From Steroidobacter agaridevorans (lineage in GTDB: Bacteria > Pseudomonadota > Gammaproteobacteria > Steroidobacterales > Steroidobacteraceae), in the NCBI RefSeq assembly GCF_009932555.1, contig NZ_BLJO01000007.1:376930-440929 (forward strand): a stretch of 64,000 bases of DNA, written 5' to 3'. The notes under the pieces are model-generated. The model did not search any database and was not told the DNA's origin. It saw only the letters and a list, made by a program, of their open reading frames with translations. The position numbers were made by a program, and so were the translations under genes. Below, piece by piece: positions 1-64,000 of this stretch. The number at the start of each line of letters is the position of its first letter. Positions within the stretch are counted from its first letter, which is position 1.

Positions 1-911
1 TAACTGCGGCCGATGTTCGGACCGCCGAGCATCACGAATCTGCCCCACTGGTTGTTGCTCGATCCGCCGCACACCAGCCTGTCGGGGGGTTGGTCGGGTT
101 CGCCGCTGAGGTTCAAGCCGCAAGCCGAATAGTCGCGGGCGTCCTGAGTCACCGGCTCGAGCTTGCGATAGCCGAGATAGAACGTTGCATTGCCCTTGCC
201 GTCGGCGCTGTTCATGCCCATGGCCACGTTGAAGTCGACGCGACCGCCATCCCACACCGACGAATCCGCCAGCTCGTAGTTCGCGTCTCTGACGAGAGAG
301 CGCGCATAGGAGTTGTCGTTCGAGTGCCAGGCGGAGCCGTACTGCGCCGAGAAGCGCACGCCCTCGAGATTCTTGTCCAGCACGAAGTTGACGACGCCCG
401 AGACCGCATCGGAACCGTACACGGCCGAGGCGCCGCCGGTCACGACGTCGACGCGCTCGATCAGCGCGCTCGGAATGAAATTCACGTCGTTGCCTTCCAC
501 CGGCAGCATACGTTGACCGTCGATGAGCACCAGCACGCGCGACGGGCCGAGATTGCGCAGGTTCACACGCGCCGTGCCGTCCGAACCGTTCGAGCCGTTC
601 TCGTTCGAGTCCGCAGTGAACTGCGGCATGCGATTCAGCACGCCTTCGACCGTCGAGGTGCCCTGATACTTGAACTCTTCCTGCGGCAGGGCCGCGATCG
701 GGCTCGCCGTTTCCAGATTGGCGCGCTTGATCCGCGTGCCGGTGATGACCACTTCCTCGAGCGGAGCCCCATCGGCGCCCTGCTCCTGCGCGTGACCGCC
801 AAGCGGACCGAACAGTCCGATCGCGCACGCGACGACCGCGGCCTTCCCTTTCCGCGACGTCAGTTTCAAACGGTCTGCCGGACCCGGCAAACCAGGTGTT
901 TTGCTTTGCAT
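1..911 (-). CDS. TonB-dependent receptor, N-terminal part (runs off left end)
   Basis: Outer-membrane active transporter of the TonB family; the C-terminal barrel lies beyond the left edge. Translation from the ATG at 911 shows a cytoplasmic-type basic stretch and signal peptide ending near GGHAQEQ, then a TonB box region (LEEVVITGTRIKR, about residues 52-64) and the plug domain (NLETASPIAALPQEEF, then TARVNLRNLGPSRVLVLIDG, and VDVVTGGASAVYGSDAVSG), all classic for receptors of the oligosaccharide/peptide type common in polymer degraders. No STN signalling domain is present, so it is not itself a surface signalling receptor. A palindrome at 991-1005 about 80 bp upstream of the start is shared with the hydroxyproline/arabinoside genes further right, which suggests the receptor imports a substrate for that pathway. 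Substrate identity is inference. Confidence 0.9.
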   Translation of the reverse strand, partial: MQSKTPGLPGPADRLKLTSRKGKAAVVACAIGLFGPLGGHAQEQGADGAPLEEVVITGTRIKRANLETASPIAALPQEEFKYQGTSTVEGVLNRMPQFTADSNENGSNGSDGTARVNLRNLGPSRVLVLIDGQRMLPVEGNDVNFIPSALIERVDVVTGGASAVYGSDAVSGVVNFVLDKNLEGVRFSAQYGSAWHSNDNSYARSLVRDANYELADSSVWDGGRVDFNVAMGMNSADGKGNATFYLGYRKLEPVTQDARDYSACGLNLSGEPDQPPDRLVCGGSSNNQWGRFVMLGGPNIGRS

Positions 912-990
912 GTCAGCCCCCACGATGTTGTTTTCAGCCAGATGAAGGTTGCCGACATTTAAAACATGTCTGAGTTAATAAATCAAATAC

Positions 991-1005
991 GTTATACGAT
1001 ATAAC
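991..1005. promoter_or_regulatory. Palindromic operator, copy C, upstream of TonB receptor
   Basis: GTTATACGATATAAC, a perfect inverted repeat (GTTATA-CGA-TATAAC). Its 11-bp core TATACGATATA is identical to the sites at 8620-8634 and, with one mismatch, 17835-17849. It contains a TATAAC -10-like hexamer reading toward the receptor gene, so a bound protein would probably repress. Binding by a GntR/FCD-type regulator is inference from the style of the palindrome. Confidence 0.6.
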
Positions 1006-1207
1006 TCGCCATACTTTACAAGTGATTGTTTTTATTGGCTAGATAGAATTGGGATTGGACTGGGTACGTCGGTGGATCGCGACGGCCGGGGGGAATTCAG
1101 TGGTCTGCGCTCGCCGCCGGGGTGGCTATCTCCGCGTGGCGGTCGGAGGCGTTGGCGGCTTGCGTCGCCAGGAGCGTCTCAACGCCTCAAGGCTGCTCCT
1201 GCGTCCA

Positions 1208-2302
1208 TCACGAGTCGGCAAGCTCTACACATCTCACTTCGGGCGCTACAGAGTTACCGCCAACCACACTGTCGGCGATTACGTCGATCGTTTCTGGCGC
1301 GTGCTCGGACTGGGGAACAACATTGCCCGCATAGATTTTTCTTGCGATGTATACGGGCCGCTGCTTTGCCTCGAGATACGTGCGACCGAGGTATTCGCCG
1401 ATGACGCCGATGCCGATGAGCTGTAAGGCTCCGAGGAATACGACGGCTACGAACACCGACGCATAGCCGGGAACCTCCACTCCGAAAAGTAGCGTTCTCC
1501 ACACCAGATACAAACCGTATGCGAAAGATAAAACCGCAACGGAGGCCCCAAGGTAAGTCCAGAACCGCAAAGGCGCCGTGCTGAAACTAGTGATTCCTTC
1601 AAGCGCCAGATTCCACAATTTCCAGCCGTTGAATTTTGTCTTGCCGACCGTGCGGGATGGGCGCTCGTATCCGATGATCGTCGAGGGGAAACCCGCCCAG
1701 GCGAACAAGCCTTTCATGAAGCGGCGCGATTCGCGCAGTTGTTTCAGGACATCGACCACGGCGCGGCCCATCAATCGATAGTCTCCAACGTTTTCGGCAA
1801 TGACCGGCTCGGAAACCGTGTTGTGCAGTTTGTAAAAGGCTTCGGCGCTCCAGCGCTTCAACAGCGAATCGTTGTTCCGCGACATGCGTTTGGCGAGAAC
1901 CACGTCAAATCCTCGCCGCCAGGCCTCGATCATCTGTGGCAGCAACTCGGGAGGGTCCTGCAGGTCCACGTCCATCGGAGCGACGATGTCGCCGGTACAA
2001 TGGTCCAAGCCCGCTGTCAGAGCAGCTTCCTTACCGAAATTCCGGCTCAGATCGATCACCCGCACGTTGGGCTCTGTCCTTTGAATGCTCAGCAGCCGAC
2101 TCAGCGTCCCATCGCGGCTGCCGTCGTTTATGAACACGAACTCGAACCGTACATCCGATACTCCGTCCAGGGCTGCTCGAATAGCTGGGATAAAGTGGCG
2201 TACGGCTTCTTCCTCGTTGAAAACCGGAACAACGATCGAGAGGAGTGGATTTTTCGGGCGCGATCCGTCCAGCTCATCCAGCATTTCGGGATTTTTGAGC
2301 AT
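1208..2302 (-). CDS. Glycosyltransferase family 2, GtrB/DPM-like
   Basis: Membrane-anchored GT2 enzyme expected to load a sugar from a nucleotide donor onto undecaprenyl phosphate. The 364-aa product has the GT-A fold start LLSIVVPVFNEEEAV near residue 20, the donor/metal motif MDVDLQDPPELL, the KTKFNGWKLWNLALEGI region typical of polyprenol-phosphate glycosyltransferases, and two C-terminal membrane segments (about residues 230-310). The start was placed at the ATG at 2302, because the reading frame further upstream runs through the GtrA gene in a non-coding-like frame. It lies 13 bp downstream of the GtrA gene and forms a gtr-like cassette with it and with the large membrane protein at 2804-4327. 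Role: lipid-linked sugar for O-antigen or other envelope decoration (family knowledge); actual sugar unknown. Confidence 0.88.
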   Translation of the reverse strand: MLKNPEMLDELDGSRPKNPLLSIVVPVFNEEEAVRHFIPAIRAALDGVSDVRFEFVFINDGSRDGTLSRLLSIQRTEPNVRVIDLSRNFGKEAALTAGLDHCTGDIVAPMDVDLQDPPELLPQMIEAWRRGFDVVLAKRMSRNNDSLLKRWSAEAFYKLHNTVSEPVIAENVGDYRLMGRAVVDVLKQLRESRRFMKGLFAWAGFPSTIIGYERPSRTVGKTKFNGWKLWNLALEGITSFSTAPLRFWTYLGASVAVLSFAYGLYLVWRTLLFGVEVPGYASVFVAVVFLGALQLIGIGVIGEYLGRTYLEAKQRPVYIARKIYAGNVVPQSEHAPETIDVIADSVVGGNSVAPEVRCVELADS

Positions 2303-2315
2303 GAGGGCATATCCT

Positions 2316-2720
2316 TCAATCGGTTGTGCGCTCTTGAAAGACCCAGGAAACCGCCAGCAAATAGTTCGACAGCAACACGATGCCGGAGGTGAGAATCTGC
2401 GCCAGCAGGTAGTTGATGCCCGCTCCGTCGACGAGCGCATGCATCAGCGCATAGCTCAACAGAAACCCAATCGCGATCATGATCATGAAGCGCGGCAGAT
2501 TCTGTCCATGGGGCAGCTTTGTTTTGAAGGTCCACAGCCGGTTCATTGCATAGTTGACGGCCGCGCCGAAGCTGTAGCCGATGCACGAAGCAAGAGCCGG
2601 CCTCATCCCCGCAACTTCCACCAGTAGTGCGAGGACGATGTATTGGCCAACGGTTGATGCGCCGCCCGTAAAGACAAAGCGCATCAATGCTCGTAGATCG
2701 AGAGCAGCTTTGTATTTCAT
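2316..2720 (-). CDS. GtrA family membrane protein
   Basis: Small integral membrane protein of 134 aa with four predicted membrane segments (about residues 10-35, 40-60, 75-95, 105-125) and GtrA-type features FVFTGGASTVGQYIVL and FGAAVNYAMNRLWTF. GtrA proteins are thought to flip undecaprenyl-phosphate-linked sugars across the inner membrane. It sits between a putative membrane glycosyltransferase (upstream) and a GtrB-like GT2 (13 bp downstream), so the three genes form one unit. The length matches the family. The substrate cannot be told from sequence. Confidence 0.88.
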   Translation of the reverse strand: MKYKAALDLRALMRFVFTGGASTVGQYIVLALLVEVAGMRPALASCIGYSFGAAVNYAMNRLWTFKTKLPHGQNLPRFMIMIAIGFLLSYALMHALVDGAGINYLLAQILTSGIVLLSNYLLAVSWVFQERTTD

Positions 2721-2803
2721 GGCAGGGCAGATCCACTCTGCTCTTATTCGCTACTTTTGTATTTCATAAGCCCGCAGCCTGGACCGCCTCCTCATCTCGG
2801 CAG

Positions 2804-4327
2804 CTATTTCCGGATCTTCAGAAGCGACGCAACAGCATTGTGCTCCATGACGGTGAAGCCGATACCGATGCGGGAAGGTTCATAGGGCATCGTGACCAGC
2901 AGGTAGTCATAGCTCTGCTTGATTTTCTCCCAATCCACCGTGCCATCGTTGCGTGTGTACCAGAACTGGGAAGGCGCGTACGGCGGGCGCAGGTATCGGA
3001 AGTAACCTATATTGGGATTGGCGGGACCGGAGAACAGGTAAGGAGTCAGAGCGATGGTTTCGGAAGTGACGAATGCACCGGCGTGCGAGAACGGCTCATA
3101 CCTGCCAATTTCGGGCTGGGTGTTGATCGGCAGCACAGCCGATGCGGCCGGCGCGCGCTGCGCGACGGTCCTGTACAGGCTCATTGCATAATTCTGCGGC
3201 AGGATCTCGAAACCGAGATAGACAAGATTCGCGGCCGCGACCGTGATTGCAAGCACTAGCTGGCGTTGTTGCGCCGGCGCGGCCAGATCGCAGCTGCGGA
3301 TCCCAGCGAAAAGCAGAAATAGCAGAGCCAGTGGCAGCGCGCGGTTGTCGACGTCGTACACCCCACCGTGAACGAGCGGAAGCGCGAAGTACAGCGCCAT
3401 GAACACCAGCGCCAGGGCTAGCTCCGTGGAGCTCGATCTGAACGCCTGCCGCCAGCGTATCCCGAGCCATGGCACGAGAGTCGCCGTCAGGAACAACGCA
3501 AACAAGAGGATTTCATATTTGACGTTGAAGCGTACCGCCGAGGACATCAGGCGCCGGAGTTTCGACTCCCAGGTTCCCCAATGGGAGGCGAAATCATTCC
3601 CCGCCTCCCCATCGGGAAAACCAAAGTGGATCGCCAACAGGGCTAGCAATGGCAAGGCAAGCACAGTGGCGCGGCTCAAGGGTTGCCGGCCCTTCAGCAC
3701 GGCCCATGCCAGGGACACGGCCACTACGGCAAACAGGAAAATGAGCGCGGACAGATGCATTGCATAGCCGATGACCGCCAGCAGGATGTACCACACATAG
3801 GCGGACATTGAGCCGGTGTCCTGGCTACGCAAGAACCATCCATAGCCGAACAAAACGCACGCCACGGAAATGCGGTAGTTGAGAAATCCACTGGCAAAGA
3901 ACCAGTCGGTCGCCAGGTAAAAGCCCAAAAGGCTGCCGACGATCTGTCCCCGCCGCGAACAGCCCTGAACACCGAGAACAAACCAGATCGACAGCGGCAG
4001 CAGCAGCACTGAGATGGCGATCCAAAGGCGGCTCGCCCATTCGATGCCGACGAGCCAGTCGAGGCACGCCAGAACGAGATCGCCCGCGAGATACGGTGTC
4101 CAGCGTGGATGGAAGCTGAAACTGCCGCCAAACAAGCGGCCGGCGTCAAACAGAAAATCCCCAATGGCGTGCGCCCGCACCAAATGGTTTGGAAGGTCGG
4201 TGAGCGGAGCGTTGGATAACGCGAGGCAGAACAATCCATATAGCGCTGCGATCGTGCAGAGCGCGAAGGTGCCTACGGTCCATTTGTCTGCGGCAACTGC
4301 CGCGCTGCCGTGATTGGAAGGCTGCAT
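2804..4327 (-). CDS. Polytopic membrane protein, probable GT-C-type glycosyltransferase of the gtr cassette
   Basis: A 507-aa protein with roughly eleven hydrophobic segments and a soluble C-terminal tail of about 110 residues. An Asp/His-bearing first periplasmic loop (LTDLPNHLVRAHAIGDF, near residue 45) is reminiscent of the conserved acidic loop of GT-C enzymes. The start was placed at the ATG at 4327, since the frame upstream lacks a membrane-protein character and the short Met-Gln-Pro-Ser leader precedes the first membrane segment. By position it corresponds to the serotype-specific glycosyltransferase (Gtr) of gtrA-gtrB-gtr operons, which takes the lipid-linked sugar on the periplasmic face. 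I do not recognise a named family; the function is inferred from context. Confidence 0.6.
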   Translation of the reverse strand: MQPSNHGSAAVAADKWTVGTFALCTIAALYGLFCLALSNAPLTDLPNHLVRAHAIGDFLFDAGRLFGGSFSFHPRWTPYLAGDLVLACLDWLVGIEWASRLWIAISVLLLPLSIWFVLGVQGCSRRGQIVGSLLGFYLATDWFFASGFLNYRISVACVLFGYGWFLRSQDTGSMSAYVWYILLAVIGYAMHLSALIFLFAVVAVSLAWAVLKGRQPLSRATVLALPLLALLAIHFGFPDGEAGNDFASHWGTWESKLRRLMSSAVRFNVKYEILLFALFLTATLVPWLGIRWRQAFRSSSTELALALVFMALYFALPLVHGGVYDVDNRALPLALLFLLFAGIRSCDLAAPAQQRQLVLAITVAAANLVYLGFEILPQNYAMSLYRTVAQRAPAASAVLPINTQPEIGRYEPFSHAGAFVTSETIALTPYLFSGPANPNIGYFRYLRPPYAPSQFWYTRNDGTVDWEKIKQSYDYLLVTMPYEPSRIGIGFTVMEHNAVASLLKIRK

Positions 4328-4515
4328 GGGCGGCTTATTTAGTATTGTTGTTTGCGCCGACACAGTAGCAAAAGCCCGGGGATCGTCAATTCGATATTCG
4401 AGAAGTCCGTTTGTTTTGATGCAAGGCGGCCTCGAGTGCAGCCACTGGCAAGCAGGCCTCATGCACTGCACCTGGATTCCAATGGACTCCGACACGTCGC
4501 CTGGCACAAGAGGCA

Positions 4516-6228
4516 TCAGCTCTTATGCGTCTGCTCCTGCGCCCACCGCCGCATCCGACGCTCCAGAATATCCAGCGGCATTGGCCCGCTGCCGATCAAG
4601 GCATCGTGAAACTCACGAATGTCGAAGCGCGAGCCGAGCGCCTGCTCCGCTTCGCTGCGGATCTTTCTGATCCTGATCTCGCCGATCTTGTACGCCAGCG
4701 CCTGGCCCGGCCACGAGATGTAACGTTGGGTCTCCCCTGCCACGGAGCCGGGCGACAACGCGGTGTTGTCTTGCAGACAAGCGGCCGCCTGCTCGGCGGA
4801 CCAATGTTTCCAATGGATGCCGACATCCATCACCAGTCGGCAGGCGCGCCACATCTCCATCGAGAGCTGATTTACGCGTTCCTCCCGCGTCCGATAGATG
4901 CCCATCTCCGCGCCCAGACGCTCCGCATACAGCGCCCAGCCTTCGACGAAGGCCGTCACGTCATCCCGACGCCGGAACTTCGGCAGATCGAGCCGCTCTT
5001 GCCCTAGCGCAATCTGCAGATGATGTCCGGGGATGCCTTCGTGCAGCATCCAGGCCGTCAGTCCGTACACCGAACTGCGATACGCCTGACTGCCCACGAC
5101 GACGGCGCCAGCGACGCCCTTCTCCGGATCGCCCAGGTTGTAGGCGCCCGAAGCCGCTTCCAGTTCCGGAGGCTTGATACGAACGCCCCAAGGCAATCTC
5201 GGCAGCGTCTTGAACCAGCGCGGCAGCTCGAGCGCCACTCGATTGCCGATGCCCGCGGCTTTGTCGACATAGCTCTCGATGTCGGGGACATGGCTGCCGG
5301 GCCGACGGTTCAAGTCGTCCAGATACTCTCGCAATGTTCCCTGGAAGCCGTCGGCTCGCTGCGCACTGAGCATCTCGGCTCGAATACGCTCGACCTCCGC
5401 CGCGCCGATGTCGAACACTTCGTCCGGCGTCAGATCGGTCGTCGTCGAGCGCCGCACCGCGAACTCGTAGTACGCCTTGCCATCAGGAAGCGTCGACGCG
5501 CCGAGCTTGGGGCGCGCCTTCGGCAAATATTCCTTCTCGAAGAAAGTCACGAGCGCGCGCTGAGCCGGCTTGACTTCGCGCTCTACGACAGCAAGCGCCA
5601 GCGCTCGCAGGTCCTGCTGTCGTTTTTCTGGAATGGTTGCCGGCAATGACGCCAGCGGCTTCAACAGCGGACTGTCCGCAGCCGGTTGATCGGCCGCGAC
5701 TTTCATCGAGCGCAGTGCAGATTCCGCAGTGGAACGCGGTTGTGTGAACCGGGTTGCGATTCCCCGCCGCATGTTCGCAATCTGCCCTTCATAGTAGGAC
5801 GGCAGCGCTTGCAGCCTCGCGATCCAGGCCATCGCGTCGGCATCATTCGCGATTCGCGTGACCTGCGCCGCATACGTGCCGGCGTTGAAGAAACCGTCGC
5901 CGCTATCGAAAGGAATGCGGTCTTCGTCGAAGCGCGCGCCGTCGATCAGAACCTGCAGCCGCCACTGGAGCAACTCGCGGGTCAGTGCATCTTCTCCGCT
6001 CGGCGCAGCGACTTTCCCCAGTCGATCGCGCAGCTCGCTGTATTTTTCCTGCCGCTGCCTGGCGGCTGCGAGACTCACATCCGGCCAGCCCGGGCCTTCA
6101 TTGGTATCAGTGGCGCGCGCCAGGGTTTCGTATTCGGCGATGACATCGTTCAACGTGTCTGCAACGCCGGCTGCAGCTGGCATCGCAGCCAGCAGCGCGC
6201 ACGCAATCAGACGTCGTAACGGCGTCAT
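4516..6228 (-). CDS. DUF885 family peptidase-like protein (exported), first copy
   Basis: A 570-aa DUF885 protein, a family of putative zinc peptidases/dipeptidases distantly related to M32/M2-like enzymes. A signal peptide (IACALLAAMPAAAGVA) puts it in the periplasm. The family metal-binding motif HEGIPGHH is at residues 396-403, followed by FVEGWALYAERLG with the third-ligand Glu, and the typical C-terminal ISWPGQALAYKIGE and RFDIREFHDALIGSGPMPL. The ATG at 6228 overlaps the permease stop in a TGATG, so translation is probably coupled. It is the third gene of the deaminase-permease-DUF885 unit under the palindrome at 8620, and a second DUF885 gene (16038-17810) lies in the epimerase operon. 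Inferred role: cleaving Hyp/Pro-containing peptides. Confidence 0.88.
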   Translation of the reverse strand: MTPLRRLIACALLAAMPAAAGVADTLNDVIAEYETLARATDTNEGPGWPDVSLAAARQRQEKYSELRDRLGKVAAPSGEDALTRELLQWRLQVLIDGARFDEDRIPFDSGDGFFNAGTYAAQVTRIANDADAMAWIARLQALPSYYEGQIANMRRGIATRFTQPRSTAESALRSMKVAADQPAADSPLLKPLASLPATIPEKRQQDLRALALAVVEREVKPAQRALVTFFEKEYLPKARPKLGASTLPDGKAYYEFAVRRSTTTDLTPDEVFDIGAAEVERIRAEMLSAQRADGFQGTLREYLDDLNRRPGSHVPDIESYVDKAAGIGNRVALELPRWFKTLPRLPWGVRIKPPELEAASGAYNLGDPEKGVAGAVVVGSQAYRSSVYGLTAWMLHEGIPGHHLQIALGQERLDLPKFRRRDDVTAFVEGWALYAERLGAEMGIYRTREERVNQLSMEMWRACRLVMDVGIHWKHWSAEQAAACLQDNTALSPGSVAGETQRYISWPGQALAYKIGEIRIRKIRSEAEQALGSRFDIREFHDALIGSGPMPLDILERRMRRWAQEQTHKS

Positions 6229-7640
6229 CAGGCAACCGCGACGACTCGCGCCCGCAACCGCTGCAACAGCAGATAGATCGCGAAACCCACCGCGTTCCAT
6301 AACAGGAAGCGTTGAATCGTCAGCCCCGGCAAGCTCAGGAACAGATAGAAGCAGCCGAGGATCGCCAGCATGCCGACCACATTCGGCGCAGGACAGCGGA
6401 ACACGCGTGGCGCATCGGGCGCCGACTTACGCAACACCATCATCGACGCCGCGGTGGTCACGAACGCAAGCAGAGTGCCGGCGTTCGCCAGCTCGGCGAT
6501 CTCGTCGAGGCGGAAGAAGCCCGCCGTCAGTGCGACGAACACGCCGGTGACGGCCGTGATCAACACCGGCGTGCCGGTGCGAGGTGAGACCGTGCTCAAA
6601 CGTTTCGGCAACAGCCCGTCGCGCGCCATCACGAAGAAGATGCGGCTCTGACCATACATCATCACCAGGATCACCGATGGCAGGGCGATGAGCGCCGCCA
6701 ATCCCACCGCCCACGCCGCGACCGGATGCTGGAGTGTTCGCAAGACGTACGCGAGTGGCTCGGCCGACGCGGCCAATTCGGTGTGCTTGACCGCGCCCAC
6801 GGCGGACACCGCGACCAGCATGTAGATCAGCGTGCAGACAGCCATCGAGCCGATGATGCCGATCTTCAGATCGCGGCCCGGATTCTTCGCCTCTTCCGCC
6901 GAGGTGGCGACCGCATCGAATCCGTAGAAAGCAAAGAACACGATTGCGGCGGCCGCCATCACCCCGCGCTTCGCGCCGCCGTCTTCATGGCTCGCGAATC
7001 CATACGGCATGAATGGCTCGAGATTGCCGGCGTTGAACGCGGGCAAAGCGAGCGCGACGAAGCAAGCCAACGCAGTGAGCTTGATGACGACCAGGACAAT
7101 ATTGAATGTCGCACTCTCGCGCGTGCCGGCGATCAGCATGCCGGCGATGATCGTCGCGACCAGCACGGCAGGCAGATTGATGATGCCTCCGCCATGCGGC
7201 CCGCTTAGTAGGGCCTCGGGTAGATTGATGCCGGCAGCTTTCAGCCATCCCACGAGATAAGCCGACCATCCGACAGCGACGGTGCTGCAGGCGAGCGAAT
7301 ACTCGAGGATCAAGCTCCAGCCGACGATCCAGGCCAGGCGCTCGCCGATGGCGACGTATGTATATGTATAAGCGCCGCCCGCGGCGGGCATGAGCGTCGC
7401 CACTTCGGCATAGGCAAGCGCGGCGCAAGCACAGACTGCGCCGGCGATTGCGAATGCGAAGATCACTGCGGGGCCGGCGCGATCGGCGCCTACACCGGTC
7501 AGGGTGTAGATGCCGGTGCCGACGATGGCGCCGACACCGAGTGCGATCAGGTGCGGCCAGCTCAAGGTCTTTGCGAGCCGCTTGCCCTCGTCTATTCCGT
7601 GCGAGTGCTGTAGCGACTTGCGCTGGCCGAATATTCCCAT
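6228..7640 (-). CDS. APC superfamily amino acid permease
   Basis: A 470-aa inner-membrane secondary transporter with about 12 membrane segments. The first segment carries the APC substrate-binding signature GVGAIVGTGIYTLTG (about residues 35-50), and the third shows AALAYAEVATLMPAAGGAYTY-type residues of the cationic amino acid/YhdG-like branch. It starts 42 bp after the DHDPS-family deaminase gene and ends in a TGATG overlap with a DUF885 peptidase, so it is the middle gene of a three-gene operon. In this context hydroxyproline, proline or another amino acid freed by the peptidases is the likely cargo; specificity is inferred from neighbours only. Confidence 0.88.
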   Translation of the reverse strand: MGIFGQRKSLQHSHGIDEGKRLAKTLSWPHLIALGVGAIVGTGIYTLTGVGADRAGPAVIFAFAIAGAVCACAALAYAEVATLMPAAGGAYTYTYVAIGERLAWIVGWSLILEYSLACSTVAVGWSAYLVGWLKAAGINLPEALLSGPHGGGIINLPAVLVATIIAGMLIAGTRESATFNIVLVVIKLTALACFVALALPAFNAGNLEPFMPYGFASHEDGGAKRGVMAAAAIVFFAFYGFDAVATSAEEAKNPGRDLKIGIIGSMAVCTLIYMLVAVSAVGAVKHTELAASAEPLAYVLRTLQHPVAAWAVGLAALIALPSVILVMMYGQSRIFFVMARDGLLPKRLSTVSPRTGTPVLITAVTGVFVALTAGFFRLDEIAELANAGTLLAFVTTAASMMVLRKSAPDAPRVFRCPAPNVVGMLAILGCFYLFLSLPGLTIQRFLLWNAVGFAIYLLLQRLRARVVAVA

Positions 7641-7682
7641 GCTCCGATTCCCCTCAAGTCGATGCCGGGCGCTATCAACGGC

Positions 7683-8594
7683 TCAGGCGGCCGATGCACG
7701 CAATGTGGGCCGGGTCGCGGCCGCGCGTTCGACCATTGCGGTCACTTCACGCCGCCGCTCACCAGCCAACGGCAAGCGTGGCGGGCGCACTCGTTCCGAG
7801 CCGCGTCCCATGATGGTTTCCGCCAGCTTGATCGATTGCACCAGGTCGTGCTCGGCATCCAGATGCAACAACGGCATGAACCAGCGATAGATGGCGCGCG
7901 CCCGGTCCAGATCGCCCGCGTTCACCGCCTCGATCAACTGAGTCGACTCGCGCGGGAATGCGCTCGTGAGGCCGGACACCCAACCCGTCGCGCCCAGCAG
8001 CAAGCCTTCCAGCGCAACGTCGTCCAGACCGGCCATCAGCGTGTAACGATCGCCGAACGCATTGATGAGATCGGTGAAGCGGCGCGGATCCGGCGCCGAT
8101 TCCTTGACCGCGACGATGTTCGGCACATCGCGCAGCCCTTCGAGCACCTTGACGCCGATGTTCACTCGATACGCCGGCGGATTGTTGTACAACATCACCG
8201 GCAGATCGGTCGCCTGCGCCACCGTGCGGAAGTGCATGATCAGCTCTTCTTCGGTCGGCACATAAACCATCGCGGGCAGCACCATCAGACCGTCGGCGCC
8301 CGCCTTCTTTGCATCTTTGGCAAAGGCCGCCGCGCGGCGCGTATCGAATTCGGAAACGCCGGTGACGACCGGCACACGGCCGGCGACGACTTCGACGATC
8401 GCGCGCAGCAGCGTTTGTTTCTCGGCGGGATCGAGCGAGTTGTTCTCGCCGCAGGTGCCCATCGCGATGATGCCGTGGACGCCGTCTTTGATCAGGTTGT
8501 CGATGACCCGCTGGCTCTGCGCCAGATCGATGGACAGATCCTCCTTGAACTGAGTGGTCGCCGCCGGATAAACGCCCTGCCAAGTCGGTGTCAT
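7683..8594 (-). CDS. DHDPS/NAL-family lyase, probable 1-pyrroline-4-hydroxy-2-carboxylate deaminase
   Basis: Class I aldolase-type (beta/alpha)8 enzyme of 303 aa. The Schiff-base lysine is K164 (VAVKESAPDP), the catalytic tyrosine Y136 (LPVMLYNNPPAY), and the GTCGENNSL loop near residue 47 replaces the GTTGE loop of DapA. This is not expected to be lysine biosynthesis: the gene faces a FAD amino acid dehydrogenase across a shared 72-bp promoter and sits in the same island as a 4-hydroxyproline epimerase, the arrangement of D-hydroxyproline catabolism, where a DHDPS-family deaminase converts the pyrroline to 2-oxoglutarate semialdehyde. The ATG at 8594 has a GAGG upstream and lies just after the operator at 8620. 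Activity is inferred from context plus family. Confidence 0.8.
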   Translation of the reverse strand: MTPTWQGVYPAATTQFKEDLSIDLAQSQRVIDNLIKDGVHGIIAMGTCGENNSLDPAEKQTLLRAIVEVVAGRVPVVTGVSEFDTRRAAAFAKDAKKAGADGLMVLPAMVYVPTEEELIMHFRTVAQATDLPVMLYNNPPAYRVNIGVKVLEGLRDVPNIVAVKESAPDPRRFTDLINAFGDRYTLMAGLDDVALEGLLLGATGWVSGLTSAFPRESTQLIEAVNAGDLDRARAIYRWFMPLLHLDAEHDLVQSIKLAETIMGRGSERVRPPRLPLAGERRREVTAMVERAAATRPTLRASAA

Positions 8595-8619
8595 GATAGC
8601 CTCGTCTACTGGAGCTTTA

Positions 8620-8634
8620 AGTATATCGTATACT
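8620..8634. promoter_or_regulatory. Palindromic operator, copy A, in divergent promoter
   Basis: AGTATATCGTATACT, a perfect inverted repeat (AGTATA-TCG-TATACT) lying in the 72-bp gap between the divergent deaminase and FAD dehydrogenase genes. Each strand offers a TATACT -10-like hexamer, so one site could control both directions. Its reverse complement differs by one base from the site at 17835-17849. No cognate regulator gene is visible in the window. Confidence 0.7.
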
Positions 8635-8666
8635 ATCCGCCCATCGCCAGTGTAATCTGCAGGTCT

Positions 8667-9896
8667 ATGCAACGGGCAGTAGTTTTAGGTGGCGGCGTCG
8701 TCGGTCTGAGCATCGCGGCCGGTCTGCAACGCGTGGGCGTCGAGGTTACTGTATTCGATACAGCGCCTGCAGCCGGTGCTGCCTCATGGGGAAACGCCGG
8801 ACATATCGCAATCGAGCAAGTCGAGCCGCTGGCCTCGTGGCCGGTGTTGCGCTCCGGCCCTCGCCGATTGTTCAGTCGAGGCGGCGCGCTCGGCCTGCCG
8901 CCCTCTCAGATCAAACGTTGGTTGCCGTTTGCTCTGCGAATGGCAAGTGCCGCAGGACGAGTCGACCACGGACGCGAGGCGCTTCGCTCGCTGCTCACAA
9001 ACGCGCTCCCTGCGTGGAAATCTTTGACCGAACAGCTCGGCGTACCCGGCCTGGTGCGCGAGACCGGACATTTCGTCGTGTGGGAAACGCCAGTGAGCGC
9101 CGCCGACGGACTCGCGGCGTGGCGCTCCGCTGATATAGGCAATGCTCGTTTTCACGAATGCGACGCCGATGAGATGCGCCTGCTTGCGGGTCTAGTTAAG
9201 CAAGCGCCCGCCGGGGCGATTCGATTCGAGAACACGGGACAGATCGCGGATCTGCCTAAGCTGGCCGATGTGCTACGAGGTTTCATCACAGCGCGCGGCG
9301 GGCGCATCGTGAATGCCAAAGCACGCGCCGTTGTACATCGCGACCGATCGGTCAGCGTGACATTGGATGACGGCAGCTCAGTCGAATCTGATTTCGCAGT
9401 GATCGCAGCAGGTGTTCGCTCACGCGAATTGATCGAACCCTACTGCAGCCCCGTGCCGATCATTGCCGAGCGTGGCTATCACCTGCAGATGACCGAGCAT
9501 GGCTGGCCCGATCTGCCGCCGGTGGTGTTCGAAGATCGTTCCATGATCGTCACACGCTTTGAGTCGGGCCTGCGGGCAGCGAGTTTCGTGGAATTCAGCG
9601 ACATCGACGCGCCGCCCGATGAGCGCAAGTGGCAACGTCTGCGCAGTCACGTCGCTGCACTCGGCCTGCCCTGCAACGCGCCGACTCGTCAGTGGATGGG
9701 CGCGCGTCCGACGTTGCCGGATTATCTTCCTGCAATCGGTCGGCTGCCGCACGCACCCAACATTCTGTACGGATTCGGTCACCAACATCTCGGCCTCACG
9801 CTCGCGGCCATCACTGGCGAACTGATCGCGCAACTCGCGACGAACTCGCCGACGGCCGTGAGCCTGAAGCCTTTCGATCTACAACGTTTCTCTTAA
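8667..9896 (+). CDS. FAD-dependent oxidoreductase, probable D-hydroxyproline dehydrogenase
   Basis: A 409-aa DAO-family flavoenzyme. The dinucleotide-binding motif VVLGGGVVGLSIA is at residues 5-17, followed by the flavin-contact segment GAASWGNAGHIA seen in D-amino acid and D-hydroxyproline dehydrogenases, and the C-terminal WMGARPTLPDYLPAIG with LYGFGHQHLGLTLA that closes the FAD site. No signal peptide, so cytoplasmic or membrane-face. The ATG at 8667 was chosen because the fold begins directly after it. It is divergent from the deaminase gene and 9 bp upstream of the GH127 gene. In the pathway it would oxidise cis-4-hydroxy-D-proline, the epimerase product, to the pyrroline used by the deaminase. 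Specificity is inferred from the cluster. Confidence 0.82.
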   Translation: MQRAVVLGGGVVGLSIAAGLQRVGVEVTVFDTAPAAGAASWGNAGHIAIEQVEPLASWPVLRSGPRRLFSRGGALGLPPSQIKRWLPFALRMASAAGRVDHGREALRSLLTNALPAWKSLTEQLGVPGLVRETGHFVVWETPVSAADGLAAWRSADIGNARFHECDADEMRLLAGLVKQAPAGAIRFENTGQIADLPKLADVLRGFITARGGRIVNAKARAVVHRDRSVSVTLDDGSSVESDFAVIAAGVRSRELIEPYCSPVPIIAERGYHLQMTEHGWPDLPPVVFEDRSMIVTRFESGLRAASFVEFSDIDAPPDERKWQRLRSHVAALGLPCNAPTRQWMGARPTLPDYLPAIGRLPHAPNILYGFGHQHLGLTLAAITGELIAQLATNSPTAVSLKPFDLQRFS

Positions 9897-9905
9897 GGAG
9901 CACCG

Positions 9906-12290
9906 ATGACTCGACCTCCGCTGATCACCGATCGTCGCGCACTGTTGAAGGGCGCCGCGGCCGGTGCGCTCTGCGCCGGATTGCCTTGGAGCGCCGCTCT
10001 GGCAAGCACAGGAACGCTGCCGGGAACTGCGAAATCGCTGTCGCTCAGCGACGTGCGCTTGTTGCCCTCGCCGTTCGCCGATGCGGTCGAAGCGAATCGC
10101 AAATATCTGCTGGCGCTGGAGCCGGATCGCCTGCTCCACAACTTCCGCAAGTTCGCCGGGCTGACGCCGAAGGGTGAAGTCTATGGCGGCTGGGAAGCAG
10201 ACACGATTGCCGGCCACAGCCTCGGTCACTATCTCACTGCACTGGCGTTGATTTATGCGCAAACGGGCGAGCCTCAAGCCAAGCAGCGCGCCGAGTACAT
10301 CGTTGCGGAGCTGGCCGAAGCTCAGGCCAAGCAAGGCGACGGCTACGTTGCCGGCTTCACCCGCAAGCGCAAGGACGGCACCATCGTCGACGGCAAGGAA
10401 ATCTTCCCCGAGATCATGCGCGGCGAGATCCGTTCGGCCGGCTTCGATCTGAATGGCTGCTGGGTACCGCTCTACAACTGGCACAAGTTGTTCGCCGGCC
10501 TGATGGACGTGGACACCTACTGCGGGGGCAACAAGCGCGCGATCGAGGTCGCCGTCGGTCTCGGCGGTTACATCGAGAAGGTCTTCAACGCGCTGAATGA
10601 CGAACAGGTGCAGACCGTGCTCGACTGCGAGCACGGCGGCATCAACGAGAGCTTTGCCGAGCTCTACACACGCACCAACGACCGTCGCTGGCTCGTGCTC
10701 GCGGAGCGTCTCTATCACAAGCGCATCCTCGATCCTCTGACGGCCGAACGCGACGAGCTCGCCCAGCGCCATGCCAACACGCAGATCCCCAAACTGATCG
10801 GTCTCGCGCGTTTGCACGAGATTACCGGCAAGTCGGCGCAGGCCGTCGCGCCTCGCTTCTTCTGGAAGACCGTCACGACCGATCACAGCTACGTGATCGG
10901 CGGCAACTCGGATCGGGAATATTTCTCCGAGCCGCGCACGGTTGCACGACACATCACCGAGCAGACCTGCGAGGCGTGCAACACGTACAACATGCTCAAG
11001 CTGACGCGCCATCTGTTTGCGTGGCAGCCATCGGGCGCACTGTTCGACTACTACGAGCGCGCGCACCTCAATCACATTCTCGCGCATCAGGATCCGGCGA
11101 CCGGCATGTTCACCTACATGACGCCGCTGATGTCAGGCATCAAGCGCGAGTTCTCCTCGCCCACCGACAGCTTCTGGTGTTGCGTCGGCTCCGGCATGGA
11201 AAGTCATTCCAAACACGGCGATTCGATCTGGTGGGAAAGCGGCGACACGCTGGTGGTGAACTTGTTCATTCCTTCGCGCGCAACCTGGAAGGCACGCAAC
11301 GCGCAGCTGGAAATGACGACCCAGTATCCGTACGAGAACACGGTCAATCTCAAAGTGGCTTCATTGCCGAAGTCGCAGCCGTTCGCTGTCGCGCTTCGCG
11401 TGCCGGGCTGGGCGAAGGATGCGCAATTGACGGTCAACGGCAAGAAGGCCGAAACGACCAAGGACGCCGGCTACCTCATCGTTCGCCGCAAATGGCGCGA
11501 GGGAGATACAGTGGCGTTCACATTACCGCTGGAGCTCCGCCTCGAATCCACGCCAGGCGATGACAAGACGATCGCGGTGTTGCGCGGGCCGATGGTGCTC
11601 GCAGCCGACCTCGGCCCCGCGGATCAGCCGTTCGAAGCTGCAGCACCCGCACTCGTCGGCGCAGACTTGCTCGCAGACTTCGAGCCGGTCGAGCCCCAGC
11701 AAGCGGTGTATCGAGCGAGCACGATTGCCCGCCCGGCCGCGCTCACGTTCTCACCGTTCTATAAGAACTATCACCGGCGCAGCGCGGTTTATTTCCGGCG
11801 CTTCACCGATGCCGAGTGGGTCAACGAAGAAAAGGCGTTCAAGGCCGAGCAGGCTCGACAGAAAGAGCTCGCCGCCCGCTCCGTCGACGTGATGCATCTG
11901 GGTGAGATGCAGCCCGAGCGCGATCATCAGCTGACCTCGGATATTTCCTATCCCGTGGTCTATCGCGGCCGCCAGGGACGTGACGCCCGCACCGGCGGCT
12001 TCTTCGCGTTCCGCATGAAGGTCAAGCCGGGCCCGCTGATTCTGCAGGCGACTTACTGGGCCGACGAGCGCGCACGCAAATTCCACATCCTGGTCGAAGG
12101 CCAGCGGATCGCGACGCAGGCGCTGCGTCCGGACAAGCCCGTGTTCTTCGATGTGGACTACGAGATTCCGGAGGCGCTGACCAAGGGCAAGGACAGTGTG
12201 CTGGTGCGCTTCGAGCCCGAGCCCGGCAACACCGCCGGCCCGGTGTTCGGCTGCCGCATCTACACCAAGAACGCCAACATCACGGCTTGA
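9906..12290 (+). CDS. GH127/DUF1680 beta-L-arabinofuranosidase, Tat-exported
   Basis: A 794-aa glycoside hydrolase of the DUF1680 group (GH127 or the related GH146). A twin-arginine signal (DRRALLKGAAAGALCAG) starts at about residue 9. The (alpha/alpha)6 barrel keeps the cysteine/zinc active site described for Bifidobacterium HypBA1: E356-x-C358 in CEACNTYNMLKL and the C425-C426 pair in SFWCCVGSGMES. HypBA1 removes beta-L-arabinofuranose from arabinosyl-hydroxyproline of extensins. The C-terminal third holds beta-sandwich domains and a DUF4986-like tail. It is transcribed with the D-hydroxyproline dehydrogenase gene (9 bp gap, good Shine-Dalgarno AAGGAG), which directly links arabinose removal with hydroxyproline oxidation. 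Other beta-arabinofuranosides remain possible as substrate. Confidence 0.9.
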   Translation: MTRPPLITDRRALLKGAAAGALCAGLPWSAALASTGTLPGTAKSLSLSDVRLLPSPFADAVEANRKYLLALEPDRLLHNFRKFAGLTPKGEVYGGWEADTIAGHSLGHYLTALALIYAQTGEPQAKQRAEYIVAELAEAQAKQGDGYVAGFTRKRKDGTIVDGKEIFPEIMRGEIRSAGFDLNGCWVPLYNWHKLFAGLMDVDTYCGGNKRAIEVAVGLGGYIEKVFNALNDEQVQTVLDCEHGGINESFAELYTRTNDRRWLVLAERLYHKRILDPLTAERDELAQRHANTQIPKLIGLARLHEITGKSAQAVAPRFFWKTVTTDHSYVIGGNSDREYFSEPRTVARHITEQTCEACNTYNMLKLTRHLFAWQPSGALFDYYERAHLNHILAHQDPATGMFTYMTPLMSGIKREFSSPTDSFWCCVGSGMESHSKHGDSIWWESGDTLVVNLFIPSRATWKARNAQLEMTTQYPYENTVNLKVASLPKSQPFAVALRVPGWAKDAQLTVNGKKAETTKDAGYLIVRRKWREGDTVAFTLPLELRLESTPGDDKTIAVLRGPMVLAADLGPADQPFEAAAPALVGADLLADFEPVEPQQAVYRASTIARPAALTFSPFYKNYHRRSAVYFRRFTDAEWVNEEKAFKAEQARQKELAARSVDVMHLGEMQPERDHQLTSDISYPVVYRGRQGRDARTGGFFAFRMKVKPGPLILQATYWADERARKFHILVEGQRIATQALRPDKPVFFDVDYEIPEALTKGKDSVLVRFEPEPGNTAGPVFGCRIYTKNANITA

Positions 12291-12301
12291 TCGACTCGGT
12301 T

Positions 12302-12328
12302 CGGCGCGCTGAAGATCTCAGCGCGCCG
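12302..12328. terminator. Bidirectional hairpin between convergent genes
   Basis: An 11-bp perfect stem CGGCGCGCTGA / TCAGCGCGCCG with loop AGATC, placed between the converging GH127 gene (ends 12290) and the large unknown gene (ends 12355). There is no clear T-run on either side, so a Rho-independent role is likely but not proven. The right arm sequence is repeated directly at 12354-12366 over the stop codon of the minus-strand gene. Confidence 0.55.
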
Positions 12329-12354
12329 GCCACAACTGGACCGGCGCTTCGCTC

Positions 12355-15069
12355 TCAGCGCGCCGGCGTCAGCTGCACTGACGTTTCGCTCTTGCCGAGA
12401 GAGATCACATAGCGACCGCGGTGCTTGTTCAGCGTCGTGCTCGGCCGATAGCCGGCGCCTGACCTCGTGCTCTCAATCCGAAGCTGAGCCTTCGATGTGA
12501 ATTCATCGGCGGAATCCAGATACACGCTCACATTCCCGCTGTTGCGGTCATAGTCCAAGCGCGCGAACTTTCCTGCATCCAGCGTGAGCCACAGCCCAGC
12601 TTCCGCAAGAAACACCCGAGTGCGGAACCCATCACGCGGCACGAAGCTGACGATCGATCCCCGCTCTTGCGTCGATCCGCCGAAGCCGACATTGCCGAAC
12701 ACCGGATGCCGCGCCAGGTAGCTCCCGATGCCATAGGCGTAACCGTAGAACGCCGAGCCGTAGTCGCCGTTGTAGCCGTCGAACCGGAGCAGATCAGGAT
12801 TGGAATGAAACGCCGCCGAGCCGAAGCCTTCCTGATCGATGTTGGTCAGCGTGCCCATCAATCCGCCGTACGCCACGCGTAACAAATGAATGTCCCGCGG
12901 ATCGCGGCGGAAAGAATCGAGCAGCGGCAGCGCGTTGTTCGCCGAACCGTAATGATGCAACTGGCGCTCGAGCTGAGCCGTCTTGCCGGCGTACATGAAA
13001 TCCCAATAGCGCCGCGCGTTGCCGTTGTAGCCCCAGCTCGGAAGGGTCGGGTCGTAGCCCAGGATCACCTCGCGAGTCAGGTCGGCCTTCGCCGTGTTGC
13101 CAAAGTAGCGCATCCACGCATACACCTCGGGCTGACCGGTCGAGTCCCACGGCATTTCGCTGCCGAACGGATACTCCTCGGCCGCCCAATGATCGGCACG
13201 CTGACGCATGGCCTGCTCGAGCTGGGACGCTTCGGCCTTCATGCCCTCGTCCTGCAGATCACGCAGGATCTCGATGAACACCTCGCCTTCCATCTGACCG
13301 AACTTCGCGTACTCGGGCGCAAGCTTCGGCATCGCGAGCGCCGTCTGATAAGCGCGATCGAGATACCAACGCCAATCGTGCGCCTTCACCAGCCCTTCGT
13401 GATAACGAGCGAGGCGATACAACACCCAATGCGCGGCGGCGACGTGCACGTAGTTGAATGAGCGCACGACGGAATCGGCTTGTGACTTTCGCCAGGCCGA
13501 CCATTTCGTCCAGTCGATCGCGGGGTCATAGCGCACGCCCTGCGGAGCCTGCGGCTCGTAGTAGAACAGGCTCTTGCGGACGCCGAACTTCTCCGGCCCC
13601 TCATTGACCTGCAAACGACCATCCAGAGTCTGCGTGACGAAACGCTCGAACCTCTCGATCTCCGAGGCATTCGGTGCGCCGAGTTGTTTCATCACGAGCG
13701 CGAGCCAGGCGCCCGCACCACCCTCGTCGCTCAGCCCTGCCATCCACACTCTCTGATCCTGCAGCACGACGGCGTTGCGCTCGCGATCGTAAGTCATGAA
13801 CGACGGCCCACGCTTGAACGGATCCGACGGATCGTCGTACCAGTGCTTCGTGGCAATGAACCGGCCCAGGTCGTCGAGGACCGTGGCGCTGGGTTTGGTC
13901 ACGAAGTAATGAACCGCCTGCCGCGTGCCGTCCGCGTAGGTGATGGTCAGGCGCGACCGGCCCCATTGCTTGCCAGTCACCCGATATCTGGACCAGCCTT
14001 GCACGCCATCAGCAGCCGCGATTTCCAGCGCACCGGCCGGTTGAGCGACGACCGAACTAATTGCCTGCCGCGACGAAAGCCACAGATCGCCCGTCAGATC
14101 CGTCGGCAGCACGTAACCAGGGATACCCACCGCCACCGGGCGGGCGTTCGCGGACAGCGTGTGCTCGATATCTCGAATCGTTTTCGACACCAGGAATTGC
14201 ACGCCGAACCGACGCGTCTCGCCGCGGCGAAGCGTGACAGTCGTCGGCTCATTCCATTGCTCGGCGCCCTTCCATTCGCGCTCGGCGAAGCCGCGACTTG
14301 CCGCCATCCAGGTGTAAAAGCCTTCGAATGTCTGGCCTCGCTGAGTCGCATCGTTGAGCAGCAGCGCCTTGCCGCTCTCGTCTTTCTTGTCGGCGATGGG
14401 TCGATACGCCTCGAACGGCGTGCCGTTTTCACCCGCGACAATCAGCGCTGGGCCTTGGCCATTGAGTCGCGTGACCTGCAGGTATCCAGCATCGAGACCG
14501 ATGTAGGGATCCGCGAAGCTGGCCTCGGTGTGCGCCTCCGCCAGCGAGCGCTTCGACAGCACGTTGTCGAACACCATCGCGAGCCCGACGCCGCCGAGCT
14601 CGATGTCCCGTTGACCGGCATTGGTCAGCTCGAAGCGCAACGAGAGATGGCCGTTGTCACCGATCTGCCAACGGCGCACGACGCGCAGGCCCAGCTCGCG
14701 TGGCACTCCCATCGATATTTCAGCGGCAGCGAGAGTCTTCGCATCGCGCGGCAGCTCACGCGCCGGTTCGCGTCGAAAGGCCGTCGAATAATCCTGCCAC
14801 TGAGATTCGCCTGCCGTGCGCAGACGCAGGTCGATATCACCGAGCTGGTAGTAGCCGTCGCCGCTGCGAGTCGATTGCAGCTTCGAGGGAGCAAAGTCGA
14901 AGCCATCGCCTTGCTTCGGCTTGAGCGACACCAGCGTCTGCGACGGACCGTCGAGTACGACGTCGAAGTCGCGGCTCTGCAAGGTAAGCGCCGTGCTTGC
15001 CATCGCCAACGGGTGAACGAACAACCACACCGCACCGACGCGCAGCGCGGCGCTCACGACATTCCTCAT
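12355..15069 (-). CDS. Large exported protein, DUF5695-like, candidate glycosidase
   Basis: A 904-aa protein with a signal peptide (first about 25 residues, ending AMASTALT). The N-terminal half is beta-rich (residues 28-380), with a galactose-mutarotase-like start (FDVVLDGPSQTLVSLKPKQG); the C-terminal half is helical (about 400-750) with TKHWYDDPSDPFKRGPSF and WMRYFGNTAKADLTREVI, suggestive of an (alpha/alpha)6 toroid, then a short beta tail. This layout resembles exported polysaccharide-active enzymes, and I think it matches DUF5695, but cannot confirm this. It starts 3 bp after the 4-hydroxyproline epimerase stop and is the last gene of the DUF885-epimerase unit, which suggests it acts on the same glycoprotein substrate. 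No activity can be assigned. Confidence 0.7.
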   Translation of the reverse strand: MRNVVSAALRVGAVWLFVHPLAMASTALTLQSRDFDVVLDGPSQTLVSLKPKQGDGFDFAPSKLQSTRSGDGYYQLGDIDLRLRTAGESQWQDYSTAFRREPARELPRDAKTLAAAEISMGVPRELGLRVVRRWQIGDNGHLSLRFELTNAGQRDIELGGVGLAMVFDNVLSKRSLAEAHTEASFADPYIGLDAGYLQVTRLNGQGPALIVAGENGTPFEAYRPIADKKDESGKALLLNDATQRGQTFEGFYTWMAASRGFAEREWKGAEQWNEPTTVTLRRGETRRFGVQFLVSKTIRDIEHTLSANARPVAVGIPGYVLPTDLTGDLWLSSRQAISSVVAQPAGALEIAAADGVQGWSRYRVTGKQWGRSRLTITYADGTRQAVHYFVTKPSATVLDDLGRFIATKHWYDDPSDPFKRGPSFMTYDRERNAVVLQDQRVWMAGLSDEGGAGAWLALVMKQLGAPNASEIERFERFVTQTLDGRLQVNEGPEKFGVRKSLFYYEPQAPQGVRYDPAIDWTKWSAWRKSQADSVVRSFNYVHVAAAHWVLYRLARYHEGLVKAHDWRWYLDRAYQTALAMPKLAPEYAKFGQMEGEVFIEILRDLQDEGMKAEASQLEQAMRQRADHWAAEEYPFGSEMPWDSTGQPEVYAWMRYFGNTAKADLTREVILGYDPTLPSWGYNGNARRYWDFMYAGKTAQLERQLHHYGSANNALPLLDSFRRDPRDIHLLRVAYGGLMGTLTNIDQEGFGSAAFHSNPDLLRFDGYNGDYGSAFYGYAYGIGSYLARHPVFGNVGFGGSTQERGSIVSFVPRDGFRTRVFLAEAGLWLTLDAGKFARLDYDRNSGNVSVYLDSADEFTSKAQLRIESTRSGAGYRPSTTLNKHRGRYVISLGKSETSVQLTPAR

Positions 15070-15072
15070 CGC

Positions 15073-16026
15073 TCAGCCTCGCATGGCATCCATATTTTTA
15101 TCGTCGCGGATGCCCCAGCAGAATGGGTCTTTCGGATCGAGCAGCAACTTCGCATCGGCGGTCACGTGCGCCGTGCCCATGATGGTCGGCGCAATCGTTC
15201 CCTTGGCGCGATCTATCCAGCGATAGCGCGCCCTGAACACACTGCCGAGCACACTCTCTTGGGTCCACTCCTCGGCTTCCTGGAGCTTGCCATCGGCGGC
15301 GAGACACGCGAGCTTGGCGCTCGTGCCCGTGCCACAGGGAGAGCGGTCATACGCTTTGCCGGGACAGAGCACAAAATTCCGACTGCGCGCGGTCGGCGTC
15401 GCGCCGAGCAACTCGACGTGATCGATCTCGGGATAGCCCTGCGCGTTCACCGCCTGACGAATGCGCCACGACAGATCGGTGAGCGACTCGACATTCGTCA
15501 GCTGGATGGGAATGCGCTCCTGCTCGACCAGGTAGAACCAGTTGCCGCCCCAAGCCACGTCGCCGGTCACCGGGCCGACGCCGGGAACATCGACCGTCAC
15601 GGCGTGCGCCTTGCGATAACTTGGAACATTCGCAACGGCGACCGATCCATCGGGCAGCAATTGAGCTTCGACGACGCCGACGGGCGTATCGATCTTCACC
15701 GTGCCCGGCTTCAACACGCCCAGGTACGCCAACGACACGATCACACCGATGGTGCCGTGACCGCACATGCCCAGGTAGCCGACGTTGTTGAAGAAGATCA
15801 CGCCGATGTCGCACTCCTCTCGATGAGGCTTGCACAACAGCGCGCCGACGACCGTGTCACTGCCACGCGGCTCGTTGACGATGGCGGAACGGAAGGCGTC
15901 GAAGTTCTCGCGAAAGCGCCGCAAGCGCTGCTCGAGCGGCCCTTCGCCCAGGTCGGGACCACCTTCGAGCACGAGCCGCGTCGGTTCGCCACCGGTGTGA
16001 GAATCCAGGATTCGGATGCTATCCAT
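15073..16026 (-). CDS. 4-hydroxyproline 2-epimerase (proline racemase family)
   Basis: A 317-aa cytoplasmic enzyme that interconverts trans-4-hydroxy-L-proline and cis-4-hydroxy-D-proline without cofactor. Both catalytic cysteines are present: C88 in GMCGHGTIG and C231 in SPCGTGTSAK, which separates it from trans-3-hydroxyproline dehydratases that lack the first. The N-terminus IRILDSHTGGEPTRLV is characteristic. The ATG at 16026 was chosen over a TTG five codons upstream because it aligns with the family start. It is 11 bp after the DUF885 gene and 3 bp before the next gene, hence a tight operon. It provides the D-isomer for the FAD dehydrogenase at 8667-9896. This is the strongest marker of hydroxyproline catabolism here. 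Confidence 0.92.
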   Translation of the reverse strand: MDSIRILDSHTGGEPTRLVLEGGPDLGEGPLEQRLRRFRENFDAFRSAIVNEPRGSDTVVGALLCKPHREECDIGVIFFNNVGYLGMCGHGTIGVIVSLAYLGVLKPGTVKIDTPVGVVEAQLLPDGSVAVANVPSYRKAHAVTVDVPGVGPVTGDVAWGGNWFYLVEQERIPIQLTNVESLTDLSWRIRQAVNAQGYPEIDHVELLGATPTARSRNFVLCPGKAYDRSPCGTGTSAKLACLAADGKLQEAEEWTQESVLGSVFRARYRWIDRAKGTIAPTIMGTAHVTADAKLLLDPKDPFCWGIRDDKNMDAMRG

Positions 16027-16037
16027 AGGTGCGTCGA

Positions 16038-17810
16038 TCAATTGCTGTGATCCGCGGGATCGCGCGACGGCGTCGACGGATTCTCACCGCCATCGGCGAT
16101 GAACTGAGCCATGCGCTGCTCCAGCACCGGCAGCGGCACTGCGCCGAGCGCGAGAATCGCGTCGTGGAACTTGCGCTGATCGAACTTCGGACCGAGCGCC
16201 TGCTCCGCTTCCCGACGGTGCCGACGGATCTGCAACTCGCCGAGCTTGTAAGCGACCGCCTGACCCGGCCAGGCGATGTACCGATCGACTTCGGTGGTGA
16301 TCTCGTGCGTCGACAGCGCGACGTTGTCCTTCATGTATTGAAGCGCCTGATCGCGGCTCCAACCATAGTGATGAATACCGGTATCGACGACCAGGCGCGC
16401 GGCGCGCCACATCTCGTACGTGAGCTGACCGAACTCTTCGTACGGCGTCTCGTAGATGCCCATCACGCGGCCCAGCCATTCGGTGTACAGGCCCCAACCT
16501 TCGCCGTAGCCCGAGAAATAAACATCGTTGCGGAACTTCGGCCGTTCCGGCGCTTCCAGCGCCAGTGCTGCCTGGAAGCTGTGGCCGGGCGTGCACTCAT
16601 GCAGCACCAGCGACGGCAGCGTATAGAGCGGCCGCGCCGGCAGGTTATATGTATTGAACAGGCAGCTCTCCAATCCGCCGCGGCCGCCGGTATAGATCGG
16701 CGCCAACGCATCGGGCACCGGCAGAATGCCGTGCCGGAAACGCGGCAGCGTGCCGATCGTGTCCTTGAGCTTCAGATCGGACTTCTTGACGATGTAGGCG
16801 GCTTCGGCAATCAGTTGATGCGGCGTCTTCGCATAGAACTGCGGATCGGTGCGCAGGAATTGATAGAACTCGGGCAACGTGCCCTTGAAGCCGGCCTTTT
16901 GCATGGTGGTCTGCATCTCTTCCTTGATGCGCGCCACCTCGCCCAATCCAATCTGGTGGATCTGCTCGGCCGTCAGCTCGAGCGTCGTGAACTTCTCGAT
17001 GCGCGCTTGATAGAACTTCGCGCCATCCGGCAACGTCGACGCGGAGATCGAGGTGCGCGCCTTGGCCAGATATTCTTTGCGAATGAATTCCAGCAGCTTC
17101 GTGTACGCCGGCGCGACCTGCTTGGCGATCACGTCCCGAGCTTCACTGCGAATACGTTCCTGATCGCCTGCCGCGATGTTCGTCGGCATCTGCGTGAACG
17201 GCAGGAACAGCGGGTTCGTATCGTCGGTGGCGAGATACGGCTCGATGGTCTTGTCGCGCCCCATGACCGAAACTTTCGGCACGGTGAAGCCGCGTTTCAG
17301 CCCAGCACGCATGTTGGCGATGTGCTCGTCGAAGTAGCGAGGCACGTCGGCCAGGCGGCCGAGATAGCGTCGATAGGCTTCCTGATCGGGGAAACCTTCG
17401 CGCGGCGTGAATTCGGTCCAGAAGAACGAGTCGGCGTTGAACGGCGTCTGGTAGGTCTTGAAGCGCAGATCGGAGATGCGCTCTTCGAGAATCGTGCGGA
17501 ATATTTCCGCGTTGACTTTATCTTCGCCTGTGAGCGACGCCGTGCCGATCCGATTCACATCCGCGAGCACCGCCTGCAGATGCGCCAGCCTGGCTTGCTG
17601 ACTGGCTTCGTCGACGCGCGCCAGATGATCCGATTCTTCGCCGGGACGCTCGTCGTCCGGCTCCTCGGCCATCTCGTTCTTCCACCATTCCCATTCGGCC
17701 TGGTAGATCGCGTTGAGCTTGGGCACGGCGTCGGACGGGCCCGATTGAGCCAACACCCCGGGCGCGCCAAGGAACCAGAGGGCTCCGGCCATCGCAACCA
17801 TTCCGCGCAT
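16038..17810 (-). CDS. DUF885 family peptidase-like protein (exported), second copy
   Basis: A 590-aa paralogue of the protein at 4516-6228, with a signal peptide (MVAMAGALWFLGAPGVLAQ). The metal motif reads HECTPGH at residues 404-410, followed by GYGEGWGLYTEWLG with the third-ligand Glu; the C-terminus shows IAWPGQAVAYKLGE and KFDQRKFHDAILALGAVPL. The start was set at the ATG at 17810, preceded by GAGAGGAG; a longer reading would run through the operator at 17835. It is the first gene of the DUF885-epimerase-unknown operon, which places a putative periplasmic peptidase directly with hydroxyproline epimerisation. Peptide specificity is unknown. Confidence 0.88.
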   Translation of the reverse strand: MRGMVAMAGALWFLGAPGVLAQSGPSDAVPKLNAIYQAEWEWWKNEMAEEPDDERPGEESDHLARVDEASQQARLAHLQAVLADVNRIGTASLTGEDKVNAEIFRTILEERISDLRFKTYQTPFNADSFFWTEFTPREGFPDQEAYRRYLGRLADVPRYFDEHIANMRAGLKRGFTVPKVSVMGRDKTIEPYLATDDTNPLFLPFTQMPTNIAAGDQERIRSEARDVIAKQVAPAYTKLLEFIRKEYLAKARTSISASTLPDGAKFYQARIEKFTTLELTAEQIHQIGLGEVARIKEEMQTTMQKAGFKGTLPEFYQFLRTDPQFYAKTPHQLIAEAAYIVKKSDLKLKDTIGTLPRFRHGILPVPDALAPIYTGGRGGLESCLFNTYNLPARPLYTLPSLVLHECTPGHSFQAALALEAPERPKFRNDVYFSGYGEGWGLYTEWLGRVMGIYETPYEEFGQLTYEMWRAARLVVDTGIHHYGWSRDQALQYMKDNVALSTHEITTEVDRYIAWPGQAVAYKLGELQIRRHRREAEQALGPKFDQRKFHDAILALGAVPLPVLEQRMAQFIADGGENPSTPSRDPADHSN

Positions 17811-17834
17811 GCCGCTCGCTCCTCTCTGGCATTT

Positions 17835-17849
17835 AGTATACGAAATACT
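17835..17849. promoter_or_regulatory. Palindromic operator, copy B, upstream of DUF885-epimerase operon
   Basis: AGTATACGAAATACT, an inverted repeat with arms AGTAT/ATACT, 25 bp upstream of the DUF885 start. It matches the reverse complement of the 8620-8634 site at 14 of 15 positions. Reading toward the operon it contains a TATACT -10-like hexamer. The shared site is the main sequence evidence that the epimerase operon and the dehydrogenase/deaminase genes are co-regulated. Confidence 0.7.
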
Positions 17850-17894
17850 ATCCAGCCAGGAGGAGCATGGCAAGGCCGACGACTGGGAGCGGAG

Positions 17895-18884
17895 CTAACT
17901 GGCCTCGGCGAGCAGGAAGTAGTCGCGCACCGAGCGGGCAATCTCGGCGATCACGCGCTCGCGCTGTTCCATCGGTTTGTCGCTCTCTTTGATGAAGACG
18001 GCGATGACGATCTGGCTCTTGCCATCGGGCAAGGTCATGACGCCGACATCGTTCACGGTGCCGCCGATGGTGCCGGTCTTGTGAGCGATGACCGTGCCTG
18101 CGGGCATCCGACCCGGCAGCCGGCCGGCGCCGGTGTGGCAACGCTGCATGATGTCGATCAGGACTTTGGTGCTCGACACGCTCAACGCCTGCTGATTGAA
18201 GATCTTGGTCAGCAACTGCCCCATTGCGGCCGGCGTCGACGTGTCGCGAACATCCTTATCGAACGCCGCATTCGGATGGTTGCCGCGCTCCTCGAGTTGC
18301 GGATCCTGCTTCACCGCTTCTTGAAGCGCCTCATTGAACGGTCCGGGCGGCAAATTGAAGAACTCACGCAATATGCCTGCAGTGTCGCGATCGATGCGTT
18401 GCTCTTCGACGCCCTGCTTTCGCACCCACGCAGTCACCGCTTGCGGACCGCCAGCGAGCCGTGTCAGTACATCGGTTGCGGTGTTGTCGCTCAATGTGAG
18501 CATCAGCTCCAGCAAGTTGTGTACTGACAGACTGATGCCCGGATGAATCGCCAGACTCGCGATGCCGTCCGACGGCACGATGTCGTTCGGTTGCACGGCG
18601 ACCAGTTGATCGAGCTGCAACCTGCCGGCATCCACGCTGGCGAGAATGGCGCCGGCGACGGCGATCTTGAAGGTGCTCGCCATCGGGAATCGCTCGCCCG
18701 CGTTCACCATGATCCGCTCGCCTTTGCCATCGAGCTGCCACGCTGCGACACCGACCTTGCCGCCGATCGGGGCGGTCAATCTCGCGATCTCCGCTTCCAG
18801 CACCGGCGCGGCGAACACTGTTTGCAGCGATGACATGACACACAGCATGAGGGCCAGCTGCCAGCGACGCAATCCGTGTTTCAT
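17895..18884 (-). CDS. bla: Class A beta-lactamase-like serine hydrolase with altered omega region
   Basis: A 329-aa exported protein (signal peptide ending VFAAPVLE) of the penicillin-binding fold. The nucleophile motif is S70-T-F-K73, SDN is at residues 132-134, and HKTGTIGG at 268-275, so three class A elements are intact. The omega-loop segment is not normal: after QRIDRD (about 162-167) there is an insertion of about 30 residues before RDTSTPAAM, and no clear Glu166-x-x-x-Asn170 is visible. Deacylation may therefore be poor or use another residue. It starts with GAGGACGAAACAA ahead of the ATG and lies 12 bp downstream of an S12 hydrolase gene. It could be a real resistance enzyme or a peptide/peptidoglycan hydrolase. 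Confidence 0.8.
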   Translation of the reverse strand: MKHGLRRWQLALMLCVMSSLQTVFAAPVLEAEIARLTAPIGGKVGVAAWQLDGKGERIMVNAGERFPMASTFKIAVAGAILASVDAGRLQLDQLVAVQPNDIVPSDGIASLAIHPGISLSVHNLLELMLTLSDNTATDVLTRLAGGPQAVTAWVRKQGVEEQRIDRDTAGILREFFNLPPGPFNEALQEAVKQDPQLEERGNHPNAAFDKDVRDTSTPAAMGQLLTKIFNQQALSVSSTKVLIDIMQRCHTGAGRLPGRMPAGTVIAHKTGTIGGTVNDVGVMTLPDGKSQIVIAVFIKESDKPMEQRERVIAEIARSVRDYFLLAEAS

Positions 18885-18896
18885 TTGTTTCGTCCT

Positions 18897-20618
18897 CTAC
18901 GCAGTCGCCACACGCCACAGATCTTCGCCGGACAGCTTCAGTCGCATGCAACGGCCGTTGACGACCTCGCCGAACTGAATCCACTCGGGGCTGTGCGGCT
19001 GGTCGCGCAGGTTGAAACGATCGCCCGCCGCTTCCAGCGGCATCATGCCGTCGATCCACAGCCGGCCCTTGCGAAGCACGATGCGAATGCTGCCGATCCA
19101 GGGATTCTCGTTGCGATAGTGGCCGACGTAGCTCTGCCATTGCTTCGGTGCGTTGAATTGTTTCTCGCCCTGGTACTTCGCGTTCGTATACCAGTCGCCG
19201 CCCCAGGCCGCCTCGACGACTGCGCTCTTGGGATCTTTCGCGTCGGCCCGACCGAACACGAGCGGGAACTGACTCTTGCCGCCATCCGCGACGATAAATG
19301 CTCCGGGCGCGCCCGCCGGCTGCAAAGGCACTTTGCCGGTGGTGCGCACGAGGAACAGCTTGTCGCCACTCGCCTCAATCTCCAACTTGCCCCCACCGCT
19401 CTGCTGATACGAGCCCGCATAGTCAGCGGCATTCAGCACCTGCAGCGCCGGATTGGCGGCAGGGATGATTGGCAGTGGCTTCGATGCCTGCTGCTCACGC
19501 ATGAGTTGCACGGCGAACTGAGTGACGGCCGTCGGACGATATCCTTGCTGAGCGTTGATCGAAGCAAACGCGCCGACGCCGTTATCGATATCGACCAGCA
19601 ACGACGACATGAACGACACCATGCCGCCGGTGTGACGCACGACGGTGTGGCTGTCGAGTTTGTCGACGGCAATGCCATATCCATAGCTCGCGGTCGGGCC
19701 GAACTCCGGCGCGACGATGTGAGCTTTGGTAAACAGCGCGAACGATTCCTTCGACATCAAGCGACGACCGTTCGGGCCTTCGCCGCCGTTGGCGATCATG
19801 CGCAGATACGCGCCCATGTCTTTTGCTGTCGCGAGCACACACCCGGCGCCGCCGGTATAGATGATGCCGGGCGCTTCGGCCAGGCGAGCATCGCGCGTGC
19901 CCGGACGATCGCTCTGGAACGGCTGATAGTTCTTCACGATGCGATCGCGAATGTCGTGCGTGATCACCGGCTCCGACCGGGTCATGCCGAGCGGCTCGAA
20001 AATACGCTTGCGAATGAGCTCGGGCAGCTCGCGACCGTCGAGCGTCCAGGCCAGATCGCCCAACGCCTGATAGCCCATGTTGCAATAGTGGAAGTGCTCG
20101 CCAGGCGCATACGCCGCACGATGACGCAGCGCTGGATCGGACGGCAGCAACGGCGCATTGCCTGGCAAGCCCGCGCCGTGCGTCAACAAGTGATGCGTGG
20201 TGATCGGCGCGAATGCGGAATCGATCCGAAACCAGGGCAGGTACTCGACGATCGGCTTGTGCAGATCCAGCTTGCCCTCGTCATGGAGCTGCAGCAGACA
20301 GATCGCGACGAACGATTTGCTGATCGAGCCGATCTCGAACAATTCCTCGTCTTGCACCGGCGCGCGCCGCTCGACATCGCCGAATCCATAGTGAACGACC
20401 CGTCGCAGCCCCTTGCGGTCTGCCAACGCGAGCGTCATCCCTGGCGCTTTCATTTCTTCCATGTACTGGCGCACGAACTCGTCCAGGCGAGTAAAGAGAT
20501 TCGCGTCTGCGCCGGACTTCGGAGTGCCTGCCGAGTCGGCGACGGCGAAACCTCCGACTGCGGTCACACCCGCAAGCAATCCCGTATGCAACAACATCTC
20601 ACGGCGGCTGATCGACAT
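18897..20618 (-). CDS. S12-family serine hydrolase (beta-lactamase/D-aminopeptidase-like), Tat-exported
   Basis: A 573-aa protein with a twin-arginine signal (SRREMLLHTGLLAG) and a class C-type fold. The nucleophile/lysine motif is S98-I-S-K101, the tyrosine motif YCNMGYQ is near residue 178, and RHTGGMVSF near residue 327 replaces the KTG motif. The C-terminal about 190 residues form an extra lipocalin-like beta domain (DYAGSYQQSGGGKLEIEAS onward), as in D-aminopeptidases and related S12 enzymes. It lies 12 bp after the S9 peptidase gene and 12 bp before the class A-like gene, so the three form one operon of exported serine hydrolases. Substrate unknown; peptides or D-amino acid derivatives are plausible. 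Confidence 0.85.
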   Translation of the reverse strand: MSISRREMLLHTGLLAGVTAVGGFAVADSAGTPKSGADANLFTRLDEFVRQYMEEMKAPGMTLALADRKGLRRVVHYGFGDVERRAPVQDEELFEIGSISKSFVAICLLQLHDEGKLDLHKPIVEYLPWFRIDSAFAPITTHHLLTHGAGLPGNAPLLPSDPALRHRAAYAPGEHFHYCNMGYQALGDLAWTLDGRELPELIRKRIFEPLGMTRSEPVITHDIRDRIVKNYQPFQSDRPGTRDARLAEAPGIIYTGGAGCVLATAKDMGAYLRMIANGGEGPNGRRLMSKESFALFTKAHIVAPEFGPTASYGYGIAVDKLDSHTVVRHTGGMVSFMSSLLVDIDNGVGAFASINAQQGYRPTAVTQFAVQLMREQQASKPLPIIPAANPALQVLNAADYAGSYQQSGGGKLEIEASGDKLFLVRTTGKVPLQPAGAPGAFIVADGGKSQFPLVFGRADAKDPKSAVVEAAWGGDWYTNAKYQGEKQFNAPKQWQSYVGHYRNENPWIGSIRIVLRKGRLWIDGMMPLEAAGDRFNLRDQPHSPEWIQFGEVVNGRCMRLKLSGEDLWRVATA

Positions 20619-20629
20619 TTGTCTGCTCC

Positions 20630-22783
20630 TTACGTGCCAGGCTGCTGCAGGTAACGGTCGAGGAACTCGTGCGTCGCTTCGAATACGCGGCGCCAGCTTC
20701 GATGCAGGATGAAATCGTGCACTTCGTTGGGAATGACCAGCAACTCGGGCTCGACGTTCGTTTCCTTGCGCAGGCCGCGGACCAGCTCCACACTCTGCGC
20801 GAAGGTCACTGCACGATCGTCGTCGCCGTGAACGATCAGCACCGGCGCGCGCCAGTCCTCGATCGTCGCCATCGCCGATGATTGGAACGCCACCTCGGCG
20901 ACCTCAGCCGATGCGCCGGGTGCGGTCAAGTCCGCTAGGAACGACTTCCAGTTGTGCACGCCCGCCATGTCGACGCCGACCGCGAAGTCCTGCGGGTAGC
21001 GTGCGAGCGCCAGCGAAGTCATGATGCCACCGTAGCTCATTCCATAGACGCCGATGCGAGCGGGATCGATGTCGCCGCGACTTTTCAAATACTCCACCGC
21101 CCCGGCGATATCACGAGCCTCACTGCCACCGCCGGCGGCGAATTCGTCAGGCTCGCGGAAGTTCAGGCCGTAGCCCGTGCCGCCGCGGAAGTTCACGGAG
21201 AGAACGACATATCCCTTGGAAGCCAGGAACTGATTCATCGCATACATGTGAGTGTATGCGCCCATCGGATGCCAGCCGAGCAACATCTGACGCTGCGGCC
21301 CGCCGTGGAAGAACAGCACCGCCGGCTGCTTCGCACTCTTCTTGCCGGACGGCTCAAATAACTGACCGTGCACCGACAAGCCATCGGGGCTCTTGAAGAC
21401 GACTCGCTGAGGAACGACGAGGCGATCGCCCGGGAATGACAACGCCGCGCCGCTCGCCGCCATCGTCTTGAATGCGCCATCCGATTGAACCAGCGCAGGC
21501 GCCATCGGATTGCGAGCAGTGCTGTGCATGGCGAACAGCGCGCCCTGCTCCGTCAGCACCGGAAAATCTTCGATGCCGTCGCCCTTGCTGGCTCGCTGCG
21601 GTTTGCCGCCCTTCACCGGAACGCGCCACAGATGACGACGATCGTCATCCTCGGCATTGGACGAATAGATCGCCTCGCGACCGGCCGGATCCAACGTCAT
21701 CGCAAAGACTTCCGCGCCATCCTGTGACAACGCCACCGGGCGCGCGCCCTTCTGGCTCAGATCCAGCGAGTAGAGTCGCAACCAACCTGTCTGCTCCCAA
21801 GGAAACAACAGGCGATTGTCCGCGGTCCACAACAGGCTCGTGCTGCCTTCGATGGGCTGAAAGATGCTGCCGGGTCCGGCCTCGGCGGTCCACACTTTAT
21901 TGCCAGCGCCGCTTGCGACGTCGGCGACCCAAATCGACCACGGCTCGCCCGCCCGCTTCGCGAAGAACGCATCGGTCCAGAACGATTCCGCCAGCGACGG
22001 ATACCGGACCCACGCGAGCCGCTTGCTGTCGCGAGACCAGCGCAGGCTCATGTCACGATCGACGCCCGGGCTCATCCATCGAATGTTTCGTGAGGCGATC
22101 TCGACGACACCGACGACCGAGAAGTCCTTGCGATTGCTGATGAACGCGAGGCGCTTGCCATCCGGCGACCACGACAGCTCGCTGGCGGCGCCGGCGTCTT
22201 GGATCAACTCAGTCGCGGCGTCGCTGCGAGCCAGATTGCCGATCCAGATCTGCCCGCCGCGCACGAATACGACGTCGTCGTTCACCGGCGAAGGCACGGC
22301 GTTGCTGCCCAGCCCAAACGAGCGAATCTCTCCCGACTCGAGCCGCACGGAGGCGATTTCCATCGCAGTCGGCCCGGACGCGGCGCTCGATGGATTGACT
22401 GGCCCGCCGCCTTCGAGACTGCCGCCGCGCGAGAATACGAGCATCGAAGCATCGTGCGACCACTGCAGATCGGCGAGCTCGATGCCGTTGTCGCCTTCCT
22501 GACGGGTCAGCGCGCGAAGGGCGAATTTTCCGTCGCTGCCGGCCTGCGCCAGATAGATATTCCGAGCGCCGAGACGATTGGCGATCCAGGCGACTTGCTC
22601 GCCCTTGGGCGACGCCGTCAACCCATACGGAAACGGCGCGCTCAGCAGATCTTCGATGGTGATGGATCGGTCGGCGGCCTCGACCTGAGGACCAGTGACT
22701 AACGCGCCAAGCAAAAGACAGAGCGACAGCAGCGCCGCGCCACAGCGACGAGCGCGGGCAAGCGAATGGGATTGCGTCATCAC
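20630..22783 (-). CDS. S9 family prolyl-oligopeptidase-like peptidase, exported
   Basis: A 717-aa protein with signal peptide (LLSLCLLLGALVTGPQVEA). Residues about 40-440 form a WD-like beta-propeller; the C-terminal alpha/beta-hydrolase domain carries the nucleophile S583 in YGMSYGGIMTS, the acid in VLIVHGDDDRAVTF and the histidine in NEVHDFILH. S9 enzymes cut after proline in oligopeptides or remove N-terminal dipeptides. The gene leads a three-gene operon with S12 and class A-like hydrolases; a sigma-70-type promoter is visible just upstream. Being next to the hydroxyproline island, it may process Pro/Hyp-rich peptides, but it lacks the shared operator, so this link is weak. Confidence 0.88.
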   Translation of the reverse strand: MMTQSHSLARARRCGAALLSLCLLLGALVTGPQVEAADRSITIEDLLSAPFPYGLTASPKGEQVAWIANRLGARNIYLAQAGSDGKFALRALTRQEGDNGIELADLQWSHDASMLVFSRGGSLEGGGPVNPSSAASGPTAMEIASVRLESGEIRSFGLGSNAVPSPVNDDVVFVRGGQIWIGNLARSDAATELIQDAGAASELSWSPDGKRLAFISNRKDFSVVGVVEIASRNIRWMSPGVDRDMSLRWSRDSKRLAWVRYPSLAESFWTDAFFAKRAGEPWSIWVADVASGAGNKVWTAEAGPGSIFQPIEGSTSLLWTADNRLLFPWEQTGWLRLYSLDLSQKGARPVALSQDGAEVFAMTLDPAGREAIYSSNAEDDDRRHLWRVPVKGGKPQRASKGDGIEDFPVLTEQGALFAMHSTARNPMAPALVQSDGAFKTMAASGAALSFPGDRLVVPQRVVFKSPDGLSVHGQLFEPSGKKSAKQPAVLFFHGGPQRQMLLGWHPMGAYTHMYAMNQFLASKGYVVLSVNFRGGTGYGLNFREPDEFAAGGGSEARDIAGAVEYLKSRGDIDPARIGVYGMSYGGIMTSLALARYPQDFAVGVDMAGVHNWKSFLADLTAPGASAEVAEVAFQSSAMATIEDWRAPVLIVHGDDDRAVTFAQSVELVRGLRKETNVEPELLVIPNEVHDFILHRSWRRVFEATHEFLDRYLQQPGT

Positions 22784-22815
22784 GACTCCCGGATTGTTGT
22801 ATCCCCCGCGAGCCA

Positions 22816-22843
22816 GTCTAGGGAGGCCCCTATTCCTGTCAAG
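22816..22843 (-). promoter_or_regulatory. Sigma-70-like promoter of the S9 peptidase operon
   Basis: On the minus strand TTGACA (22838-22843) is separated by 16 bp from TAGACT (22816-22821), about 33 bp ahead of the S9 peptidase start. The perfect -35 and reasonable -10 make it the best-looking promoter in the window. A small palindrome touches its -35. Confidence 0.55.
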
Positions 22844-22855
22844 AGAATTTTCTCC
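22844..22855. promoter_or_regulatory. Small palindrome next to the S9 promoter
   Basis: GAGAATTTTCTC, arms GAGAA/TTCTC with a 2-bp spacer, directly abutting the -35 box. It could be the operator of the adjacent XRE-cupin regulator; this is a guess from position only. Confidence 0.3.
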
Positions 22856-22927
22856 ATACAGGATAAACTACTCCGAATGGAGACGACGCAGGCGAAATTC
22901 TCCCGCGCATGCCGGCGGCGGAAAAAG

Positions 22928-23668
22928 TTACGCAGCGCCGGCGCGACGCTTGGGTTTCGCCGAGGACTTCTTGTGCGTGGAAGATTTGAGCGCTTTCGGC
23001 TTTTCGGCGTTGCCAGCGACGGCGAGCTTGGTAGTCTTGGGCGCTTCGCCCCGCGCCTGAGAAATCAATTCCTGCTGGAGGTTGGCCGCGGCCGACGCGC
23101 AGACGGCGAGGATCGTCGCTTCCTCGCAGCCGTCGGCAACGAGGTAGCCGTGGCCCATCTCGCTGTCCAGATAGACGTACTCACCCGCACGCAACGTAAT
23201 GGGATCGTAGAACTCCGAGTGCACCTCGATGGCGCCTTCGAGCACGTACACGAATTCCTCGCCGGCATGACGCAGCAGCTCACCGAATTCCTGCATGGTC
23301 TTGGAGCGCACGCGGCTGATGATCGGAATCATGATCTTGCCGCGCAGCTCGGTGCACAGATAGCGATAGTCGTAGTTCTGGGTCTCTACGTTCAGGCCAT
23401 CGGCAGCGGTTTTACCGACGCTTCGTCGCGCCATGCCCTTGGGCTGCGCGGTGACGGCCGACGAATTCAAAAAGTCCGACAGGCCCATGCCGAGCTTGTC
23501 GCTCAGGTCCACCAGCTTGTCGTAGGTCAGCGTCAAATGACCCTTCTCCACCTTGGCCAGCGTCGACAGCGGAATGGCGACGCGCTGACTCATCTCAGCG
23601 AGCGTCCAGCCGTTGCTGTTGCGGATGTGCCTGACGATATTTCCGAGGCTGGGCTTGGCCTTTACCAT
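22928..23668 (-). CDS. XRE-family regulator with C-terminal cupin domain
   Basis: A 246-aa cytoplasmic transcription factor. A helix-turn-helix of the lambda-repressor type spans residues 8-65 (WTLAEMSQRVAIPLSTLAKVEKG). After a linker, a cupin-2 domain (about 110-195) contains HAGEEFVYVLEGAIEV and RAGEYVYLDSEMGHGY, the usual small-molecule sensor of HipB/SutR/PuuR-like regulators. A Lys/Ala-rich tail (about 205-246) could contact DNA. The ATG at 23668 was preferred to a TTG three codons upstream. It is divergent from the branched-chain aminotransferase gene (65-bp gap), the most likely target, and upstream of the S9 operon. XRE-cupin regulators commonly govern amino acid or polyamine genes. 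Confidence 0.85.
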   Translation of the reverse strand: MVKAKPSLGNIVRHIRNSNGWTLAEMSQRVAIPLSTLAKVEKGHLTLTYDKLVDLSDKLGMGLSDFLNSSAVTAQPKGMARRSVGKTAADGLNVETQNYDYRYLCTELRGKIMIPIISRVRSKTMQEFGELLRHAGEEFVYVLEGAIEVHSEFYDPITLRAGEYVYLDSEMGHGYLVADGCEEATILAVCASAAANLQQELISQARGEAPKTTKLAVAGNAEKPKALKSSTHKKSSAKPKRRAGAA

Positions 23669-23733
23669 ACAATGCAAATCATAGCGTCAGCGCTGCTCCG
23701 GTGCAGCTTGCCGCGCGTTCTCGAGGATCACAC

Positions 23734-24807
23734 ATGACTTTCACGATCACACCGCACGCTTCGCCCGTCAGCACGCAGGCCCGAGAGAAGACACTCGAAG
23801 ATCCCGGCTTTGGCCGCGTCTTCACCGATCATATGGTGACGCTGCGCTGGAGCACGGACCGCGGCTGGCACGATGGCAAAGTCACAGCGCGCGCACCGCT
23901 TGCGATCGACCCTGCCTGCGCCGTCCTGCACTACGCACAGGAAATCTTCGAAGGCATGAAAGCGTATCGCACGGCCACAGGCGAAATCGTGCTATTTCGT
24001 CCCGAAATGAATGCGACACGCTTTGCTCGCTCGGCGGAACGTCTGGCGATGCCCATTCTGCCGGAGTCGCTCTTCATCCAGGCGGTGGAAGAGCTGGTGA
24101 GGATCGACAAGCACTGGGTGCCCAGCGGCGCCGGCAGCTTGTACCTGCGCCCCTTCATGTTCGCGAGCGAAGCATTCCTCGGCGTGCGGCCGGCGCAGGA
24201 GTACATCTTCTGCGTGATCGCCTGCCCCGTCGGCCCGTATTTCAAGGGCGGCGACAAGCCGCTCAAACTCTGGGTCTCGGACCAATACACTCGCGCCGCT
24301 CCAGGCGGCACCGGCGCAGCGAAGTGCGGCGGCAATTATGCGGCCAGCCTCATCGCCCAAGCCGAAGCGACCGAGCACGGCTGCGATCAGGTCGTGTTCC
24401 TCGACGCGGCCGAGCATCGCTGGATCGAAGAGCTGGGCGGCATGAACCTGTTCTTCGTGATGAACGACGGCTCCATCGTCACGCCGCCGCTCACCGGCAC
24501 CATCCTCCCGGGCATCACCCGCACGAGCGTCATCGAGATCGCGCGCGAGCTGGGAATGACGGTTTCGGAAGCGCCCTATGCGTTGGAGCAGTGGCGCGCG
24601 GATGCCCAGAGCGGGAAACTCAGCGAAGCATTTGCATGCGGCACGGCGGCGGTGATCGCAAGCATCGGCGAAATCGTCAGCTCCTCCGGCTCGTTCCGCC
24701 TCAACAAAGCGCACGAATCGCCGGTCGCGAAAAAACTCAAAGAGCAGTTGGTCGGCATCCAGCGCGGCAGCGTCGCCGACTCGCGCGGTTGGGTTCGCAA
24801 GGTCTGA
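23734..24807 (+). CDS. ilvE: Branched-chain amino acid aminotransferase
   Basis: Class IV PLP-dependent transaminase of 357 aa, acting in the cytoplasm on leucine, isoleucine or valine and 2-oxoglutarate. PLP lysine K197 lies in GTGAAKCGGNYAAS; the phosphate-binding and substrate elements HYAQEIFEGMKAYR, LYLRPFMFA and EELGGMNLFFV follow the long IlvE-II (eukaryote-like BCAT) pattern, which fits its length. The ATG at 23734 has GAGGATC upstream. It is divergent from the XRE-cupin regulator at 65 bp, so regulation by that protein is likely. It stands alone on its strand, without other ilv genes nearby. Confidence 0.93.
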   Translation: MTFTITPHASPVSTQAREKTLEDPGFGRVFTDHMVTLRWSTDRGWHDGKVTARAPLAIDPACAVLHYAQEIFEGMKAYRTATGEIVLFRPEMNATRFARSAERLAMPILPESLFIQAVEELVRIDKHWVPSGAGSLYLRPFMFASEAFLGVRPAQEYIFCVIACPVGPYFKGGDKPLKLWVSDQYTRAAPGGTGAAKCGGNYAASLIAQAEATEHGCDQVVFLDAAEHRWIEELGGMNLFFVMNDGSIVTPPLTGTILPGITRTSVIEIARELGMTVSEAPYALEQWRADAQSGKLSEAFACGTAAVIASIGEIVSSSGSFRLNKAHESPVAKKLKEQLVGIQRGSVADSRGWVRKV

Positions 24808-24854
24808 GCCAACTTGCGGCGAATCGGCGGCGCCAGCCGTCGATTCGCCCGGAC

Positions 24855-25886
24855 TCACCCAGCGACCACCGGATACCCCGCCTCACGCCACGCCTTCATT
24901 CCGCCATCCAATGCGACAGCGCCTTTGAAGCCCATCTGTCGCAGCGTTGCGGTCGCCAGCGTCGATACTCGGCCGAACTCACAATAGACCAGGATTCTGC
25001 GAGTGGGATCGGGCAGCTCCTGATTCACCCGCAATTCCAACTGCCCGCGTGGCAGATGTTGTGCGCCTTGAATGTGACCTTCCATGAAGGCGTCCCGCTC
25101 GCGTACGTCGAGCACCAGGAAATCGCACCGGTGAGTTTCGATGCATCCCTTCAATTCGGCTAGCGACATGAAGGGCACGATCGCGGCCGCTTCAGCCAGC
25201 ATCTGCGCGACGGTTTTACCTCCCGTCATATTCGTGCGCAGCGCTTCCGTGATGTGCGTGGGCATCGTCAGATTGAGGTTCGCCATCATCTCGATGAACG
25301 CCCCGCGATCACGCTGCTGAAGCCGCGGATTCTCGGCGAGCTCCTGACCGATGGTGGTATGCGCGCGACCTTTGTATTCGTGCGCCGGAAATACTTTCGT
25401 CGCCGCGTCCAGCTGCAACACTCCGTTGAACAGACTGTCGTAGAGCGCGCTCGCGTCGCCACTCGGAAGATCGGTGCGGCCGGTCGCGCCGATGAGCAAC
25501 GTATCGCCGGTGAAGACGCGGTCTTCAACCGTCAGACACATCGAATCGCGCGTGTGCCCGGGCGTGTGCATCGCCTGAAGCCGAAGCTTGCCGACCACCA
25601 ACAACTCGCCGCTCTGCAATCGCAAGTCAACGAACGGCGCCGGACTCGATCCGTGCATCACCACCGGCACATTGAGCTGCTTCGCCAGCTGTTGCGTGGC
25701 AGAGAAATGATCCGCGTGAGTGTGAGTATCGACGAGATATTTGATCCGCAATCCGTCGCGCGCCGCCAGGGCGAGATAGCGATCGGCCTGGCTCAACTCA
25801 GGATCGATCAACGCGGCCGCGCAAGTCTCTTCGCAACCGATGAGGTAGGAGCGGCAGCCACCGGAAACCACGGTTTCGAACAACAT
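24855..25886 (-). CDS. Metallo-beta-lactamase-fold hydrolase fused to rhodanese, persulfide dioxygenase-like
   Basis: A 343-aa two-domain protein. The N-terminal MBL domain has the metal ligands THTHADH (residues 54-60) and HTPGHTRDS, then VFTGDTLLIG and FPAHEY, the ETHE1-like pattern with a short ligand set that binds one iron. The C-terminal rhodanese domain (about 240-340) has VLDVRERDAFMEGHI and the persulfide cysteine in VYCEFGRVS. Such fusions oxidise glutathione persulfide and shuttle sulfane sulfur, protecting from sulfide. The ATG at 25886 was chosen because the fold starts at once. It stands alone, convergent with ilvE. Iron specificity and function rest on family knowledge. Confidence 0.87.
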   Translation of the reverse strand: MLFETVVSGGCRSYLIGCEETCAAALIDPELSQADRYLALAARDGLRIKYLVDTHTHADHFSATQQLAKQLNVPVVMHGSSPAPFVDLRLQSGELLVVGKLRLQAMHTPGHTRDSMCLTVEDRVFTGDTLLIGATGRTDLPSGDASALYDSLFNGVLQLDAATKVFPAHEYKGRAHTTIGQELAENPRLQQRDRGAFIEMMANLNLTMPTHITEALRTNMTGGKTVAQMLAEAAAIVPFMSLAELKGCIETHRCDFLVLDVRERDAFMEGHIQGAQHLPRGQLELRVNQELPDPTRRILVYCEFGRVSTLATATLRQMGFKGAVALDGGMKAWREAGYPVVAG

Positions 25887-25970
25887 GACACGCTCCAGGC
25901 CAGCAGGCACTGACGGTCATCGTATTAGCAAGCTGGCTCGAGCGGCAATAGGCGACGCTGCGGCCGCGGG

Positions 25971-27062
25971 TCACGGCTTCGCAATCGCCTGCCGCGTCAG
26001 CCAGCTCGCCAGGATGGCAAAATATTCGGCGGATTCCGGCGCCTCCTCGTGCATACGCGCCGGATCCATCTGTACTCGCGGGGGCACCGATAGTCGCATC
26101 GCATGATCGGCGCCGGCAATCACCGCCAGGTCGAACTTCGGATGCGCGACTCGCAGCCGTTCGACCGAATCGGCCACCGGCACGACCGGATCTGCCGCTC
26201 CGTAAATCACCAGCGCCGGCACCTTGACGCCTTCGAGCGTCCGCAAGGGATCGAACTCGATCTCCTTGCGCCAGCGTGAGGTCGCGCGATCCGTGACCGT
26301 CTCACCCATATACAGGAGCTTGAACCAGGGTTTCGTCTTTGCCGCATCGACGAGGCGCTGAGCCGTCGGGCGATCGCCGGTGCCGCGCATGTAGTCGTCG
26401 ACTGCCTTACGGGTTGCGATCATTTGTTCGATATCGGCCTGCGGGTAGTCGTTCACGCGCATGACGTTGATGGAACGGAACATCATCTGTACGTCCGGGC
26501 TCACGAGCGGAGCCGACGCGGCAATGATGAAGGCTGGCTCGGGGCTGCGCGACGCCGCCAGAAGCGCCAGCCACCCACCCTGGCTCAATCCCCAGATTCC
26601 GACACGTCGAGGGTCGATACGAACATCGGCCTTCAGCATTCGCACGGCTGCAATCGCGTCGTCGGCCAGCAGCGCGTAGTCGCTGGTCTGCAGATCGCCG
26701 CCCGATCTGCCACTGCCGCGTCGGTCATAGATGAAAACCGCGACGCCGAGTGCCGGCAGCATTTCTTTCAAGTGCCGATAAAGCGGCAAGTCGCGCAATG
26801 GGAAGGCGGCTGCATGCGTTACCACGATGGCCGACTGCGGCTTTCGGCCGCTCGCCAGATAGAGCGTGCCGCTGAGCTTTGTGGGACCATTCTCGAAAGT
26901 CTTTTCTTCTTCCACCACGCTCACGGAGGCTGGCGCGCTCCAGGGCACGGGCGCGGCACGCGTCGCGTCCTCCGCATGCGAGCAGACGCTCGACGCCAGT
27001 CCAAACAGGAACGCTGCCCATCTCATGGCCTGCGTGGCGAACGCTGGATACTGCTTCGGCAT
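25971..27062 (-). CDS. Exported alpha/beta hydrolase (dienelactone hydrolase/acyl-peptidase-like)
   Basis: A 363-aa alpha/beta-hydrolase with signal peptide (AAFLFGLASSVCSHAE). The nucleophile elbow is GLSQGG near residue 170, the acid lies in YGAADPVVPV, and the histidine in IAGADHAM. An oxyanion-type YDRRGSGRSGGD precedes. A helical cap lies between about 200 and 270. The start is at the ATG at 27062, ten bases after GAGG; upstream in-frame is only a TTG. It is monocistronic by spacing. The substrate is not evident; esters or amides in the periplasm are possible. Confidence 0.83.
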   Translation of the reverse strand: MPKQYPAFATQAMRWAAFLFGLASSVCSHAEDATRAAPVPWSAPASVSVVEEEKTFENGPTKLSGTLYLASGRKPQSAIVVTHAAAFPLRDLPLYRHLKEMLPALGVAVFIYDRRGSGRSGGDLQTSDYALLADDAIAAVRMLKADVRIDPRRVGIWGLSQGGWLALLAASRSPEPAFIIAASAPLVSPDVQMMFRSINVMRVNDYPQADIEQMIATRKAVDDYMRGTGDRPTAQRLVDAAKTKPWFKLLYMGETVTDRATSRWRKEIEFDPLRTLEGVKVPALVIYGAADPVVPVADSVERLRVAHPKFDLAVIAGADHAMRLSVPPRVQMDPARMHEEAPESAEYFAILASWLTRQAIAKP

Positions 27063-27307
27063 TGGCGGGCTACCTCGATGCAACGACGGATCTGAGGATC
27101 AGATGCGCGAAGGGCGCAAATGGTTTGCAAGCGCCTCGAAGTCGATCAAAGGACACTCAGTCAGACGAGACAAAGATCTTCTGCGGTCGACACTGACAGT
27201 CGCAGGCGGGTTTGAACACGAAATGTCAAATCGTTCAAGCCTTGTGAAACCGGCGCGCCAGTCTGAGGCACAGACGCGTGTGCATAGACGACTGGGAGAT
27301 CTGCAGC

Positions 27308-28477
27308 ATGACTTCGAGTAAGCAGAGTGTTCACAACCGGCACCGGCGCATCTGTTCGGCAATGGCGATTCTGCTAGCGACATTGGTCGCTTCCAGCGCC
27401 ATTGCTCAGGGCTATCCCGATCCACCTCAACCTCCTCCTCCACCGACGCCTCCCCCTCCGAGCCCCACTGGCTCATTCGCCATGACTCCCCTCGTTTCGA
27501 ATGGCGCAATCGCAGCGACAGTAACCGACCCGAATCTCGTCAACCCGTGGGGCGTCGCACTGGCGCCCGGACTTCCCATATGGGTCACGAACAATCTGAC
27601 GCAGACATCCACTGCCTATGATCCCGCAGGCACTCTACAGATCACCGTCAGTTTGCCGTCGACTGCGAGGGGCCCGGCGTCTCCGACCGGCCTCGTCTTC
27701 AACGGCTCGACGGATTTTGTCGTGAGCAACGCAATGGCCTCGGCGCCGGCACAATTCATCATGGTTGGCGAAAGTGGAACGTTGCTCGCGTGGTCTCCCG
27801 ATATCGATCCGGCCAACGCGCTGGTCGTGCACGACGACGCCGCAGGAGGCGCTGTGTACAAGGGCCTCGCCATTGCTACGAACGGCAGCGCCAACCTGCT
27901 CTTCGCGGCGGACTTTCACAACGGCAAGATCGACGTGTTCGACGGGCAATTTCAAAAGATCGCCGCGCCCGGTGGCTTCGCCGATCCGCAGCTGCCCGCA
28001 GACTACGCTCCCTTCGGCGTCCAGGCAGTCACTCTCGGTGGAGTACCCATGATCGTCGTGGCGTACGCGCAGCATACGGCGGACAATCTGGACGAAGAAG
28101 TGAAAGGCGCGGGCCTCGGCATCGTCAATGTGTTCGATCCGAACGGCAATCTGCTGAGGCGTCTCGTAAGTCCCGGCGCGCAGGCGAATGCGCCGTGGGG
28201 CATCGCGCTCGCGCCCGCGAGCTTCGGCCCGCTCGGCAACCTGCTGCTCATCGGAAACTTCGGCGACGGCGTGATCAACGCGTTCGACCCGAATAGCGGC
28301 GCATTCGTCGATACGATCAAGGATGCTTCAGGTCAGCCGATCGTAAACGACGGGCTCTGGGGCTTGGCATTCGCAGTCGACGCGAACAACCAACCCATAC
28401 CGCCGTTGTACTTCGCCGCGGGGATCGCCGACGAGACGGCGGGGGTGTTCGGCAGGATTGATCCGCAATCGCAGTGA
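27308..28477 (+). CDS. TIGR03118 family exported beta-propeller protein
   Basis: A 389-aa secreted protein. After a signal peptide (AILLATLVASSAIAQG) comes a proline-rich linker (about residues 38-55, mostly Pro with Thr/Ser), then a six-bladed-propeller-like domain with repeats such as NPWGVALAPG, PTGLVFNGS, APWGIALAPASFGPLGNLLLIGNFGDG and DGLWGLAFA, the hallmark of TIGR03118. The family is often tied to PEP-CTERM sorting in other bacteria, but no PEP-CTERM tail is present here (the C-terminus is RIDPQSQ). Start: ATG at 27308; the ten upstream codons lack signal-peptide character. The 245-bp gap before it shows no recognised element. Function unknown. Confidence 0.85.
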   Translation: MTSSKQSVHNRHRRICSAMAILLATLVASSAIAQGYPDPPQPPPPPTPPPPSPTGSFAMTPLVSNGAIAATVTDPNLVNPWGVALAPGLPIWVTNNLTQTSTAYDPAGTLQITVSLPSTARGPASPTGLVFNGSTDFVVSNAMASAPAQFIMVGESGTLLAWSPDIDPANALVVHDDAAGGAVYKGLAIATNGSANLLFAADFHNGKIDVFDGQFQKIAAPGGFADPQLPADYAPFGVQAVTLGGVPMIVVAYAQHTADNLDEEVKGAGLGIVNVFDPNGNLLRRLVSPGAQANAPWGIALAPASFGPLGNLLLIGNFGDGVINAFDPNSGAFVDTIKDASGQPIVNDGLWGLAFAVDANNQPIPPLYFAAGIADETAGVFGRIDPQSQ

Positions 28478-28603
28478 GTCCTGACTCGCCGATAGCCGTT
28501 AACACTCCTCGCGGTAACGGGAAGCCCGCCACTCCCCAGCGCACGAATCGCTGACCCAGGATCCCTCCGCATAGTCACGGACAACTCGTCCTGCGGAGCG
28601 ATC

Positions 28604-30979
28604 ATGAAGAAAGGTGCGGGCAAGCCCAACGGAAATGCGCATCCCTCCAACAGTCATGGCACGCCTGAAGTCCTGCCGCGTCCTGACTTTCACTTCAAGG
28701 GCGAGGTCGGTCGCACGTATCTCGATTCCGATCCGGCGAGGTTTCCGCAGCCGGTGCGGGCGCCGGCCAGTGCGCCCAACATTCTGCTGATCCTGATCGA
28801 CGACTGCGGCTTCGGCCAGTACAGCACCTTCGGCGGCGGCATCCCGTCGCCGACGATGGACAGGCTCGCCGCCGAAGGGTTGCGTTACAACCGCTTCCAC
28901 ACGACTGCACTGTGCAGCCCGACGCGCGCAGCGTTGATCACGGGCCGCAATCATCATTCGACATCGTTCGCCGGCATCACCGAGCTGGCGACTGGCTACG
29001 ACGGCTACACCTGCATCCTGCCCCGGAGCTGCGGGACCATCGGCGAGGTGCTGCGGCAGAACGGCTACATGACGGCGTGGATCGGCAAGAATCACAACAC
29101 GCCGCCCTGGGAAACGAGCGCGGTGGGGCCGTTCGATCGCTGGGCCAACGGGCTCGGCTTCGACTACTTCTACGGCTTCAATGCCGGCGACATGAATCAT
29201 TGGAATCCGGTGCTGTTCGAGAACCGGAACCTGGTGCCCGCCTCGCGCGATCCCAACTATCACCTGACCACCGATCTTGCCGACAAATCGATCGCATGGG
29301 TCCGCCAGGCGAAGGCCATCGCGCCCGACAAACCTTTCTTCTTGTATGTCGCCACCGGCGCGACGCATGCGCCTCACCAGACGCCCAAGGAATGGATCGA
29401 CCAGTTCAAAGGCAAGTTCGACGACGGCTGGGATGCCTACCGGCAGCAGACCGTCGCCCGGCAAAAGAAACTCCGCGTCATTCCCGAGAGCACCGAGCTG
29501 ACGACACGCTCGAAGGGTCTGCCCGCGTGGGACTCGCTCAACGCCGATCAGAAGCGTCTCTATGCGCGAATGATGGAAGTGTTCGCCGGCTACGCCGCGC
29601 AATGTGACTACGAGCTGGGTCGCATCGTCGAGGCCGTCAAGCAGCTGCCCGATGCCGACAATACACTCATCATCTACATCGCCGGCGACAATGGCGCGAG
29701 CGCCGAAGGCGGCCTGGAAGGCTCGTTGTGCGAGAACATGTTCTTCAACGGGTTCTCGGAGAAGTGGCAGGACAACATCAAGGCCATCGACGAGCTCGGC
29801 GGTCCGAAACATTTCAATCACTTCCCGTCCGCCTGGGCGCATGCCATGAATACGCCGTTCCAGTGGACCAAGCAGGTCGCGAGTCATTTCGGCGGCACGC
29901 GCAATCCGATGATCGTTTCCTGGCCGGCACGCATCAAGGACAAGGGCGGACTGCGCGATCAGTTCATTCACACCATCGACATCGTGCCGACGCTCTACGA
30001 GCTGTGCCATGTCACGCCGCCGACCGATCTGAACGGCGTCAAACAAAAGCCCATCGAAGGCGTGAGCTTCGCAGCCACGCTCGACGATGCGCAGGCCAAG
30101 AGCCTCCGCAAAACGCAGTACTTCGAGCTGGGCTGCAATCGCGGGCTGTATCACGAGGGCTGGATGGCTTCGTCGCCTTCCTTCGTGCCCTGGGATCCGA
30201 ATCGCCAGGAATGGGATCCGGACAAAGCGATCTGGGAGCTGTACAACATCGACGAGGATTTCTCGCAGGCTCGCGACCTGGCTCAGCAACACCCCGAGAA
30301 GCTTCGGCAACTGCAGGACATGTGGTGGGTCGAAGCCGCGAAATACAACGTCCTGCCGCTGGACTGGCGCGCCAGCATTCGCATGAATGCAGAGCTCATG
30401 GGACGTCCGAGCCTGATTCGTGGGCGTAATTCCATCACTTATTATCCCGGCACCGTCGGCTTGCCCGACGCCGCATCGCCGCCGATGTGCAACAAGTCAT
30501 GGAAGATCGCGGCGGAGATCGAGATCACGGACGAAAATACCGAGGGCATGATCATCACCCACGGCGGCCTCGAAGGCGGCTACGGCCTGTATCTCAAACA
30601 AGGCAAGCCGACGTTTGTTTACAACTTCCTGAGCGTCGAACGCTTCACCTTCGCGGCGAAGCAACCCTTGCCCGCGGGCAAGACCACGCTGGTCGTCGAT
30701 TTCAAATATGACGGCGGCGGCTTCGGCAAAGGTGGCGAGATCACGATGAGCGCGAACGGCAAGCCCATCGCCAGCGGCCGCCTGGCGCGCACCATCCCGA
30801 TTCAGCTCTCGCTCGGCGAGGGCATCGATGTCGGCATGGACATGGGATCGCCCGTCGACTTTACCTACCCGCTGCCTTTCGCCTTCACCGGCAAGATCTC
30901 ATCCGTGACGATCGATCTGGGCCCGATGGACGTCGGTGAGAAGGCGACGGCGGAGGCGGGTCTCAGCGCTTCAGGATGA
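28604..30979 (+). CDS. Arylsulfatase, type I formylglycine-dependent
   Basis: A 791-aa sulfatase of the alkaline-phosphatase superfamily. The formylglycine cysteine is C104 in CSPTRAALITGR; metal ligands include D66-D67 (LLILIDDCGFGQYS) and AGDNGASAEGG. Residues about 20-560 form the catalytic part, with the PRNPMIVSWPARIKDKGGLR-like segment typical of larger bacterial arylsulfatases, and the last about 180 residues a beta-rich C-terminal domain. There is no signal peptide, so it is probably cytoplasmic. No formylglycine-generating enzyme is in the window. The 3-prime end overlaps the convergent acetyltransferase gene by 17 bp. Substrate unknown; organic sulfate esters. Confidence 0.9.
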   Translation: MKKGAGKPNGNAHPSNSHGTPEVLPRPDFHFKGEVGRTYLDSDPARFPQPVRAPASAPNILLILIDDCGFGQYSTFGGGIPSPTMDRLAAEGLRYNRFHTTALCSPTRAALITGRNHHSTSFAGITELATGYDGYTCILPRSCGTIGEVLRQNGYMTAWIGKNHNTPPWETSAVGPFDRWANGLGFDYFYGFNAGDMNHWNPVLFENRNLVPASRDPNYHLTTDLADKSIAWVRQAKAIAPDKPFFLYVATGATHAPHQTPKEWIDQFKGKFDDGWDAYRQQTVARQKKLRVIPESTELTTRSKGLPAWDSLNADQKRLYARMMEVFAGYAAQCDYELGRIVEAVKQLPDADNTLIIYIAGDNGASAEGGLEGSLCENMFFNGFSEKWQDNIKAIDELGGPKHFNHFPSAWAHAMNTPFQWTKQVASHFGGTRNPMIVSWPARIKDKGGLRDQFIHTIDIVPTLYELCHVTPPTDLNGVKQKPIEGVSFAATLDDAQAKSLRKTQYFELGCNRGLYHEGWMASSPSFVPWDPNRQEWDPDKAIWELYNIDEDFSQARDLAQQHPEKLRQLQDMWWVEAAKYNVLPLDWRASIRMNAELMGRPSLIRGRNSITYYPGTVGLPDAASPPMCNKSWKIAAEIEITDENTEGMIITHGGLEGGYGLYLKQGKPTFVYNFLSVERFTFAAKQPLPAGKTTLVVDFKYDGGGFGKGGEITMSANGKPIASGRLARTIPIQLSLGEGIDVGMDMGSPVDFTYPLPFAFTGKISSVTIDLGPMDVGEKATAEAGLSASG

Positions 30980-31490
30980 ACTCGCGGTCGACCGTCTTGC
31001 CCACCGGAAACCCATACTCGCCCACCTTGCTGAACCCATAACGCTCATAGAAGCGCTGTGCGCCGTAGTTCTCCGACCAGACGCCGATATAAAGAGGCGC
31101 GCGGCCCTGCGAGGCCAGCCACTCGAGGCCGAGATCCATCAAGCGCCGGCCGAGACGGAGATTGTGGAATTCGGCGAGCACATACAGCTGCTGTATTTCG
31201 CCCGACTGCGCTTCCAGGTTCTCGACCGGGAGCTTGCAAGCGCCGACCACGATGAAGCCGATCTTGCGCCCGCTCGGGTGCTCGACCACGAACACGCCAC
31301 GATTGGGATCGCCGAGCGTGCGAGCCCAGCTTTCCGGCGTGTGACTTCTGGTGAGGAACTCCTGCAGATCCTCGGGCGGATACAAGTGCCCGAATGTTTC
31401 CGTGAACGTCGCGCCTCCCAACTCGGCCAGAACGACGGCGTCTTCGGGGGTGGCTCGGCGAATGGAGGTGGTATCGGAATGGGCGGACAT
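30963..31490 (-). CDS. GNAT family N-acetyltransferase
   Basis: A 175-aa acyltransferase. GNAT elements are IRRATPEDAVVLAELGGATF at the start, the acetyl-CoA loop AEFHNLRLGRRLMDLGLEWL (near residue 105) and SENYGAQRFYERYGF at the C-terminus. The ATG at 31490 was preferred; the only in-frame start upstream is a TTG. It lies downstream of, and in the same direction as, the ECF sigma gene (30-bp gap), and its stop overlaps the convergent sulfatase. Acceptor substrate unknown. Confidence 0.85.
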   Translation of the reverse strand: MSAHSDTTSIRRATPEDAVVLAELGGATFTETFGHLYPPEDLQEFLTRSHTPESWARTLGDPNRGVFVVEHPSGRKIGFIVVGACKLPVENLEAQSGEIQQLYVLAEFHNLRLGRRLMDLGLEWLASQGRAPLYIGVWSENYGAQRFYERYGFSKVGEYGFPVGKTVDREFILKR

Positions 31491-31520
31491 GGTCGTCAAT
31501 GGCAACAGGAACTCCGCCAA

Positions 31521-32774
31521 CTATGCCATGCCCAGCCTTCTGCGCAAAAGCGCCTGCTCCGCGTGAGTCGGAGCCGCTCCGAGCGCACGCGTTAAATGCA
31601 TGATCGCTCGCTCGCGATCTCCGCGACGGCGATAGAGCTCGCCGAGCGTCGCGTCCCAAAGGTAATAGCCGAGCAGCCACGGCGGCGGATTGATCGCTTC
31701 GAGCAAGGCGAGCCCCGCATCGGGCCCCTGCCACTCGGCGATCGCGATCGCTCGGTTCAATGTGTTGATCGGCGACGGCGCGATGCCGTCGAGCATTCGA
31801 TACAGACGCGCGATCTCCTCCCAGCGAGTCTCCCGATAAGACGGAGCCAGACAATGCTCGGCGGCAATGGCAGCTTCGGCGTGATATCGAGAGAAGACAT
31901 CGCCCCGAGCCGCGCGATGCAGGTACGAGACCCCAATGCGGATGAGCTCGACGTCCCACAGCGAGCGATCCTGTTCCTCGAGCAGCAGCAGCCCGCCGGC
32001 TCCATCGACGCGTGATTCGAAACGCGCCGCGTCCAGATACATGAGCGCCAGCAACGCAGCGGTCTCAGGCACTGCGCCAATCGGATGTTCGTCGAGCAGC
32101 CTGCCCAGACGAATCGCTTCCTCACACAGCTCGTGACGTATTACCTCGTCTGGTTGCGCCGAGCTGTAACCCTCGGTGAACAGCAGATAGAAAATCTCCA
32201 GAACGGCGGGAAGGCGCGTGGCCAGTTCTTCGATGCCGGGAGTTTCCAGTTCTTCGACATGCTCGCGCAGGGCGGCGCGGGCCCGCTGCAATCGCTTGTA
32301 GATCGCTTCATGACTTTGGAACAGTCGAAGCGCGATCTCTTCGGTGCTGAAGCCGCACAGGGTCTTCAGCGCAAACACGATCTGCGATTCGCGCGGGATC
32401 GCGGGATTCGCGCAAACGAACAACATGCGGAGCTGGTCATCCCTGACCTCGTTGTCCAGATAGACAGGCTCCTCGGCGCCAGCGTCAGCGGCCGCTTGCT
32501 CGGCGCTGTCGACTGAGGCGTCGGTGCGCTTCTCACGTCGAAGCGCACCGAGCATCTCATTCACTGCCACGCGATAGAGCCATGCGCTCTTGTCGTCCGG
32601 CTGGCCTCGCTCGGCCCATAACTGCACAGCGCGGAGCAACGCCGTTTGCACGGCATCCTCACACAGCTCCACGCGATGTACGCCGAACCGGCGCGACAGC
32701 ACCGAAACCAACCGTCCGGACTCGTGCCGGAAGTAGTGCTCCGGAAGCGCAGCGGTCGATTTCGGATCGATCAC
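31521..32774 (-). CDS. ECF42-type RNA polymerase sigma factor with C-terminal TPR-like extension
   Basis: A 417-aa sigma factor. Region 2 is seen in YFRHESGRLVSVLSRRFG and LCEDAVQTALLRAVQLW, region 4 in IPRESQIVFALKTLCGFSTEEIALRLFQS (about 130-170), and then a 220-residue helical extension of TPR type (LYRRRGDRERAIMHLTRAL at the end). This size and the adjacent DGPF gene identify the ECF42 group, which works without a membrane anti-sigma; the extension itself is needed for activity. The start is a GTG at 32774, 5 bp after the DGPF gene stop; upstream in-frame sequence is a shadow of that gene. The target is commonly the DGPF gene itself. Confidence 0.85.
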   Translation of the reverse strand: MIDPKSTAALPEHYFRHESGRLVSVLSRRFGVHRVELCEDAVQTALLRAVQLWAERGQPDDKSAWLYRVAVNEMLGALRREKRTDASVDSAEQAAADAGAEEPVYLDNEVRDDQLRMLFVCANPAIPRESQIVFALKTLCGFSTEEIALRLFQSHEAIYKRLQRARAALREHVEELETPGIEELATRLPAVLEIFYLLFTEGYSSAQPDEVIRHELCEEAIRLGRLLDEHPIGAVPETAALLALMYLDAARFESRVDGAGGLLLLEEQDRSLWDVELIRIGVSYLHRAARGDVFSRYHAEAAIAAEHCLAPSYRETRWEEIARLYRMLDGIAPSPINTLNRAIAIAEWQGPDAGLALLEAINPPPWLLGYYLWDATLGELYRRRGDRERAIMHLTRALGAAPTHAEQALLRRRLGMA

Positions 32775-32779
32775 GTGCT

Positions 32780-33124
32780 TCAGCGCCAGCCGAGCTCGCG
32801 GATCTCTACGCTCGCGCCGGGCACTTGGTTGATCGGGCATTCCTTCGCGATCTCGATGGCTTGCGCGAGCGACTCGGTCTCGACGAACGCGTAGCTGCCC
32901 ATGACTTCCTTGGCTTCGATGTAAGGACCATCCGTCACGTTGCCGCCGCGAACCACCGTGCCCCCCTGCTTCAAACCCTCGCCAGGGATGACCTCCTTCT
33001 CGAACTTCGCTCGCCAGGCCGCCCAGGCCTTGTACTGGGCCTGCATCTCCTCGGGCGATGAGGCCGGCTGCGGTCCGGCCGGGAATCGATACAGAAACAG
33101 GAACTTGGTTTTGCTCGTGGACAT
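32780..33124 (-). CDS. YCII-related DGPF-domain protein, ECF42 partner
   Basis: A 114-aa alpha/beta-barrel protein with TKFLFLYRFP at the N-terminus and the DGPF motif in the form TDGPYIEAKEVMGSYAFVE (about residues 66-84). The ATG at 33124 follows GGAGAGACTG. It lies 5 bp upstream of the ECF42 sigma gene and is conserved next to such sigma factors across phyla; the biochemical role of the partner is not established. Confidence 0.88.
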   Translation of the reverse strand: MSTSKTKFLFLYRFPAGPQPASSPEEMQAQYKAWAAWRAKFEKEVIPGEGLKQGGTVVRGGNVTDGPYIEAKEVMGSYAFVETESLAQAIEIAKECPINQVPGASVEIRELGWR

Positions 33125-33264
33125 CAGTCTCTCCGGGTCTGGCCGCCGACGCTCGGCGGGCTTGCCTGACTGAGATGCTCGGGCCAGGCCGGATTGGACA
33201 CACGCCGCAAGAAAATCTGCGTTCGGTATCGGCCGTCGACCCTGAGCTCCTCCGGCCGGGCGGT

Positions 33265-33894
33265 TCATGCGCCGCATTCTAGCCGGCGGCGGAAACGCCC
33301 GCTTCCCTCGATCCAGCTCTGGAAAGAACCGATGAACGTCGAAAGCGAATTACGCAGCCGCTCATCCGTCAGAGCGCCGTCGCTATCGAATACGTTGGCC
33401 GCCTCGCGCACGTAGATTTGCGGCTGTGGCATCACGATGGCGCCGCAGGCCGTGAGGGTGTGCCGGAGCGATGCTTGAGCAAGGCGGGTTCCCCACGGCC
33501 CGGCGCTGGCTCCGAGAATCGCTGTGGGCTTACCGTCTAGCAGGTCAGGCTCGCTTCGAGAGAGCCAATCGATGGCGTTTTTCAGCACGCCCGGCAATCC
33601 CTGATTATATTCAGGCGTGGCGATCAACAAGGCATCCGCCTGCACGAGCGCAGTTGCAAGTCTCACGACTCCCCCCGGTGGATCGTGTGCTTCGAGGTCC
33701 TCATTGAACAGCGGCACCGACCCCAGGTCTTCGTAGATCCGAATCGAAAGCGTCGGCCGTGCATGCAGCTCGGCGGCCGCCAGCAGCTGCTTGTTATACG
33801 AACGTCGACGGAGACTTCCCGCCAGAGCCAGTACGACCGGCCTCACGGATACGTCGCCAGGCTGTTCTGTTGCTGTGTTGGGCAGGCTCCACAT
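33265..33894 (-). CDS. NADPH-dependent FMN reductase family protein
   Basis: A 209-aa flavodoxin-fold oxidoreductase. FMN-phosphate binding loop LALAGSLRRRSYNKQLL (residues about 22-38), the family motif ATPEYNQGLPGVLKNAIDWLSR and the GASAGPWGTRLAQASLR loop are all present, so it reduces FMN or quinone/azo substrates with NAD(P)H. The ATG at 33894 is preceded by GGAGGATTTGAGG, a strong ribosome site, in preference to a TTG five codons upstream. It follows the LysE gene by 21 bp on the same strand. Confidence 0.88.
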   Translation of the reverse strand: MWSLPNTATEQPGDVSVRPVVLALAGSLRRRSYNKQLLAAAELHARPTLSIRIYEDLGSVPLFNEDLEAHDPPGGVVRLATALVQADALLIATPEYNQGLPGVLKNAIDWLSRSEPDLLDGKPTAILGASAGPWGTRLAQASLRHTLTACGAIVMPQPQIYVREAANVFDSDGALTDERLRNSLSTFIGSFQSWIEGSGRFRRRLECGA

Positions 33895-33915
33895 CCTCAA
33901 ATCCTCCAATCCGGC

Positions 33916-34500
33916 TCAAGTGTTCAACAGGTCGACGACGATGCTCGCAGCCGAAAGCATGAGCACCGCGCCGAGAATTCGATCGATGGCACGACGCGCC
34001 TCGGGGCGAGCAAACAACCGCGTCGCTGCCGTCCCCGCCAACGCCCACAGCATCAAGCAAGCGCTGGTCACTGCCACCATCAGAAGCACCAGCAGCGTCA
34101 GGCTTTGCCCCTGAGGCATCGCCGCGACCGCGGCTGCAACCAGAATCCATGCTTTGGGATTCAACAACTGAAAGACGGCAATGCCCAAAGGCGTCGAGGG
34201 AACTGCCGCATCGGTCGCAGATGTCCGCTCTCGCATCAGTAGCGCGAACCCCATCCAAGCCAGGTACGCGCCACACAGAATGTGCAGAACGAGCGTAAAC
34301 GCGGGCACAACCGACGTTGCGAGACCGAAGCCGAACCAGGTGACGATGAGCAGCAGCATCGAACCGCAAACAACTCCAAGGACGGCGCCTATCGCCGGCG
34401 CCATGCCACGTGCGCCGGCTTGCATGACGATGATGTTGTTGGGGCCGGGTGTGATTGCCGCAGCGAATAGCACGCCAATCACTGGCAGTAAGGAGTTCAT
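33916..34500 (-). CDS. LysE/RhtB family amino acid exporter
   Basis: A 194-aa inner-membrane exporter with six predicted membrane segments. The family signature TPGPNNIIVMQAGARGM is at residues 17-33 and NPKAWILVAAAVAAMPQG near 115. It is divergent from a LysR gene (74-bp gap), the common arrangement in which the LysR protein senses the exported amino acid. The cargo is unknown. Confidence 0.88.
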   Translation of the reverse strand: MNSLLPVIGVLFAAAITPGPNNIIVMQAGARGMAPAIGAVLGVVCGSMLLLIVTWFGFGLATSVVPAFTLVLHILCGAYLAWMGFALLMRERTSATDAAVPSTPLGIAVFQLLNPKAWILVAAAVAAMPQGQSLTLLVLLMVAVTSACLMLWALAGTAATRLFARPEARRAIDRILGAVLMLSAASIVVDLLNT

Positions 34501-34574
34501 AGGCCTCTAGTATGGGGAGCGCGGCCCGCGTACCCTGTTGCAAAACTCGATGCAGATGGTTTCATTTTTAGACC

Positions 34575-35477
34575 ATGCGAAAGCTTCCACTGTCGGCCCT
34601 GCGCGCCTTCGCTTATGTTTTTGAGACAGGCGGCGTACGCCCGGCCGCTCGCGCATTGCAAGTCACTCACTCGGCCATCAGCAGACAGGTGCGTGAGCTC
34701 GAAGCCTGGCTCGGTGTCGCGCTCATCGAGAAGCCGGGACGGCAGCGCCGCTTCGCAATGACGATTCAGGGCCAGGCGCTGGGCAAAGCGCTGATCTCGG
34801 GACTGAACGATCTGGAGCGCGCGGTCGAGAGCGTGCGCGAACTGCGAGCTCCGAATTCCGTCGTGATCACGACGACACCGTCCCTCGCCACGCGGTGGTT
34901 GATGCCGCGTCTGCCGGTGCTTGCAAAAAATCATCCTTCAATCGAACTGTCGATCGTGACTGAAGCCTCCGTGAAGGATCTCGCCGCGCAAGGCGCAGAC
35001 CTGGCGCTTCGCATGGGCGGCGGCCCGTGGCCGGATGGAATCTGTGAACCGCTGATGGATGAGTTGCTGTATCCGGTGGCAACTCGCGGCTATTGGAAGA
35101 GCCTCGGCGAGCGCAAGCCCGCGCGAGCGCTGGCCAAAGCCAGGCTGCTGCATGATCGCGATCCCGATAGTGGCTGGGATCGATGGTTCGACGTCTATCC
35201 GGCGCGCAACATCGACCTTCGGGTCGGACCGCGCTTCACCTCATCCGACCTGGTACTGCAAGCGGCAGCCCAGGGACTTGGCGTCGCACTGGCTCGGGGA
35301 TCGTTGGCGGAAATCGATGTGTCGCGCGGAATACTTTTTCGGCCATTCGAGGCCGACCACGTTCGGATAGCGAATGCCTACTGGCTGGTGCGTCGTCGAG
35401 ACGATGCAACCGCTCGACCCGCGATGCACGCGGTCATCGAATGGATCAAGGCATGCGCGGCGAAGCGCCCTACTTGA
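34575..35477 (+). CDS. LysR family transcriptional regulator, GcvA-like
   Basis: A 300-aa regulator with an N-terminal winged helix-turn-helix (LSALRAFAYVFETGGVRPAARALQVTHSAISRQV segments, residues 6-45) and a C-terminal periplasmic-binding-like effector domain (about 90-295, e.g. TTTPSLATRWLMPRLPVL). It belongs to the GcvA-like subgroup by the short ALRAFAY start and SAISRQVRELE. Divergent from lysE; the gap holds TGCA-N8-TGCA (34539-34554), a possible T-N11-A site. Its last 8 bp overlap the convergent kinase-like gene. Confidence 0.88.
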   Translation: MRKLPLSALRAFAYVFETGGVRPAARALQVTHSAISRQVRELEAWLGVALIEKPGRQRRFAMTIQGQALGKALISGLNDLERAVESVRELRAPNSVVITTTPSLATRWLMPRLPVLAKNHPSIELSIVTEASVKDLAAQGADLALRMGGGPWPDGICEPLMDELLYPVATRGYWKSLGERKPARALAKARLLHDRDPDSGWDRWFDVYPARNIDLRVGPRFTSSDLVLQAAAQGLGVALARGSLAEIDVSRGILFRPFEADHVRIANAYWLVRRRDDATARPAMHAVIEWIKACAAKRPT

Positions 35478-36006
35478 GCGCCGATTGACGTATATAGGCT
35501 TCAGCCTGCCCCGGCCGCTGAAATTCGACCCAGCTCAAGTGCGGGTAGTCGGCGCTGGCGCGTAGACGGGCAAACTCCTCGCGGCGGCGGCGATGAGTGG
35601 TGATGACCCACCACAGAATCGATTCCCGTGAGAAGAACGATCGTCGGATCGACTCGCGATTGCCATTCCACAACTCTTCTCGGACGACGGCGCGACGCGT
35701 CGTTCTGCGCAATGCCCTCCAGAACGTCAGCGCGAATCCGTAGTTCAACCAACACACCGTGGTGGCACGCGACCAGAGTGCGTCGCGAACCGTTCCGTAG
35801 TTGCCAACGACGATCCAACCATCGCTAGAGGTGCTCTCGAGAACACGTTGTCGAAAAGTCCCGGCGTCCGCAGGCTTCCAGCCGGGTTCCCAGTACAACG
35901 CGTCGAGCTCAACCAGCGGCAGCTGGGTGTTGGTTGCCAGCGCGCGGGCGAACGTCGACTTGCCGGTGCAGCTCGTTCCGATGACGAGAATCCTTTGAGC
36001 TCTCAA
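35470..36006 (-). CDS. P-loop NTPase, adenylate-kinase-like (topology-modulation/FlaR type)
   Basis: A 178-aa nucleotide-binding protein. The Walker A motif GTSCTGKST is at residues 10-18, followed by LPLVELDALYWEPGWKP (substrate-side D/E), GWIVVGNYG and an Arg-rich lid (RALRRTTRRAVVREELW). This is the pattern of small kinases annotated as topology modulation protein or FlaR. No ATG precedes the P-loop, so the start must be the TTG at 36006 overlapping the TGA of the DUF1697 gene. Activity uncertain. Confidence 0.78.
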   Translation of the reverse strand: MRAQRILVIGTSCTGKSTFARALATNTQLPLVELDALYWEPGWKPADAGTFRQRVLESTSSDGWIVVGNYGTVRDALWSRATTVCWLNYGFALTFWRALRRTTRRAVVREELWNGNRESIRRSFFSRESILWWVITTHRRRREEFARLRASADYPHLSWVEFQRPGQAEAYIRQSALK

Positions 36007-36512
36007 GACGCGGCGAGCTCAACCAGCTTGGCGATCGTATTCATGTTCCTCGCGGTACCGGCCTTCGCCGCCGGAATCTTCAGCTTGGAATGCGCCATGT
36101 TTGCGCCGTAGTACACATAGATCTCCCGCTTGCCCAGGCGGACTTCTTCATCCTGTGCACCTGTAACCGTGCGCAGCGTATCCTTCGGCGGCGGATCGTC
36201 GAGAAAGCACGCCACGGTCCGATTGGACTCCAACTTCTCGAATGGATTCGCTGCGAGCACCTGCTGCATCTCCTCCGCCGTACGCACCAGTACACCAACC
36301 TCCTTACCGGCGTACTCGCGCAATGCCGCTTCCAACGCCGCCTTCACAGCGCTTTCACGCTTCCCGCTCTCGAAGATCACATTGCCGCTTGCGATATAGG
36401 TACGCACGTTGGCAAACCCCTGCCGTTCGCAGAGACGTTTCAAATCCTGCATGGGCAGCTTCCCGGTCCCACCCACGTTCACTGCGCGCAACAGAGCGAC
36501 AAAGGTAGTCAT
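36003..36512 (-). CDS. DUF1697 domain-containing protein
   Basis: A 169-aa protein matching DUF1697 by its N-terminus TFVALLRAVNVGGTGKLPM, the SGNVIFES segment near residue 43 and the C-terminal ARNMNTIAKLVELA. The family is widespread, single-domain and of unknown function. It overlaps the downstream P-loop gene by 4 bp, so the two are co-transcribed. Confidence 0.87.
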   Translation of the reverse strand: MTTFVALLRAVNVGGTGKLPMQDLKRLCERQGFANVRTYIASGNVIFESGKRESAVKAALEAALREYAGKEVGVLVRTAEEMQQVLAANPFEKLESNRTVACFLDDPPPKDTLRTVTGAQDEEVRLGKREIYVYYGANMAHSKLKIPAAKAGTARNMNTIAKLVELAAS

Positions 36513-36559
36513 GTTCCTCCAAACGTGCCGGTCGAGTCCCGCGCTCGATTACCCCGGTG

Positions 36560-37120
36560 TCACTTCTCACCCTTCTGCACGTCGTAACGCAATTCCGCCA
36601 TGGCAGAACCCATTTGACGAACAGACCTCAGCTGCAAAGCCGGGCTGAGCAGCTGCCGCGGCAATAGCGGCTTTCCGGCGCCCAGCGTGCACGAGCCGAT
36701 CTGAATAATGAGTTGATCCAGCAGGCCGCAATCGTAGAACTGGCCGACCAGATCACCGCCGCCGACAATCCAGATGTTACTGGCGCCGGCCGCCGCCCTC
36801 ATCTCGGCATGGGCCTGTCGAACATCGCCGCTGACGAAGCGAATGTCGGCCCCGGCTATTGCCGGCAGCTTGCGAGTGGAGAATATCCAGGCGGGCTGAG
36901 TGTAGGGCCACGCGGAACCGGTCTGTGCGGCGACATTCTCCGCGTTCCTGAGCATCCATTCATAAGTAGCCGAGCCCATCGCCAAAGCACCCACGCCAGC
37001 AATGAACTCCGGATAGCTGGAGTCATTCAAGCTCCCGAGAGAGAACAGCCAGTCCAACGAGTCGTCCTCAGTCGCGATGAAACCATCGAGGCTGGTGGCT
37101 GCGTAGTAAATGGTCTTCAT
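36560..37120 (-). CDS. Dihydrofolate reductase family protein (RibD C-terminal-like)
   Basis: A 186-aa protein with the DHFR/RibD-C fold: YYAATSLDGFIATEDDSLDWL at the start, LAMGSATYEWML, and the NADPH-binding NIWIVGGGDLVGQFYDCGLLDQ (about 110-131). Bacterial proteins of this group (YyaP/YwjB-like) reduce pterin- or pyrimidine-like substrates in vitro; the physiological substrate is unknown. The ATG at 37120 was chosen because the fold starts there. Confidence 0.85.
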   Translation of the reverse strand: MKTIYYAATSLDGFIATEDDSLDWLFSLGSLNDSSYPEFIAGVGALAMGSATYEWMLRNAENVAAQTGSAWPYTQPAWIFSTRKLPAIAGADIRFVSGDVRQAHAEMRAAAGASNIWIVGGGDLVGQFYDCGLLDQLIIQIGSCTLGAGKPLLPRQLLSPALQLRSVRQMGSAMAELRYDVQKGEK

Positions 37121-37242
37121 GCTTTGATGGCGCTCGGAGTGGGAATCGTGTGGACGAGGGTTGCGCTCGCTCGAGGCATGATAGGTTTCGTCGCTGACAT
37201 GCCGTGTCATGGAATCGAATCGCCGTGGCGACAAAAGTCCAT

Positions 37243-38055
37243 CTAGCGCAGCTCACCCCACGTCTGCAGAAACTCCCGATGCGCCCGTAACACATCATCG
37301 TCACTGTCGCTCGCGAGCTGCGATTCCCGGAACCCAGACACGATCGCAGCGACGCGCACGTCCCGCCCCTCGACGCTGAATCGCACACGCCACTCCTTGA
37401 CCGCCAGTTGCATCCCATCGTCAATCCGCCGAATGCGCCGATATGGGTGCGGCTCTGGGCCGAGCGCCAGGGTGGAGCGAATTCGTTCCTCGATGGCGAG
37501 ACCCGTTCGCGTCTCGATCCAATGAGCTTGCTCCGTTGCCAGCGGCAGGAATGTCACTTCGTACGCGGCCACCGGATCGTCAGGCCGGTCATCGAGCCAG
37601 CCATTGCCCGCATCGGGATGTGAGTCCGTGTAAGCAATGTAGGGTTTGAGATCGAGCACCGGCGTGCCGTCGAGGATATCGGCATCGAGGACGTGGATAT
37701 TCAAGCCCTCGATCTTCTCCAGTCTGACGACGGACAGGCCGATGGGATTCGGTCGATGTGGCGAGCGCGTGGCAAACACACCCTTGCGGCCCGAAGTGCT
37801 TCGCGGCGGCAGCACCTTGGGGCGCCAGCCGGGATTGTGATGAAACCAGAAGATCACCCAGATCAATTTCCAGCGCGTCAGATCCTCGAGTGCATGCTCG
37901 AAGTTTCGACCGGGAAACAACTCGATCCGTGCACTCGCGCCCTGCGCCGCCCGCGGCTGCCGTGCCGCTTCGACTTTGGTGGCCAGTGAAGTGCGAACGA
38001 TTCCGATGGGCTCGAGAACGAGCCGCGAGAAGTCTTTATCTGAAGCGGACGACAT
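37243..38055 (-). CDS. trmO: tRNA (N6-threonylcarbamoyladenosine37-N6)-methyltransferase TrmO
   Basis: A 270-aa SAM-dependent methyltransferase of the TsaA/TrmO class that methylates t6A37 in threonine tRNA. The family core GVFATRSPHRPNPIGLSVVRLE lies near residues 90-110 and LDGTPVLDLKPYIAYTDS at 130-147, with the C-terminal extension found in proteobacterial TrmO. The N-terminus has the usual LEPIGIVRT. It sits alone between a DHFR-like gene and an SDR gene on the same strand. Confidence 0.9.
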   Translation of the reverse strand: MSSASDKDFSRLVLEPIGIVRTSLATKVEAARQPRAAQGASARIELFPGRNFEHALEDLTRWKLIWVIFWFHHNPGWRPKVLPPRSTSGRKGVFATRSPHRPNPIGLSVVRLEKIEGLNIHVLDADILDGTPVLDLKPYIAYTDSHPDAGNGWLDDRPDDPVAAYEVTFLPLATEQAHWIETRTGLAIEERIRSTLALGPEPHPYRRIRRIDDGMQLAVKEWRVRFSVEGRDVRVAAIVSGFRESQLASDSDDDVLRAHREFLQTWGELR

Positions 38056-38103
38056 GAGGCGCAGGATACGCCAATGCCGTCCTCCAGGTGATCGGAAGTG
38101 ACA

Positions 38104-38841
38104 TCAGATCGAATTCAAGAACCCGCCATCGACCGCGATCGCCTGACCGGTGATGTACGACGCGCGCTCGGATGCGAGGAACGCCGCAAGCGCTGCGAAC
38201 TCCTCCGGTCTGCCGATTCGGCCGGTTGGAATCCTGGGCCCCATGGTCGCGTCGTCCACGCCGAGCTCCGTCAGTCGCTCGGTGGCGGTGTAGCCGGGCA
38301 GCAGCGCATTCATCGTGATCCCGTCTTTCGCAACATCGCGGCTGACGGAATTGATCAACCCAAGCAGACCGGCGCGCAAGCTGTTTGAAATCACCAGGCC
38401 CGGTTGCGGTTCGCGAGCGGAGATCGAGGTGATCGCGAGGATGCGACCCCATTTGCGTTGACGCATGTGAGGCAACACCGCGAGCACGCTTTCCACCGTG
38501 CTCATCCACAAGTTGTCGAAGCCTTTTTGCCAGTCGGCCGCGGACATGCGCTCGAACGAGCCAGCGGGCGGACCGCCGGTGTTGGTGACGAGGATATCGA
38601 TGGGTGCGCCGAGCGCCCTCGTAGCCTGCGCCACCAGCGCCTCACAATTGCCAGGAGAGGAAACATCGCCTGCAATGCCGATGGCGCCAATCTCCGCCGC
38701 CGTTGCCGCGATTCGATCCGGATCGCGAGAGACGATTGCGACCTGCACGCCCTCTGCAATCAACTCGCGCGCGACTGCTTTGCCAAGTCCTTTGGAGGCG
38801 CCGAATACCAGCGCGCGACGTCCGGAAATTTTCAGATCCAT
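38104..38841 (-). CDS. SDR family oxidoreductase lacking the YxxxK motif
   Basis: A 245-aa Rossmann oxidoreductase. The NADP-binding GASKGLGKAVA is at residues 14-24, NTGGPPAG replaces NNAG, and the catalytic Ser is kept in ITSISAREP. The expected Tyr-x-x-x-Lys is replaced by SNSLRAGLLGL (about 150-160), with no Tyr and Arg in place of Lys. This is a known divergent SDR clade often annotated as 3-oxoacyl reductase-like, so it may still bind NAD(P)H. C-terminal end SYITGQAIAVDGGFLNS is standard. It lies 19 bp downstream of the DUF1330 gene on the same strand. Confidence 0.85.
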   Translation of the reverse strand: MDLKISGRRALVFGASKGLGKAVARELIAEGVQVAIVSRDPDRIAATAAEIGAIGIAGDVSSPGNCEALVAQATRALGAPIDILVTNTGGPPAGSFERMSAADWQKGFDNLWMSTVESVLAVLPHMRQRKWGRILAITSISAREPQPGLVISNSLRAGLLGLINSVSRDVAKDGITMNALLPGYTATERLTELGVDDATMGPRIPTGRIGRPEEFAALAAFLASERASYITGQAIAVDGGFLNSI

Positions 38842-38860
38842 TACAAAACTCCAGCGGGAT

Positions 38861-39181
38861 TCAAACGCGAGGATCCGGCGCGACGTGATCGGCCCGGCCT
38901 TCCTGAAGAATCATCCGGCCGTTCGTCGTTGCCGCGCGCCGGAATTCGGACAGGCGTTGATACTCGGGATCGTTGTACCAGGCTTCGGCCGAAGCTCGGT
39001 CCGGGAACTCCAGAATCACCATCCGTTCCGAGAAGGCCGCGCCTTCGGACGTCGTCACCTGGTCGCCGCGCGTCAGAAATCGGCCGCCATATTTCTGCAG
39101 TGTCTTGGGCGTGTGATCCGAATATTTTCGGAAGGTCGCCGGGTCGTGGACCTTCATCGTGCATATCATGTAGGCAGCCAT
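38861..39181 (-). CDS. DUF1330 domain-containing protein
   Basis: A 106-aa ferredoxin-like alpha/beta protein of DUF1330: YMICTMKVHDPATFRKY, YGGRFLTRGDQVT, MVILEFPDRASAEAWYNDPEY. The ATG at 39181 follows GGAGGGCGT. Function unknown; related dimeric alpha-beta barrels act as small monooxygenases or isomerases. It forms a pair with the SDR gene downstream and is divergent from the hydratase-like gene. Confidence 0.87.
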   Translation of the reverse strand: MAAYMICTMKVHDPATFRKYSDHTPKTLQKYGGRFLTRGDQVTTSEGAAFSERMVILEFPDRASAEAWYNDPEYQRLSEFRRAATTNGRMILQEGRADHVAPDPRV

Positions 39182-39283
39182 ACGCCCTCCTCGAATACCC
39201 ACCGCAGTCTACTGCCCCGGACGCAGAAATTTTTCCTAAATGGCCTGTGCTACGATCCCCAACCCGAGTGTCGAGGTCGAACA

Positions 39284-40078
39284 ATGCACGCCGACCAGGT
39301 TCGCGCCATCGTCGATCGATTCGAAGCCGACGTAAGGAACCGCACCCGCTTCCAGTTGTATCGCATCGACGGCCGCCCGGCGACGCTCGACGATGCCTAT
39401 GCCATTCAATCCGAAATCCTGGCGCGCGCGCTTCGCTCCGGCAGCGACAGCGTCGCCGGTTACAAGGTCGGCCTGACCACCGGGAAGATGCAACAATTCT
39501 GCGGCGTCGCCGAGCCGATCGGCGGTCGCATTCTGAAAAGCAACGTGCGCGCGAGCGGCGCAACGATTCGGAAATCGCAGTTCCATCGGCTGGGCATCGA
39601 AAGCGAGCTGGCTTTGCGCGTCGGCAAGGAAGTGCCGGCGCTGCGCTCCGATACCAACGTCCAGGATTTGATCGGGTGCGTCGATGCCATCGCGGCAGCG
39701 TTCGAAGTCATCGACGATCGCGACGCCGACTATGCCCATCTCGAAGCAAGCTCGATCGCCGCGGAGAACAGTTGGAACCAGGGCATCGTGCTCGGCGAGG
39801 CTGCATCGCCTTCCGACCTCGGCGATCTGCGTGGTTTGCCAGGCCGATTGCTCGTCAATGGCGAGCAATCGGCCACCGGCTCCAGCGACGACGTGATGAA
39901 TGGCCCGCTCTGGGTGCTCGCCTGGGTGGCTCGCTTCGCCAAGGAAGCCGGCACGCCGCTGCAGCCCGGTCAGTGGATCATGACCGGCTCCATCATCCCG
40001 ACCAGATTCGCCGTCGCGGGCGACACCTACTCGTTCGAGCTCGGCTCGCTGCCGCCGGTGACGGTGACGATCGGCTGA
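39284..40078 (+). CDS. 2-keto-4-pentenoate hydratase/FAH-like protein
   Basis: A 264-aa protein of the fumarylacetoacetate hydrolase superfamily, MhpD/hydratase branch: GYKVGLTTGKMQQFCGVAEPIGG near residues 57-79, the metal-ligand segment GIESELALRVGKEVP (about 104-118, with the E-x-E pair), IAAFEVIDDR and the C-terminal GQWIMTGSIIPTRFAVAGDTY. Such enzymes hydrate 2-keto-4-pentenoates in aromatic meta-cleavage. The ATG at 39284 follows GAGGTCG. No other aromatic-degradation gene is adjacent; the divergent DUF1330 gene is the nearest neighbour, so the substrate is open. Confidence 0.83.
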   Translation: MHADQVRAIVDRFEADVRNRTRFQLYRIDGRPATLDDAYAIQSEILARALRSGSDSVAGYKVGLTTGKMQQFCGVAEPIGGRILKSNVRASGATIRKSQFHRLGIESELALRVGKEVPALRSDTNVQDLIGCVDAIAAAFEVIDDRDADYAHLEASSIAAENSWNQGIVLGEAASPSDLGDLRGLPGRLLVNGEQSATGSSDDVMNGPLWVLAWVARFAKEAGTPLQPGQWIMTGSIIPTRFAVAGDTYSFELGSLPPVTVTIG

Positions 40079-40090
40079 GACGACGCGGCC

Positions 40091-40474
40091 CTACTTGCCG
40101 TTGAGACTGAAGCGCCCCGGCCCGAGCAGGACCAGCGCGATGGCGGTGAATAGAAACATTCCTTGCAGCTCGAGCGCCCAGCCGCCGCTCTTGCCGAGAG
40201 TGGTCAATTCGGCGCCATGCACCAGGGCGAAGGCGAACAGCATATTGATTGCAATCAAGCCCGCGCCGATCCGGCAGTACCAGCCGAGCAGCACCAGAAT
40301 CGGCGCCAGCACCTCGCCCACATAAACGCCGTAGGTGACGAAGGCCGGAAGACCGGCGGCGGTGACCGCGCCCGACAGGCCACCCACGCCGCCTTTGATT
40401 TTTGCTATGCCGTGCAACAGGATCAGGATGCCCAGCGCCAGTCGCAGAATCAGTTTGCCGGTATTGTCGTTCAT
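40091..40474 (-). CDS. DoxX family membrane protein
   Basis: A 127-aa protein with four membrane segments: LGILILLHGIAKIKGG, VYVGEVLAPILVLLGWYCRIGAG, LIAINMLFAFALV and MFLFTAIALVLLG. The HG at residues 21-22 and the E near 55 are typical of DoxX. Bacterial relatives have been tied to redox and membrane stress; no specific role can be given. It ends 12 bp from the convergent hydratase-like gene. Confidence 0.86.
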   Translation of the reverse strand: MNDNTGKLILRLALGILILLHGIAKIKGGVGGLSGAVTAAGLPAFVTYGVYVGEVLAPILVLLGWYCRIGAGLIAINMLFAFALVHGAELTTLGKSGGWALELQGMFLFTAIALVLLGPGRFSLNGK

Positions 40475-40558
40475 GGGAGCTCCCGTATTCCGCTTCGGCC
40501 CATTGTAGCTCCCGCGCGAGGGTAGCGGCGACGTCCACGCGCCGCTGGTAGCTCCTTG

Positions 40559-41443
40559 CTACGACTTGGACCCGACGAGCTTGTCTTGCGTCTTGGTCTG
40601 AAAGTCGCTGGCGTCGTGCCGCTCGTGCAATTGGTTGGCGGGATCGCCGCTCGTGCGATTCACCATGCGGCCGCGAACGACGGCAGGACGAGCCAGCAAG
40701 GTCTCGGCCCAACGCAGCACGTTTTTGTACTCGTGCACGGACAGGAACTCGCCCGCATTGTACAGCCAGCCTTTGACCATTCCGCCGTACCACGGGAACA
40801 CGGCGATGTCGGCGATGGTGTACTCGTCGCCGGCGAGATACGTGCTCTGCGCCAGTCTCTTATCGAGCACGTCGAGCTGACGCTTGGTCTCCATGGCGTA
40901 GCGATCGATCGCATACTCGATCTTCGCCGGCGCATACGCATAGAAATGCCCGAACCCGCCGCCGAGGAACGGCGCGCTGCCCATCTGCCAGAACAGCCAC
41001 GAGAGACACTCGGCGCGAGCGTGCGGCTGCGACGGCAGGAACGCTCCGAATTTTTCGGCGAGGTGGACCAGAATCGCACCGGACTCGAACACCCGGATCG
41101 GCTGCGGCCCCGAACGATCCACCAGCGCGGGAATCTTCGAGTTCGGATTCACTTCGACGAAGCCGCTGCCGAACTGATCTCCCTCGCCGATGCGAATCAG
41201 CCACGCATCGTACTCGGCGCCGGCGTGCCCCAGCGCGAGCAGCTCTTCCAACAGGATTGTGACTTTCTGACCGTTCGGCGTGCCTTGCGAATACAGCTGC
41301 AACGGATGGCGACCGACCGGCAGCGCCTTCTCATGCGTGGGACCCGCGACTGGTCGATTGATGTTCGAGAACTGGCCGCCGTTCGGTTTGCCCCAGCTCC
41401 ACACTTTGGGCGGCGTGTAGTCGGGAGTCACGTAGTCAGTCAT
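40559..41443 (-). CDS. yghU: Glutathione S-transferase-like disulfide-bond oxidoreductase YghU
   Basis: A 294-aa Nu-class GST. It has the long YghU N-terminal extension (TPPKVWSWGKPNGGQFSNINRP), the thioredoxin domain with GTPNGQKVTILLEELL, FVEVNPNSKIPALVD and FESGAILVHLAEKFG that bind glutathione, and the helical domain ending GRMVNRTSGDP. YghU binds two glutathiones and reduces disulfides and peroxides. The start codon is preceded by a 33-bp perfect inverted repeat whose 3-prime arm reaches the ribosome-binding site, so translation may be structure-controlled. Confidence 0.93.
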   Translation of the reverse strand: MTDYVTPDYTPPKVWSWGKPNGGQFSNINRPVAGPTHEKALPVGRHPLQLYSQGTPNGQKVTILLEELLALGHAGAEYDAWLIRIGEGDQFGSGFVEVNPNSKIPALVDRSGPQPIRVFESGAILVHLAEKFGAFLPSQPHARAECLSWLFWQMGSAPFLGGGFGHFYAYAPAKIEYAIDRYAMETKRQLDVLDKRLAQSTYLAGDEYTIADIAVFPWYGGMVKGWLYNAGEFLSVHEYKNVLRWAETLLARPAVVRGRMVNRTSGDPANQLHERHDASDFQTKTQDKLVGSKS

Positions 41444-41451
41444 GGGGCACC

Positions 41452-41484
41452 TTCTTCAGCCTGTGGAGTCCACAGGCTGAAGAA
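41452..41484. promoter_or_regulatory. 33-bp perfect inverted repeat in the yghU leader
   Basis: Arms TTCTTCAGCCTGTGGA and TCCACAGGCTGAAGAA around one central base. On the yghU strand the hairpin ends in GAAGAA directly followed by GG, so the Shine-Dalgarno GAAGG, 9 bases before the ATG, is partly inside the stem. It could mask the start site or act as a transcription attenuator. Confidence 0.6.
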
Positions 41485-41568
41485 TGAAAGAGTCGCCCCC
41501 GCGTTCCAAGCACGGCAACTCAGTCGTGCCGCTCAGGCAAGGATGGCGCTCCCGACTACGGCGCTACG

Positions 41569-42054
41569 TTAATTCGGCAGCAGCGTCCCCGAATCCGCGA
41601 CCGCGAGCCATTTGCCGCGTTGGTAGGTGTAGGTCACGCCGGTGAGAGCGCGTTGGTGGTAGCCGTTCGAGGGGATGTCGTAGGTCGTTTCGTAGAGAAT
41701 GAACGCGGTTTTGCAGCCATCGACGACTCGATATTTCTCGGTCCAGGCCCACACGGCCTCGCGGTTCTCGAAGTGCGAGCGCAACGCTTCCATGACGGCA
41801 TCGATACCGTAGCGAGCGGCGCCGCTGGCGAAGATCGTGACGGTGCCGGAGATATGCCCGGCCCTGAATGTTTCCGCGTCGTAGTCGCGGAAGGATTCCA
41901 TGTCGACTCGTTGTGCACGCTCGAATTGACGGGCGCAGCCCGCGCCGACGGCGGGCGCATCGAGTTGTTCGGTGGCCGATCCGTCGTTCGCGGCCCAGGC
42001 GCCGACGCCGGCCGCGATCAAGCCGAGCGCCAGATAGCTGCTGTTGGCTCGCAT
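41569..42054 (-). CDS. Exported SnoaL/NTF2-like protein
   Basis: A 161-aa protein with signal peptide (SYLALGLIAAGVGAWA) and an NTF2-like cone fold: VDMESFRDYDAETFRAGH, SGAARYGIDAVMEALRSHFENR, and TYTYQRGKWLAVADSGTLLP at the end, the layout of SnoaL/DUF4440-like proteins. These serve as small isomerases/hydrolases or binding proteins; function here is unknown. It lies downstream of the TonB receptor gene on the same strand but behind a hairpin. Confidence 0.75.
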   Translation of the reverse strand: MRANSSYLALGLIAAGVGAWAANDGSATEQLDAPAVGAGCARQFERAQRVDMESFRDYDAETFRAGHISGTVTIFASGAARYGIDAVMEALRSHFENREAVWAWTEKYRVVDGCKTAFILYETTYDIPSNGYHQRALTGVTYTYQRGKWLAVADSGTLLPN

Positions 42055-42070
42055 GCTCTGCTCCTGTGAA

Positions 42071-42102
42071 AGTGCCCGAGACGTTGTATGTCATCGGGCA
42101 CT
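42071..42102. terminator. Hairpin after the TonB receptor gene
   Basis: AGTGCCCGA / TCGGGCACT, a 9-bp stem, with an inner GAC/GTC pairing extending it around a single bulged base. It lies in the 97-bp gap between the receptor stop (42152) and the NTF2-like start (42054). No strong T-run follows, so termination is probable but not certain. Confidence 0.45.
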
Positions 42103-42151
42103 CGCAGCTCGCACACGAAGCGCCGCTCGGCGATACAAAGCGCTCAGTTTT

Positions 42152-44638
42152 CTACCACAGATACTTGGCCTGGAAATTGATCTCGCTGCCCTCGATCGGA
42201 CGCGCCAGCAACACACCGCCAGTGCCCGCCGCCGTGCCGAAGATGCGTGAATTGGTTTCGGTGATGCCGAGCTCATCCGAAATGTTGGTGCCGCGCACGG
42301 CGAACTGCCAGTTCTCGCCGACGTTCGCGATCACGGCGAAGTCCCAGGTGTAGTACGAGCCCAGCTCCTGCAGTCCGGATTGATCCTGAGTGCGGTCGCC
42401 GATGTGGGTATAGGTCACCTGCGCATCGATGCCACCCCAGTCGAACGGGAAGTGATAGCTCGGCGTGAGCATATATCGCAGTTTGGGCTGACGTTGCAGC
42501 TGCTGGCCTTCGATGCGCGCGCAGCCATTGCCGGTCACGACGTTGGTGAACGGCACACAAGCGTCGTAGTCCGTGTATTCGCCATCGAGATAGTTCGCCA
42601 CGGCCTGGAACCTGAAATTCTCCCACAGCGTGAGCGCGCCGATGAAATTCAAGCCCTTCGACTCGGAGCCGTAATGCAGCTTCGCGCCGGTCGGTGCGCC
42701 CAAGCGGTCCGTTTGCTGATACTGCAGGCCGGTGAACTCGCGATAGTACGCGCTGATGTCGGCATAGACGATTTCGTTCTGGAATTTGAAACCGACTTCA
42801 TAGTTGCGCACGATCTGGATGGGCGGCGTGTTGCCGGTGGTGCTGCCGCGGATGCCGTTGTCGAAATCCGCGAAATGTCCGCCACGGTTCGCGCGCACAT
42901 ACGACGACATCGTATCGGTGAAGCTGTAATTCGCGCCCACCGTCCACGAGGTGAAGTCCTCGTCGTAATCCGTGATCGCGAGCGTGCCGTTGCACTGAGG
43001 CACGGCATTGTCATAGACCGTCAGCGGGTTGCCGTCGAGATTCCGATTGGTCAGATTGCAGACGCGGTTGGTGGCGTCCTGGTTCTCGTAGCGCACCGAC
43101 GCGTCCAGCAACCACTTGTCGATGCGCCAGGAATCGGACAGGTAGATCGCGTGATTGAACGCATGACCGCGTTGCGCGATGTTGAAACCGCCATAGTCCA
43201 GGAAGCCCTGCTCGTCGGTCAGTTGAAATGTCTGGCCGCCCGACACGTAACTCACCCTGATCGGCCGCGCATTCGGCTCATTCGTCATCAACATGCCAAG
43301 GCCGCCCTGGCCCCATTCGTCATCCATCTCGTAGTAGGCCAGGTACACGCCCAAGGTCAGCGTGTTGTCCTGGAAAATTTCCTTGCTGAGGCGGAAGTCG
43401 TTGTTGAGGTTCTGCAGTTCCTTGTGCACGAACCACCAGCCTTGATTGATGACATCCTGGGTGGGCGCAACCGCGCTGCCGTCGGAGAAGGTCGCGGTCG
43501 CCGACCCCGCCGGCAGCTGAAAGCCGTCGAGCGTGGTGGGCACGGTGTACAGCTTGTCGGCCAGCAGGGAAGGATTGCTGCGCGAGAACAGCGCATTCGT
43601 ATCCACGTCCCCGGCGTTGGCAAGGAACTTGTTGCTGATCGACCAGCCGTTGTCGAACTCGTGATCGTAGTTCGCGCCCACGAACCACATGTCCGCGCCG
43701 CGGCCATCCGCAAGATCGGCCGTCGTACCGCCGTTCGGATAGCCAGGCAGGCGCACGTGCCGGATCGCTTCACTGTAATAAGTGCCCGTGAGCGCATCGA
43801 AGCCCGGGTACTCGTGGAAGTTGTCGGTGCCGGTCTGGATCAACGGAATCGGCGTGATGAATTGATTCTTGTCGTTCAGATAGCGTGCAAACAGAATCAG
43901 CTCGCCTTTGTCGAACTCGCGCTTCAAGGTCGCGGTGAGTTGTCCGCCTTCGTCGGCGGTGAATTCCGGATCGCGCACGCCATCCGAGGTTCGATAGAAA
44001 CCGCCGAAGCTGCCGTACCACCCTTCGCCGACTTTGAAACCCGTGAAGCCATCGACACGCCAGAGATTCTCATCGCCATAGGTGAGCCCGAGGCTGCCGG
44101 AGGGCTCGTCGGTGCCAGTCTTCAACAGGAAGTTCGCGGTTGCGCCCATCTGGCCGCCGGCGAACACCACCGAAGGTCCGCCTTGCAGGATTTCCACGGC
44201 GCGTACCGTGTCGTCGAGACGGACGATACTGGTCGTTTCGAAGAACGACAGCGTCGGCATGCCATATAACGGCGAGCCCATCAGCAAGGTCGTGAAAAAC
44301 GGCGCGTCGCCGCCGCTCGGAAAACCTGCGATCGCGATGTTCGCGCCGGTCTGGCCGCCGGAGCTTTCCGGCCACATGCCCGGTGAGATCTTCAACAGGT
44401 CCGCCGTGCTTTTTGGATTCGACTGGCGGATCTGATCCTCATTCGCGGTGACAATGTTGTAACTGGCTTCGAGTTTCTTCACGCCACCGAGCGCGCTACC
44501 TGTAACAACTACAGTCTCGAGACCGGAGGGCGGCGTTTCAGGCTCCGCGGGGGCCTGTTGTGCTTGAACCAGAACGGGCGTGAACGCCGTCACCACGGTG
44601 ATCCAACCGGCCCGTTGACGGTAGCAACTCATGCTCAT
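42152..44638 (-). CDS. TonB-dependent receptor
   Basis: An 828-aa outer-membrane receptor. Signal peptide ending VLVQAQQA, TonB box LETVVVTGSA (about residues 40-49), plug domain with TADLLKISPGMWPESSGG and VRAVEILQGGPSVVFAGGQMGAT, then a 22-strand barrel ending in aromatic KYLW. No STN domain. Compared with common receptors the plug has a long loop rich in Met/Leu/Phe (FFTTLLMGSPLYGMPTLSFF), as seen in some cyanophycin/oligopeptide or nucleoside-type receptors, but I cannot name the ligand. A CCAAC-N7-GTTGG repeat (44717-44733) lies about 80 bp upstream. It is downstream of, but separated by 124 bp from, a histidine kinase gene. Confidence 0.9.
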   Translation of the reverse strand: MSMSCYRQRAGWITVVTAFTPVLVQAQQAPAEPETPPSGLETVVVTGSALGGVKKLEASYNIVTANEDQIRQSNPKSTADLLKISPGMWPESSGGQTGANIAIAGFPSGGDAPFFTTLLMGSPLYGMPTLSFFETTSIVRLDDTVRAVEILQGGPSVVFAGGQMGATANFLLKTGTDEPSGSLGLTYGDENLWRVDGFTGFKVGEGWYGSFGGFYRTSDGVRDPEFTADEGGQLTATLKREFDKGELILFARYLNDKNQFITPIPLIQTGTDNFHEYPGFDALTGTYYSEAIRHVRLPGYPNGGTTADLADGRGADMWFVGANYDHEFDNGWSISNKFLANAGDVDTNALFSRSNPSLLADKLYTVPTTLDGFQLPAGSATATFSDGSAVAPTQDVINQGWWFVHKELQNLNNDFRLSKEIFQDNTLTLGVYLAYYEMDDEWGQGGLGMLMTNEPNARPIRVSYVSGGQTFQLTDEQGFLDYGGFNIAQRGHAFNHAIYLSDSWRIDKWLLDASVRYENQDATNRVCNLTNRNLDGNPLTVYDNAVPQCNGTLAITDYDEDFTSWTVGANYSFTDTMSSYVRANRGGHFADFDNGIRGSTTGNTPPIQIVRNYEVGFKFQNEIVYADISAYYREFTGLQYQQTDRLGAPTGAKLHYGSESKGLNFIGALTLWENFRFQAVANYLDGEYTDYDACVPFTNVVTGNGCARIEGQQLQRQPKLRYMLTPSYHFPFDWGGIDAQVTYTHIGDRTQDQSGLQELGSYYTWDFAVIANVGENWQFAVRGTNISDELGITETNSRIFGTAAGTGGVLLARPIEGSEINFQAKYLW

Positions 44639-44762
44639 GATTCCCCCCTTCGATGCGCGTATGTAGCGGCGGCGATACGTGTAAACGAGTGATTGACAAT
44701 GTGGTTTTGTCTATCACCAACAAAAGTCGTTGGAAATAGCGTTGTCAACGCACTACGAATGA

Positions 44763-47069
44763 CTACGCGCCAGAGGCAGTCGCGGTTTCCGTGGCGTCGG
44801 CCAGTTTCAAACTCACCGAGAACGTAGCGCCGGCGCCGGGCGTGGCTTCCGCCCACACTTCTCCTTCCATTCGTTGCACGGCCTTGCGGACCAGCGCCAG
44901 ACCGATGCCGGTGCCTTCATAGCCGGAGGCATGCAGCCGATTGAAGATCTCGAAGATCTTGTCGCGATAGGCGACGTCGAAGCCGATGCCGTTGTCGCGC
45001 ACCTTCAGCAGATAACGGCCGTACTCGACGCTCGATTCGATGCCGATGCGCGGCTGCCCGGTCTGGCGGGAAAACTTCAGCGCGTTCTCGATCAGATTGC
45101 TGAGCGCGATCCGCAGTCCTTCGCTATCCGCCAGGACCGGCCTGGGGTCGAGCTCGATATGAATTTGCGCGCCGGCCTCTCTGATTTCCTCCTTCATCGA
45201 GTCGAGCAGCGCTCGGACGAAAGACTGACAATCGATGGGCTGCAAGCGCTGCTCGCGATGCTCGAGTCGCGAGTAGTCGAGCAGATCGTCGATCAATGCG
45301 GACATGCGCATCGAGCCCTGACGGGCGCGCTCGATGTAACTTCGCTCGGTATCGCTCAACGTGGTCGACGCGCTCTCTGCCAGCAGCGCACAGAATCCGT
45401 TGATCGCCCGCAGCGGCGCTTTCAAGTCGTGCGCTACTGCGTGAGCGAAATTGCGCGACTCACGATATGCATCGGACAGCTCGCGGGTGCGCTGGGCTAC
45501 GCGAGATTCGAGCTTATCGGCAAGCTCGCGGTAGCGGCGCTCGCTGTCGCGCAACGATTGCTCCAGCTCCTTGAAGGGAGTGATATCGACCAGCGAGCCC
45601 ATGATGCGCACCGGCCGTCCTTGCGCATCCAACAACGCCGAGCCCTTCGACAGCACCCAGCGATACGAGCCGTCGCGATGGCGCAAGCGATGTTCCATGA
45701 CCAGCTCGCTTTCCGGATGGCGCATGAATTCGTCAATGATGGCCCTGACGCGGGCAGCGTCGGCCGGGTGCACCCGGTTGCTCCACGAGTCGAAGGTATT
45801 CGGCAGCTCCTCGTCGGCATAGCCGAGCTGCCGCTTCCATTGAGGCGAGTAGCGCACTACGTTCGAAGACGTCTCCCACTCCCAAAGCCCGACGCTGCCG
45901 GCGAGCGCCGTCACGTCGATCACACGCTCGAGCTCACTGCGTTGACTGTCGACGGCCTGCAGCCGCTCATGGGCGCGCGTCAACGCGTTCGCCGAGTTGT
46001 CGAGAGCGGCTCGCAGTTGCTGTCCTCGCCAATACAGCCAGCCCTCGCGCGAGGCCAGGACGATCGCAAAGCCAATGAGCACGATCGTGCGCCAATAGAC
46101 CGAGCGTGCCGTTGTTTCTGCCGAAAACCAGGTAGCGGAAATGGCCACACAAAACAGCAGGAACGACGGCACCAGCGCTTCCACCCAGCCCTGGCTCTGC
46201 CGGACGGGCAGCGACTCGACGCGGCCGTGCGCCTGGGCCGTCACTTGCGCCTCCGCGCCCCACTGATGAAGCGCGAATGCGAGCATCCAGCCGACATTGA
46301 AAAGGCTGGTCGTGGCGTAGCTGTCGCCGATGAGCTCGCGGGTGTACAACATTCCCGTGATCGTCTGCACGCCGAGCGACAGCGTTACCAGCCCGTAGGC
46401 CAGCAATCGATCGCCCCATCGATACGACCACAGAAAATACACGGCCACGATGAAGGCGATGGCGATCGTGCCGTTTTCGACGGCGACGATCACCACGCTC
46501 TGCAGGGAGCGCGGCATCTCCTCGAGCGGCCGCGCCAGCGTGGTGACCAGAACCGATGCGAGGCTGCACAGAATCAGGCCGAGATTCGCCACGCGCAGCC
46601 AGGTCATCCGCCGCTCCTCCTGCGTAGCCCGCAGGACGAACAGCCCGACCAGCATCATCGGGCCGAACAACAGATAGCCGACATCGGCGTAACTTGGAAA
46701 GGGCGCCGGAACGCCGAGATAGATCTCGAAAAAATCCCAGATGAGCTGGCCGATCGCCCAGGTCCCGCAGGCGAACGCGAAAATCAGCCATGCGACCCGA
46801 TCGCGCCCGTGCAGAGCCAGCGCTGCTCGGAAACTGCTGATCGTCGCCAGCAGGGAGGCGAGCGTCCAGGCGACGTCGTTAACAATTGTTGTTGTTTTGT
46901 AGTCGAGCCAGCCGCTCGAGATCAGAACTGCGTGCAATGTCAGGGCAACAGCCCAGATTTTCACGAGCGGCCTGACACCCTTGGAGCTGCTGTCGTGTTC
47001 TATCGGGCCCGACGCGGCGGCCACGTCGGCAAACTTGCCCTCACCCGCTACCATCGAAAATAACTTCAA
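44763..47069 (-). CDS. Membrane-bound PAS-domain histidine kinase (orphan)
   Basis: A 768-aa sensor kinase. About nine hydrophobic segments in residues 35-350 form an N-terminal membrane sensor; a coiled linker leads to a PAS/PAC domain (about 395-505, LYGYADEEL-like LGYADEELPNTFDSW, and DGSYRWVLSKGSALLDAQGRP). The HisKA histidine is H547 in AHAVAHDLKAPLRAING, and the ATPase domain shows IENALKFSR, RDNGIGFD and GTGIGLALVRK. This is the class of cyanobacterial-phytochrome-like/light- or redox-responsive kinases with FAHAVAHDLK. No response regulator gene is adjacent, so its partner is elsewhere. Confidence 0.9.
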   Translation of the reverse strand: MKLFSMVAGEGKFADVAAASGPIEHDSSSKGVRPLVKIWAVALTLHAVLISSGWLDYKTTTIVNDVAWTLASLLATISSFRAALALHGRDRVAWLIFAFACGTWAIGQLIWDFFEIYLGVPAPFPSYADVGYLLFGPMMLVGLFVLRATQEERRMTWLRVANLGLILCSLASVLVTTLARPLEEMPRSLQSVVIVAVENGTIAIAFIVAVYFLWSYRWGDRLLAYGLVTLSLGVQTITGMLYTRELIGDSYATTSLFNVGWMLAFALHQWGAEAQVTAQAHGRVESLPVRQSQGWVEALVPSFLLFCVAISATWFSAETTARSVYWRTIVLIGFAIVLASREGWLYWRGQQLRAALDNSANALTRAHERLQAVDSQRSELERVIDVTALAGSVGLWEWETSSNVVRYSPQWKRQLGYADEELPNTFDSWSNRVHPADAARVRAIIDEFMRHPESELVMEHRLRHRDGSYRWVLSKGSALLDAQGRPVRIMGSLVDITPFKELEQSLRDSERRYRELADKLESRVAQRTRELSDAYRESRNFAHAVAHDLKAPLRAINGFCALLAESASTTLSDTERSYIERARQGSMRMSALIDDLLDYSRLEHREQRLQPIDCQSFVRALLDSMKEEIREAGAQIHIELDPRPVLADSEGLRIALSNLIENALKFSRQTGQPRIGIESSVEYGRYLLKVRDNGIGFDVAYRDKIFEIFNRLHASGYEGTGIGLALVRKAVQRMEGEVWAEATPGAGATFSVSLKLADATETATASGA

Positions 47070-47153
47070 CGAATGGCTTCAAGAGTAACCGTCACGCCCG
47101 CTTCGGGTTCCCTGGCCCGCTCTCGATATGCACCGTGCTGCGAAGCAGCGTGA

Positions 47154-47169
47154 CGGGCGAAGTCGCCCG
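47154..47169. terminator. Short GC hairpin between kinase and GlcG-like genes
   Basis: CGGGCGA-AG-TCGCCCG, a 7-bp stem downstream of the GlcG-like stop codon. A wider pair CCGTCACGC...GCGTGACGG brackets the gap. Probably a terminator for the minus-strand gene at 47183-47977. Confidence 0.4.
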
Positions 47170-47182
47170 CCACGCGCCGCTC

Positions 47183-47977
47183 TTACTGAGCTTCTTCAGG
47201 CTCCTGGATCGGCGGCAGGTTCGCGCTGATGTCCGACACCTTGTCCTCACCGGCGATGGCGCAGATCGGGTGCGAGAAATCGTTCGCGAGGCTGGGATCC
47301 GTCACCTCGCCGATGTAGTTGATGTTGTCGTCGCCCTGCGCACTGACGCCGCCCGGCACGAAATCCAGATTCAATGCGTGCCGCGTTCGCCACGCGATGT
47401 TGTGATCGGCGCACGAAGTGTCGCCGCTCACGCCGATCGCACCGATCAGCTGCTGATTTTCGTCGTAGAGCGCGAGGCCGCCGCCGAACACATTCACGCC
47501 GCCGATGCGTGAGCCGACCATCGGATCGTTCGACTGACCGAAGCGAGACGCGTTGCCTTGATAGGCGACCTGCGTATCGACGGGATTGCTGTGCTGTAGG
47601 CCATACAGCGAACCGCCGGGCTGCACCGCTGCATACAGATTCGCAGTGGACAGCGCCAGTGTCGGCAGGCTGAAGGCGTTCGCTGTGTTTGCTTTCTGCG
47701 CGGAGATGACTCTGCTGCCGGGCCACTGCGCGCCGCGATCGTCGCCGGTGAACGCGACCGCGCACACGATGCCATCCCGGTTGACGACCGAGCCCCACAT
47801 GTCGAGGTTGAAACCGCCATTGGCTTGCTCGCGCGCCGCCGTTAATGCCGTTTTCAACTGGGAATACGATGGCAACGCCGCACAGCTGCTGCCCTGTCCT
47901 TCGCCCTGTGCGGCCGCCGTCGCCGAAACCACCGTCAACGCGGTTATGCACGACGTCCGTAGAAGAATCGTGTTCAT
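47183..47977 (-). CDS. Exported GlcG/HbpS-like heme-binding domain protein
   Basis: A 264-aa protein with a signal peptide (ALTVVSATAAAQG) and one GlcG domain (PF03928-type): LDMWGSVVNRDGIVCAVAF, AQKANTANAFSLPTLALSTANLYAAVQPGGSLYGLQ, GGVNVFGGGLALYDENQQLIGAIGVSGDTSCADHNIAWRTRHALN segments. Such proteins bind heme or cobalamin, and some degrade heme. An extra acidic C-terminal tail (NLPPIQEPEEAQ) is present, and two cysteines could form a disulfide in the periplasm. The ATG at 47977 is clear. Ligand not determined. Confidence 0.82.
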   Translation of the reverse strand: MNTILLRTSCITALTVVSATAAAQGEGQGSSCAALPSYSQLKTALTAAREQANGGFNLDMWGSVVNRDGIVCAVAFTGDDRGAQWPGSRVISAQKANTANAFSLPTLALSTANLYAAVQPGGSLYGLQHSNPVDTQVAYQGNASRFGQSNDPMVGSRIGGVNVFGGGLALYDENQQLIGAIGVSGDTSCADHNIAWRTRHALNLDFVPGGVSAQGDDNINYIGEVTDPSLANDFSHPICAIAGEDKVSDISANLPPIQEPEEAQ

Positions 47978-48234
47978 GAGCAGGCTCCTGTTGTTTGCTG
48001 CGGAGTGATTGACGATCGATCACGCAGAAAGGACGTGAGCGGCGTTGCTGCTACACTCCGGGTAATCCTGCTGACAAACTCCAAAGGTGCGCCCTGCACA
48101 AGAACTGAGCGGGCCGAAGACATCACGCTCGGCGATGACCAGCGCGTCTTATACGCCTGGCGCTCGCAACAAAACAAACGGCAGTCGACTCACAGCGCCG
48201 CTTGTTTTCCAAGTAAACCGGGAAGATGTTGAGC

Positions 48235-48954
48235 CTAGTCCGGCCGTCTTCGCAGCGGCACGAAACGCACCGGCGCCACGACGGTCGAGGTGACTTTGCC
48301 GGCCGCATTCTTTTCCAACACGCGCAGCTGTTGTGTGGCGGCGATCGGTCCGACCGGCACGACCATGCGGCCGCCGGGCTTGAGTTGTTCGATCAGCGGC
48401 TGCGGTATGTGATCGGGTGCCGCCGTGATGATGATGACGTCGAACGGCGCGTACTCCGGCCAACCCGCATAGCCGTCGCCGGCTCGAACAGTCACGTTGT
48501 TGTAGCCGAGCTTCTGCAGAACTTCGCTGGCCCGTTGCGCGAGCGTGCTTTCGATCTCGATGGAATAAACGTGCTCGACGATCTCCGCGAGCACCGCCGC
48601 TTGATAGCCCGATCCCGTGCCGACTTCGAGCACGCGATGATTCCCGGCAGGCCGCGCCAGTTCGGTCATCAACGCCACGATGTAGGGCTGAGAGATCGTC
48701 TGGCCTTCGCCGATGGGCAGCGGCGTGTCGTGATAGGCCGAGCGCTTCTCGCTGTCCGGCACGAACTCATGCCGGGGTACTTTGCGCATCGCTGCGAGCA
48801 CACGCTCATCGCTAACACCGCGTTCCGCGATTTGCCGACTCACCATCCGGGCCCGGGCGGACGCATAGTCGTCCGAACCCGCGCCAGCGGCGCCAGCCTC
48901 GGGAGCACAGAGCAAAGAGAACATGATGGCTCGAGAGAGCAGGCCACGGGGCAT
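48235..48954 (-). CDS. pcm: Protein-L-isoaspartate O-methyltransferase with signal peptide
   Basis: A 239-aa SAM methyltransferase that repairs L-isoaspartyl residues. PCMT features: MVSRQIAERGVSDERVLAAMRKVPRHEFVP, PIGEGQTISQPYIVALM, and SAM motif I VLEVGTGSGYQAAVLAEI. Unlike the usual cytoplasmic enzyme, a hydrophobic leader with signal-peptidase-like AGAAGAGS precedes the domain, so it may be exported. The ATG at 48954 was selected since it opens the leader. It lies 70 bp from the FAD lipoprotein stop, on the same strand. Confidence 0.87.
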   Translation of the reverse strand: MPRGLLSRAIMFSLLCAPEAGAAGAGSDDYASARARMVSRQIAERGVSDERVLAAMRKVPRHEFVPDSEKRSAYHDTPLPIGEGQTISQPYIVALMTELARPAGNHRVLEVGTGSGYQAAVLAEIVEHVYSIEIESTLAQRASEVLQKLGYNNVTVRAGDGYAGWPEYAPFDVIIITAAPDHIPQPLIEQLKPGGRMVVPVGPIAATQQLRVLEKNAAGKVTSTVVAPVRFVPLRRRPD

Positions 48955-49024
48955 GTGCGTGCACCTCCAGAGCCGATCATATCGACCTCGGCGGCCAGCA
49001 GACACCCGCCAAATTCGGACAACG

Positions 49025-50671
49025 CTAGCGTGACGGCGCTGGCACGTATTTGCCGCCGACCGGATCGATCAGCTGGCCTCGATCGCGCAGGCGCGCCGCC
49101 AGCTTTTCATAGGAGACATCCTGCACGCGGACGCCCTGCTCGATCGCCAGCACTGCCGCCTCGCCCACGGATTGACCCAGGATCATGAAGACCGGCTCCA
49201 TGCGGATCGAGCCATAGGCAATGTGAGAAGCGGACACGGCGACCGGCACGAACAGATTGGTCGACTCGGCCGCTCGCGGCACGATCGCGTCGTAGCTGAT
49301 CTCGTAGGTGCGATCGAGATGGATCTGCACATCGCCTTCGTTGCGGGCGAAGCCGTCCGCGTTCACGTAGCGCTGCACGTTGTGCGAATCCATCGTGTAC
49401 GAGCCGAGCCCGACGGAACGCGGCGTCGGCAGTTGACCCTCGAGATGCCGCTCGGTCATGACGAAGTCGGACACCATGCGTCGTGCTTCCCGCACATACA
49501 TTTCACGCGGCCAATGACCGTTGTCGACGAACTCGTCGGCGCACAGTCCCCACTCCGACATCGACTGGCGCACATCGGTGGGCACGCGTGGATCGTTCTG
49601 CATGAACCAGATCAAGCCGGACTGATAGTTCTTGTGCGCCTCGAAGATCTGGCGGCGTCGTTCGTAGCCGGCCGTCGGATAATCGTAATTGCCACCGATG
49701 AAATCGGTCGAGATCGCGCCGTAGTTGTTTACGTCGGTCTTGTTGTTCGGGATGGGATCGAACTTGCGGAACTTGTGTCGCCAGCCGGCATCGAGATAGC
49801 GCCCCAGCAGTTCATACGTCCAGGGATCGTAGTCCGCCGGCTTCGGCACGGGCGCGCGGTTCGCCGGATCCTTCGTCATGCACAGCCGGAAGTTATACGC
49901 CTGAATGCGTTTGTCGCCTGCGCCCTGCTCACCCGGCGGACCCGGCTCGACCAGAGGCACGAGGCCACTGGAGCGATCGCCAGGCTTCACGTACGGATCG
50001 ATGTCGATCTCGAAGTTGTGTTGCTCGGCGTTGGCGGTCTGCACGCCGTTGTAATCCTCGCCATACATGGCGTTGCCTTCGCGGCCGGTCGTGAAGCTCA
50101 CGCCAGCCATCGCCATCAAATCGCCCTCGTAGGTGGCATCGACGAACACGCGGCCGGTGTAGCGCGCGCCGTCGAGCATTTGGATAGAGACGATCTGCTG
50201 GTCGCGCTTTTCAACAGCAGAGGAATCGAGACGCAGCTTTGCGTTGAACACGGGCTCGATGCCCGCGTCCTTCAGCCATCGCAAATAGATCGTCTCGGCG
50301 ACGTGCGGCTCGAACACCCACATCGCATCTTCCTCGCCTTCGGTTTTGGATTGCGAGGTTGCGATACCTTTGAAGCCCACGGCTTGGTAGTGCGTTTTGA
50401 CGTCTTGATAGAAACGTCGCGCCATGCCGCCAATCGCAGCGTGATTTCCCGTGTCGGCCCACCCGAGCCCGTTGGTCGTCATCCCGCCGACGTGCCGCTC
50501 GGGGCACAGCAAGACAACACTGCGATCACGCGACTTGGCGGTGATTGCGGCAGTGAGGCCGGCGGGTGTGCAGCCGTAGATGACGAGGTCGGCGACTTTC
50601 GCATCGCCTTGCCGTGCCGAACCCGTGCAACCTGCAACGAGGCCGAGTGCCAATACAGCGAGCGTGCGCAT
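49025..50671 (-). CDS. FAD-dependent oxidoreductase lipoprotein
   Basis: A 548-aa flavoprotein of the FAD_oxidored (PF12831-type) family. Lipobox LVAGC (Cys at residue 15) predicts a lipoprotein in the periplasmic leaflet or outer membrane. The FAD site begins at DLVIYGCTPAGLTAAITAK (about 30-48), with the CPERHVGGMTTNGLGW segment and VFVDATYEGDLMAMAGV, typical of the family. The ATG overlaps the stop of the TonB receptor gene in a TGATG, so expression is coupled with the receptor. Members often accompany polysaccharide and sulfated-glycan loci; the substrate is unknown. Confidence 0.87.
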   Translation of the reverse strand: MRTLAVLALGLVAGCTGSARQGDAKVADLVIYGCTPAGLTAAITAKSRDRSVVLLCPERHVGGMTTNGLGWADTGNHAAIGGMARRFYQDVKTHYQAVGFKGIATSQSKTEGEEDAMWVFEPHVAETIYLRWLKDAGIEPVFNAKLRLDSSAVEKRDQQIVSIQMLDGARYTGRVFVDATYEGDLMAMAGVSFTTGREGNAMYGEDYNGVQTANAEQHNFEIDIDPYVKPGDRSSGLVPLVEPGPPGEQGAGDKRIQAYNFRLCMTKDPANRAPVPKPADYDPWTYELLGRYLDAGWRHKFRKFDPIPNNKTDVNNYGAISTDFIGGNYDYPTAGYERRRQIFEAHKNYQSGLIWFMQNDPRVPTDVRQSMSEWGLCADEFVDNGHWPREMYVREARRMVSDFVMTERHLEGQLPTPRSVGLGSYTMDSHNVQRYVNADGFARNEGDVQIHLDRTYEISYDAIVPRAAESTNLFVPVAVSASHIAYGSIRMEPVFMILGQSVGEAAVLAIEQGVRVQDVSYEKLAARLRDRGQLIDPVGGKYVPAPSR

Positions 50672-53600
50672 CAGAACGTCGCCGCCACACCGAAGTAAAT
50701 TCTCCGGTCGTCGAGATACGAGCTGTACAACCGGCCGGGGTTGGTGCGATAGAAACTGTTGATCTCGCGCGTGAGATTCACGCCCTCGAACGTCAGCTGG
50801 AAGTTGTCGTTGATTCTGAACGACGCCGAGGCGTCGACCTGCCCGCGGGCATCGGCATAGTTGCTGCCGCCGGAGGCAATGGAGCCGCCGTTGGTCATGT
50901 ACTCGCTGCGATAGTTGTACGCGACGCGTCCGCTGAACGGCCCCTTCTCGTAGTACACGACCGCGTTCGCGCTGTGCTCGGATGAGTTCGGAATGGGCAA
51001 CGTCTGGCCCGTCAGCTCATCTTTCTCCGGCGTCTCGCTATCGGCGTACGTATAAGTGAACGCATAGCCAAAGCCATCGAAAGGCTGCGGCAGCATGGTC
51101 AGCGCGTGCTGATAGTTGATCTCGACACCCTGAATCTCGCCGTCCTTGCCATTCACCGGCCGACCGATGATGTACGTGTACGCCGCCGGCCCCGTGAGCG
51201 TGTTGTTCGGCGCTTCCGGATGTTCCTCGACCACTTCCACCGACGTCGTGAACGCGGAAACATCTTTATAGAAGGCGCCGACCGCAATCAGACTGGCCGG
51301 CGCGAAGTACCACTCGACCGTGGTATCGAACTGCGTGGCGCGGAACGGATCGAGATCGGGATTGCCTGAGAAGCCCGTCATCGACACCGGCTGCAGCGAA
51401 ATGCCCACGCCCGTGCTCGTGAGGTCCGGACGCGCCACCACCTTGGCCGCGGCAAACCGCAATCGCAAATCGTCGCGCAGGTCGAAGATGAGATTGAGGT
51501 TGGGCAGTGTATCGGAGAACGACTTGCCGGCGCGCGCCTCGATCGCTTGATTGCCGACGATGGTGTAGCCCAAGGATTCGCGGTCGACGTTCACCTGGCG
51601 CACGCCGAGATCGCCCGTCATGGGCACGCCGAACAGGTCGCTGCCGAATCTCACCATCGCAAAGAACGCGTCAGTGGTCTGCTCCACCTGATTGATGGTC
51701 GCCTTGGCGCCCGGAGTGTCGAACGAAATCGGCGTCGCGCCGAGCGCGCTGCGGATCTGGTTGAAGTCGGCCGACCCGGTGAGCACGCGGCGTGGAAAGC
51801 TGCCGCTTTCGCCAGGAAACATTCCACCGATGACGCCCGAGTAATTCAGCCCCGGCACCTCGGTTGCGAGCAACGGCGAGCCCGGTGTCGGATCGTGGCT
51901 GGACAGCGCCGGATAGGTCGAGAGCGGATTGCCGCCGAACACTTCGATCGTCTCGGTGCGCGCGCCGACCTTTACAGACTTGAAGAACCCGTCGAGCTCA
52001 TACTCGACATCGAAGTCCGCGTCGTGACCTTTGTTCTCCGCGACATAATCGACATCGAACGTCGTATAGATCTCGTACTGCGACGGATCGTAGATGTCGT
52101 AGTTGGCATTGAAGCCGTAGTCCGGCGAAACGTTCGAGCCCGCCGCGTCGTAGGAAACACTGGCGAGGTTGCCCGCGCGCTGGCGAGCCACGAGCACGTT
52201 GTCGTTGCCCGAATTGTTGTTGCCGCCGTCACCGCCGAGACCCGCGCCCTCACCTTCGCTCACCGACGCGTTGAGGTTCGCCGTCCAACGGTCCTTGGCC
52301 CAGTGGGCGTTGCCGCTGAGGTATTTGTTGTCGGAGTACGAGTCGCCGCCGTAAATCAGCGGACGCACCGTGACGCCGGAATAGTTGCCGGAGACCAGCG
52401 TGCCGCTGGCATCGATGACGCCGTTGGTGATGTTGTTGGTGAGAATGGCCTGCTGCGTCGAGCGGAGCCGATCGGTCTCGCGGCGAGACTTCACGCCTTC
52501 GAGCGTGAACGTCAGCTCGTCCATCGGACGCCACTGCGCCGACGCGTTCACTGAGTAGCGCTCGTCCTCATAAGTGTTCGCCCAGCTCATCAGGCGCAGC
52601 GGCCGGAAGAAAGTGTCGTTGACGCCATCGCCGGTCGCATCGACGTTGGACACTTGAGTCCAGCCGCCGGATTGATAGACATCGCTCGCACCCGTCGAGT
52701 TGGAATACGAGCCGCTGAGCAACACGCCGAACTTGCGATCCGCGAATGTGTGCGCGACGAAGCCCGACACCTTCTCGCCCCACTCTTCGGCGCGATCGGC
52801 GTACGAGCTCTGCAGGCGGCCGGAGATGACCGAATCGGCCAGATCCAGCGGCCGCTTGGTGCGCAGGTTGATGACCGCACCCAGCCAGCCTTCCACCAGG
52901 TCCGCCGAGGGCGCCTTGATCACGTCGACGCCCGCCAGCAGCTCCGGCGAAACATCCGACAGATTGGGATCGCCGTTGCGAGCGCTGCCGATGAAGCTCT
53001 TGCCATTCAGCAACAGTTTGTTGAGGCCGAGGCCGCGCACGGTGATGGACTTGCCTTCGCCTTCGACGCGCGTCACCTGCACGCCGGGAATCCGGCTCAA
53101 CGTCTCGGCGATGTTTTGATCGGGCAGCTTGCCGATGTCTTCGGCCGAGATCGAATCCATGATGCGCGTGGCGTCGCGCTTCACATCGATGGCGTCGGCA
53201 ATGGATTTTCTGATGCCGACGACGGTGACCGATTCGAGCACGGGCTCCGATGTCGACGCGCTCTCCTGGCCGCCGTCATCTCCGCCGCTATCCTGGGAAG
53301 GTTGTTCTTCCGCAGGCGCCGTCCGTGTCGATGACGACTGCTGCGCACTCGCGAGCACCAGCACGACATCGGACGAAGTGCGTTCGTGACGCAGCCCCGT
53401 TCCCGATAACAAATATTCCAGCGCCTGATCCGCCGTCATCGAGCCGCGCACGCCGGGCGCCTTGCGATCCGCAACGACGGTAGGATCGAACACCAGTTCC
53501 GTTTGCGTCTGCCGCCCGAGCGCCGTCAACGACTGCGCAAGATTGCCACTCTCGATCTCGATCGTTGTTTGCTCGCTGACTTGAGCGAAGGCATTGCCGG

Positions 53601-53676
53601 CCAGCGCGAGCGCGCAGACTCCACCCGTGGCCCATTGAACCTTGTGCACTCTTCCCCCTTCGCTGCTGACGGCCAT
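50671..53676 (-). CDS. TonB-dependent receptor with N-terminal STN signalling domain
   Basis: A 1001-aa outer-membrane receptor/transducer. After the signal peptide (ALALAGNAFAQ) residues about 35-110 form an STN domain (IEIESGNLAQSLTALGRQTQTELVFDP, GLRHERTSSDVVLVL), which contacts the anti-sigma factor FecR. A Ser/Glu/Gln linker, TonB box and plug (VTVVGIRKSIADAI, DQNIAETLSRIPGVQVTRV, KAPSADLVEGWLGAVINLRTKR) follow, matching the Caulobacter-type carbohydrate receptors (TIGR01782). The barrel ends in YFGVAATF. With the FecR-FecI genes upstream this is a full cell-surface signalling unit that induces its own uptake genes. Confidence 0.92.
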   Translation of the reverse strand: MAVSSEGGRVHKVQWATGGVCALALAGNAFAQVSEQTTIEIESGNLAQSLTALGRQTQTELVFDPTVVADRKAPGVRGSMTADQALEYLLSGTGLRHERTSSDVVLVLASAQQSSSTRTAPAEEQPSQDSGGDDGGQESASTSEPVLESVTVVGIRKSIADAIDVKRDATRIMDSISAEDIGKLPDQNIAETLSRIPGVQVTRVEGEGKSITVRGLGLNKLLLNGKSFIGSARNGDPNLSDVSPELLAGVDVIKAPSADLVEGWLGAVINLRTKRPLDLADSVISGRLQSSYADRAEEWGEKVSGFVAHTFADRKFGVLLSGSYSNSTGASDVYQSGGWTQVSNVDATGDGVNDTFFRPLRLMSWANTYEDERYSVNASAQWRPMDELTFTLEGVKSRRETDRLRSTQQAILTNNITNGVIDASGTLVSGNYSGVTVRPLIYGGDSYSDNKYLSGNAHWAKDRWTANLNASVSEGEGAGLGGDGGNNNSGNDNVLVARQRAGNLASVSYDAAGSNVSPDYGFNANYDIYDPSQYEIYTTFDVDYVAENKGHDADFDVEYELDGFFKSVKVGARTETIEVFGGNPLSTYPALSSHDPTPGSPLLATEVPGLNYSGVIGGMFPGESGSFPRRVLTGSADFNQIRSALGATPISFDTPGAKATINQVEQTTDAFFAMVRFGSDLFGVPMTGDLGVRQVNVDRESLGYTIVGNQAIEARAGKSFSDTLPNLNLIFDLRDDLRLRFAAAKVVARPDLTSTGVGISLQPVSMTGFSGNPDLDPFRATQFDTTVEWYFAPASLIAVGAFYKDVSAFTTSVEVVEEHPEAPNNTLTGPAAYTYIIGRPVNGKDGEIQGVEINYQHALTMLPQPFDGFGYAFTYTYADSETPEKDELTGQTLPIPNSSEHSANAVVYYEKGPFSGRVAYNYRSEYMTNGGSIASGGSNYADARGQVDASASFRINDNFQLTFEGVNLTREINSFYRTNPGRLYSSYLDDRRIYFGVAATF

Positions 53677-53727
53677 ACGGCTCTATATTTCCAAGAACGT
53701 GCAGCGCTCGAAAAACCGCCAGCGTTG

Positions 53728-54777
53728 TCAGCGCGGAACCAGGGCGAACCGGTCGGTGCCGCGATATTCGATCGTGACCGGATGCAAGCTGGTCACGGCT
53801 TCCAGGAACTTGCGCTGGCTGTTGGTGCGAAACACACCCGAGATCGGCAGCTTCGCGACCTGCGGATCGTCGATGCTGATGGTCTGTGCGGAGTAGCGAT
53901 TGAACTCGGCGACCGCATCGGCCAGCGACGTGTTGTCGAACTCGATGAGCCCATCGCGCCATTTCAGCAAACGTTCCTGATCTTCCGCTGCCGCGCGCAC
54001 GACTTGTTTGTCGGTCGCCACGAGCGCCTCGCCGGGATTGAGATGAACGCTTGCTGTGGAGTCTCGAGTCGGAGGCGACGCGGAACCGGAGGGCTCGGCA
54101 TTCTCGACGACGACGTGACCTTCGACGAGTTGCACCTCGACCCGTCCCTGATCGAGCCGGACATCGAAAGCCGTGCCCACCGCGACGATTTGCTTGCCGC
54201 CCGCCACCACGACGAACGGCCGCGACGGATCTTTCGCGACATTGAAAAACGCCTGGCCGCGGAGGACTTCGACGGTGCGCCGGCGGCCGTCGAAAACGAC
54301 ATCGAGGTCGGTCTCCGTGTTGAGCGTGAGCGCCGAGCCATCCGGCAATGTCACATCGAGTTTCTCGCCGCGTCGGGTGACGTAATCCGCCGCGCCCTTC
54401 TCGTAAAGCGAAGCGACGGGACCGCCGCGAAACAAATTGGAACCGTCGCCAGCGACGATGAGAGCTCCCAGACCAGCAAACAGCAGCACGAGCGCCGCCG
54501 CCGCCGCTCTGACCCCGAGCCAGGAACGTTCCGATTGATAACGCAGCGCCGCCCGACGAAGCGCATCCAACGATGCATCTTCGGGCGAGGCATCGAAGAC
54601 ATGCATCGCCGCCAGGGCACGCTCGTAAGCCGCGGCATTCTCGGCCGATCGACTGCGCCAGGCCTCGAAGGCACGACGCTCTTCGTCGGAGACATTGTCG
54701 CCATCGAGGCGCACCGCCCAGCGCGCGGCCGCTTCGGCGGAGGACAGATCTGCGGGGACGGGACGAGCGCGCATCAT
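53728..54777 (-). CDS. FecR-type anti-sigma factor/transducer
   Basis: A 349-aa single-span membrane protein. Residues 1-80 hold the FecR N-terminal anti-sigma region (AARWAVRLDGDNVSDEERRAFEAWRSRS, ending AAYERALAAM). A membrane helix at about 90-112 (AAAAALVLLFAGLGALIV) leads to the periplasmic FecR domain (about 135-235, YVTRRGEKLDVTLPDGSALTLNTET, GQAFFNVAKDPSRPFVVVAG, AVGTAFDVRL) and a C-terminal STN-like part that meets the receptor. The ATG overlaps the FecI stop by 4 bp; the receptor gene follows by 51 bp. Confidence 0.92.
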   Translation of the reverse strand: MMRARPVPADLSSAEAAARWAVRLDGDNVSDEERRAFEAWRSRSAENAAAYERALAAMHVFDASPEDASLDALRRAALRYQSERSWLGVRAAAAALVLLFAGLGALIVAGDGSNLFRGGPVASLYEKGAADYVTRRGEKLDVTLPDGSALTLNTETDLDVVFDGRRRTVEVLRGQAFFNVAKDPSRPFVVVAGGKQIVAVGTAFDVRLDQGRVEVQLVEGHVVVENAEPSGSASPPTRDSTASVHLNPGEALVATDKQVVRAAAEDQERLLKWRDGLIEFDNTSLADAVAEFNRYSAQTISIDDPQVAKLPISGVFRTNSQRKFLEAVTSLHPVTIEYRGTDRFALVPR

Positions 54778-55316
54778 GACTTCCCGTTCAAACGCAGATC
54801 GAGATGAGCCACGGCGCGCGCCATGTGCTTCTCCACCGTGCTCATCGGCATCTGCAAACGTTTGGCAATGTCGGCGTAGCGCATGCCCTCGAGCCGCCGC
54901 AGAAGAAAGATGGTGCGCGTGACCTCCGGCAGTTCGAGCACTGCCGCCGTCGCGCTCGCCAGGCTTTGCTTGCCGGCGAGATCGCGTTCGGGCGTGGCAT
55001 CGTCCTCGAGATTCGGCAGCTCGACTTCGAGCTGCTCGTGCGCGGCCGACTGACGCACCTGGCGCTTGCGCAGCCAGTCGTTGAGCACGCTTTGCGCGGT
55101 CTGGAAGACGTAACCGGCGACGATCTGCGAGCCGTCGGCCTGCACTTTGCGCACCAGGCGCACGAACACGTCCTGGACCAGGTCGTCGATCTCGTGCTGT
55201 TCCTTGACGCGTTTACCGAAGAATCGCCCCAGCGCAGGACGAAACTGGCGCGAAAGCAGCGCTATTTGCTCCGATTCCGCGCTCTCGCCGCGGCGTGCCT
55301 GTCCCGGCGCATCCAT
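54774..55316 (-). CDS. FecI-type ECF sigma factor
   Basis: A 180-aa sigma factor. Region 2: FFGKRVKEQHEIDDLVQDVFVRLVRKV; region 4: LELPEVTRTIFLLRRLEGMRYADIAKRLQMPMSTVEKHMARAVAHL. The group is FecI-like by its partner genes FecR and STN receptor downstream. It would be freed when the receptor binds substrate and then transcribe 50671-53676 and its lipoprotein gene. Its own promoter region holds 216 bp up to the lipoprotein gene at 55533 with no clear element. Confidence 0.92.
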   Translation of the reverse strand: MDAPGQARRGESAESEQIALLSRQFRPALGRFFGKRVKEQHEIDDLVQDVFVRLVRKVQADGSQIVAGYVFQTAQSVLNDWLRKRQVRQSAAHEQLEVELPNLEDDATPERDLAGKQSLASATAAVLELPEVTRTIFLLRRLEGMRYADIAKRLQMPMSTVEKHMARAVAHLDLRLNGKS

Positions 55317-55532
55317 CTCGACCCGATTCTCCAGCTCAACCCGGCGTAGCCCGCCATAGTAGATAAGAACGCGCCCCTGACTAAAACCCGCCGCTGCCCT
55401 GCTTGCTGGCTGTCAGCCCGATCTGATATCGAGTGCGCCACATTCTCCGGCTGCCCGAGACGGCAAGATAATTCTCAGCGGGAGCGGCGCGAAACCGGGG
55501 AGCGCGCGCAAAACGGCGCTTGACGCGCTAGA

Positions 55533-55994
55533 TCAGGAGGCGTCGATCTCGATCGTATTGCCGGCCACGACGCGGTCTTCTTCGCATTTGACTTTGTCGA
55601 GCGGCGTCAATGACACCTTGCCGGACGCGCGCACGGTCGCCACGCGAGACTGATCGAGCTGGTATTCGCTGTGGAACTCGACGGCGTTCTCGGGGACCAC
55701 TTCCCACTGCACGCTGTGCGCCACTTCGGGCTCGACTTCGACCGGCGGCCGATACACCCAGCACTGACCGGGCGTGAGCTCGCTGCGCGAAATCTTTTTC
55801 CACTGTCCGGTGGTGCGGCGCTCGACGTGCAACACCACCTGCCCGCCGGGTGGCACCTTCATGGGCGATGCCGTGGCTTTCAATTCGACCGTTTGCTGTC
55901 CGTCGAGGACATAGACGGTCGGGCCGCGTTGTTCGCCGCAGCCGGCGACCAGGGCGAGGATGCCGGGAACGAGCAGAATAGCTACGGATCGCAT
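55533..55994 (-). CDS. Lipoprotein of unknown function
   Basis: A 153-aa protein with lipobox LVAGC (Cys at residue 19) and a beta-rich mature part (VVLHVERRTTGQWKKISRSEL, PENAVEFHSEYQ, RVATVRASGKVSLTPLDKVKC), perhaps an immunoglobulin-like domain with one disulfide (CWV...CEED). It is divergent from the ECF sigma gene at 56111, across 116 bp. No family recognised. Its neighbour suggests it may be a target of that sigma factor, but no promoter match was made. Confidence 0.65.
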   Translation of the reverse strand: MRSVAILLVPGILALVAGCGEQRGPTVYVLDGQQTVELKATASPMKVPPGGQVVLHVERRTTGQWKKISRSELTPGQCWVYRPPVEVEPEVAHSVQWEVVPENAVEFHSEYQLDQSRVATVRASGKVSLTPLDKVKCEEDRVVAGNTIEIDAS

Positions 55995-56110
55995 GATGGG
56001 ATGGTTTACCTCGCCGCTATGTTGACGGAATCATCCCCGGCAGGCCAGCTTGACACCGCTTTTGCACGTGTTGCCGTGATACTTCCGGGCTCGCGTCGTA
56101 TATAGCTTTC

Positions 56111-56641
56111 ATGGTCTCGCAACAGATGGACATGGCCAACGCCGGCTCCCGGGAGCCGGCGGACAAAGTGGACTGGGACGCGGTGTACGCGGATCAGCTG
56201 CCACGCATTTACAACTATTTCCGGTTCCGGCTGGGTGGCGAGGCCGAGGTCGAGGATCTGACCGCCCGCACCTTCGAGAAGGCCTGGTCGGCCCGTGCCC
56301 GCTATCGGCGCGACCTGGCCGGCTTCTCGACCTGGTTGTTCAGGATCGCTCAGAACGTGGGCATCGACTACCTGCGCTCCCGGCACCCGCACGCGCCGCT
56401 GGATGCGGCCGTCGATCTTGCCGCCGAGATCACGCCGGAACTGGAAGCCGCCCGGGATTCCGATCTGTCACGACTGGGCCGGCTCACCGCCCGACTGCCC
56501 GAGCGCGAGCAGGAGCTGATCGCATTGAAGTATGGCGCCGCGCTCAACAATCGCGAGATCGCGCGCCTCACCGGGTTGAGCGAATCGAACGTCGGCACCT
56601 CGTTGTATCGAATCGTTCAGACGCTGCGTTCGCAATGGTGA
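56111..56641 (+). CDS. ECF sigma factor, first of the PstS-fusion module
   Basis: A 176-aa sigma factor. Region 2: LPRIYNYFRFRLGGEAEVEDLTARTFEKAWSAR; core-binding FSTWLFRIAQNVGIDYLR; region 4: LPEREQELIALKYGAALNNREIARLTGLSESNVGTSLYRIVQTL. It is followed after 15 bp by a membrane protein whose N-terminus looks anti-sigma-like and whose periplasmic part is PstS-like, and then by a periplasmic N0/N1 protein. The arrangement sigma-sensor-signalling-domain protein suggests signal-controlled activity, probably on phosphate or a related anion (inference). Confidence 0.88.
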   Translation: MVSQQMDMANAGSREPADKVDWDAVYADQLPRIYNYFRFRLGGEAEVEDLTARTFEKAWSARARYRRDLAGFSTWLFRIAQNVGIDYLRSRHPHAPLDAAVDLAAEITPELEAARDSDLSRLGRLTARLPEREQELIALKYGAALNNREIARLTGLSESNVGTSLYRIVQTLRSQW

Positions 56642-56656
56642 CGACAGGAAGCAGCG

Positions 56657-58108
56657 ATGCATGACGAATTCTTGAAAGCACTTCGCCGCGACCCGCCGCC
56701 CCAGTTCGCGCGTCGGCTCAAACAGCAACTGCAGGCGCAGGACGCAGAAGCCAAGCGGCGCTCCTGGTCGCGGCGGACCCGCGCCCTGGTGTTTCTGATC
56801 GTCGGGTCGGCGTTCGCGAGCGGAATGTTAGTTCTCGAAAGGCAGTCGTCCGAGAAGTCGGAGCCCGCGCAATCGCAAGCGCAGACACAGATGGCCGCCG
56901 CAAAGTCGGACTCGACCGCGTATCGACCGCGCTCTCTCGGCCCCGGGTTCGTGCCCGAAGGCAACGGCGCGACCCCGTTTGATAATGACAACTCACACGA
57001 ACCGGCGGGCTCGCCAGCAAACATGGGTTTCCCGGCTCAGCCAGGTTCGACGACAGAAGGTCCCGCCGCCGCCGCACCGAGTACCCCGGAGCAGACGACG
57101 CAGGGCGGGCTGATCCGATCGCAACCGCCAGCGCGGATTGCAGTGTCGCCGCTCACGGATGCTCTGGTACTCAGCGTTCTGGCCCGCCGGCCACCCGGCA
57201 AACTCGGCGCCGAGCCGCGGACCCAGACAATCGAAGCAGACGCTGCTTTTGCCGGGCTGTGCGCGCCCGGCAACGCTCGGCAGTTCGATATGGTCGTAGC
57301 GTCGCGCCGCATCGCTCATGCTGAGTTTGCAACTTGCCGTCGCAATGGCATCGACAGAATCATCGAGTCGAAGCTCGGCTATCAGGCGCTGGTGCTCACC
57401 GGCGGTCGTGACAGCACGCCCATGAAGTTGTCGGCGAGCGATGTATATCTTGCGATTGCGAGAAAGATCCCCGATCCACTCGAACCGGCGCGCTTCATCG
57501 ACAACCCGAACATCACCTGGGACCAGATCGATGGCAAGCTCGAATATCGCCCCATCGCGCTGTTTGGACCCGCTCGCGCCACTCCCCTGCATCGGCTCTT
57601 CGCAGCGGCGTTGCTCGAGCGTGGCTGCAACGCACAGCGATCTATCGAAAGGCTGCGCCTCGCCGACCCGGACCTGCACGCGGATCTATGCCACACGGTG
57701 CGTGACGATCGTCTCTATTCGGAAGTCGAGCAAACCGCTTCGCTGATTCCCCAGAATCTGTGGGCCGACCCGAATGCGTTCGTGCTGGTGGACTACGAGT
57801 TCTATCGCGAGAATCGAGGCCAACTCTCCGTCAGCGCCCTCGAAGGCCCGGAGCCCTCCACCGCGGCGTTTGCGGACGGCACCTATCCGCTCGCCCGGCC
57901 GATCTATCTGTACGTGAACCTGACCCACCTCACTCGCGTGGTCGATGCCTATGGCTTGATGCGCGAACTGCAGTCAATGGAGCGTTATGCTCGCGGCGAC
58001 TCCGGCTTCGTTCGCCTCGATGAGCAAGACGCGCAGCAACAGCGGTCCCGCCCGACGCAAACACTTTCCGAATCCGATCTCATCCCCGAAAGGAGTGTCC
58101 CCCGATGA
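56657..58108 (+). CDS. Membrane protein: anti-sigma-like N-terminus fused to PstS-like phosphate-binding domain
   Basis: A 483-aa protein with a basic cytoplasmic N-terminus of about 40 residues (DEFLKALRRDPPPQFARRL), one membrane helix at about 45-62 (ALVFLIVGSAFASGMLVL), a Pro/Ser/Gln-rich linker to about 165, and a periplasmic PstS-type binding domain. PstS hallmarks: FDMVVASRRIAHAEFATC with RRNGIDRIIESKLGYQALVL, then LSASDVYLAIARKIPDPLEP, NPNITWDQID, IALFGPARATPLHRLFAAALLERGC and YPLARPIYLYVN. The first phosphate-loop is degenerate (VSPLTDALVLSVLA instead of the G-S-S/T-T loop). It sits directly after an ECF sigma gene and overlaps the N0/N1 gene by ATGA. Function as anti-sigma factor with phosphate or anion sensing is inference from position and domain order. 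Confidence 0.75.
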   Translation: MHDEFLKALRRDPPPQFARRLKQQLQAQDAEAKRRSWSRRTRALVFLIVGSAFASGMLVLERQSSEKSEPAQSQAQTQMAAAKSDSTAYRPRSLGPGFVPEGNGATPFDNDNSHEPAGSPANMGFPAQPGSTTEGPAAAAPSTPEQTTQGGLIRSQPPARIAVSPLTDALVLSVLARRPPGKLGAEPRTQTIEADAAFAGLCAPGNARQFDMVVASRRIAHAEFATCRRNGIDRIIESKLGYQALVLTGGRDSTPMKLSASDVYLAIARKIPDPLEPARFIDNPNITWDQIDGKLEYRPIALFGPARATPLHRLFAAALLERGCNAQRSIERLRLADPDLHADLCHTVRDDRLYSEVEQTASLIPQNLWADPNAFVLVDYEFYRENRGQLSVSALEGPEPSTAAFADGTYPLARPIYLYVNLTHLTRVVDAYGLMRELQSMERYARGDSGFVRLDEQDAQQQRSRPTQTLSESDLIPERSVPR

Positions 58109-58704
58109 AGTCCCGCGCCTGCCTGTTTGCGCACGCCTGTGCCGTTCTTGCGCTGCTGAGCGCCCCTCACGCGCCAGCGGAAAGCCCGGCTCCGGCCAGT
58201 CCCAGCGCTGTTCCGATCACGCAAGTGATCGCAGGCACGGCCAGGAAAACCGGCAAGAAGTTTCTGGTCGAGCGGCGCGTTGTCGGCGATGTGACGGTCA
58301 TCGGGCTCGACCCCGATAACCTCGACTACCCCACGCTGCTGTCCGTGCTGGAGCTGAACGGATTCTCTGCTGTCGATGACGGCAAATATGTCCGCGTCGT
58401 GCCCGATGCGAACTCGCGGCAGTTTGCCGGCCCGGTGCTAACCGGCGGCGACGGTTCTTACGCGAGCGCCGAGTACGTGACTCGCATTCTCTCGGTCAAG
58501 AACGTGCCGGCCGCGATGCTGGTGCCGGTGCTGCGCCCGCTGGTCCCGCAAAACGGCCACCTGGTCGCCCTGCCCTGCGCGAACAAGCTGATCCTGGCGG
58601 ACACTTACGCCAACGTGAAGCGCATGGAAAAAATCGTGAGCGCGCTCGATGCCGGCGGCGAGCCGTACACGCCGGAGAAATGCAGTCCGTCGACCGGCAA
58701 CTGA
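58105..58704 (+). CDS. Stand-alone secretin N0/N1 domain periplasmic protein
   Basis: A 199-aa exported protein (signal peptide ending APAES). Residues about 37-100 form a secretin N0-like domain (ARKTGKKFLVERRVVGDVTVIGL, LELNGFSAVDDGKYVRVV), structurally akin to the STN domain of TonB receptors, and about 118-185 an N1 domain (YVTRILSVKNVPAAMLVPVLRPLVPQNGHLVALPCANKLILADTYANVKRMEKIVSAL), closely like GspD. The secretin channel is absent and no frame after it restores it, so this is a natural short protein, not a broken gspD. By analogy with VreA of Pseudomonas, a signalling domain without barrel, it may talk to the anti-sigma protein it overlaps. Confidence 0.8.
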   Translation: MKSRACLFAHACAVLALLSAPHAPAESPAPASPSAVPITQVIAGTARKTGKKFLVERRVVGDVTVIGLDPDNLDYPTLLSVLELNGFSAVDDGKYVRVVPDANSRQFAGPVLTGGDGSYASAEYVTRILSVKNVPAAMLVPVLRPLVPQNGHLVALPCANKLILADTYANVKRMEKIVSALDAGGEPYTPEKCSPSTGN

Positions 58705-58745
58705 ATCGGTTGTAAGAAAATCCGGGCAGCGCGAACTAACTATGC

Positions 58746-59315
58746 ATGGACGGCCTTTCACCCGACACAGTTTTGGACGCGCTGCCTCGACCCGCGCAAA
58801 CCACCGATGAAGCGGATCGACTGTTTGCCCGCGCCCTCGCCGAATTTGGGCCGGCCATAGCGCGCATCGTCGGCGCGAACGAAGCCAATCGCGAGCTGCG
58901 GGCGGATCTGCAACAAGAGATCTATCTCGAGCTGTGGCGCAGCTTTGCGATCTTCGACGGCCGCTGCTCGCTCGGCACTTGGGTATATCGAGTCGCGCAC
59001 AACCTGGCGGCCCGACATGTCACTCGACGCCAGCGCCTGAGCCATCGCGAGCTCTGCAACCTGGAAGAAATCATCGAGCCCATCGACCCGCACGATGCGG
59101 CCCGTCAGCTCGACGATGAGCAGCGGCTCGGCCTGCTGAACAAGCTGATCGGCCAGCTCAAGCCGCTCGATCGCCAGATCGTGCTGTTGTATCTGGATGA
59201 CCTGGACACCGCGCAGATCAGCGAAGTCACCGGCCTGTCCGTGAGTCACGTCGGCGTAAAAATCCATCGAGCCAAACGCCTGCTCGTACAGTTGTACGAG
59301 GGACATCAGTCATGA
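58746..59315 (+). CDS. ECF sigma factor, second of the array
   Basis: A 189-aa sigma factor: region 2 LQQEIYLELWRSFAIFDGRCSLGTWVYRVAHNLAARHV and region 4 LIGQLKPLDRQIVLLYLDDLDTAQISEVTGLSVSHVGVKIHRAKRLLVQLY. It is not closely similar to the sigma at 56111 (different region 4 end). The ATG at 58746 lies 42 bp after the N0/N1 gene and its stop overlaps the next membrane protein by 4 bp, the usual pairing of sigma and anti-sigma. Confidence 0.88.
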   Translation: MDGLSPDTVLDALPRPAQTTDEADRLFARALAEFGPAIARIVGANEANRELRADLQQEIYLELWRSFAIFDGRCSLGTWVYRVAHNLAARHVTRRQRLSHRELCNLEEIIEPIDPHDAARQLDDEQRLGLLNKLIGQLKPLDRQIVLLYLDDLDTAQISEVTGLSVSHVGVKIHRAKRLLVQLYEGHQS

Positions 59316-59899
59316 CCGAGCGTAACGACGATCCCATCAAAGCTCTCTGGCGCGCGCAATCCACGGAGGTACCCGCGATGTCTGTTTCCTATGTTCGCCA
59401 TCGCTCTGGCGAGTTGCATCGAGCCTTCCGCATCCGCAACTGGCTCGAGCAGGGCGCGGGCGTGCTGGGGTTTGCCGGATGCCTGGTAGTCATCCTCATG
59501 GCGCCGCATCCGTGGGTCAAAGCGGCGGCGGCCCTGATACTGATCGGCGGCGCTTACAGCGGGTGGCAATGGCATCGGCGGACCGCGTCGTTCCGGACCG
59601 ACCCGTCCAAATCCAGCGAAGCCAGCCTGTCGTTTTATAAGCATGAGCTGGAGCGCAAGCGCGATATCCATCGGACGCTGTGGCGCTGGTACCTGCTGCC
59701 GATTGCGCCCGGCGTCATCGCCATGCTGAGCTGGAATTTCTTCGGCGATCCGCAGACCCGAGGAACATCTGCGCCCTGGGGTGTGCTCGGAATGCTGGTC
59801 GTCTGGCTGGTCGTTTCCTTGATCTACGAGCGCTCCAAGGCGGCGCAGTGTCAGCGGGAGATCGACGCGCTGTCGGCATTGGCGGAACCGGAGAGCTGA
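59312..59899 (+). CDS. Small membrane protein, putative anti-sigma factor
   Basis: A 195-aa protein with a cytoplasmic N-terminus (DDPIKALWRAQSTEVPAMS) of the kind found in small ECF partner proteins, and four membrane helices at about 47-63, 68-84, 115-135 and 150-168, with a hydrophilic loop 85-112. Translationally coupled to the ECF sigma gene (ATGA). No named family; the anti-sigma role is inferred from coupling. Confidence 0.68.
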   Translation: MTERNDDPIKALWRAQSTEVPAMSVSYVRHRSGELHRAFRIRNWLEQGAGVLGFAGCLVVILMAPHPWVKAAAALILIGGAYSGWQWHRRTASFRTDPSKSSEASLSFYKHELERKRDIHRTLWRWYLLPIAPGVIAMLSWNFFGDPQTRGTSAPWGVLGMLVVWLVVSLIYERSKAAQCQREIDALSALAEPES

Positions 59900-59947
59900 T
59901 CCGGCGCTTCTTGTAAGATCAGCCCATCCTGGCCTGTGGGGTCCTCC

Positions 59948-60529
59948 ATGAAATATTCAGCGCTGCTTCTGACGTTGATGCTGGCGGGCTGCGCGGCGCA
60001 GCCGACCGTGAAGTCTTGGATGGATCCCAAGTCGTCGGTCACGATCACCGCTCAGACCGAACCGCTCGTCCTGATCCGCGCCCAGCCTGCGCCCAGTCTG
60101 AATGAGCGGGACTACGCGCAGCTGACCGCGATCGAAGTCAATCGCATGGGCGAGCGCAAGCTGTATCTGGTCGCCATCCTGTGGGGCTCATCCGAGCCCT
60201 GGTCCGACGAGTCCGGGACGTTCAAGAGCGCTTTCAAACAAGTCGAAGTGAATCTGGGCGATCGCAGCGTCGCACTCACGCCGCACACCGGCGAAGTCTC
60301 GGAGCTGGGCATCAGCCAGGCGCTGCCCTTGCCCATTCCGGGATCGAGCCAGATCTATTTTCCCATCAGCCGCGACGACCTTCGCGCCATCTCCAATTCG
60401 ACTCGCATCGAGCTCACCGCCCGCGGCATCCCCGAAGCGCCCCGCCGCTACGAGGAATGGCAGGACGGCCGTCGCAGCCTCAATGACTTTCTCGGTCAGC
60501 TCCCGGAAACGAACCGGCCGCAATCCTGA
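59948..60529 (+). CDS. Lipoprotein of unknown function
   Basis: A 193-aa protein with signal and lipobox LMLAGC (Cys about residue 15). The mature part is beta-rich with many charged residues (RDYAQLTAIEVNRMGERKLYLVAIL, VEVNLGDRSVALTPHTGEVSELG, GSSQIYFPISRDDLRAI). Residue order suggests a small sandwich domain. It follows the second ECF/membrane pair on the same strand (48 bp gap), so it may be its target or an accessory. No family recognised. Confidence 0.7.
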   Translation: MKYSALLLTLMLAGCAAQPTVKSWMDPKSSVTITAQTEPLVLIRAQPAPSLNERDYAQLTAIEVNRMGERKLYLVAILWGSSEPWSDESGTFKSAFKQVEVNLGDRSVALTPHTGEVSELGISQALPLPIPGSSQIYFPISRDDLRAISNSTRIELTARGIPEAPRRYEEWQDGRRSLNDFLGQLPETNRPQS

Positions 60530-61087
60530 TTGGACGCGTTAGCTCTCGTCTGCAAGATTCTCGCTGGATGCGACGCTCCCTGGTGGATTGCCGGGGGCTG
60601 GGCACTGGATCTGCATCGAGGCGAGAGCTATCGCGCTCACCAGGACATCGACGTCGCAGTACTGCGGCGGGATCAGCACAGTCTTCGGCAATTCCTCTCC
60701 GGCTGGTCTCTATCCAAGAGGGCCCATGGACTACAGCAGCCATGGATGGAATCAGAACAGCTCGAGTTGCCGATTCACGAAGTACACGCGGAGCGTAACG
60801 GAACTCGGCTCGAGTTCCTGTTGAACGAAGCCTCCGAGACTCACTGGCTGTTCCGCCGCGACCTCTCCATCTCGCTGCCATTGTCGGCGATGAGCCGCCG
60901 GTCGATCGGCGGCATCCCGTATCTCTGCCCGCCAGTGGTATTGCTCTACAAAGCAAAGAATCCGCGCTCGAAGGATCAGGACGACTTCGAGCAAACATTG
61001 CCGACGCTACAACCGGCGGACCGGCTGTGGCTGGCGCAAGCACTCGAGGTTTGCCACCCCGGGCACGCCTGGCTGCGGAGCCTCTAG
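60530..61087 (+). CDS. Nucleotidyltransferase-fold protein (aminoglycoside/lincosamide adenylyltransferase-like)
   Basis: A 185-aa protein with the nucleotidyltransferase core IAGGWALDLHRGE (residues 20-32), HQDIDVAVLRRD (D-x-D, about 37-48), and a later RLEFLLNEAS segment, as in ANT(2'')/LinA and broad domain-unknown relatives. Whether it modifies an antibiotic is unknown. The start is a TTG immediately after the TGA of the lipoprotein gene; no ATG lies before the core. It overlaps the convergent GH43-like gene by 4 bp. Confidence 0.8.
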   Translation: MDALALVCKILAGCDAPWWIAGGWALDLHRGESYRAHQDIDVAVLRRDQHSLRQFLSGWSLSKRAHGLQQPWMESEQLELPIHEVHAERNGTRLEFLLNEASETHWLFRRDLSISLPLSAMSRRSIGGIPYLCPPVVLLYKAKNPRSKDQDDFEQTLPTLQPADRLWLAQALEVCHPGHAWLRSL

Positions 61088-62949
61088 CGCTGGATGCCGG
61101 GCACGCGAATCGCCCGGTCGTCGCCGATTTCCAGCGGGATGAGGCCGAACTGCCGGCGCCAGGGCGAAGTCACGTCGTTGCCGAACATCGTCGACCAGTA
61201 GCGACCTTCCTTGTCTCGGAACGGCGTGCCGTGACCGGCATGCGGAGCGCCAAGCCTGCGCTTGGTGTAGGGACCGAAGAGAGACTTCGAGCTGCCGTAC
61301 ATCATGTCGTAGGTTCCATGGGTGCGCAGCGGACCGTTCCACTCGGCGCCGGTCACGAAATAGGTATCGCCGATCTTGATGAGCGCGTTGCCTTCGTAGC
61401 CGATGTGCGCGCCGTCGGTATCGACCAGCCGGCGCACCGGCCCATCGAACGCGTCGCGCTTCGCGTTCAGCTTGCCGAGGTTGCCGCCGCCCCATAGCAA
61501 ATAAAGATCGCCGCCATCTTCGAACAGGAACCCGTCGATGCCCTGCACGAAGTTTTCGCGCGCGACGTTTTCATACGGGCCTTCCGCCTTGCCGGTCTTG
61601 GAGCGATAGATCCAGGTCTTGCCGCCGACATTACGCTCCATGATGGAGAACGCGATGTAGTAGGTCCGGTCGCTTTCCACCCAGGTGATCTCGGGCGCCC
61701 ACAGCTCGGCGGTGCTCTTGAACGTGCGGCCCAGGCCTTTCCAATTGAAGATCGTCCCGCCCTTCTGCCAGGTCTTCAAATCCGCCGAGCGATACAACGA
61801 GATGCCGCCGTCGGGGTACGCGTAGCCGAAACCGCCTTGCGTGCCGACCAGATAATATTGGCCGTCGCCGCCGAGCGCGACGGACGGATCGCGCATGGTC
61901 TCGCTGGTGAGCAGCGCACGCGCCGACGCGACCGCACTGTTCTCGGTCAGAATGTTTGCCGACTGTCGCAGACGTCCGTCCGGCGAGCGCTCCAGCGGCA
62001 CCAGGCCGACCTGCTCGCAGAACATCGAGAAATCGTCTTCGCACTTCGGGTTGTAGCTCGCGTACAGCGCGCCCTGCTCATCCCGTACGATGGACGATTG
62101 CCCAGCGTGAGGAACGGCGAGATAACGGAACGAGAACGGACCATAAGGCGTCGGCGCTTCCGCCATGAACACATCGTCGGTCGGGCTGCGCATGCGTCCC
62201 GTGACTTCGTTGGCCATCAGCACGTAGCGGCCGTTGTCTTTGAACATTGCGGCGCCCGCCGAACCGACACGCGTCCGCACCGGCCAGTCTTTTCCAGGCG
62301 GAGGGTTGGTCGCAAACAGTGCTGGATCCGGCTTCAGAAAGCGCGGCGTCTCAGCGAGACGCTGCATATCAGGCTGCAAGCGCGCGATCATCCCGCCGCC
62401 CCACAGCAGATACGCCGAGCCATCGTCATCGATGAACAACGAAGTGTCTGAAGCATTCTCGACGAGACAAGGTGAGCCCACGTAAGGCTCGGCGGGTTTG
62501 GCTGCCGAGCCACGCGCTACGCGAGCGCAGCCGGCCGCATCCGTATAGGTGAGATAGAGCGATTCGCCGCGAACAGAAACGTCCGGCGCCGTGACCCGCT
62601 CGCCCTTCGCATGAACGATGCCGAGCGAGCGCCAGTTGCGTCGGTCCGTCGACGTCCAGAGTTGAATGCCGTCGCGGGGCATCTCACGCAGCACCGTGCC
62701 CGTCAGAAACCACTCGTTGTTCGAGGAGCGGACCATCGACGCATCCAGCAACGCGCGGGATGAGAACAAGGACTCGACGGGCCGCGCAGTCGCCGACGGC
62801 ATCACCGTCGCGTTCTTATCTTGGGAGGGATGATCGAGAAAGATGTCATCGGCGGGCGGTTTGCGTTTTGCTTCACCGAGTGCCGTCGACGCACACAGCG
62901 CCAGCATCACCGCCAGCGCTGCGGCTCCTTGCCCAACTCGATCTTTCAT
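61084..62949 (-). CDS. Exported GH43-like protein with two tandem five-bladed propellers
   Basis: A 621-aa protein with signal peptide (AALAVMLALCASTALGE). Two propellers of about 280 residues each are recognised by repeats: PHAGQSSIVRDEQGALYASY/FCEQVGLVPLE in the first and PHAGHGTPFRDKEGRYWSTMF/RRQFGLIPLEIG in the second, and LLWGGG in both. The second has the GH43 catalytic-type MRDPSVALGG, WAPEITW, IDGFLFEDGGDLYLLW and YEGNALIKIG (possible acid); the first keeps DASMV and DTSLFIDDDGSAYLLW but lacks an obvious Glu. Arabinofuranosidase or xylosidase activity is a family possibility. The ATG overlaps the sulfatase stop in a TGATG. Start chosen to open the signal peptide. Confidence 0.82.
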   Translation of the reverse strand: MKDRVGQGAAALAVMLALCASTALGEAKRKPPADDIFLDHPSQDKNATVMPSATARPVESLFSSRALLDASMVRSSNNEWFLTGTVLREMPRDGIQLWTSTDRRNWRSLGIVHAKGERVTAPDVSVRGESLYLTYTDAAGCARVARGSAAKPAEPYVGSPCLVENASDTSLFIDDDGSAYLLWGGGMIARLQPDMQRLAETPRFLKPDPALFATNPPPGKDWPVRTRVGSAGAAMFKDNGRYVLMANEVTGRMRSPTDDVFMAEAPTPYGPFSFRYLAVPHAGQSSIVRDEQGALYASYNPKCEDDFSMFCEQVGLVPLERSPDGRLRQSANILTENSAVASARALLTSETMRDPSVALGGDGQYYLVGTQGGFGYAYPDGGISLYRSADLKTWQKGGTIFNWKGLGRTFKSTAELWAPEITWVESDRTYYIAFSIMERNVGGKTWIYRSKTGKAEGPYENVARENFVQGIDGFLFEDGGDLYLLWGGGNLGKLNAKRDAFDGPVRRLVDTDGAHIGYEGNALIKIGDTYFVTGAEWNGPLRTHGTYDMMYGSSKSLFGPYTKRRLGAPHAGHGTPFRDKEGRYWSTMFGNDVTSPWRRQFGLIPLEIGDDRAIRVPGIQR

Positions 62950-64000
62950 CAAGGCTCGCTTCGTTGACGTGCGTGAACCGACGTAGACCATTCGTTCCAA
63001 AGCCTGGCCATCGCGGCCGCGCGCTTCGGTTCCGATTCGATCAGATCGCGGGTTTCGGTGCGATCCGTCTTCAGATGATAGAGCGACCACGGCGCGTAGA
63101 CCTTCGACTTCGGCCCCGGCGCGCGCGCCACCAGTTTCCAATCGTCGAGGATCACGGCACGCGAGCCTTCGTGTTCGAAGAACAGCGGCTTGCCGCGTGA
63201 CATCTTCTTGCCGGCCAACGCCTTCGTCAGGGAGATGCCGTCGATCGGCGGCTGACCTTCGGTGCGCGGCTTCACGCCGGCCAGCTCATAGAACGTCGGC
63301 GCGATATCCATGACGTGGCCGAGCGTGTGCACGCGAGTGCCCGGCTTCAGCTTGAGCCCTTTCGGCCAGCTGACGATGAACGGCGTATGCACGCCGCCGT
63401 CGTACGCTTCGGCTTTCCAGTAGCGCCACGGCGTGTTGGCCGCATTCGCCCAGTAGGAGCCGATGCCGGCCATGCTGGTCGCCGATCCCAGCGCCGGCTG
63501 ATCGACGCCGTAATGGATCTTTCTGCCGTCACGCGTTTCGCTCTGACGATCGTAGCCGGGCTGATAGCCCCGAGTGCTCGTCATCGTTTCCGGCGAGGCG
63601 CCGTTGTCGGAGACGAACACGATCACCGTGTTCTCATATTGGCCGGTGCGCTTCAGCGCGTCGATGACCCGGCCGATGCCCTGATCCATGACATCGATCA
63701 TGGCCGCATGCACAGACATCTTCGCGGATGCCTGCGCGCGCTCGGCCTGGCTCAACTGATCCCACGGCTTCTCCGGATTCTGCGCCCAGTCACCGGACAG
63801 TTGCGTCTTCGGCGCGGTCTTCGGATCGATGAGACCGAGCTTCACCTGCTTGGCGTAACGCGCCTCTTGCAGTTGTTCCCAACCGCCGTCGTACCGGCCG
63901 CGATACTTCGCGATCGCCTTCTCGGGCGCATGCAACGGCCAGTGCGGCGCGGTGTAGGCGAGATACATGAAGAACGGACGCTCGTCCTTGGCGAACGATT
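62949..64000 (-). CDS. Arylsulfatase, C-terminal part (runs off right end)
   Basis: The visible part encodes the second half of a type I sulfatase: DERPFFMYLAYTAPHWPLHAP, VIVFVSDNGASPETM (metal ligands D and N), PFIVSWPKGLKLKPGTRV, HVMDIAPTFYELAGV and the C-terminal GKPLFFEHEGSRAVILDDWKLV. The nucleophile cysteine motif lies to the right of the window. Its stop overlaps the GH43-like start by one base, so a polysaccharide sulfate ester and its glycosidase are probably handled together. Confidence 0.9.
   Translation of the reverse strand, partial: SFAKDERPFFMYLAYTAPHWPLHAPEKAIAKYRGRYDGGWEQLQEARYAKQVKLGLIDPKTAPKTQLSGDWAQNPEKPWDQLSQAERAQASAKMSVHAAMIDVMDQGIGRVIDALKRTGQYENTVIVFVSDNGASPETMTSTRGYQPGYDRQSETRDGRKIHYGVDQPALGSATSMAGIGSYWANAANTPWRYWKAEAYDGGVHTPFIVSWPKGLKLKPGTRVHTLGHVMDIAPTFYELAGVKPRTEGQPPIDGISLTKALAGKKMSRGKPLFFEHEGSRAVILDDWKLVARAPGPKSKVYAPWSLYHLKTDRTETRDLIESEPKRAAAMARLWNEWSTSVHARQRSEP

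Follow-up and report, generated by a model that had tools for sequence, protein, structure and literature searches.

The window analysed here, a stretch of 64,000 nucleotides from Steroidobacter agaridevorans (contig NZ_BLJO01000007.1, positions 376,930 to 440,929), carries a predicted beta-L-arabinofuranosidase amid candidate genes for hydroxyproline (Hyp) catabolism, peptidase-like proteins and a DUF5695 protein:

4516..6228, minus strand: DUF885b, a putative exported zinc metallopeptidase (PF05960, 462 bits; motif HEGIPGH)
6228..7640, minus strand: APC-family amino-acid permease, a proposed Hyp/Pro importer (PF13520, 190 bits)
7683..8594, minus strand: DHDPS-family enzyme, a proposed pyrroline-4-hydroxy-2-carboxylate deaminase (PF00701, 199 bits; Y136, K164)
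8667..9896, plus strand: FAD-dependent D-amino-acid dehydrogenase-like protein (DAO), a proposed cis-4-hydroxy-D-proline dehydrogenase (PF01266, 151 bits)
9906..12290, plus strand: predicted GH146 beta-L-arabinofuranosidase with a Tat-type N-terminus (PF07944, 421 bits; PF20736; DUF6805)
12355..15069, minus strand: DUF5695 protein, putatively exported, with a PL27-like fold, proposed to act on Hyp-rich glycoproteins as a glycan lyase or glycosidase (PF18951, 1211 bits)
15073..16026, minus strand: proposed trans-4-hydroxy-L-proline 2-epimerase (PF05544, 319 bits; C88, C231)
16038..17810, minus strand: DUF885a, a putative exported zinc metallopeptidase (PF05960, 482 bits; motif HECTPGH; nearest PDB entry 3o0y)
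17895..18884, minus strand: class A beta-lactamase (NF033103, 236 bits against a cut-off of 200; order conserved in two congeners)
18897..20618, minus strand: S12 beta-lactamase-like serine hydrolase, possibly a peptidase (PF00144, 180 bits; order likewise conserved)
20630..22783, minus strand: S9 prolyl-oligopeptidase-family peptidase (PF00326, 126 bits; order likewise conserved)
22928..23668, minus strand: HTH-cupin regulator, possibly of this locus, located furthest upstream in the minus-strand block (PF07883 and PF01381, above cut-off)

All the genes named in a preliminary description of this DNA are present with their key residues intact. The comparison of gene order in relatives that it proposed bears out a conserved block, but a larger one than it had stated: the beta-lactamase, S12, S9 and HTH-cupin genes (17895–23668), all on the minus strand, occur in the same order in two congeners (G115 and G106), with HTH-cupin copies at the same place that are 95% and 87% identical, respectively. 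The DUF885b and APC permease genes share a one-base overlap and adjoin each other in G115, DUF885b having no match within the stretches taken from G106; on the plus strand, the GH146 gene starts 9 bases past the FAD enzyme gene. Both DUF885 proteins carry an HExxxGH motif, and DUF885a has a tblastn match in 64 of 80 GH146 loci (70 of them at least 20 kb long) that were collected with a query from Stenotrophomonas G313, already known to have DHDPS, DUF885 and APC-like genes. A search of the open-licence literature listed nothing useful on DUF885. Calls of export for the window proteins are readings of their N-termini.

The glycosidase keeps the E-x-C...C-C active site of the GH127 catalytic domain that had been reported for it (E356-x-C358 and C425-C426). 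Its assignment to the HypBA1 type of GH127 has to be abandoned: it is best named GH146, matching 5opj, which we take to be BT0349, with an E-value of 9e-143, as against 4e-13 for 3wkw, presumably HypBA1 (GH127); a further solved chain, 8k7x, presumably Bll3HypBA1, is matched at 1e-52. The E-x-C/C-C Zn site of GH146 (PMC10850190) is conserved in the window enzyme. In a tree of 59 rows (27 in clade A and 15 in clade X), covering GH146s from 40 of the 80 loci, the group of the window enzyme (clade A) is sister to the Xanthomonadales GH146s (clade X) with support of 99/97 for A+X, while BT0349 is placed outside both clades; on the nearest solved chains and the tree together we set aside a HypBA1-type identity. 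The clade X enzymes sit in loci matching the published XeHypBA1-BA2-AA locus, in which XeHypBA1 favours Araf-beta-Hyp (PMC6085000); XCV2724 is absent from the tree, its lineage being placed via locus order and protein lengths. The preliminary description had counted clustering with GH146 members of other specificity against its own reading, and clustering with GH146 is formally what we find, but Ara-Hyp is the preferred substrate of the closest characterised lineage, as assigned by locus. Thus, with enzymes of Xanthomonadales hypBA-type loci as its sister group, the GH146 assignment suits the idea of Ara-Hyp as substrate. A scan of genes within the window locus and adjoining it found neither GH121 nor GH43, so that other enzymes would be required for longer arabinose chains.

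As the preliminary description stated, the epimerase retains both catalytic cysteines (C88 and C231), and its nearest PDB entry is 2azp (PA1268; E 6e-117). It scores under the curated NCBIfam equivalog cut-offs (408.3 versus 450 for NF052296, and 387.3 versus 442), and we propose it as a member of the epimerase family whose function follows from its best matches and context. The FAD and DHDPS enzymes receive family-level names only, all below cut-offs (for the former, the NCBIfam D-amino acid dehydrogenase). The genes for the epimerase, FAD dehydrogenase and DHDPS-type deaminase are linked in the window (7683–16026) and in two congeners. Across the 80 loci, tblastn matches were obtained to the DHDPS enzyme in 30 (27 at 65–75% identity), the FAD enzyme in 30 (46–62%) and the APC permease in 25 (19 at 62–78%). 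These tblastn counts are independent of our home-made gene caller, which recovered just part of the window FAD gene. A linked alpha-ketoglutarate semialdehyde dehydrogenase (KGSADH) was sought through the Stenotrophomonas aldehyde dehydrogenase (ALDH), which has no match in the window; a candidate ALDH at C5:344.9 kb in the genome of the window itself is just 39% identical to it. At C5, the KGSADH-like ALDH is adjoined by an AraD1-family gene and an IlvD/Edd-family dehydratase.

The DHDPS family includes L-2-keto-3-deoxyarabonate dehydratases, and the nearest solved GH146, BT0349, comes from an RG-I locus, both of which would fit an L-arabinose or pectin-arabinan locus in which the DHDPS protein is such a dehydratase, with the epimerase and FAD enzyme being unrelated. 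We consider this highly improbable: BT0349 belongs to neither clade A nor clade X, the arabinose-type locus (AraD1-family and IlvD/Edd-family) is present elsewhere, at C5, and homologues of the FAD and DHDPS enzymes accompany the Hyp epimerase even where there is no GH146. The worry that these two enzymes might group with unrelated pathways is likewise allayed by their travelling with the Hyp epimerase across genomes.

The main evidence for a joint function is linkage. In 53 genomes (7 from a genome search and those of 46 hand-chosen loci of the 80, 34 being omitted), 43 of the 53 clade A and X GH146 copies (30/40 in clade A and 13/13 in Xanthomonadales) have a Hyp-epimerase-family gene within 50 kb, as compared to 0/40 of the other GH146 copies in the same genomes, in a sample driven by GH146 similarity, with genera unevenly represented and GH146 identity classes set once positions were known; the Fisher value of 3e-17 ignores relatedness. 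This count excludes 13 rows with weak E-values (2.8e-6 or poorer; one above the Pfam cut-off), the only kind of row in G161, and assigns the copies of G074, G044 and G106, labelled C in the tree, to the class of 48–54% identity. Hyp genes are found in none of 11 annotated neighbourhoods of paralogous GH146s. Hence, the core proposal of the preliminary description, that one locus would combine removal of Hyp-linked arabinose with Hyp catabolism, is supported by the conservation of this linkage across several genera, the GH146 paralogues acting as an internal control, and we hold with good confidence that the locus serves the utilization of Hyp-rich plant or algal glycoproteins.

Ten of the 40 clade-A copies have no epimerase-family gene within 50 kb, and G545, a genome with a clade-A copy, has no such gene at all. 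Six epimerase regions were annotated in such unlinked genomes: five show HypE, FAD, DHDPS and APC genes together away from GH146, and the sixth is without DHDPS and APC in view. Such arrangements are what one would expect of a plain cluster for catabolism of free Hyp or collagen peptides, with GH146 and DUF5695 as chance neighbours, and the HypR regulon of Streptomyces coelicolor is indeed a Hyp pathway needing no adjoining arabinosidase, discussed in passages of PMC6608401 with Hyp coming from collagen as well as from plant walls. We nevertheless deem chance association very improbable given the linkage of 43/53 versus 0/40, seen in several genera and with differing epimerase and dehydrogenase types, and the presence of GH43, GH27 and GH121 in the same loci. 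GH43 and GH27 are, however, not specific to Hyp-linked loci, as their homologues (31–35%) also adjoin 3 of the 11 paralogous GH146s.

Returning to the glycoprotein-utilization reading, Hyp catabolism is, judged by gene content, joined to GH146 through different genes in different lineages. The epimerase tested from Sphingomonas is of the PRK13971 type, while the nearest models of the window enzyme are NF052296/PRK13970; Stenotrophomonas G313 has two FAD subunits along with a 2Fe-2S protein, and both of these subunits are matched in Xanthomonas loci. Related loci also carry an M24 prolidase, DPP4-like S9 peptidase, GH43, GH27 alpha-galactosidase, GntR/FCD regulator, POT peptide transporter and TonB receptor. 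The occurrence of matching clusters in Sphingomonas, Caulobacter and Xanthomonas suggests that this mode of life on plant walls is common but has been overlooked. In Xanthomonas, GH146, GH121 and the epimerase occur in one region in 20/20 genomes of the genus searched, and the four annotated genomes have the whole Hyp pathway, with an ALDH. These loci further hold GH43 and S9, and their GH121 matches the beta-L-arabinobiosidase 6m5a with an E-value of 8e-213; their APC permease is just 25–27% identical to that of the window, and a 785-residue protein in them has no Pfam match and a poor model (pLDDT 45.9, 4 sequences).

From the observed genes, residues, conserved linkage and phylogeny we infer the activities, localisation, transport and aldehyde dehydrogenase step of the following scheme. 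The exported GH146 would take beta-L-arabinofuranose off hydroxyproline, while exported DUF5695 would remove or cleave another glycan on the same glycoproteins; exported peptidases (the two DUF885 proteins and probably S9 and S12) would then cut the exposed Pro/Hyp-rich peptides. The APC permease would take up the amino acid, and in the cytoplasm the epimerase would convert trans-4-hydroxy-L-proline to cis-4-hydroxy-D-proline, the FAD enzyme this to pyrroline-4-hydroxy-2-carboxylate, and the DHDPS-family deaminase the latter to alpha-ketoglutarate semialdehyde. An aldehyde dehydrogenase encoded elsewhere, perhaps at C5:344.9 kb, would complete the path to alpha-ketoglutarate.

Parts of this scheme have precedents. 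The X. euvesicatoria system of XeHypBA1, XeHypBA2 and XeHypAA (XCV2724/2729/2728; PMC6085000), described there as active on Ara-Hyp, Ara3-Hyp and Ara4-Hyp, shares with the window a sister-group GH146 (by locus) and a locus of similar kind with an S9 peptidase, but DUF5695 is present in the window, where neither GH121 nor GH43 is seen. That paper deals with the glycosidases, with mention of a prolyl oligopeptidase, and the terms "epimerase" and "proline racemase" are absent from its main text. The HypBA1/HypBA2/HypAA system of Bifidobacterium longum likewise removes Hyp-linked beta-Araf but, as portrayed in sections of PMC6085000 and PMC7263609, uses an intracellular GH127 HypBA1 and serves as an arabinose source. 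The bacterial trans-4-hydroxy-L-proline pathway (4HypE, DAAO-type c4Hyp oxidase, DHDPS-type deaminase and KGSADH; PMC4113996) offers the same epimerase, FAD and DHDPS steps and genome-neighbourhood logic, whereas the window is without a linked KGSADH; the main text of PMC4113996 contains none of the words arabinofuranosidase, DUF1680, extensin, glycos or plant. The HypR regulon, like many related loci, has a GntR/FCD regulator of Hyp genes, but the passages of PMC6608401 at hand include no arabinosidase in it, and the candidate regulator of the window is HTH-cupin rather than GntR. We found no paper in the open-licence literature describing the combination of arabinosidase and Hyp catabolism. 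In the discussion of PMC6085000, Nakamura et al. (2018) raise the question why X. euvesicatoria has these enzymes, as it cannot use L-arabinose and its glycosidase deletion mutants remained pathogenic. The Hyp pathway in the locus may answer why an arabinose-nonusing Xanthomonas keeps arabinosidases, and this answer is testable. While plant-glycan catabolic loci are usually read as sugar harvesting, the prize here may be the modified amino acid of the peptide.

The "exported unknown protein" of the preliminary description is putatively exported and proves to be Pfam DUF5695 (PF18951, 1211 bits), a name that a full-text search of the open-licence literature returned from a single paper. Its model displays a two-domain fold common to the PL27 enzyme BACCELL_00875 (5nok/5no8) at 16% identity, with additional strands past residue 783 that fall outside the match; GH121 and GH142 were not among the matches listed for it in the fold search, an absence that argues against neither. 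This resemblance to a PL27 lyase of gum arabic arabinogalactan-protein (AGP) means that such proteins may serve as substrates in addition to extensin or in its place; the earlier target thus holds as a Hyp-rich glycoprotein, with extensin alone too narrow. Indeed, the main substrate could be AGP or mixed AGP/extensin (e.g., gum arabic glycoprotein), with Hyp still consumed, GH146 trimming terminal beta-Araf or short Hyp-arabinosides and DUF5695 cleaving Rha-GlcA or related caps in the manner of a PL27 lyase. The modelled fold points as much to AGP as to extensin, but a common fold is no proof of activity. Extensin carries Ser-linked galactose, which the GH27 alpha-galactosidases of 17/80 loci would fit, and the sister GH146 group is accompanied by GH121 and GH43 enzymes, whose X. 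euvesicatoria counterparts are active on Ara3-Hyp and Ara4-Hyp (PMC6085000). We hence treat AGP as the main substrate as a tenable though less probable alternative. We lean modestly towards the broader combined view that HRGP-utilization loci coding for deglycosylation, proteolysis and modified-amino-acid catabolism are widespread and convergently assembled in Pseudomonadota (and some Acidobacteriota), that the published Xanthomonas extensin arabinosidases serve feeding on Hyp rather than on arabinose, and that DUF5695 is a new PL27-related lyase/glycosidase family, which would supply it with both a functional hypothesis and a fold relative.

By tblastn, GH121 occurs in 8 and DUF5695 in 40 of the 80 GH146 loci, with both in none. 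We rejected DUF5695 as a functional stand-in for GH121, as the exclusive pattern follows taxonomy and the fold is PL27-like. Xanthomonas G576, whose GH121 match is no more than partial, is the sole DUF5695 carrier among the 20 genomes; it was given no weight for the stand-in reading, its locus being in decay and its DUF5695 located elsewhere.

The locus, in an 8.0-Mb genome, and other genes of the window are laid out as follows (Hyp, hydroxyproline).

G000:C7:376930-440929: the window
Minus strand: DUF885b (one of two DUF885 metallopeptidase-like proteins), APC permease, DHDPS-family enzyme
Divergent from the DHDPS-family gene across a gap of 72 bases: FAD enzyme, then glycosidase
Minus strand, gaps of 3 and 11 bases: DUF5695 (putative exported protein with a PL27-like fold), Hyp epimerase, DUF885a
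17895-23668 of the window, same minus-strand run continued: class A beta-lactamase, S12 hydrolase, S9 peptidase, HTH-cupin regulator
3-869, left edge of the window: TonB-receptor plug domain
31521-33203, 42152-44638 and 50671-53676: in this order, an ECF-type sigma factor with DUF6596 and two TonB-dependent receptors

Every gene that the preliminary description placed at the locus is found intact, and key residues are conserved: C88 and C231 in the epimerase, E356-x-C358 and C425-C426 in the glycosidase, Y136 and K164 in the DHDPS-family enzyme, and HExxxGH in both DUF885 proteins. The glycosidase gene starts 9 bases behind the FAD gene and encodes a Tat-type N-terminus, and the HTH-cupin regulator forms the upstream end of the minus-strand run.

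The earlier assignment of the glycosidase to GH127 holds by Pfam name, that model also taking in GH146, whereas among solved structures it comes nearest to the GH146 members BT0349 (5opj, E 9e-143) and Bll3HypBA1 (8k7x, E 1e-52), with the GH127 enzyme HypBA1 (3wkw) far weaker (4e-13). Activities given for GH146 members comprise those on arabinan-derived substrates (BT0349), the Araf-beta-1,3 of arabinogalactan-protein (Bll3HypBA1) and Araf-beta-Hyp (XeHypBA1 and Bll4HypBA1) (PMC10850190). In a GH146 tree of 59 rows, the group holding the window's enzyme (clade A, 27 rows) is sister to a Xanthomonadales group (group X, 15 rows) with support of 99/97, and paralogues and BT0349 fall outside both. 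Loci of the Xanthomonas members of group X combine a GH121 (best match 6m5a, a beta-L-arabinobiosidase, E 8e-213) with a GH43 (some 500-530 aa) and, in most, an S9 peptidase; in order and lengths they agree with the X. euvesicatoria XCV2724/2728/2729 (XeHypBA1/XeHypAA/XeHypBA2) locus and its adjoining prolyl oligopeptidase (PMC6085000). By locus, group X is thus assigned to the lineage of XCV2724, whose sequence is not one of the 59 tree rows. One GH146 paralogue of a congener (G115:C9:1713511-1715412) has an in-frame TAA and is a possible pseudogene.

Gene order, which the preliminary description proposed to compare in relatives, is retained in two congeners, G115 and G106, which share regulator, S9, S12, beta-lactamase, DUF885a, epimerase, DUF5695, GH146/FAD, DHDPS and APC at 83-98% identity. 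The segment from beta-lactamase to regulator (window 17895-23668) is likewise identical in order in both. DUF885b comes next after APC in G115, whereas the G106 stretches compared yielded no match to it. A third congener, G074, has GH146 at 88% without linked Hyp genes, its Hyp module and DUF885a being on another contig.

We scanned genome contigs with the Stenotrophomonas GH146 and obtained 80 GH146 loci, each taken with at most 10 kb of flank. The window's DHDPS and FAD enzymes each have a match in 30 of these, its epimerase in 26, APC in 25, DUF5695 in 40 and DUF885a in 64. Matches to genes of Sphingomonas and Caulobacter loci add a DPP4-like S9 (40/80), M24 prolidase and GH43 (30/80 each), a GntR/FCD regulator (28/80), GH27 alpha-galactosidase (17/80) and GH2 (14/80); a POT peptide transporter is seen repeatedly, in 11 loci. 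An LDH2-family reductase, possibly a pyrroline-2-carboxylate reductase, occurs in 47/80 (e.g., L112:12423-13454), which suggests proline recycling; none is seen beside the window's GH146. One Sphingomonas-like version of the locus (L095) lies on a contig labelled Bacillus sp. 2B10, a label that contamination may explain.

As a control for linkage, all GH146 copies (n=93 at E 1e-60 or better) and proline-racemase-family genes (13 weak rows excluded) were placed in 53 genomes. Of the 40 clade-A copies, 30 have a racemase-family gene no more than 50 kb away, as do all 13 Xanthomonadales copies, as against 0/20 copies at 48-54% identity and 0/20 at 37-47%. At a density of about one racemase-family gene per 4.5 Mb, the calculated chance of linkage is roughly 2% per GH146 copy. 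Eleven annotated neighbourhoods of GH146 paralogues contain no Hyp genes, and three of them have a GH43 or GH27 homologue (31-35% identity). Counter to the pattern, 10/40 clade-A copies are unlinked, including that of G545, whose genome has no racemase-family gene. Annotation of the epimerase region in six genomes with unlinked copies shows epimerase, FAD, DHDPS and APC grouped in five, with the group on the same contig as GH146, 101-122 kb distant, in G549 and G561; the G547 region has no DHDPS or APC in view, both being present in its GH146 locus (L129). Because the Hyp genes also stand grouped apart from unlinked clade-A copies, GH146 and the Hyp genes are two modules, mostly but not invariably joined.

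The Hyp enzymes themselves vary between loci. The epimerase of the Sphingomonas locus L112 belongs to the PRK13971 subfamily (540 bits against a cut-off of 376), differing from the window's subfamily, and is 38% identical to the window's enzyme. In Stenotrophomonas G313, a member of the same class as the window's genome, the dehydrogenase is unlike the window's: it comprises two FAD subunits and a 2Fe-2S protein, and an ALDH adjoins it. Both FAD subunits and the ALDH are matched in Xanthomonas loci. That unlike genes serve the same function beside a single GH146 lineage is an argument for selection on the pairing of GH146 with Hyp genes.

Arabinose-type genes of the window's own genome lie elsewhere:

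C5:336-355 kb: IlvD/Edd-family dehydratase, AraD1-family gene, ALDH

The AraD1-family gene scores above its cut-off (518 bits against 340), L-arabinonate dehydratase is the third-best model for the dehydratase, below cut-off, and the ALDH, a candidate alpha-ketoglutarate semialdehyde dehydrogenase, is 39% identical to that of the Stenotrophomonas locus. If active on alpha-ketoglutarate semialdehyde, this ALDH would be the meeting point for both halves of Ara-Hyp.

Among earlier claims, extensin sugar breakdown via GH127 in Latescibacteria has arabinose as its listed product (PMC4454575). The Hyp pathway was defined in a genome-neighbourhood study of the racemase superfamily in eLife, the main text of which lacks the words arabinofuranosidase, DUF1680, extensin, glycos and plant (PMC4113996). 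In S. coelicolor, Hyp genes are controlled by the GntR/FCD regulator HypR, an account of which considers collagen and plant walls as sources of Hyp (PMC6608401). In the literature searched, the combination of deglycosylation and Hyp catabolism, which the preliminary description did not know as described in one operon set, appears new as a described system; every enzyme class in it is already known, DUF5695 excepted.

Why X. euvesicatoria should have the arabinosidases, when it cannot use L-arabinose and its deletion mutants are still pathogenic, is a question raised by Nakamura et al. (PMC6085000). Hydroxyproline use is a direct candidate answer, which our literature search found in no paper. 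In 20/20 genomes of the genus of Xanthomonas sp. GPE 39, GH146 lies 27.6-39.1 kb from a Hyp epimerase and 2.0-13.8 kb from a GH121 match. The epimerase matches 4juu (E 2e-165), listed as the X. campestris 4-Hyp epimerase (PMC4113996). Besides G576, four of these genomes (G521, G524, G572 and G574) were annotated in detail; most genes between GH146 and epimerase belong to one set, with epimerase, two FAD subunits, DHDPS, ALDH, M24, DUF885, S9, GH121 and GH43 as its enzymes. All four superloci also have an APC sharing 25-27% identity with that of the window, a TonB receptor and a 785-789-aa protein, and three have a second S9 and GH27.

L154:9406-11763, minus strand: the 785-789-aa Tat-type protein, conserved in L157, L181 and L184

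This protein is upstream of the TonB receptor and GH121 in 4/4; a Pfam scan of one copy gave no match, and its structure model is of poor quality. The G576 superlocus (L186-L189) is decaying, with transposase-like fragments, no GH43 match and a partial GH121 (match to residues 17-391 only). G576 is also the sole one of the 20 genomes with DUF5695.
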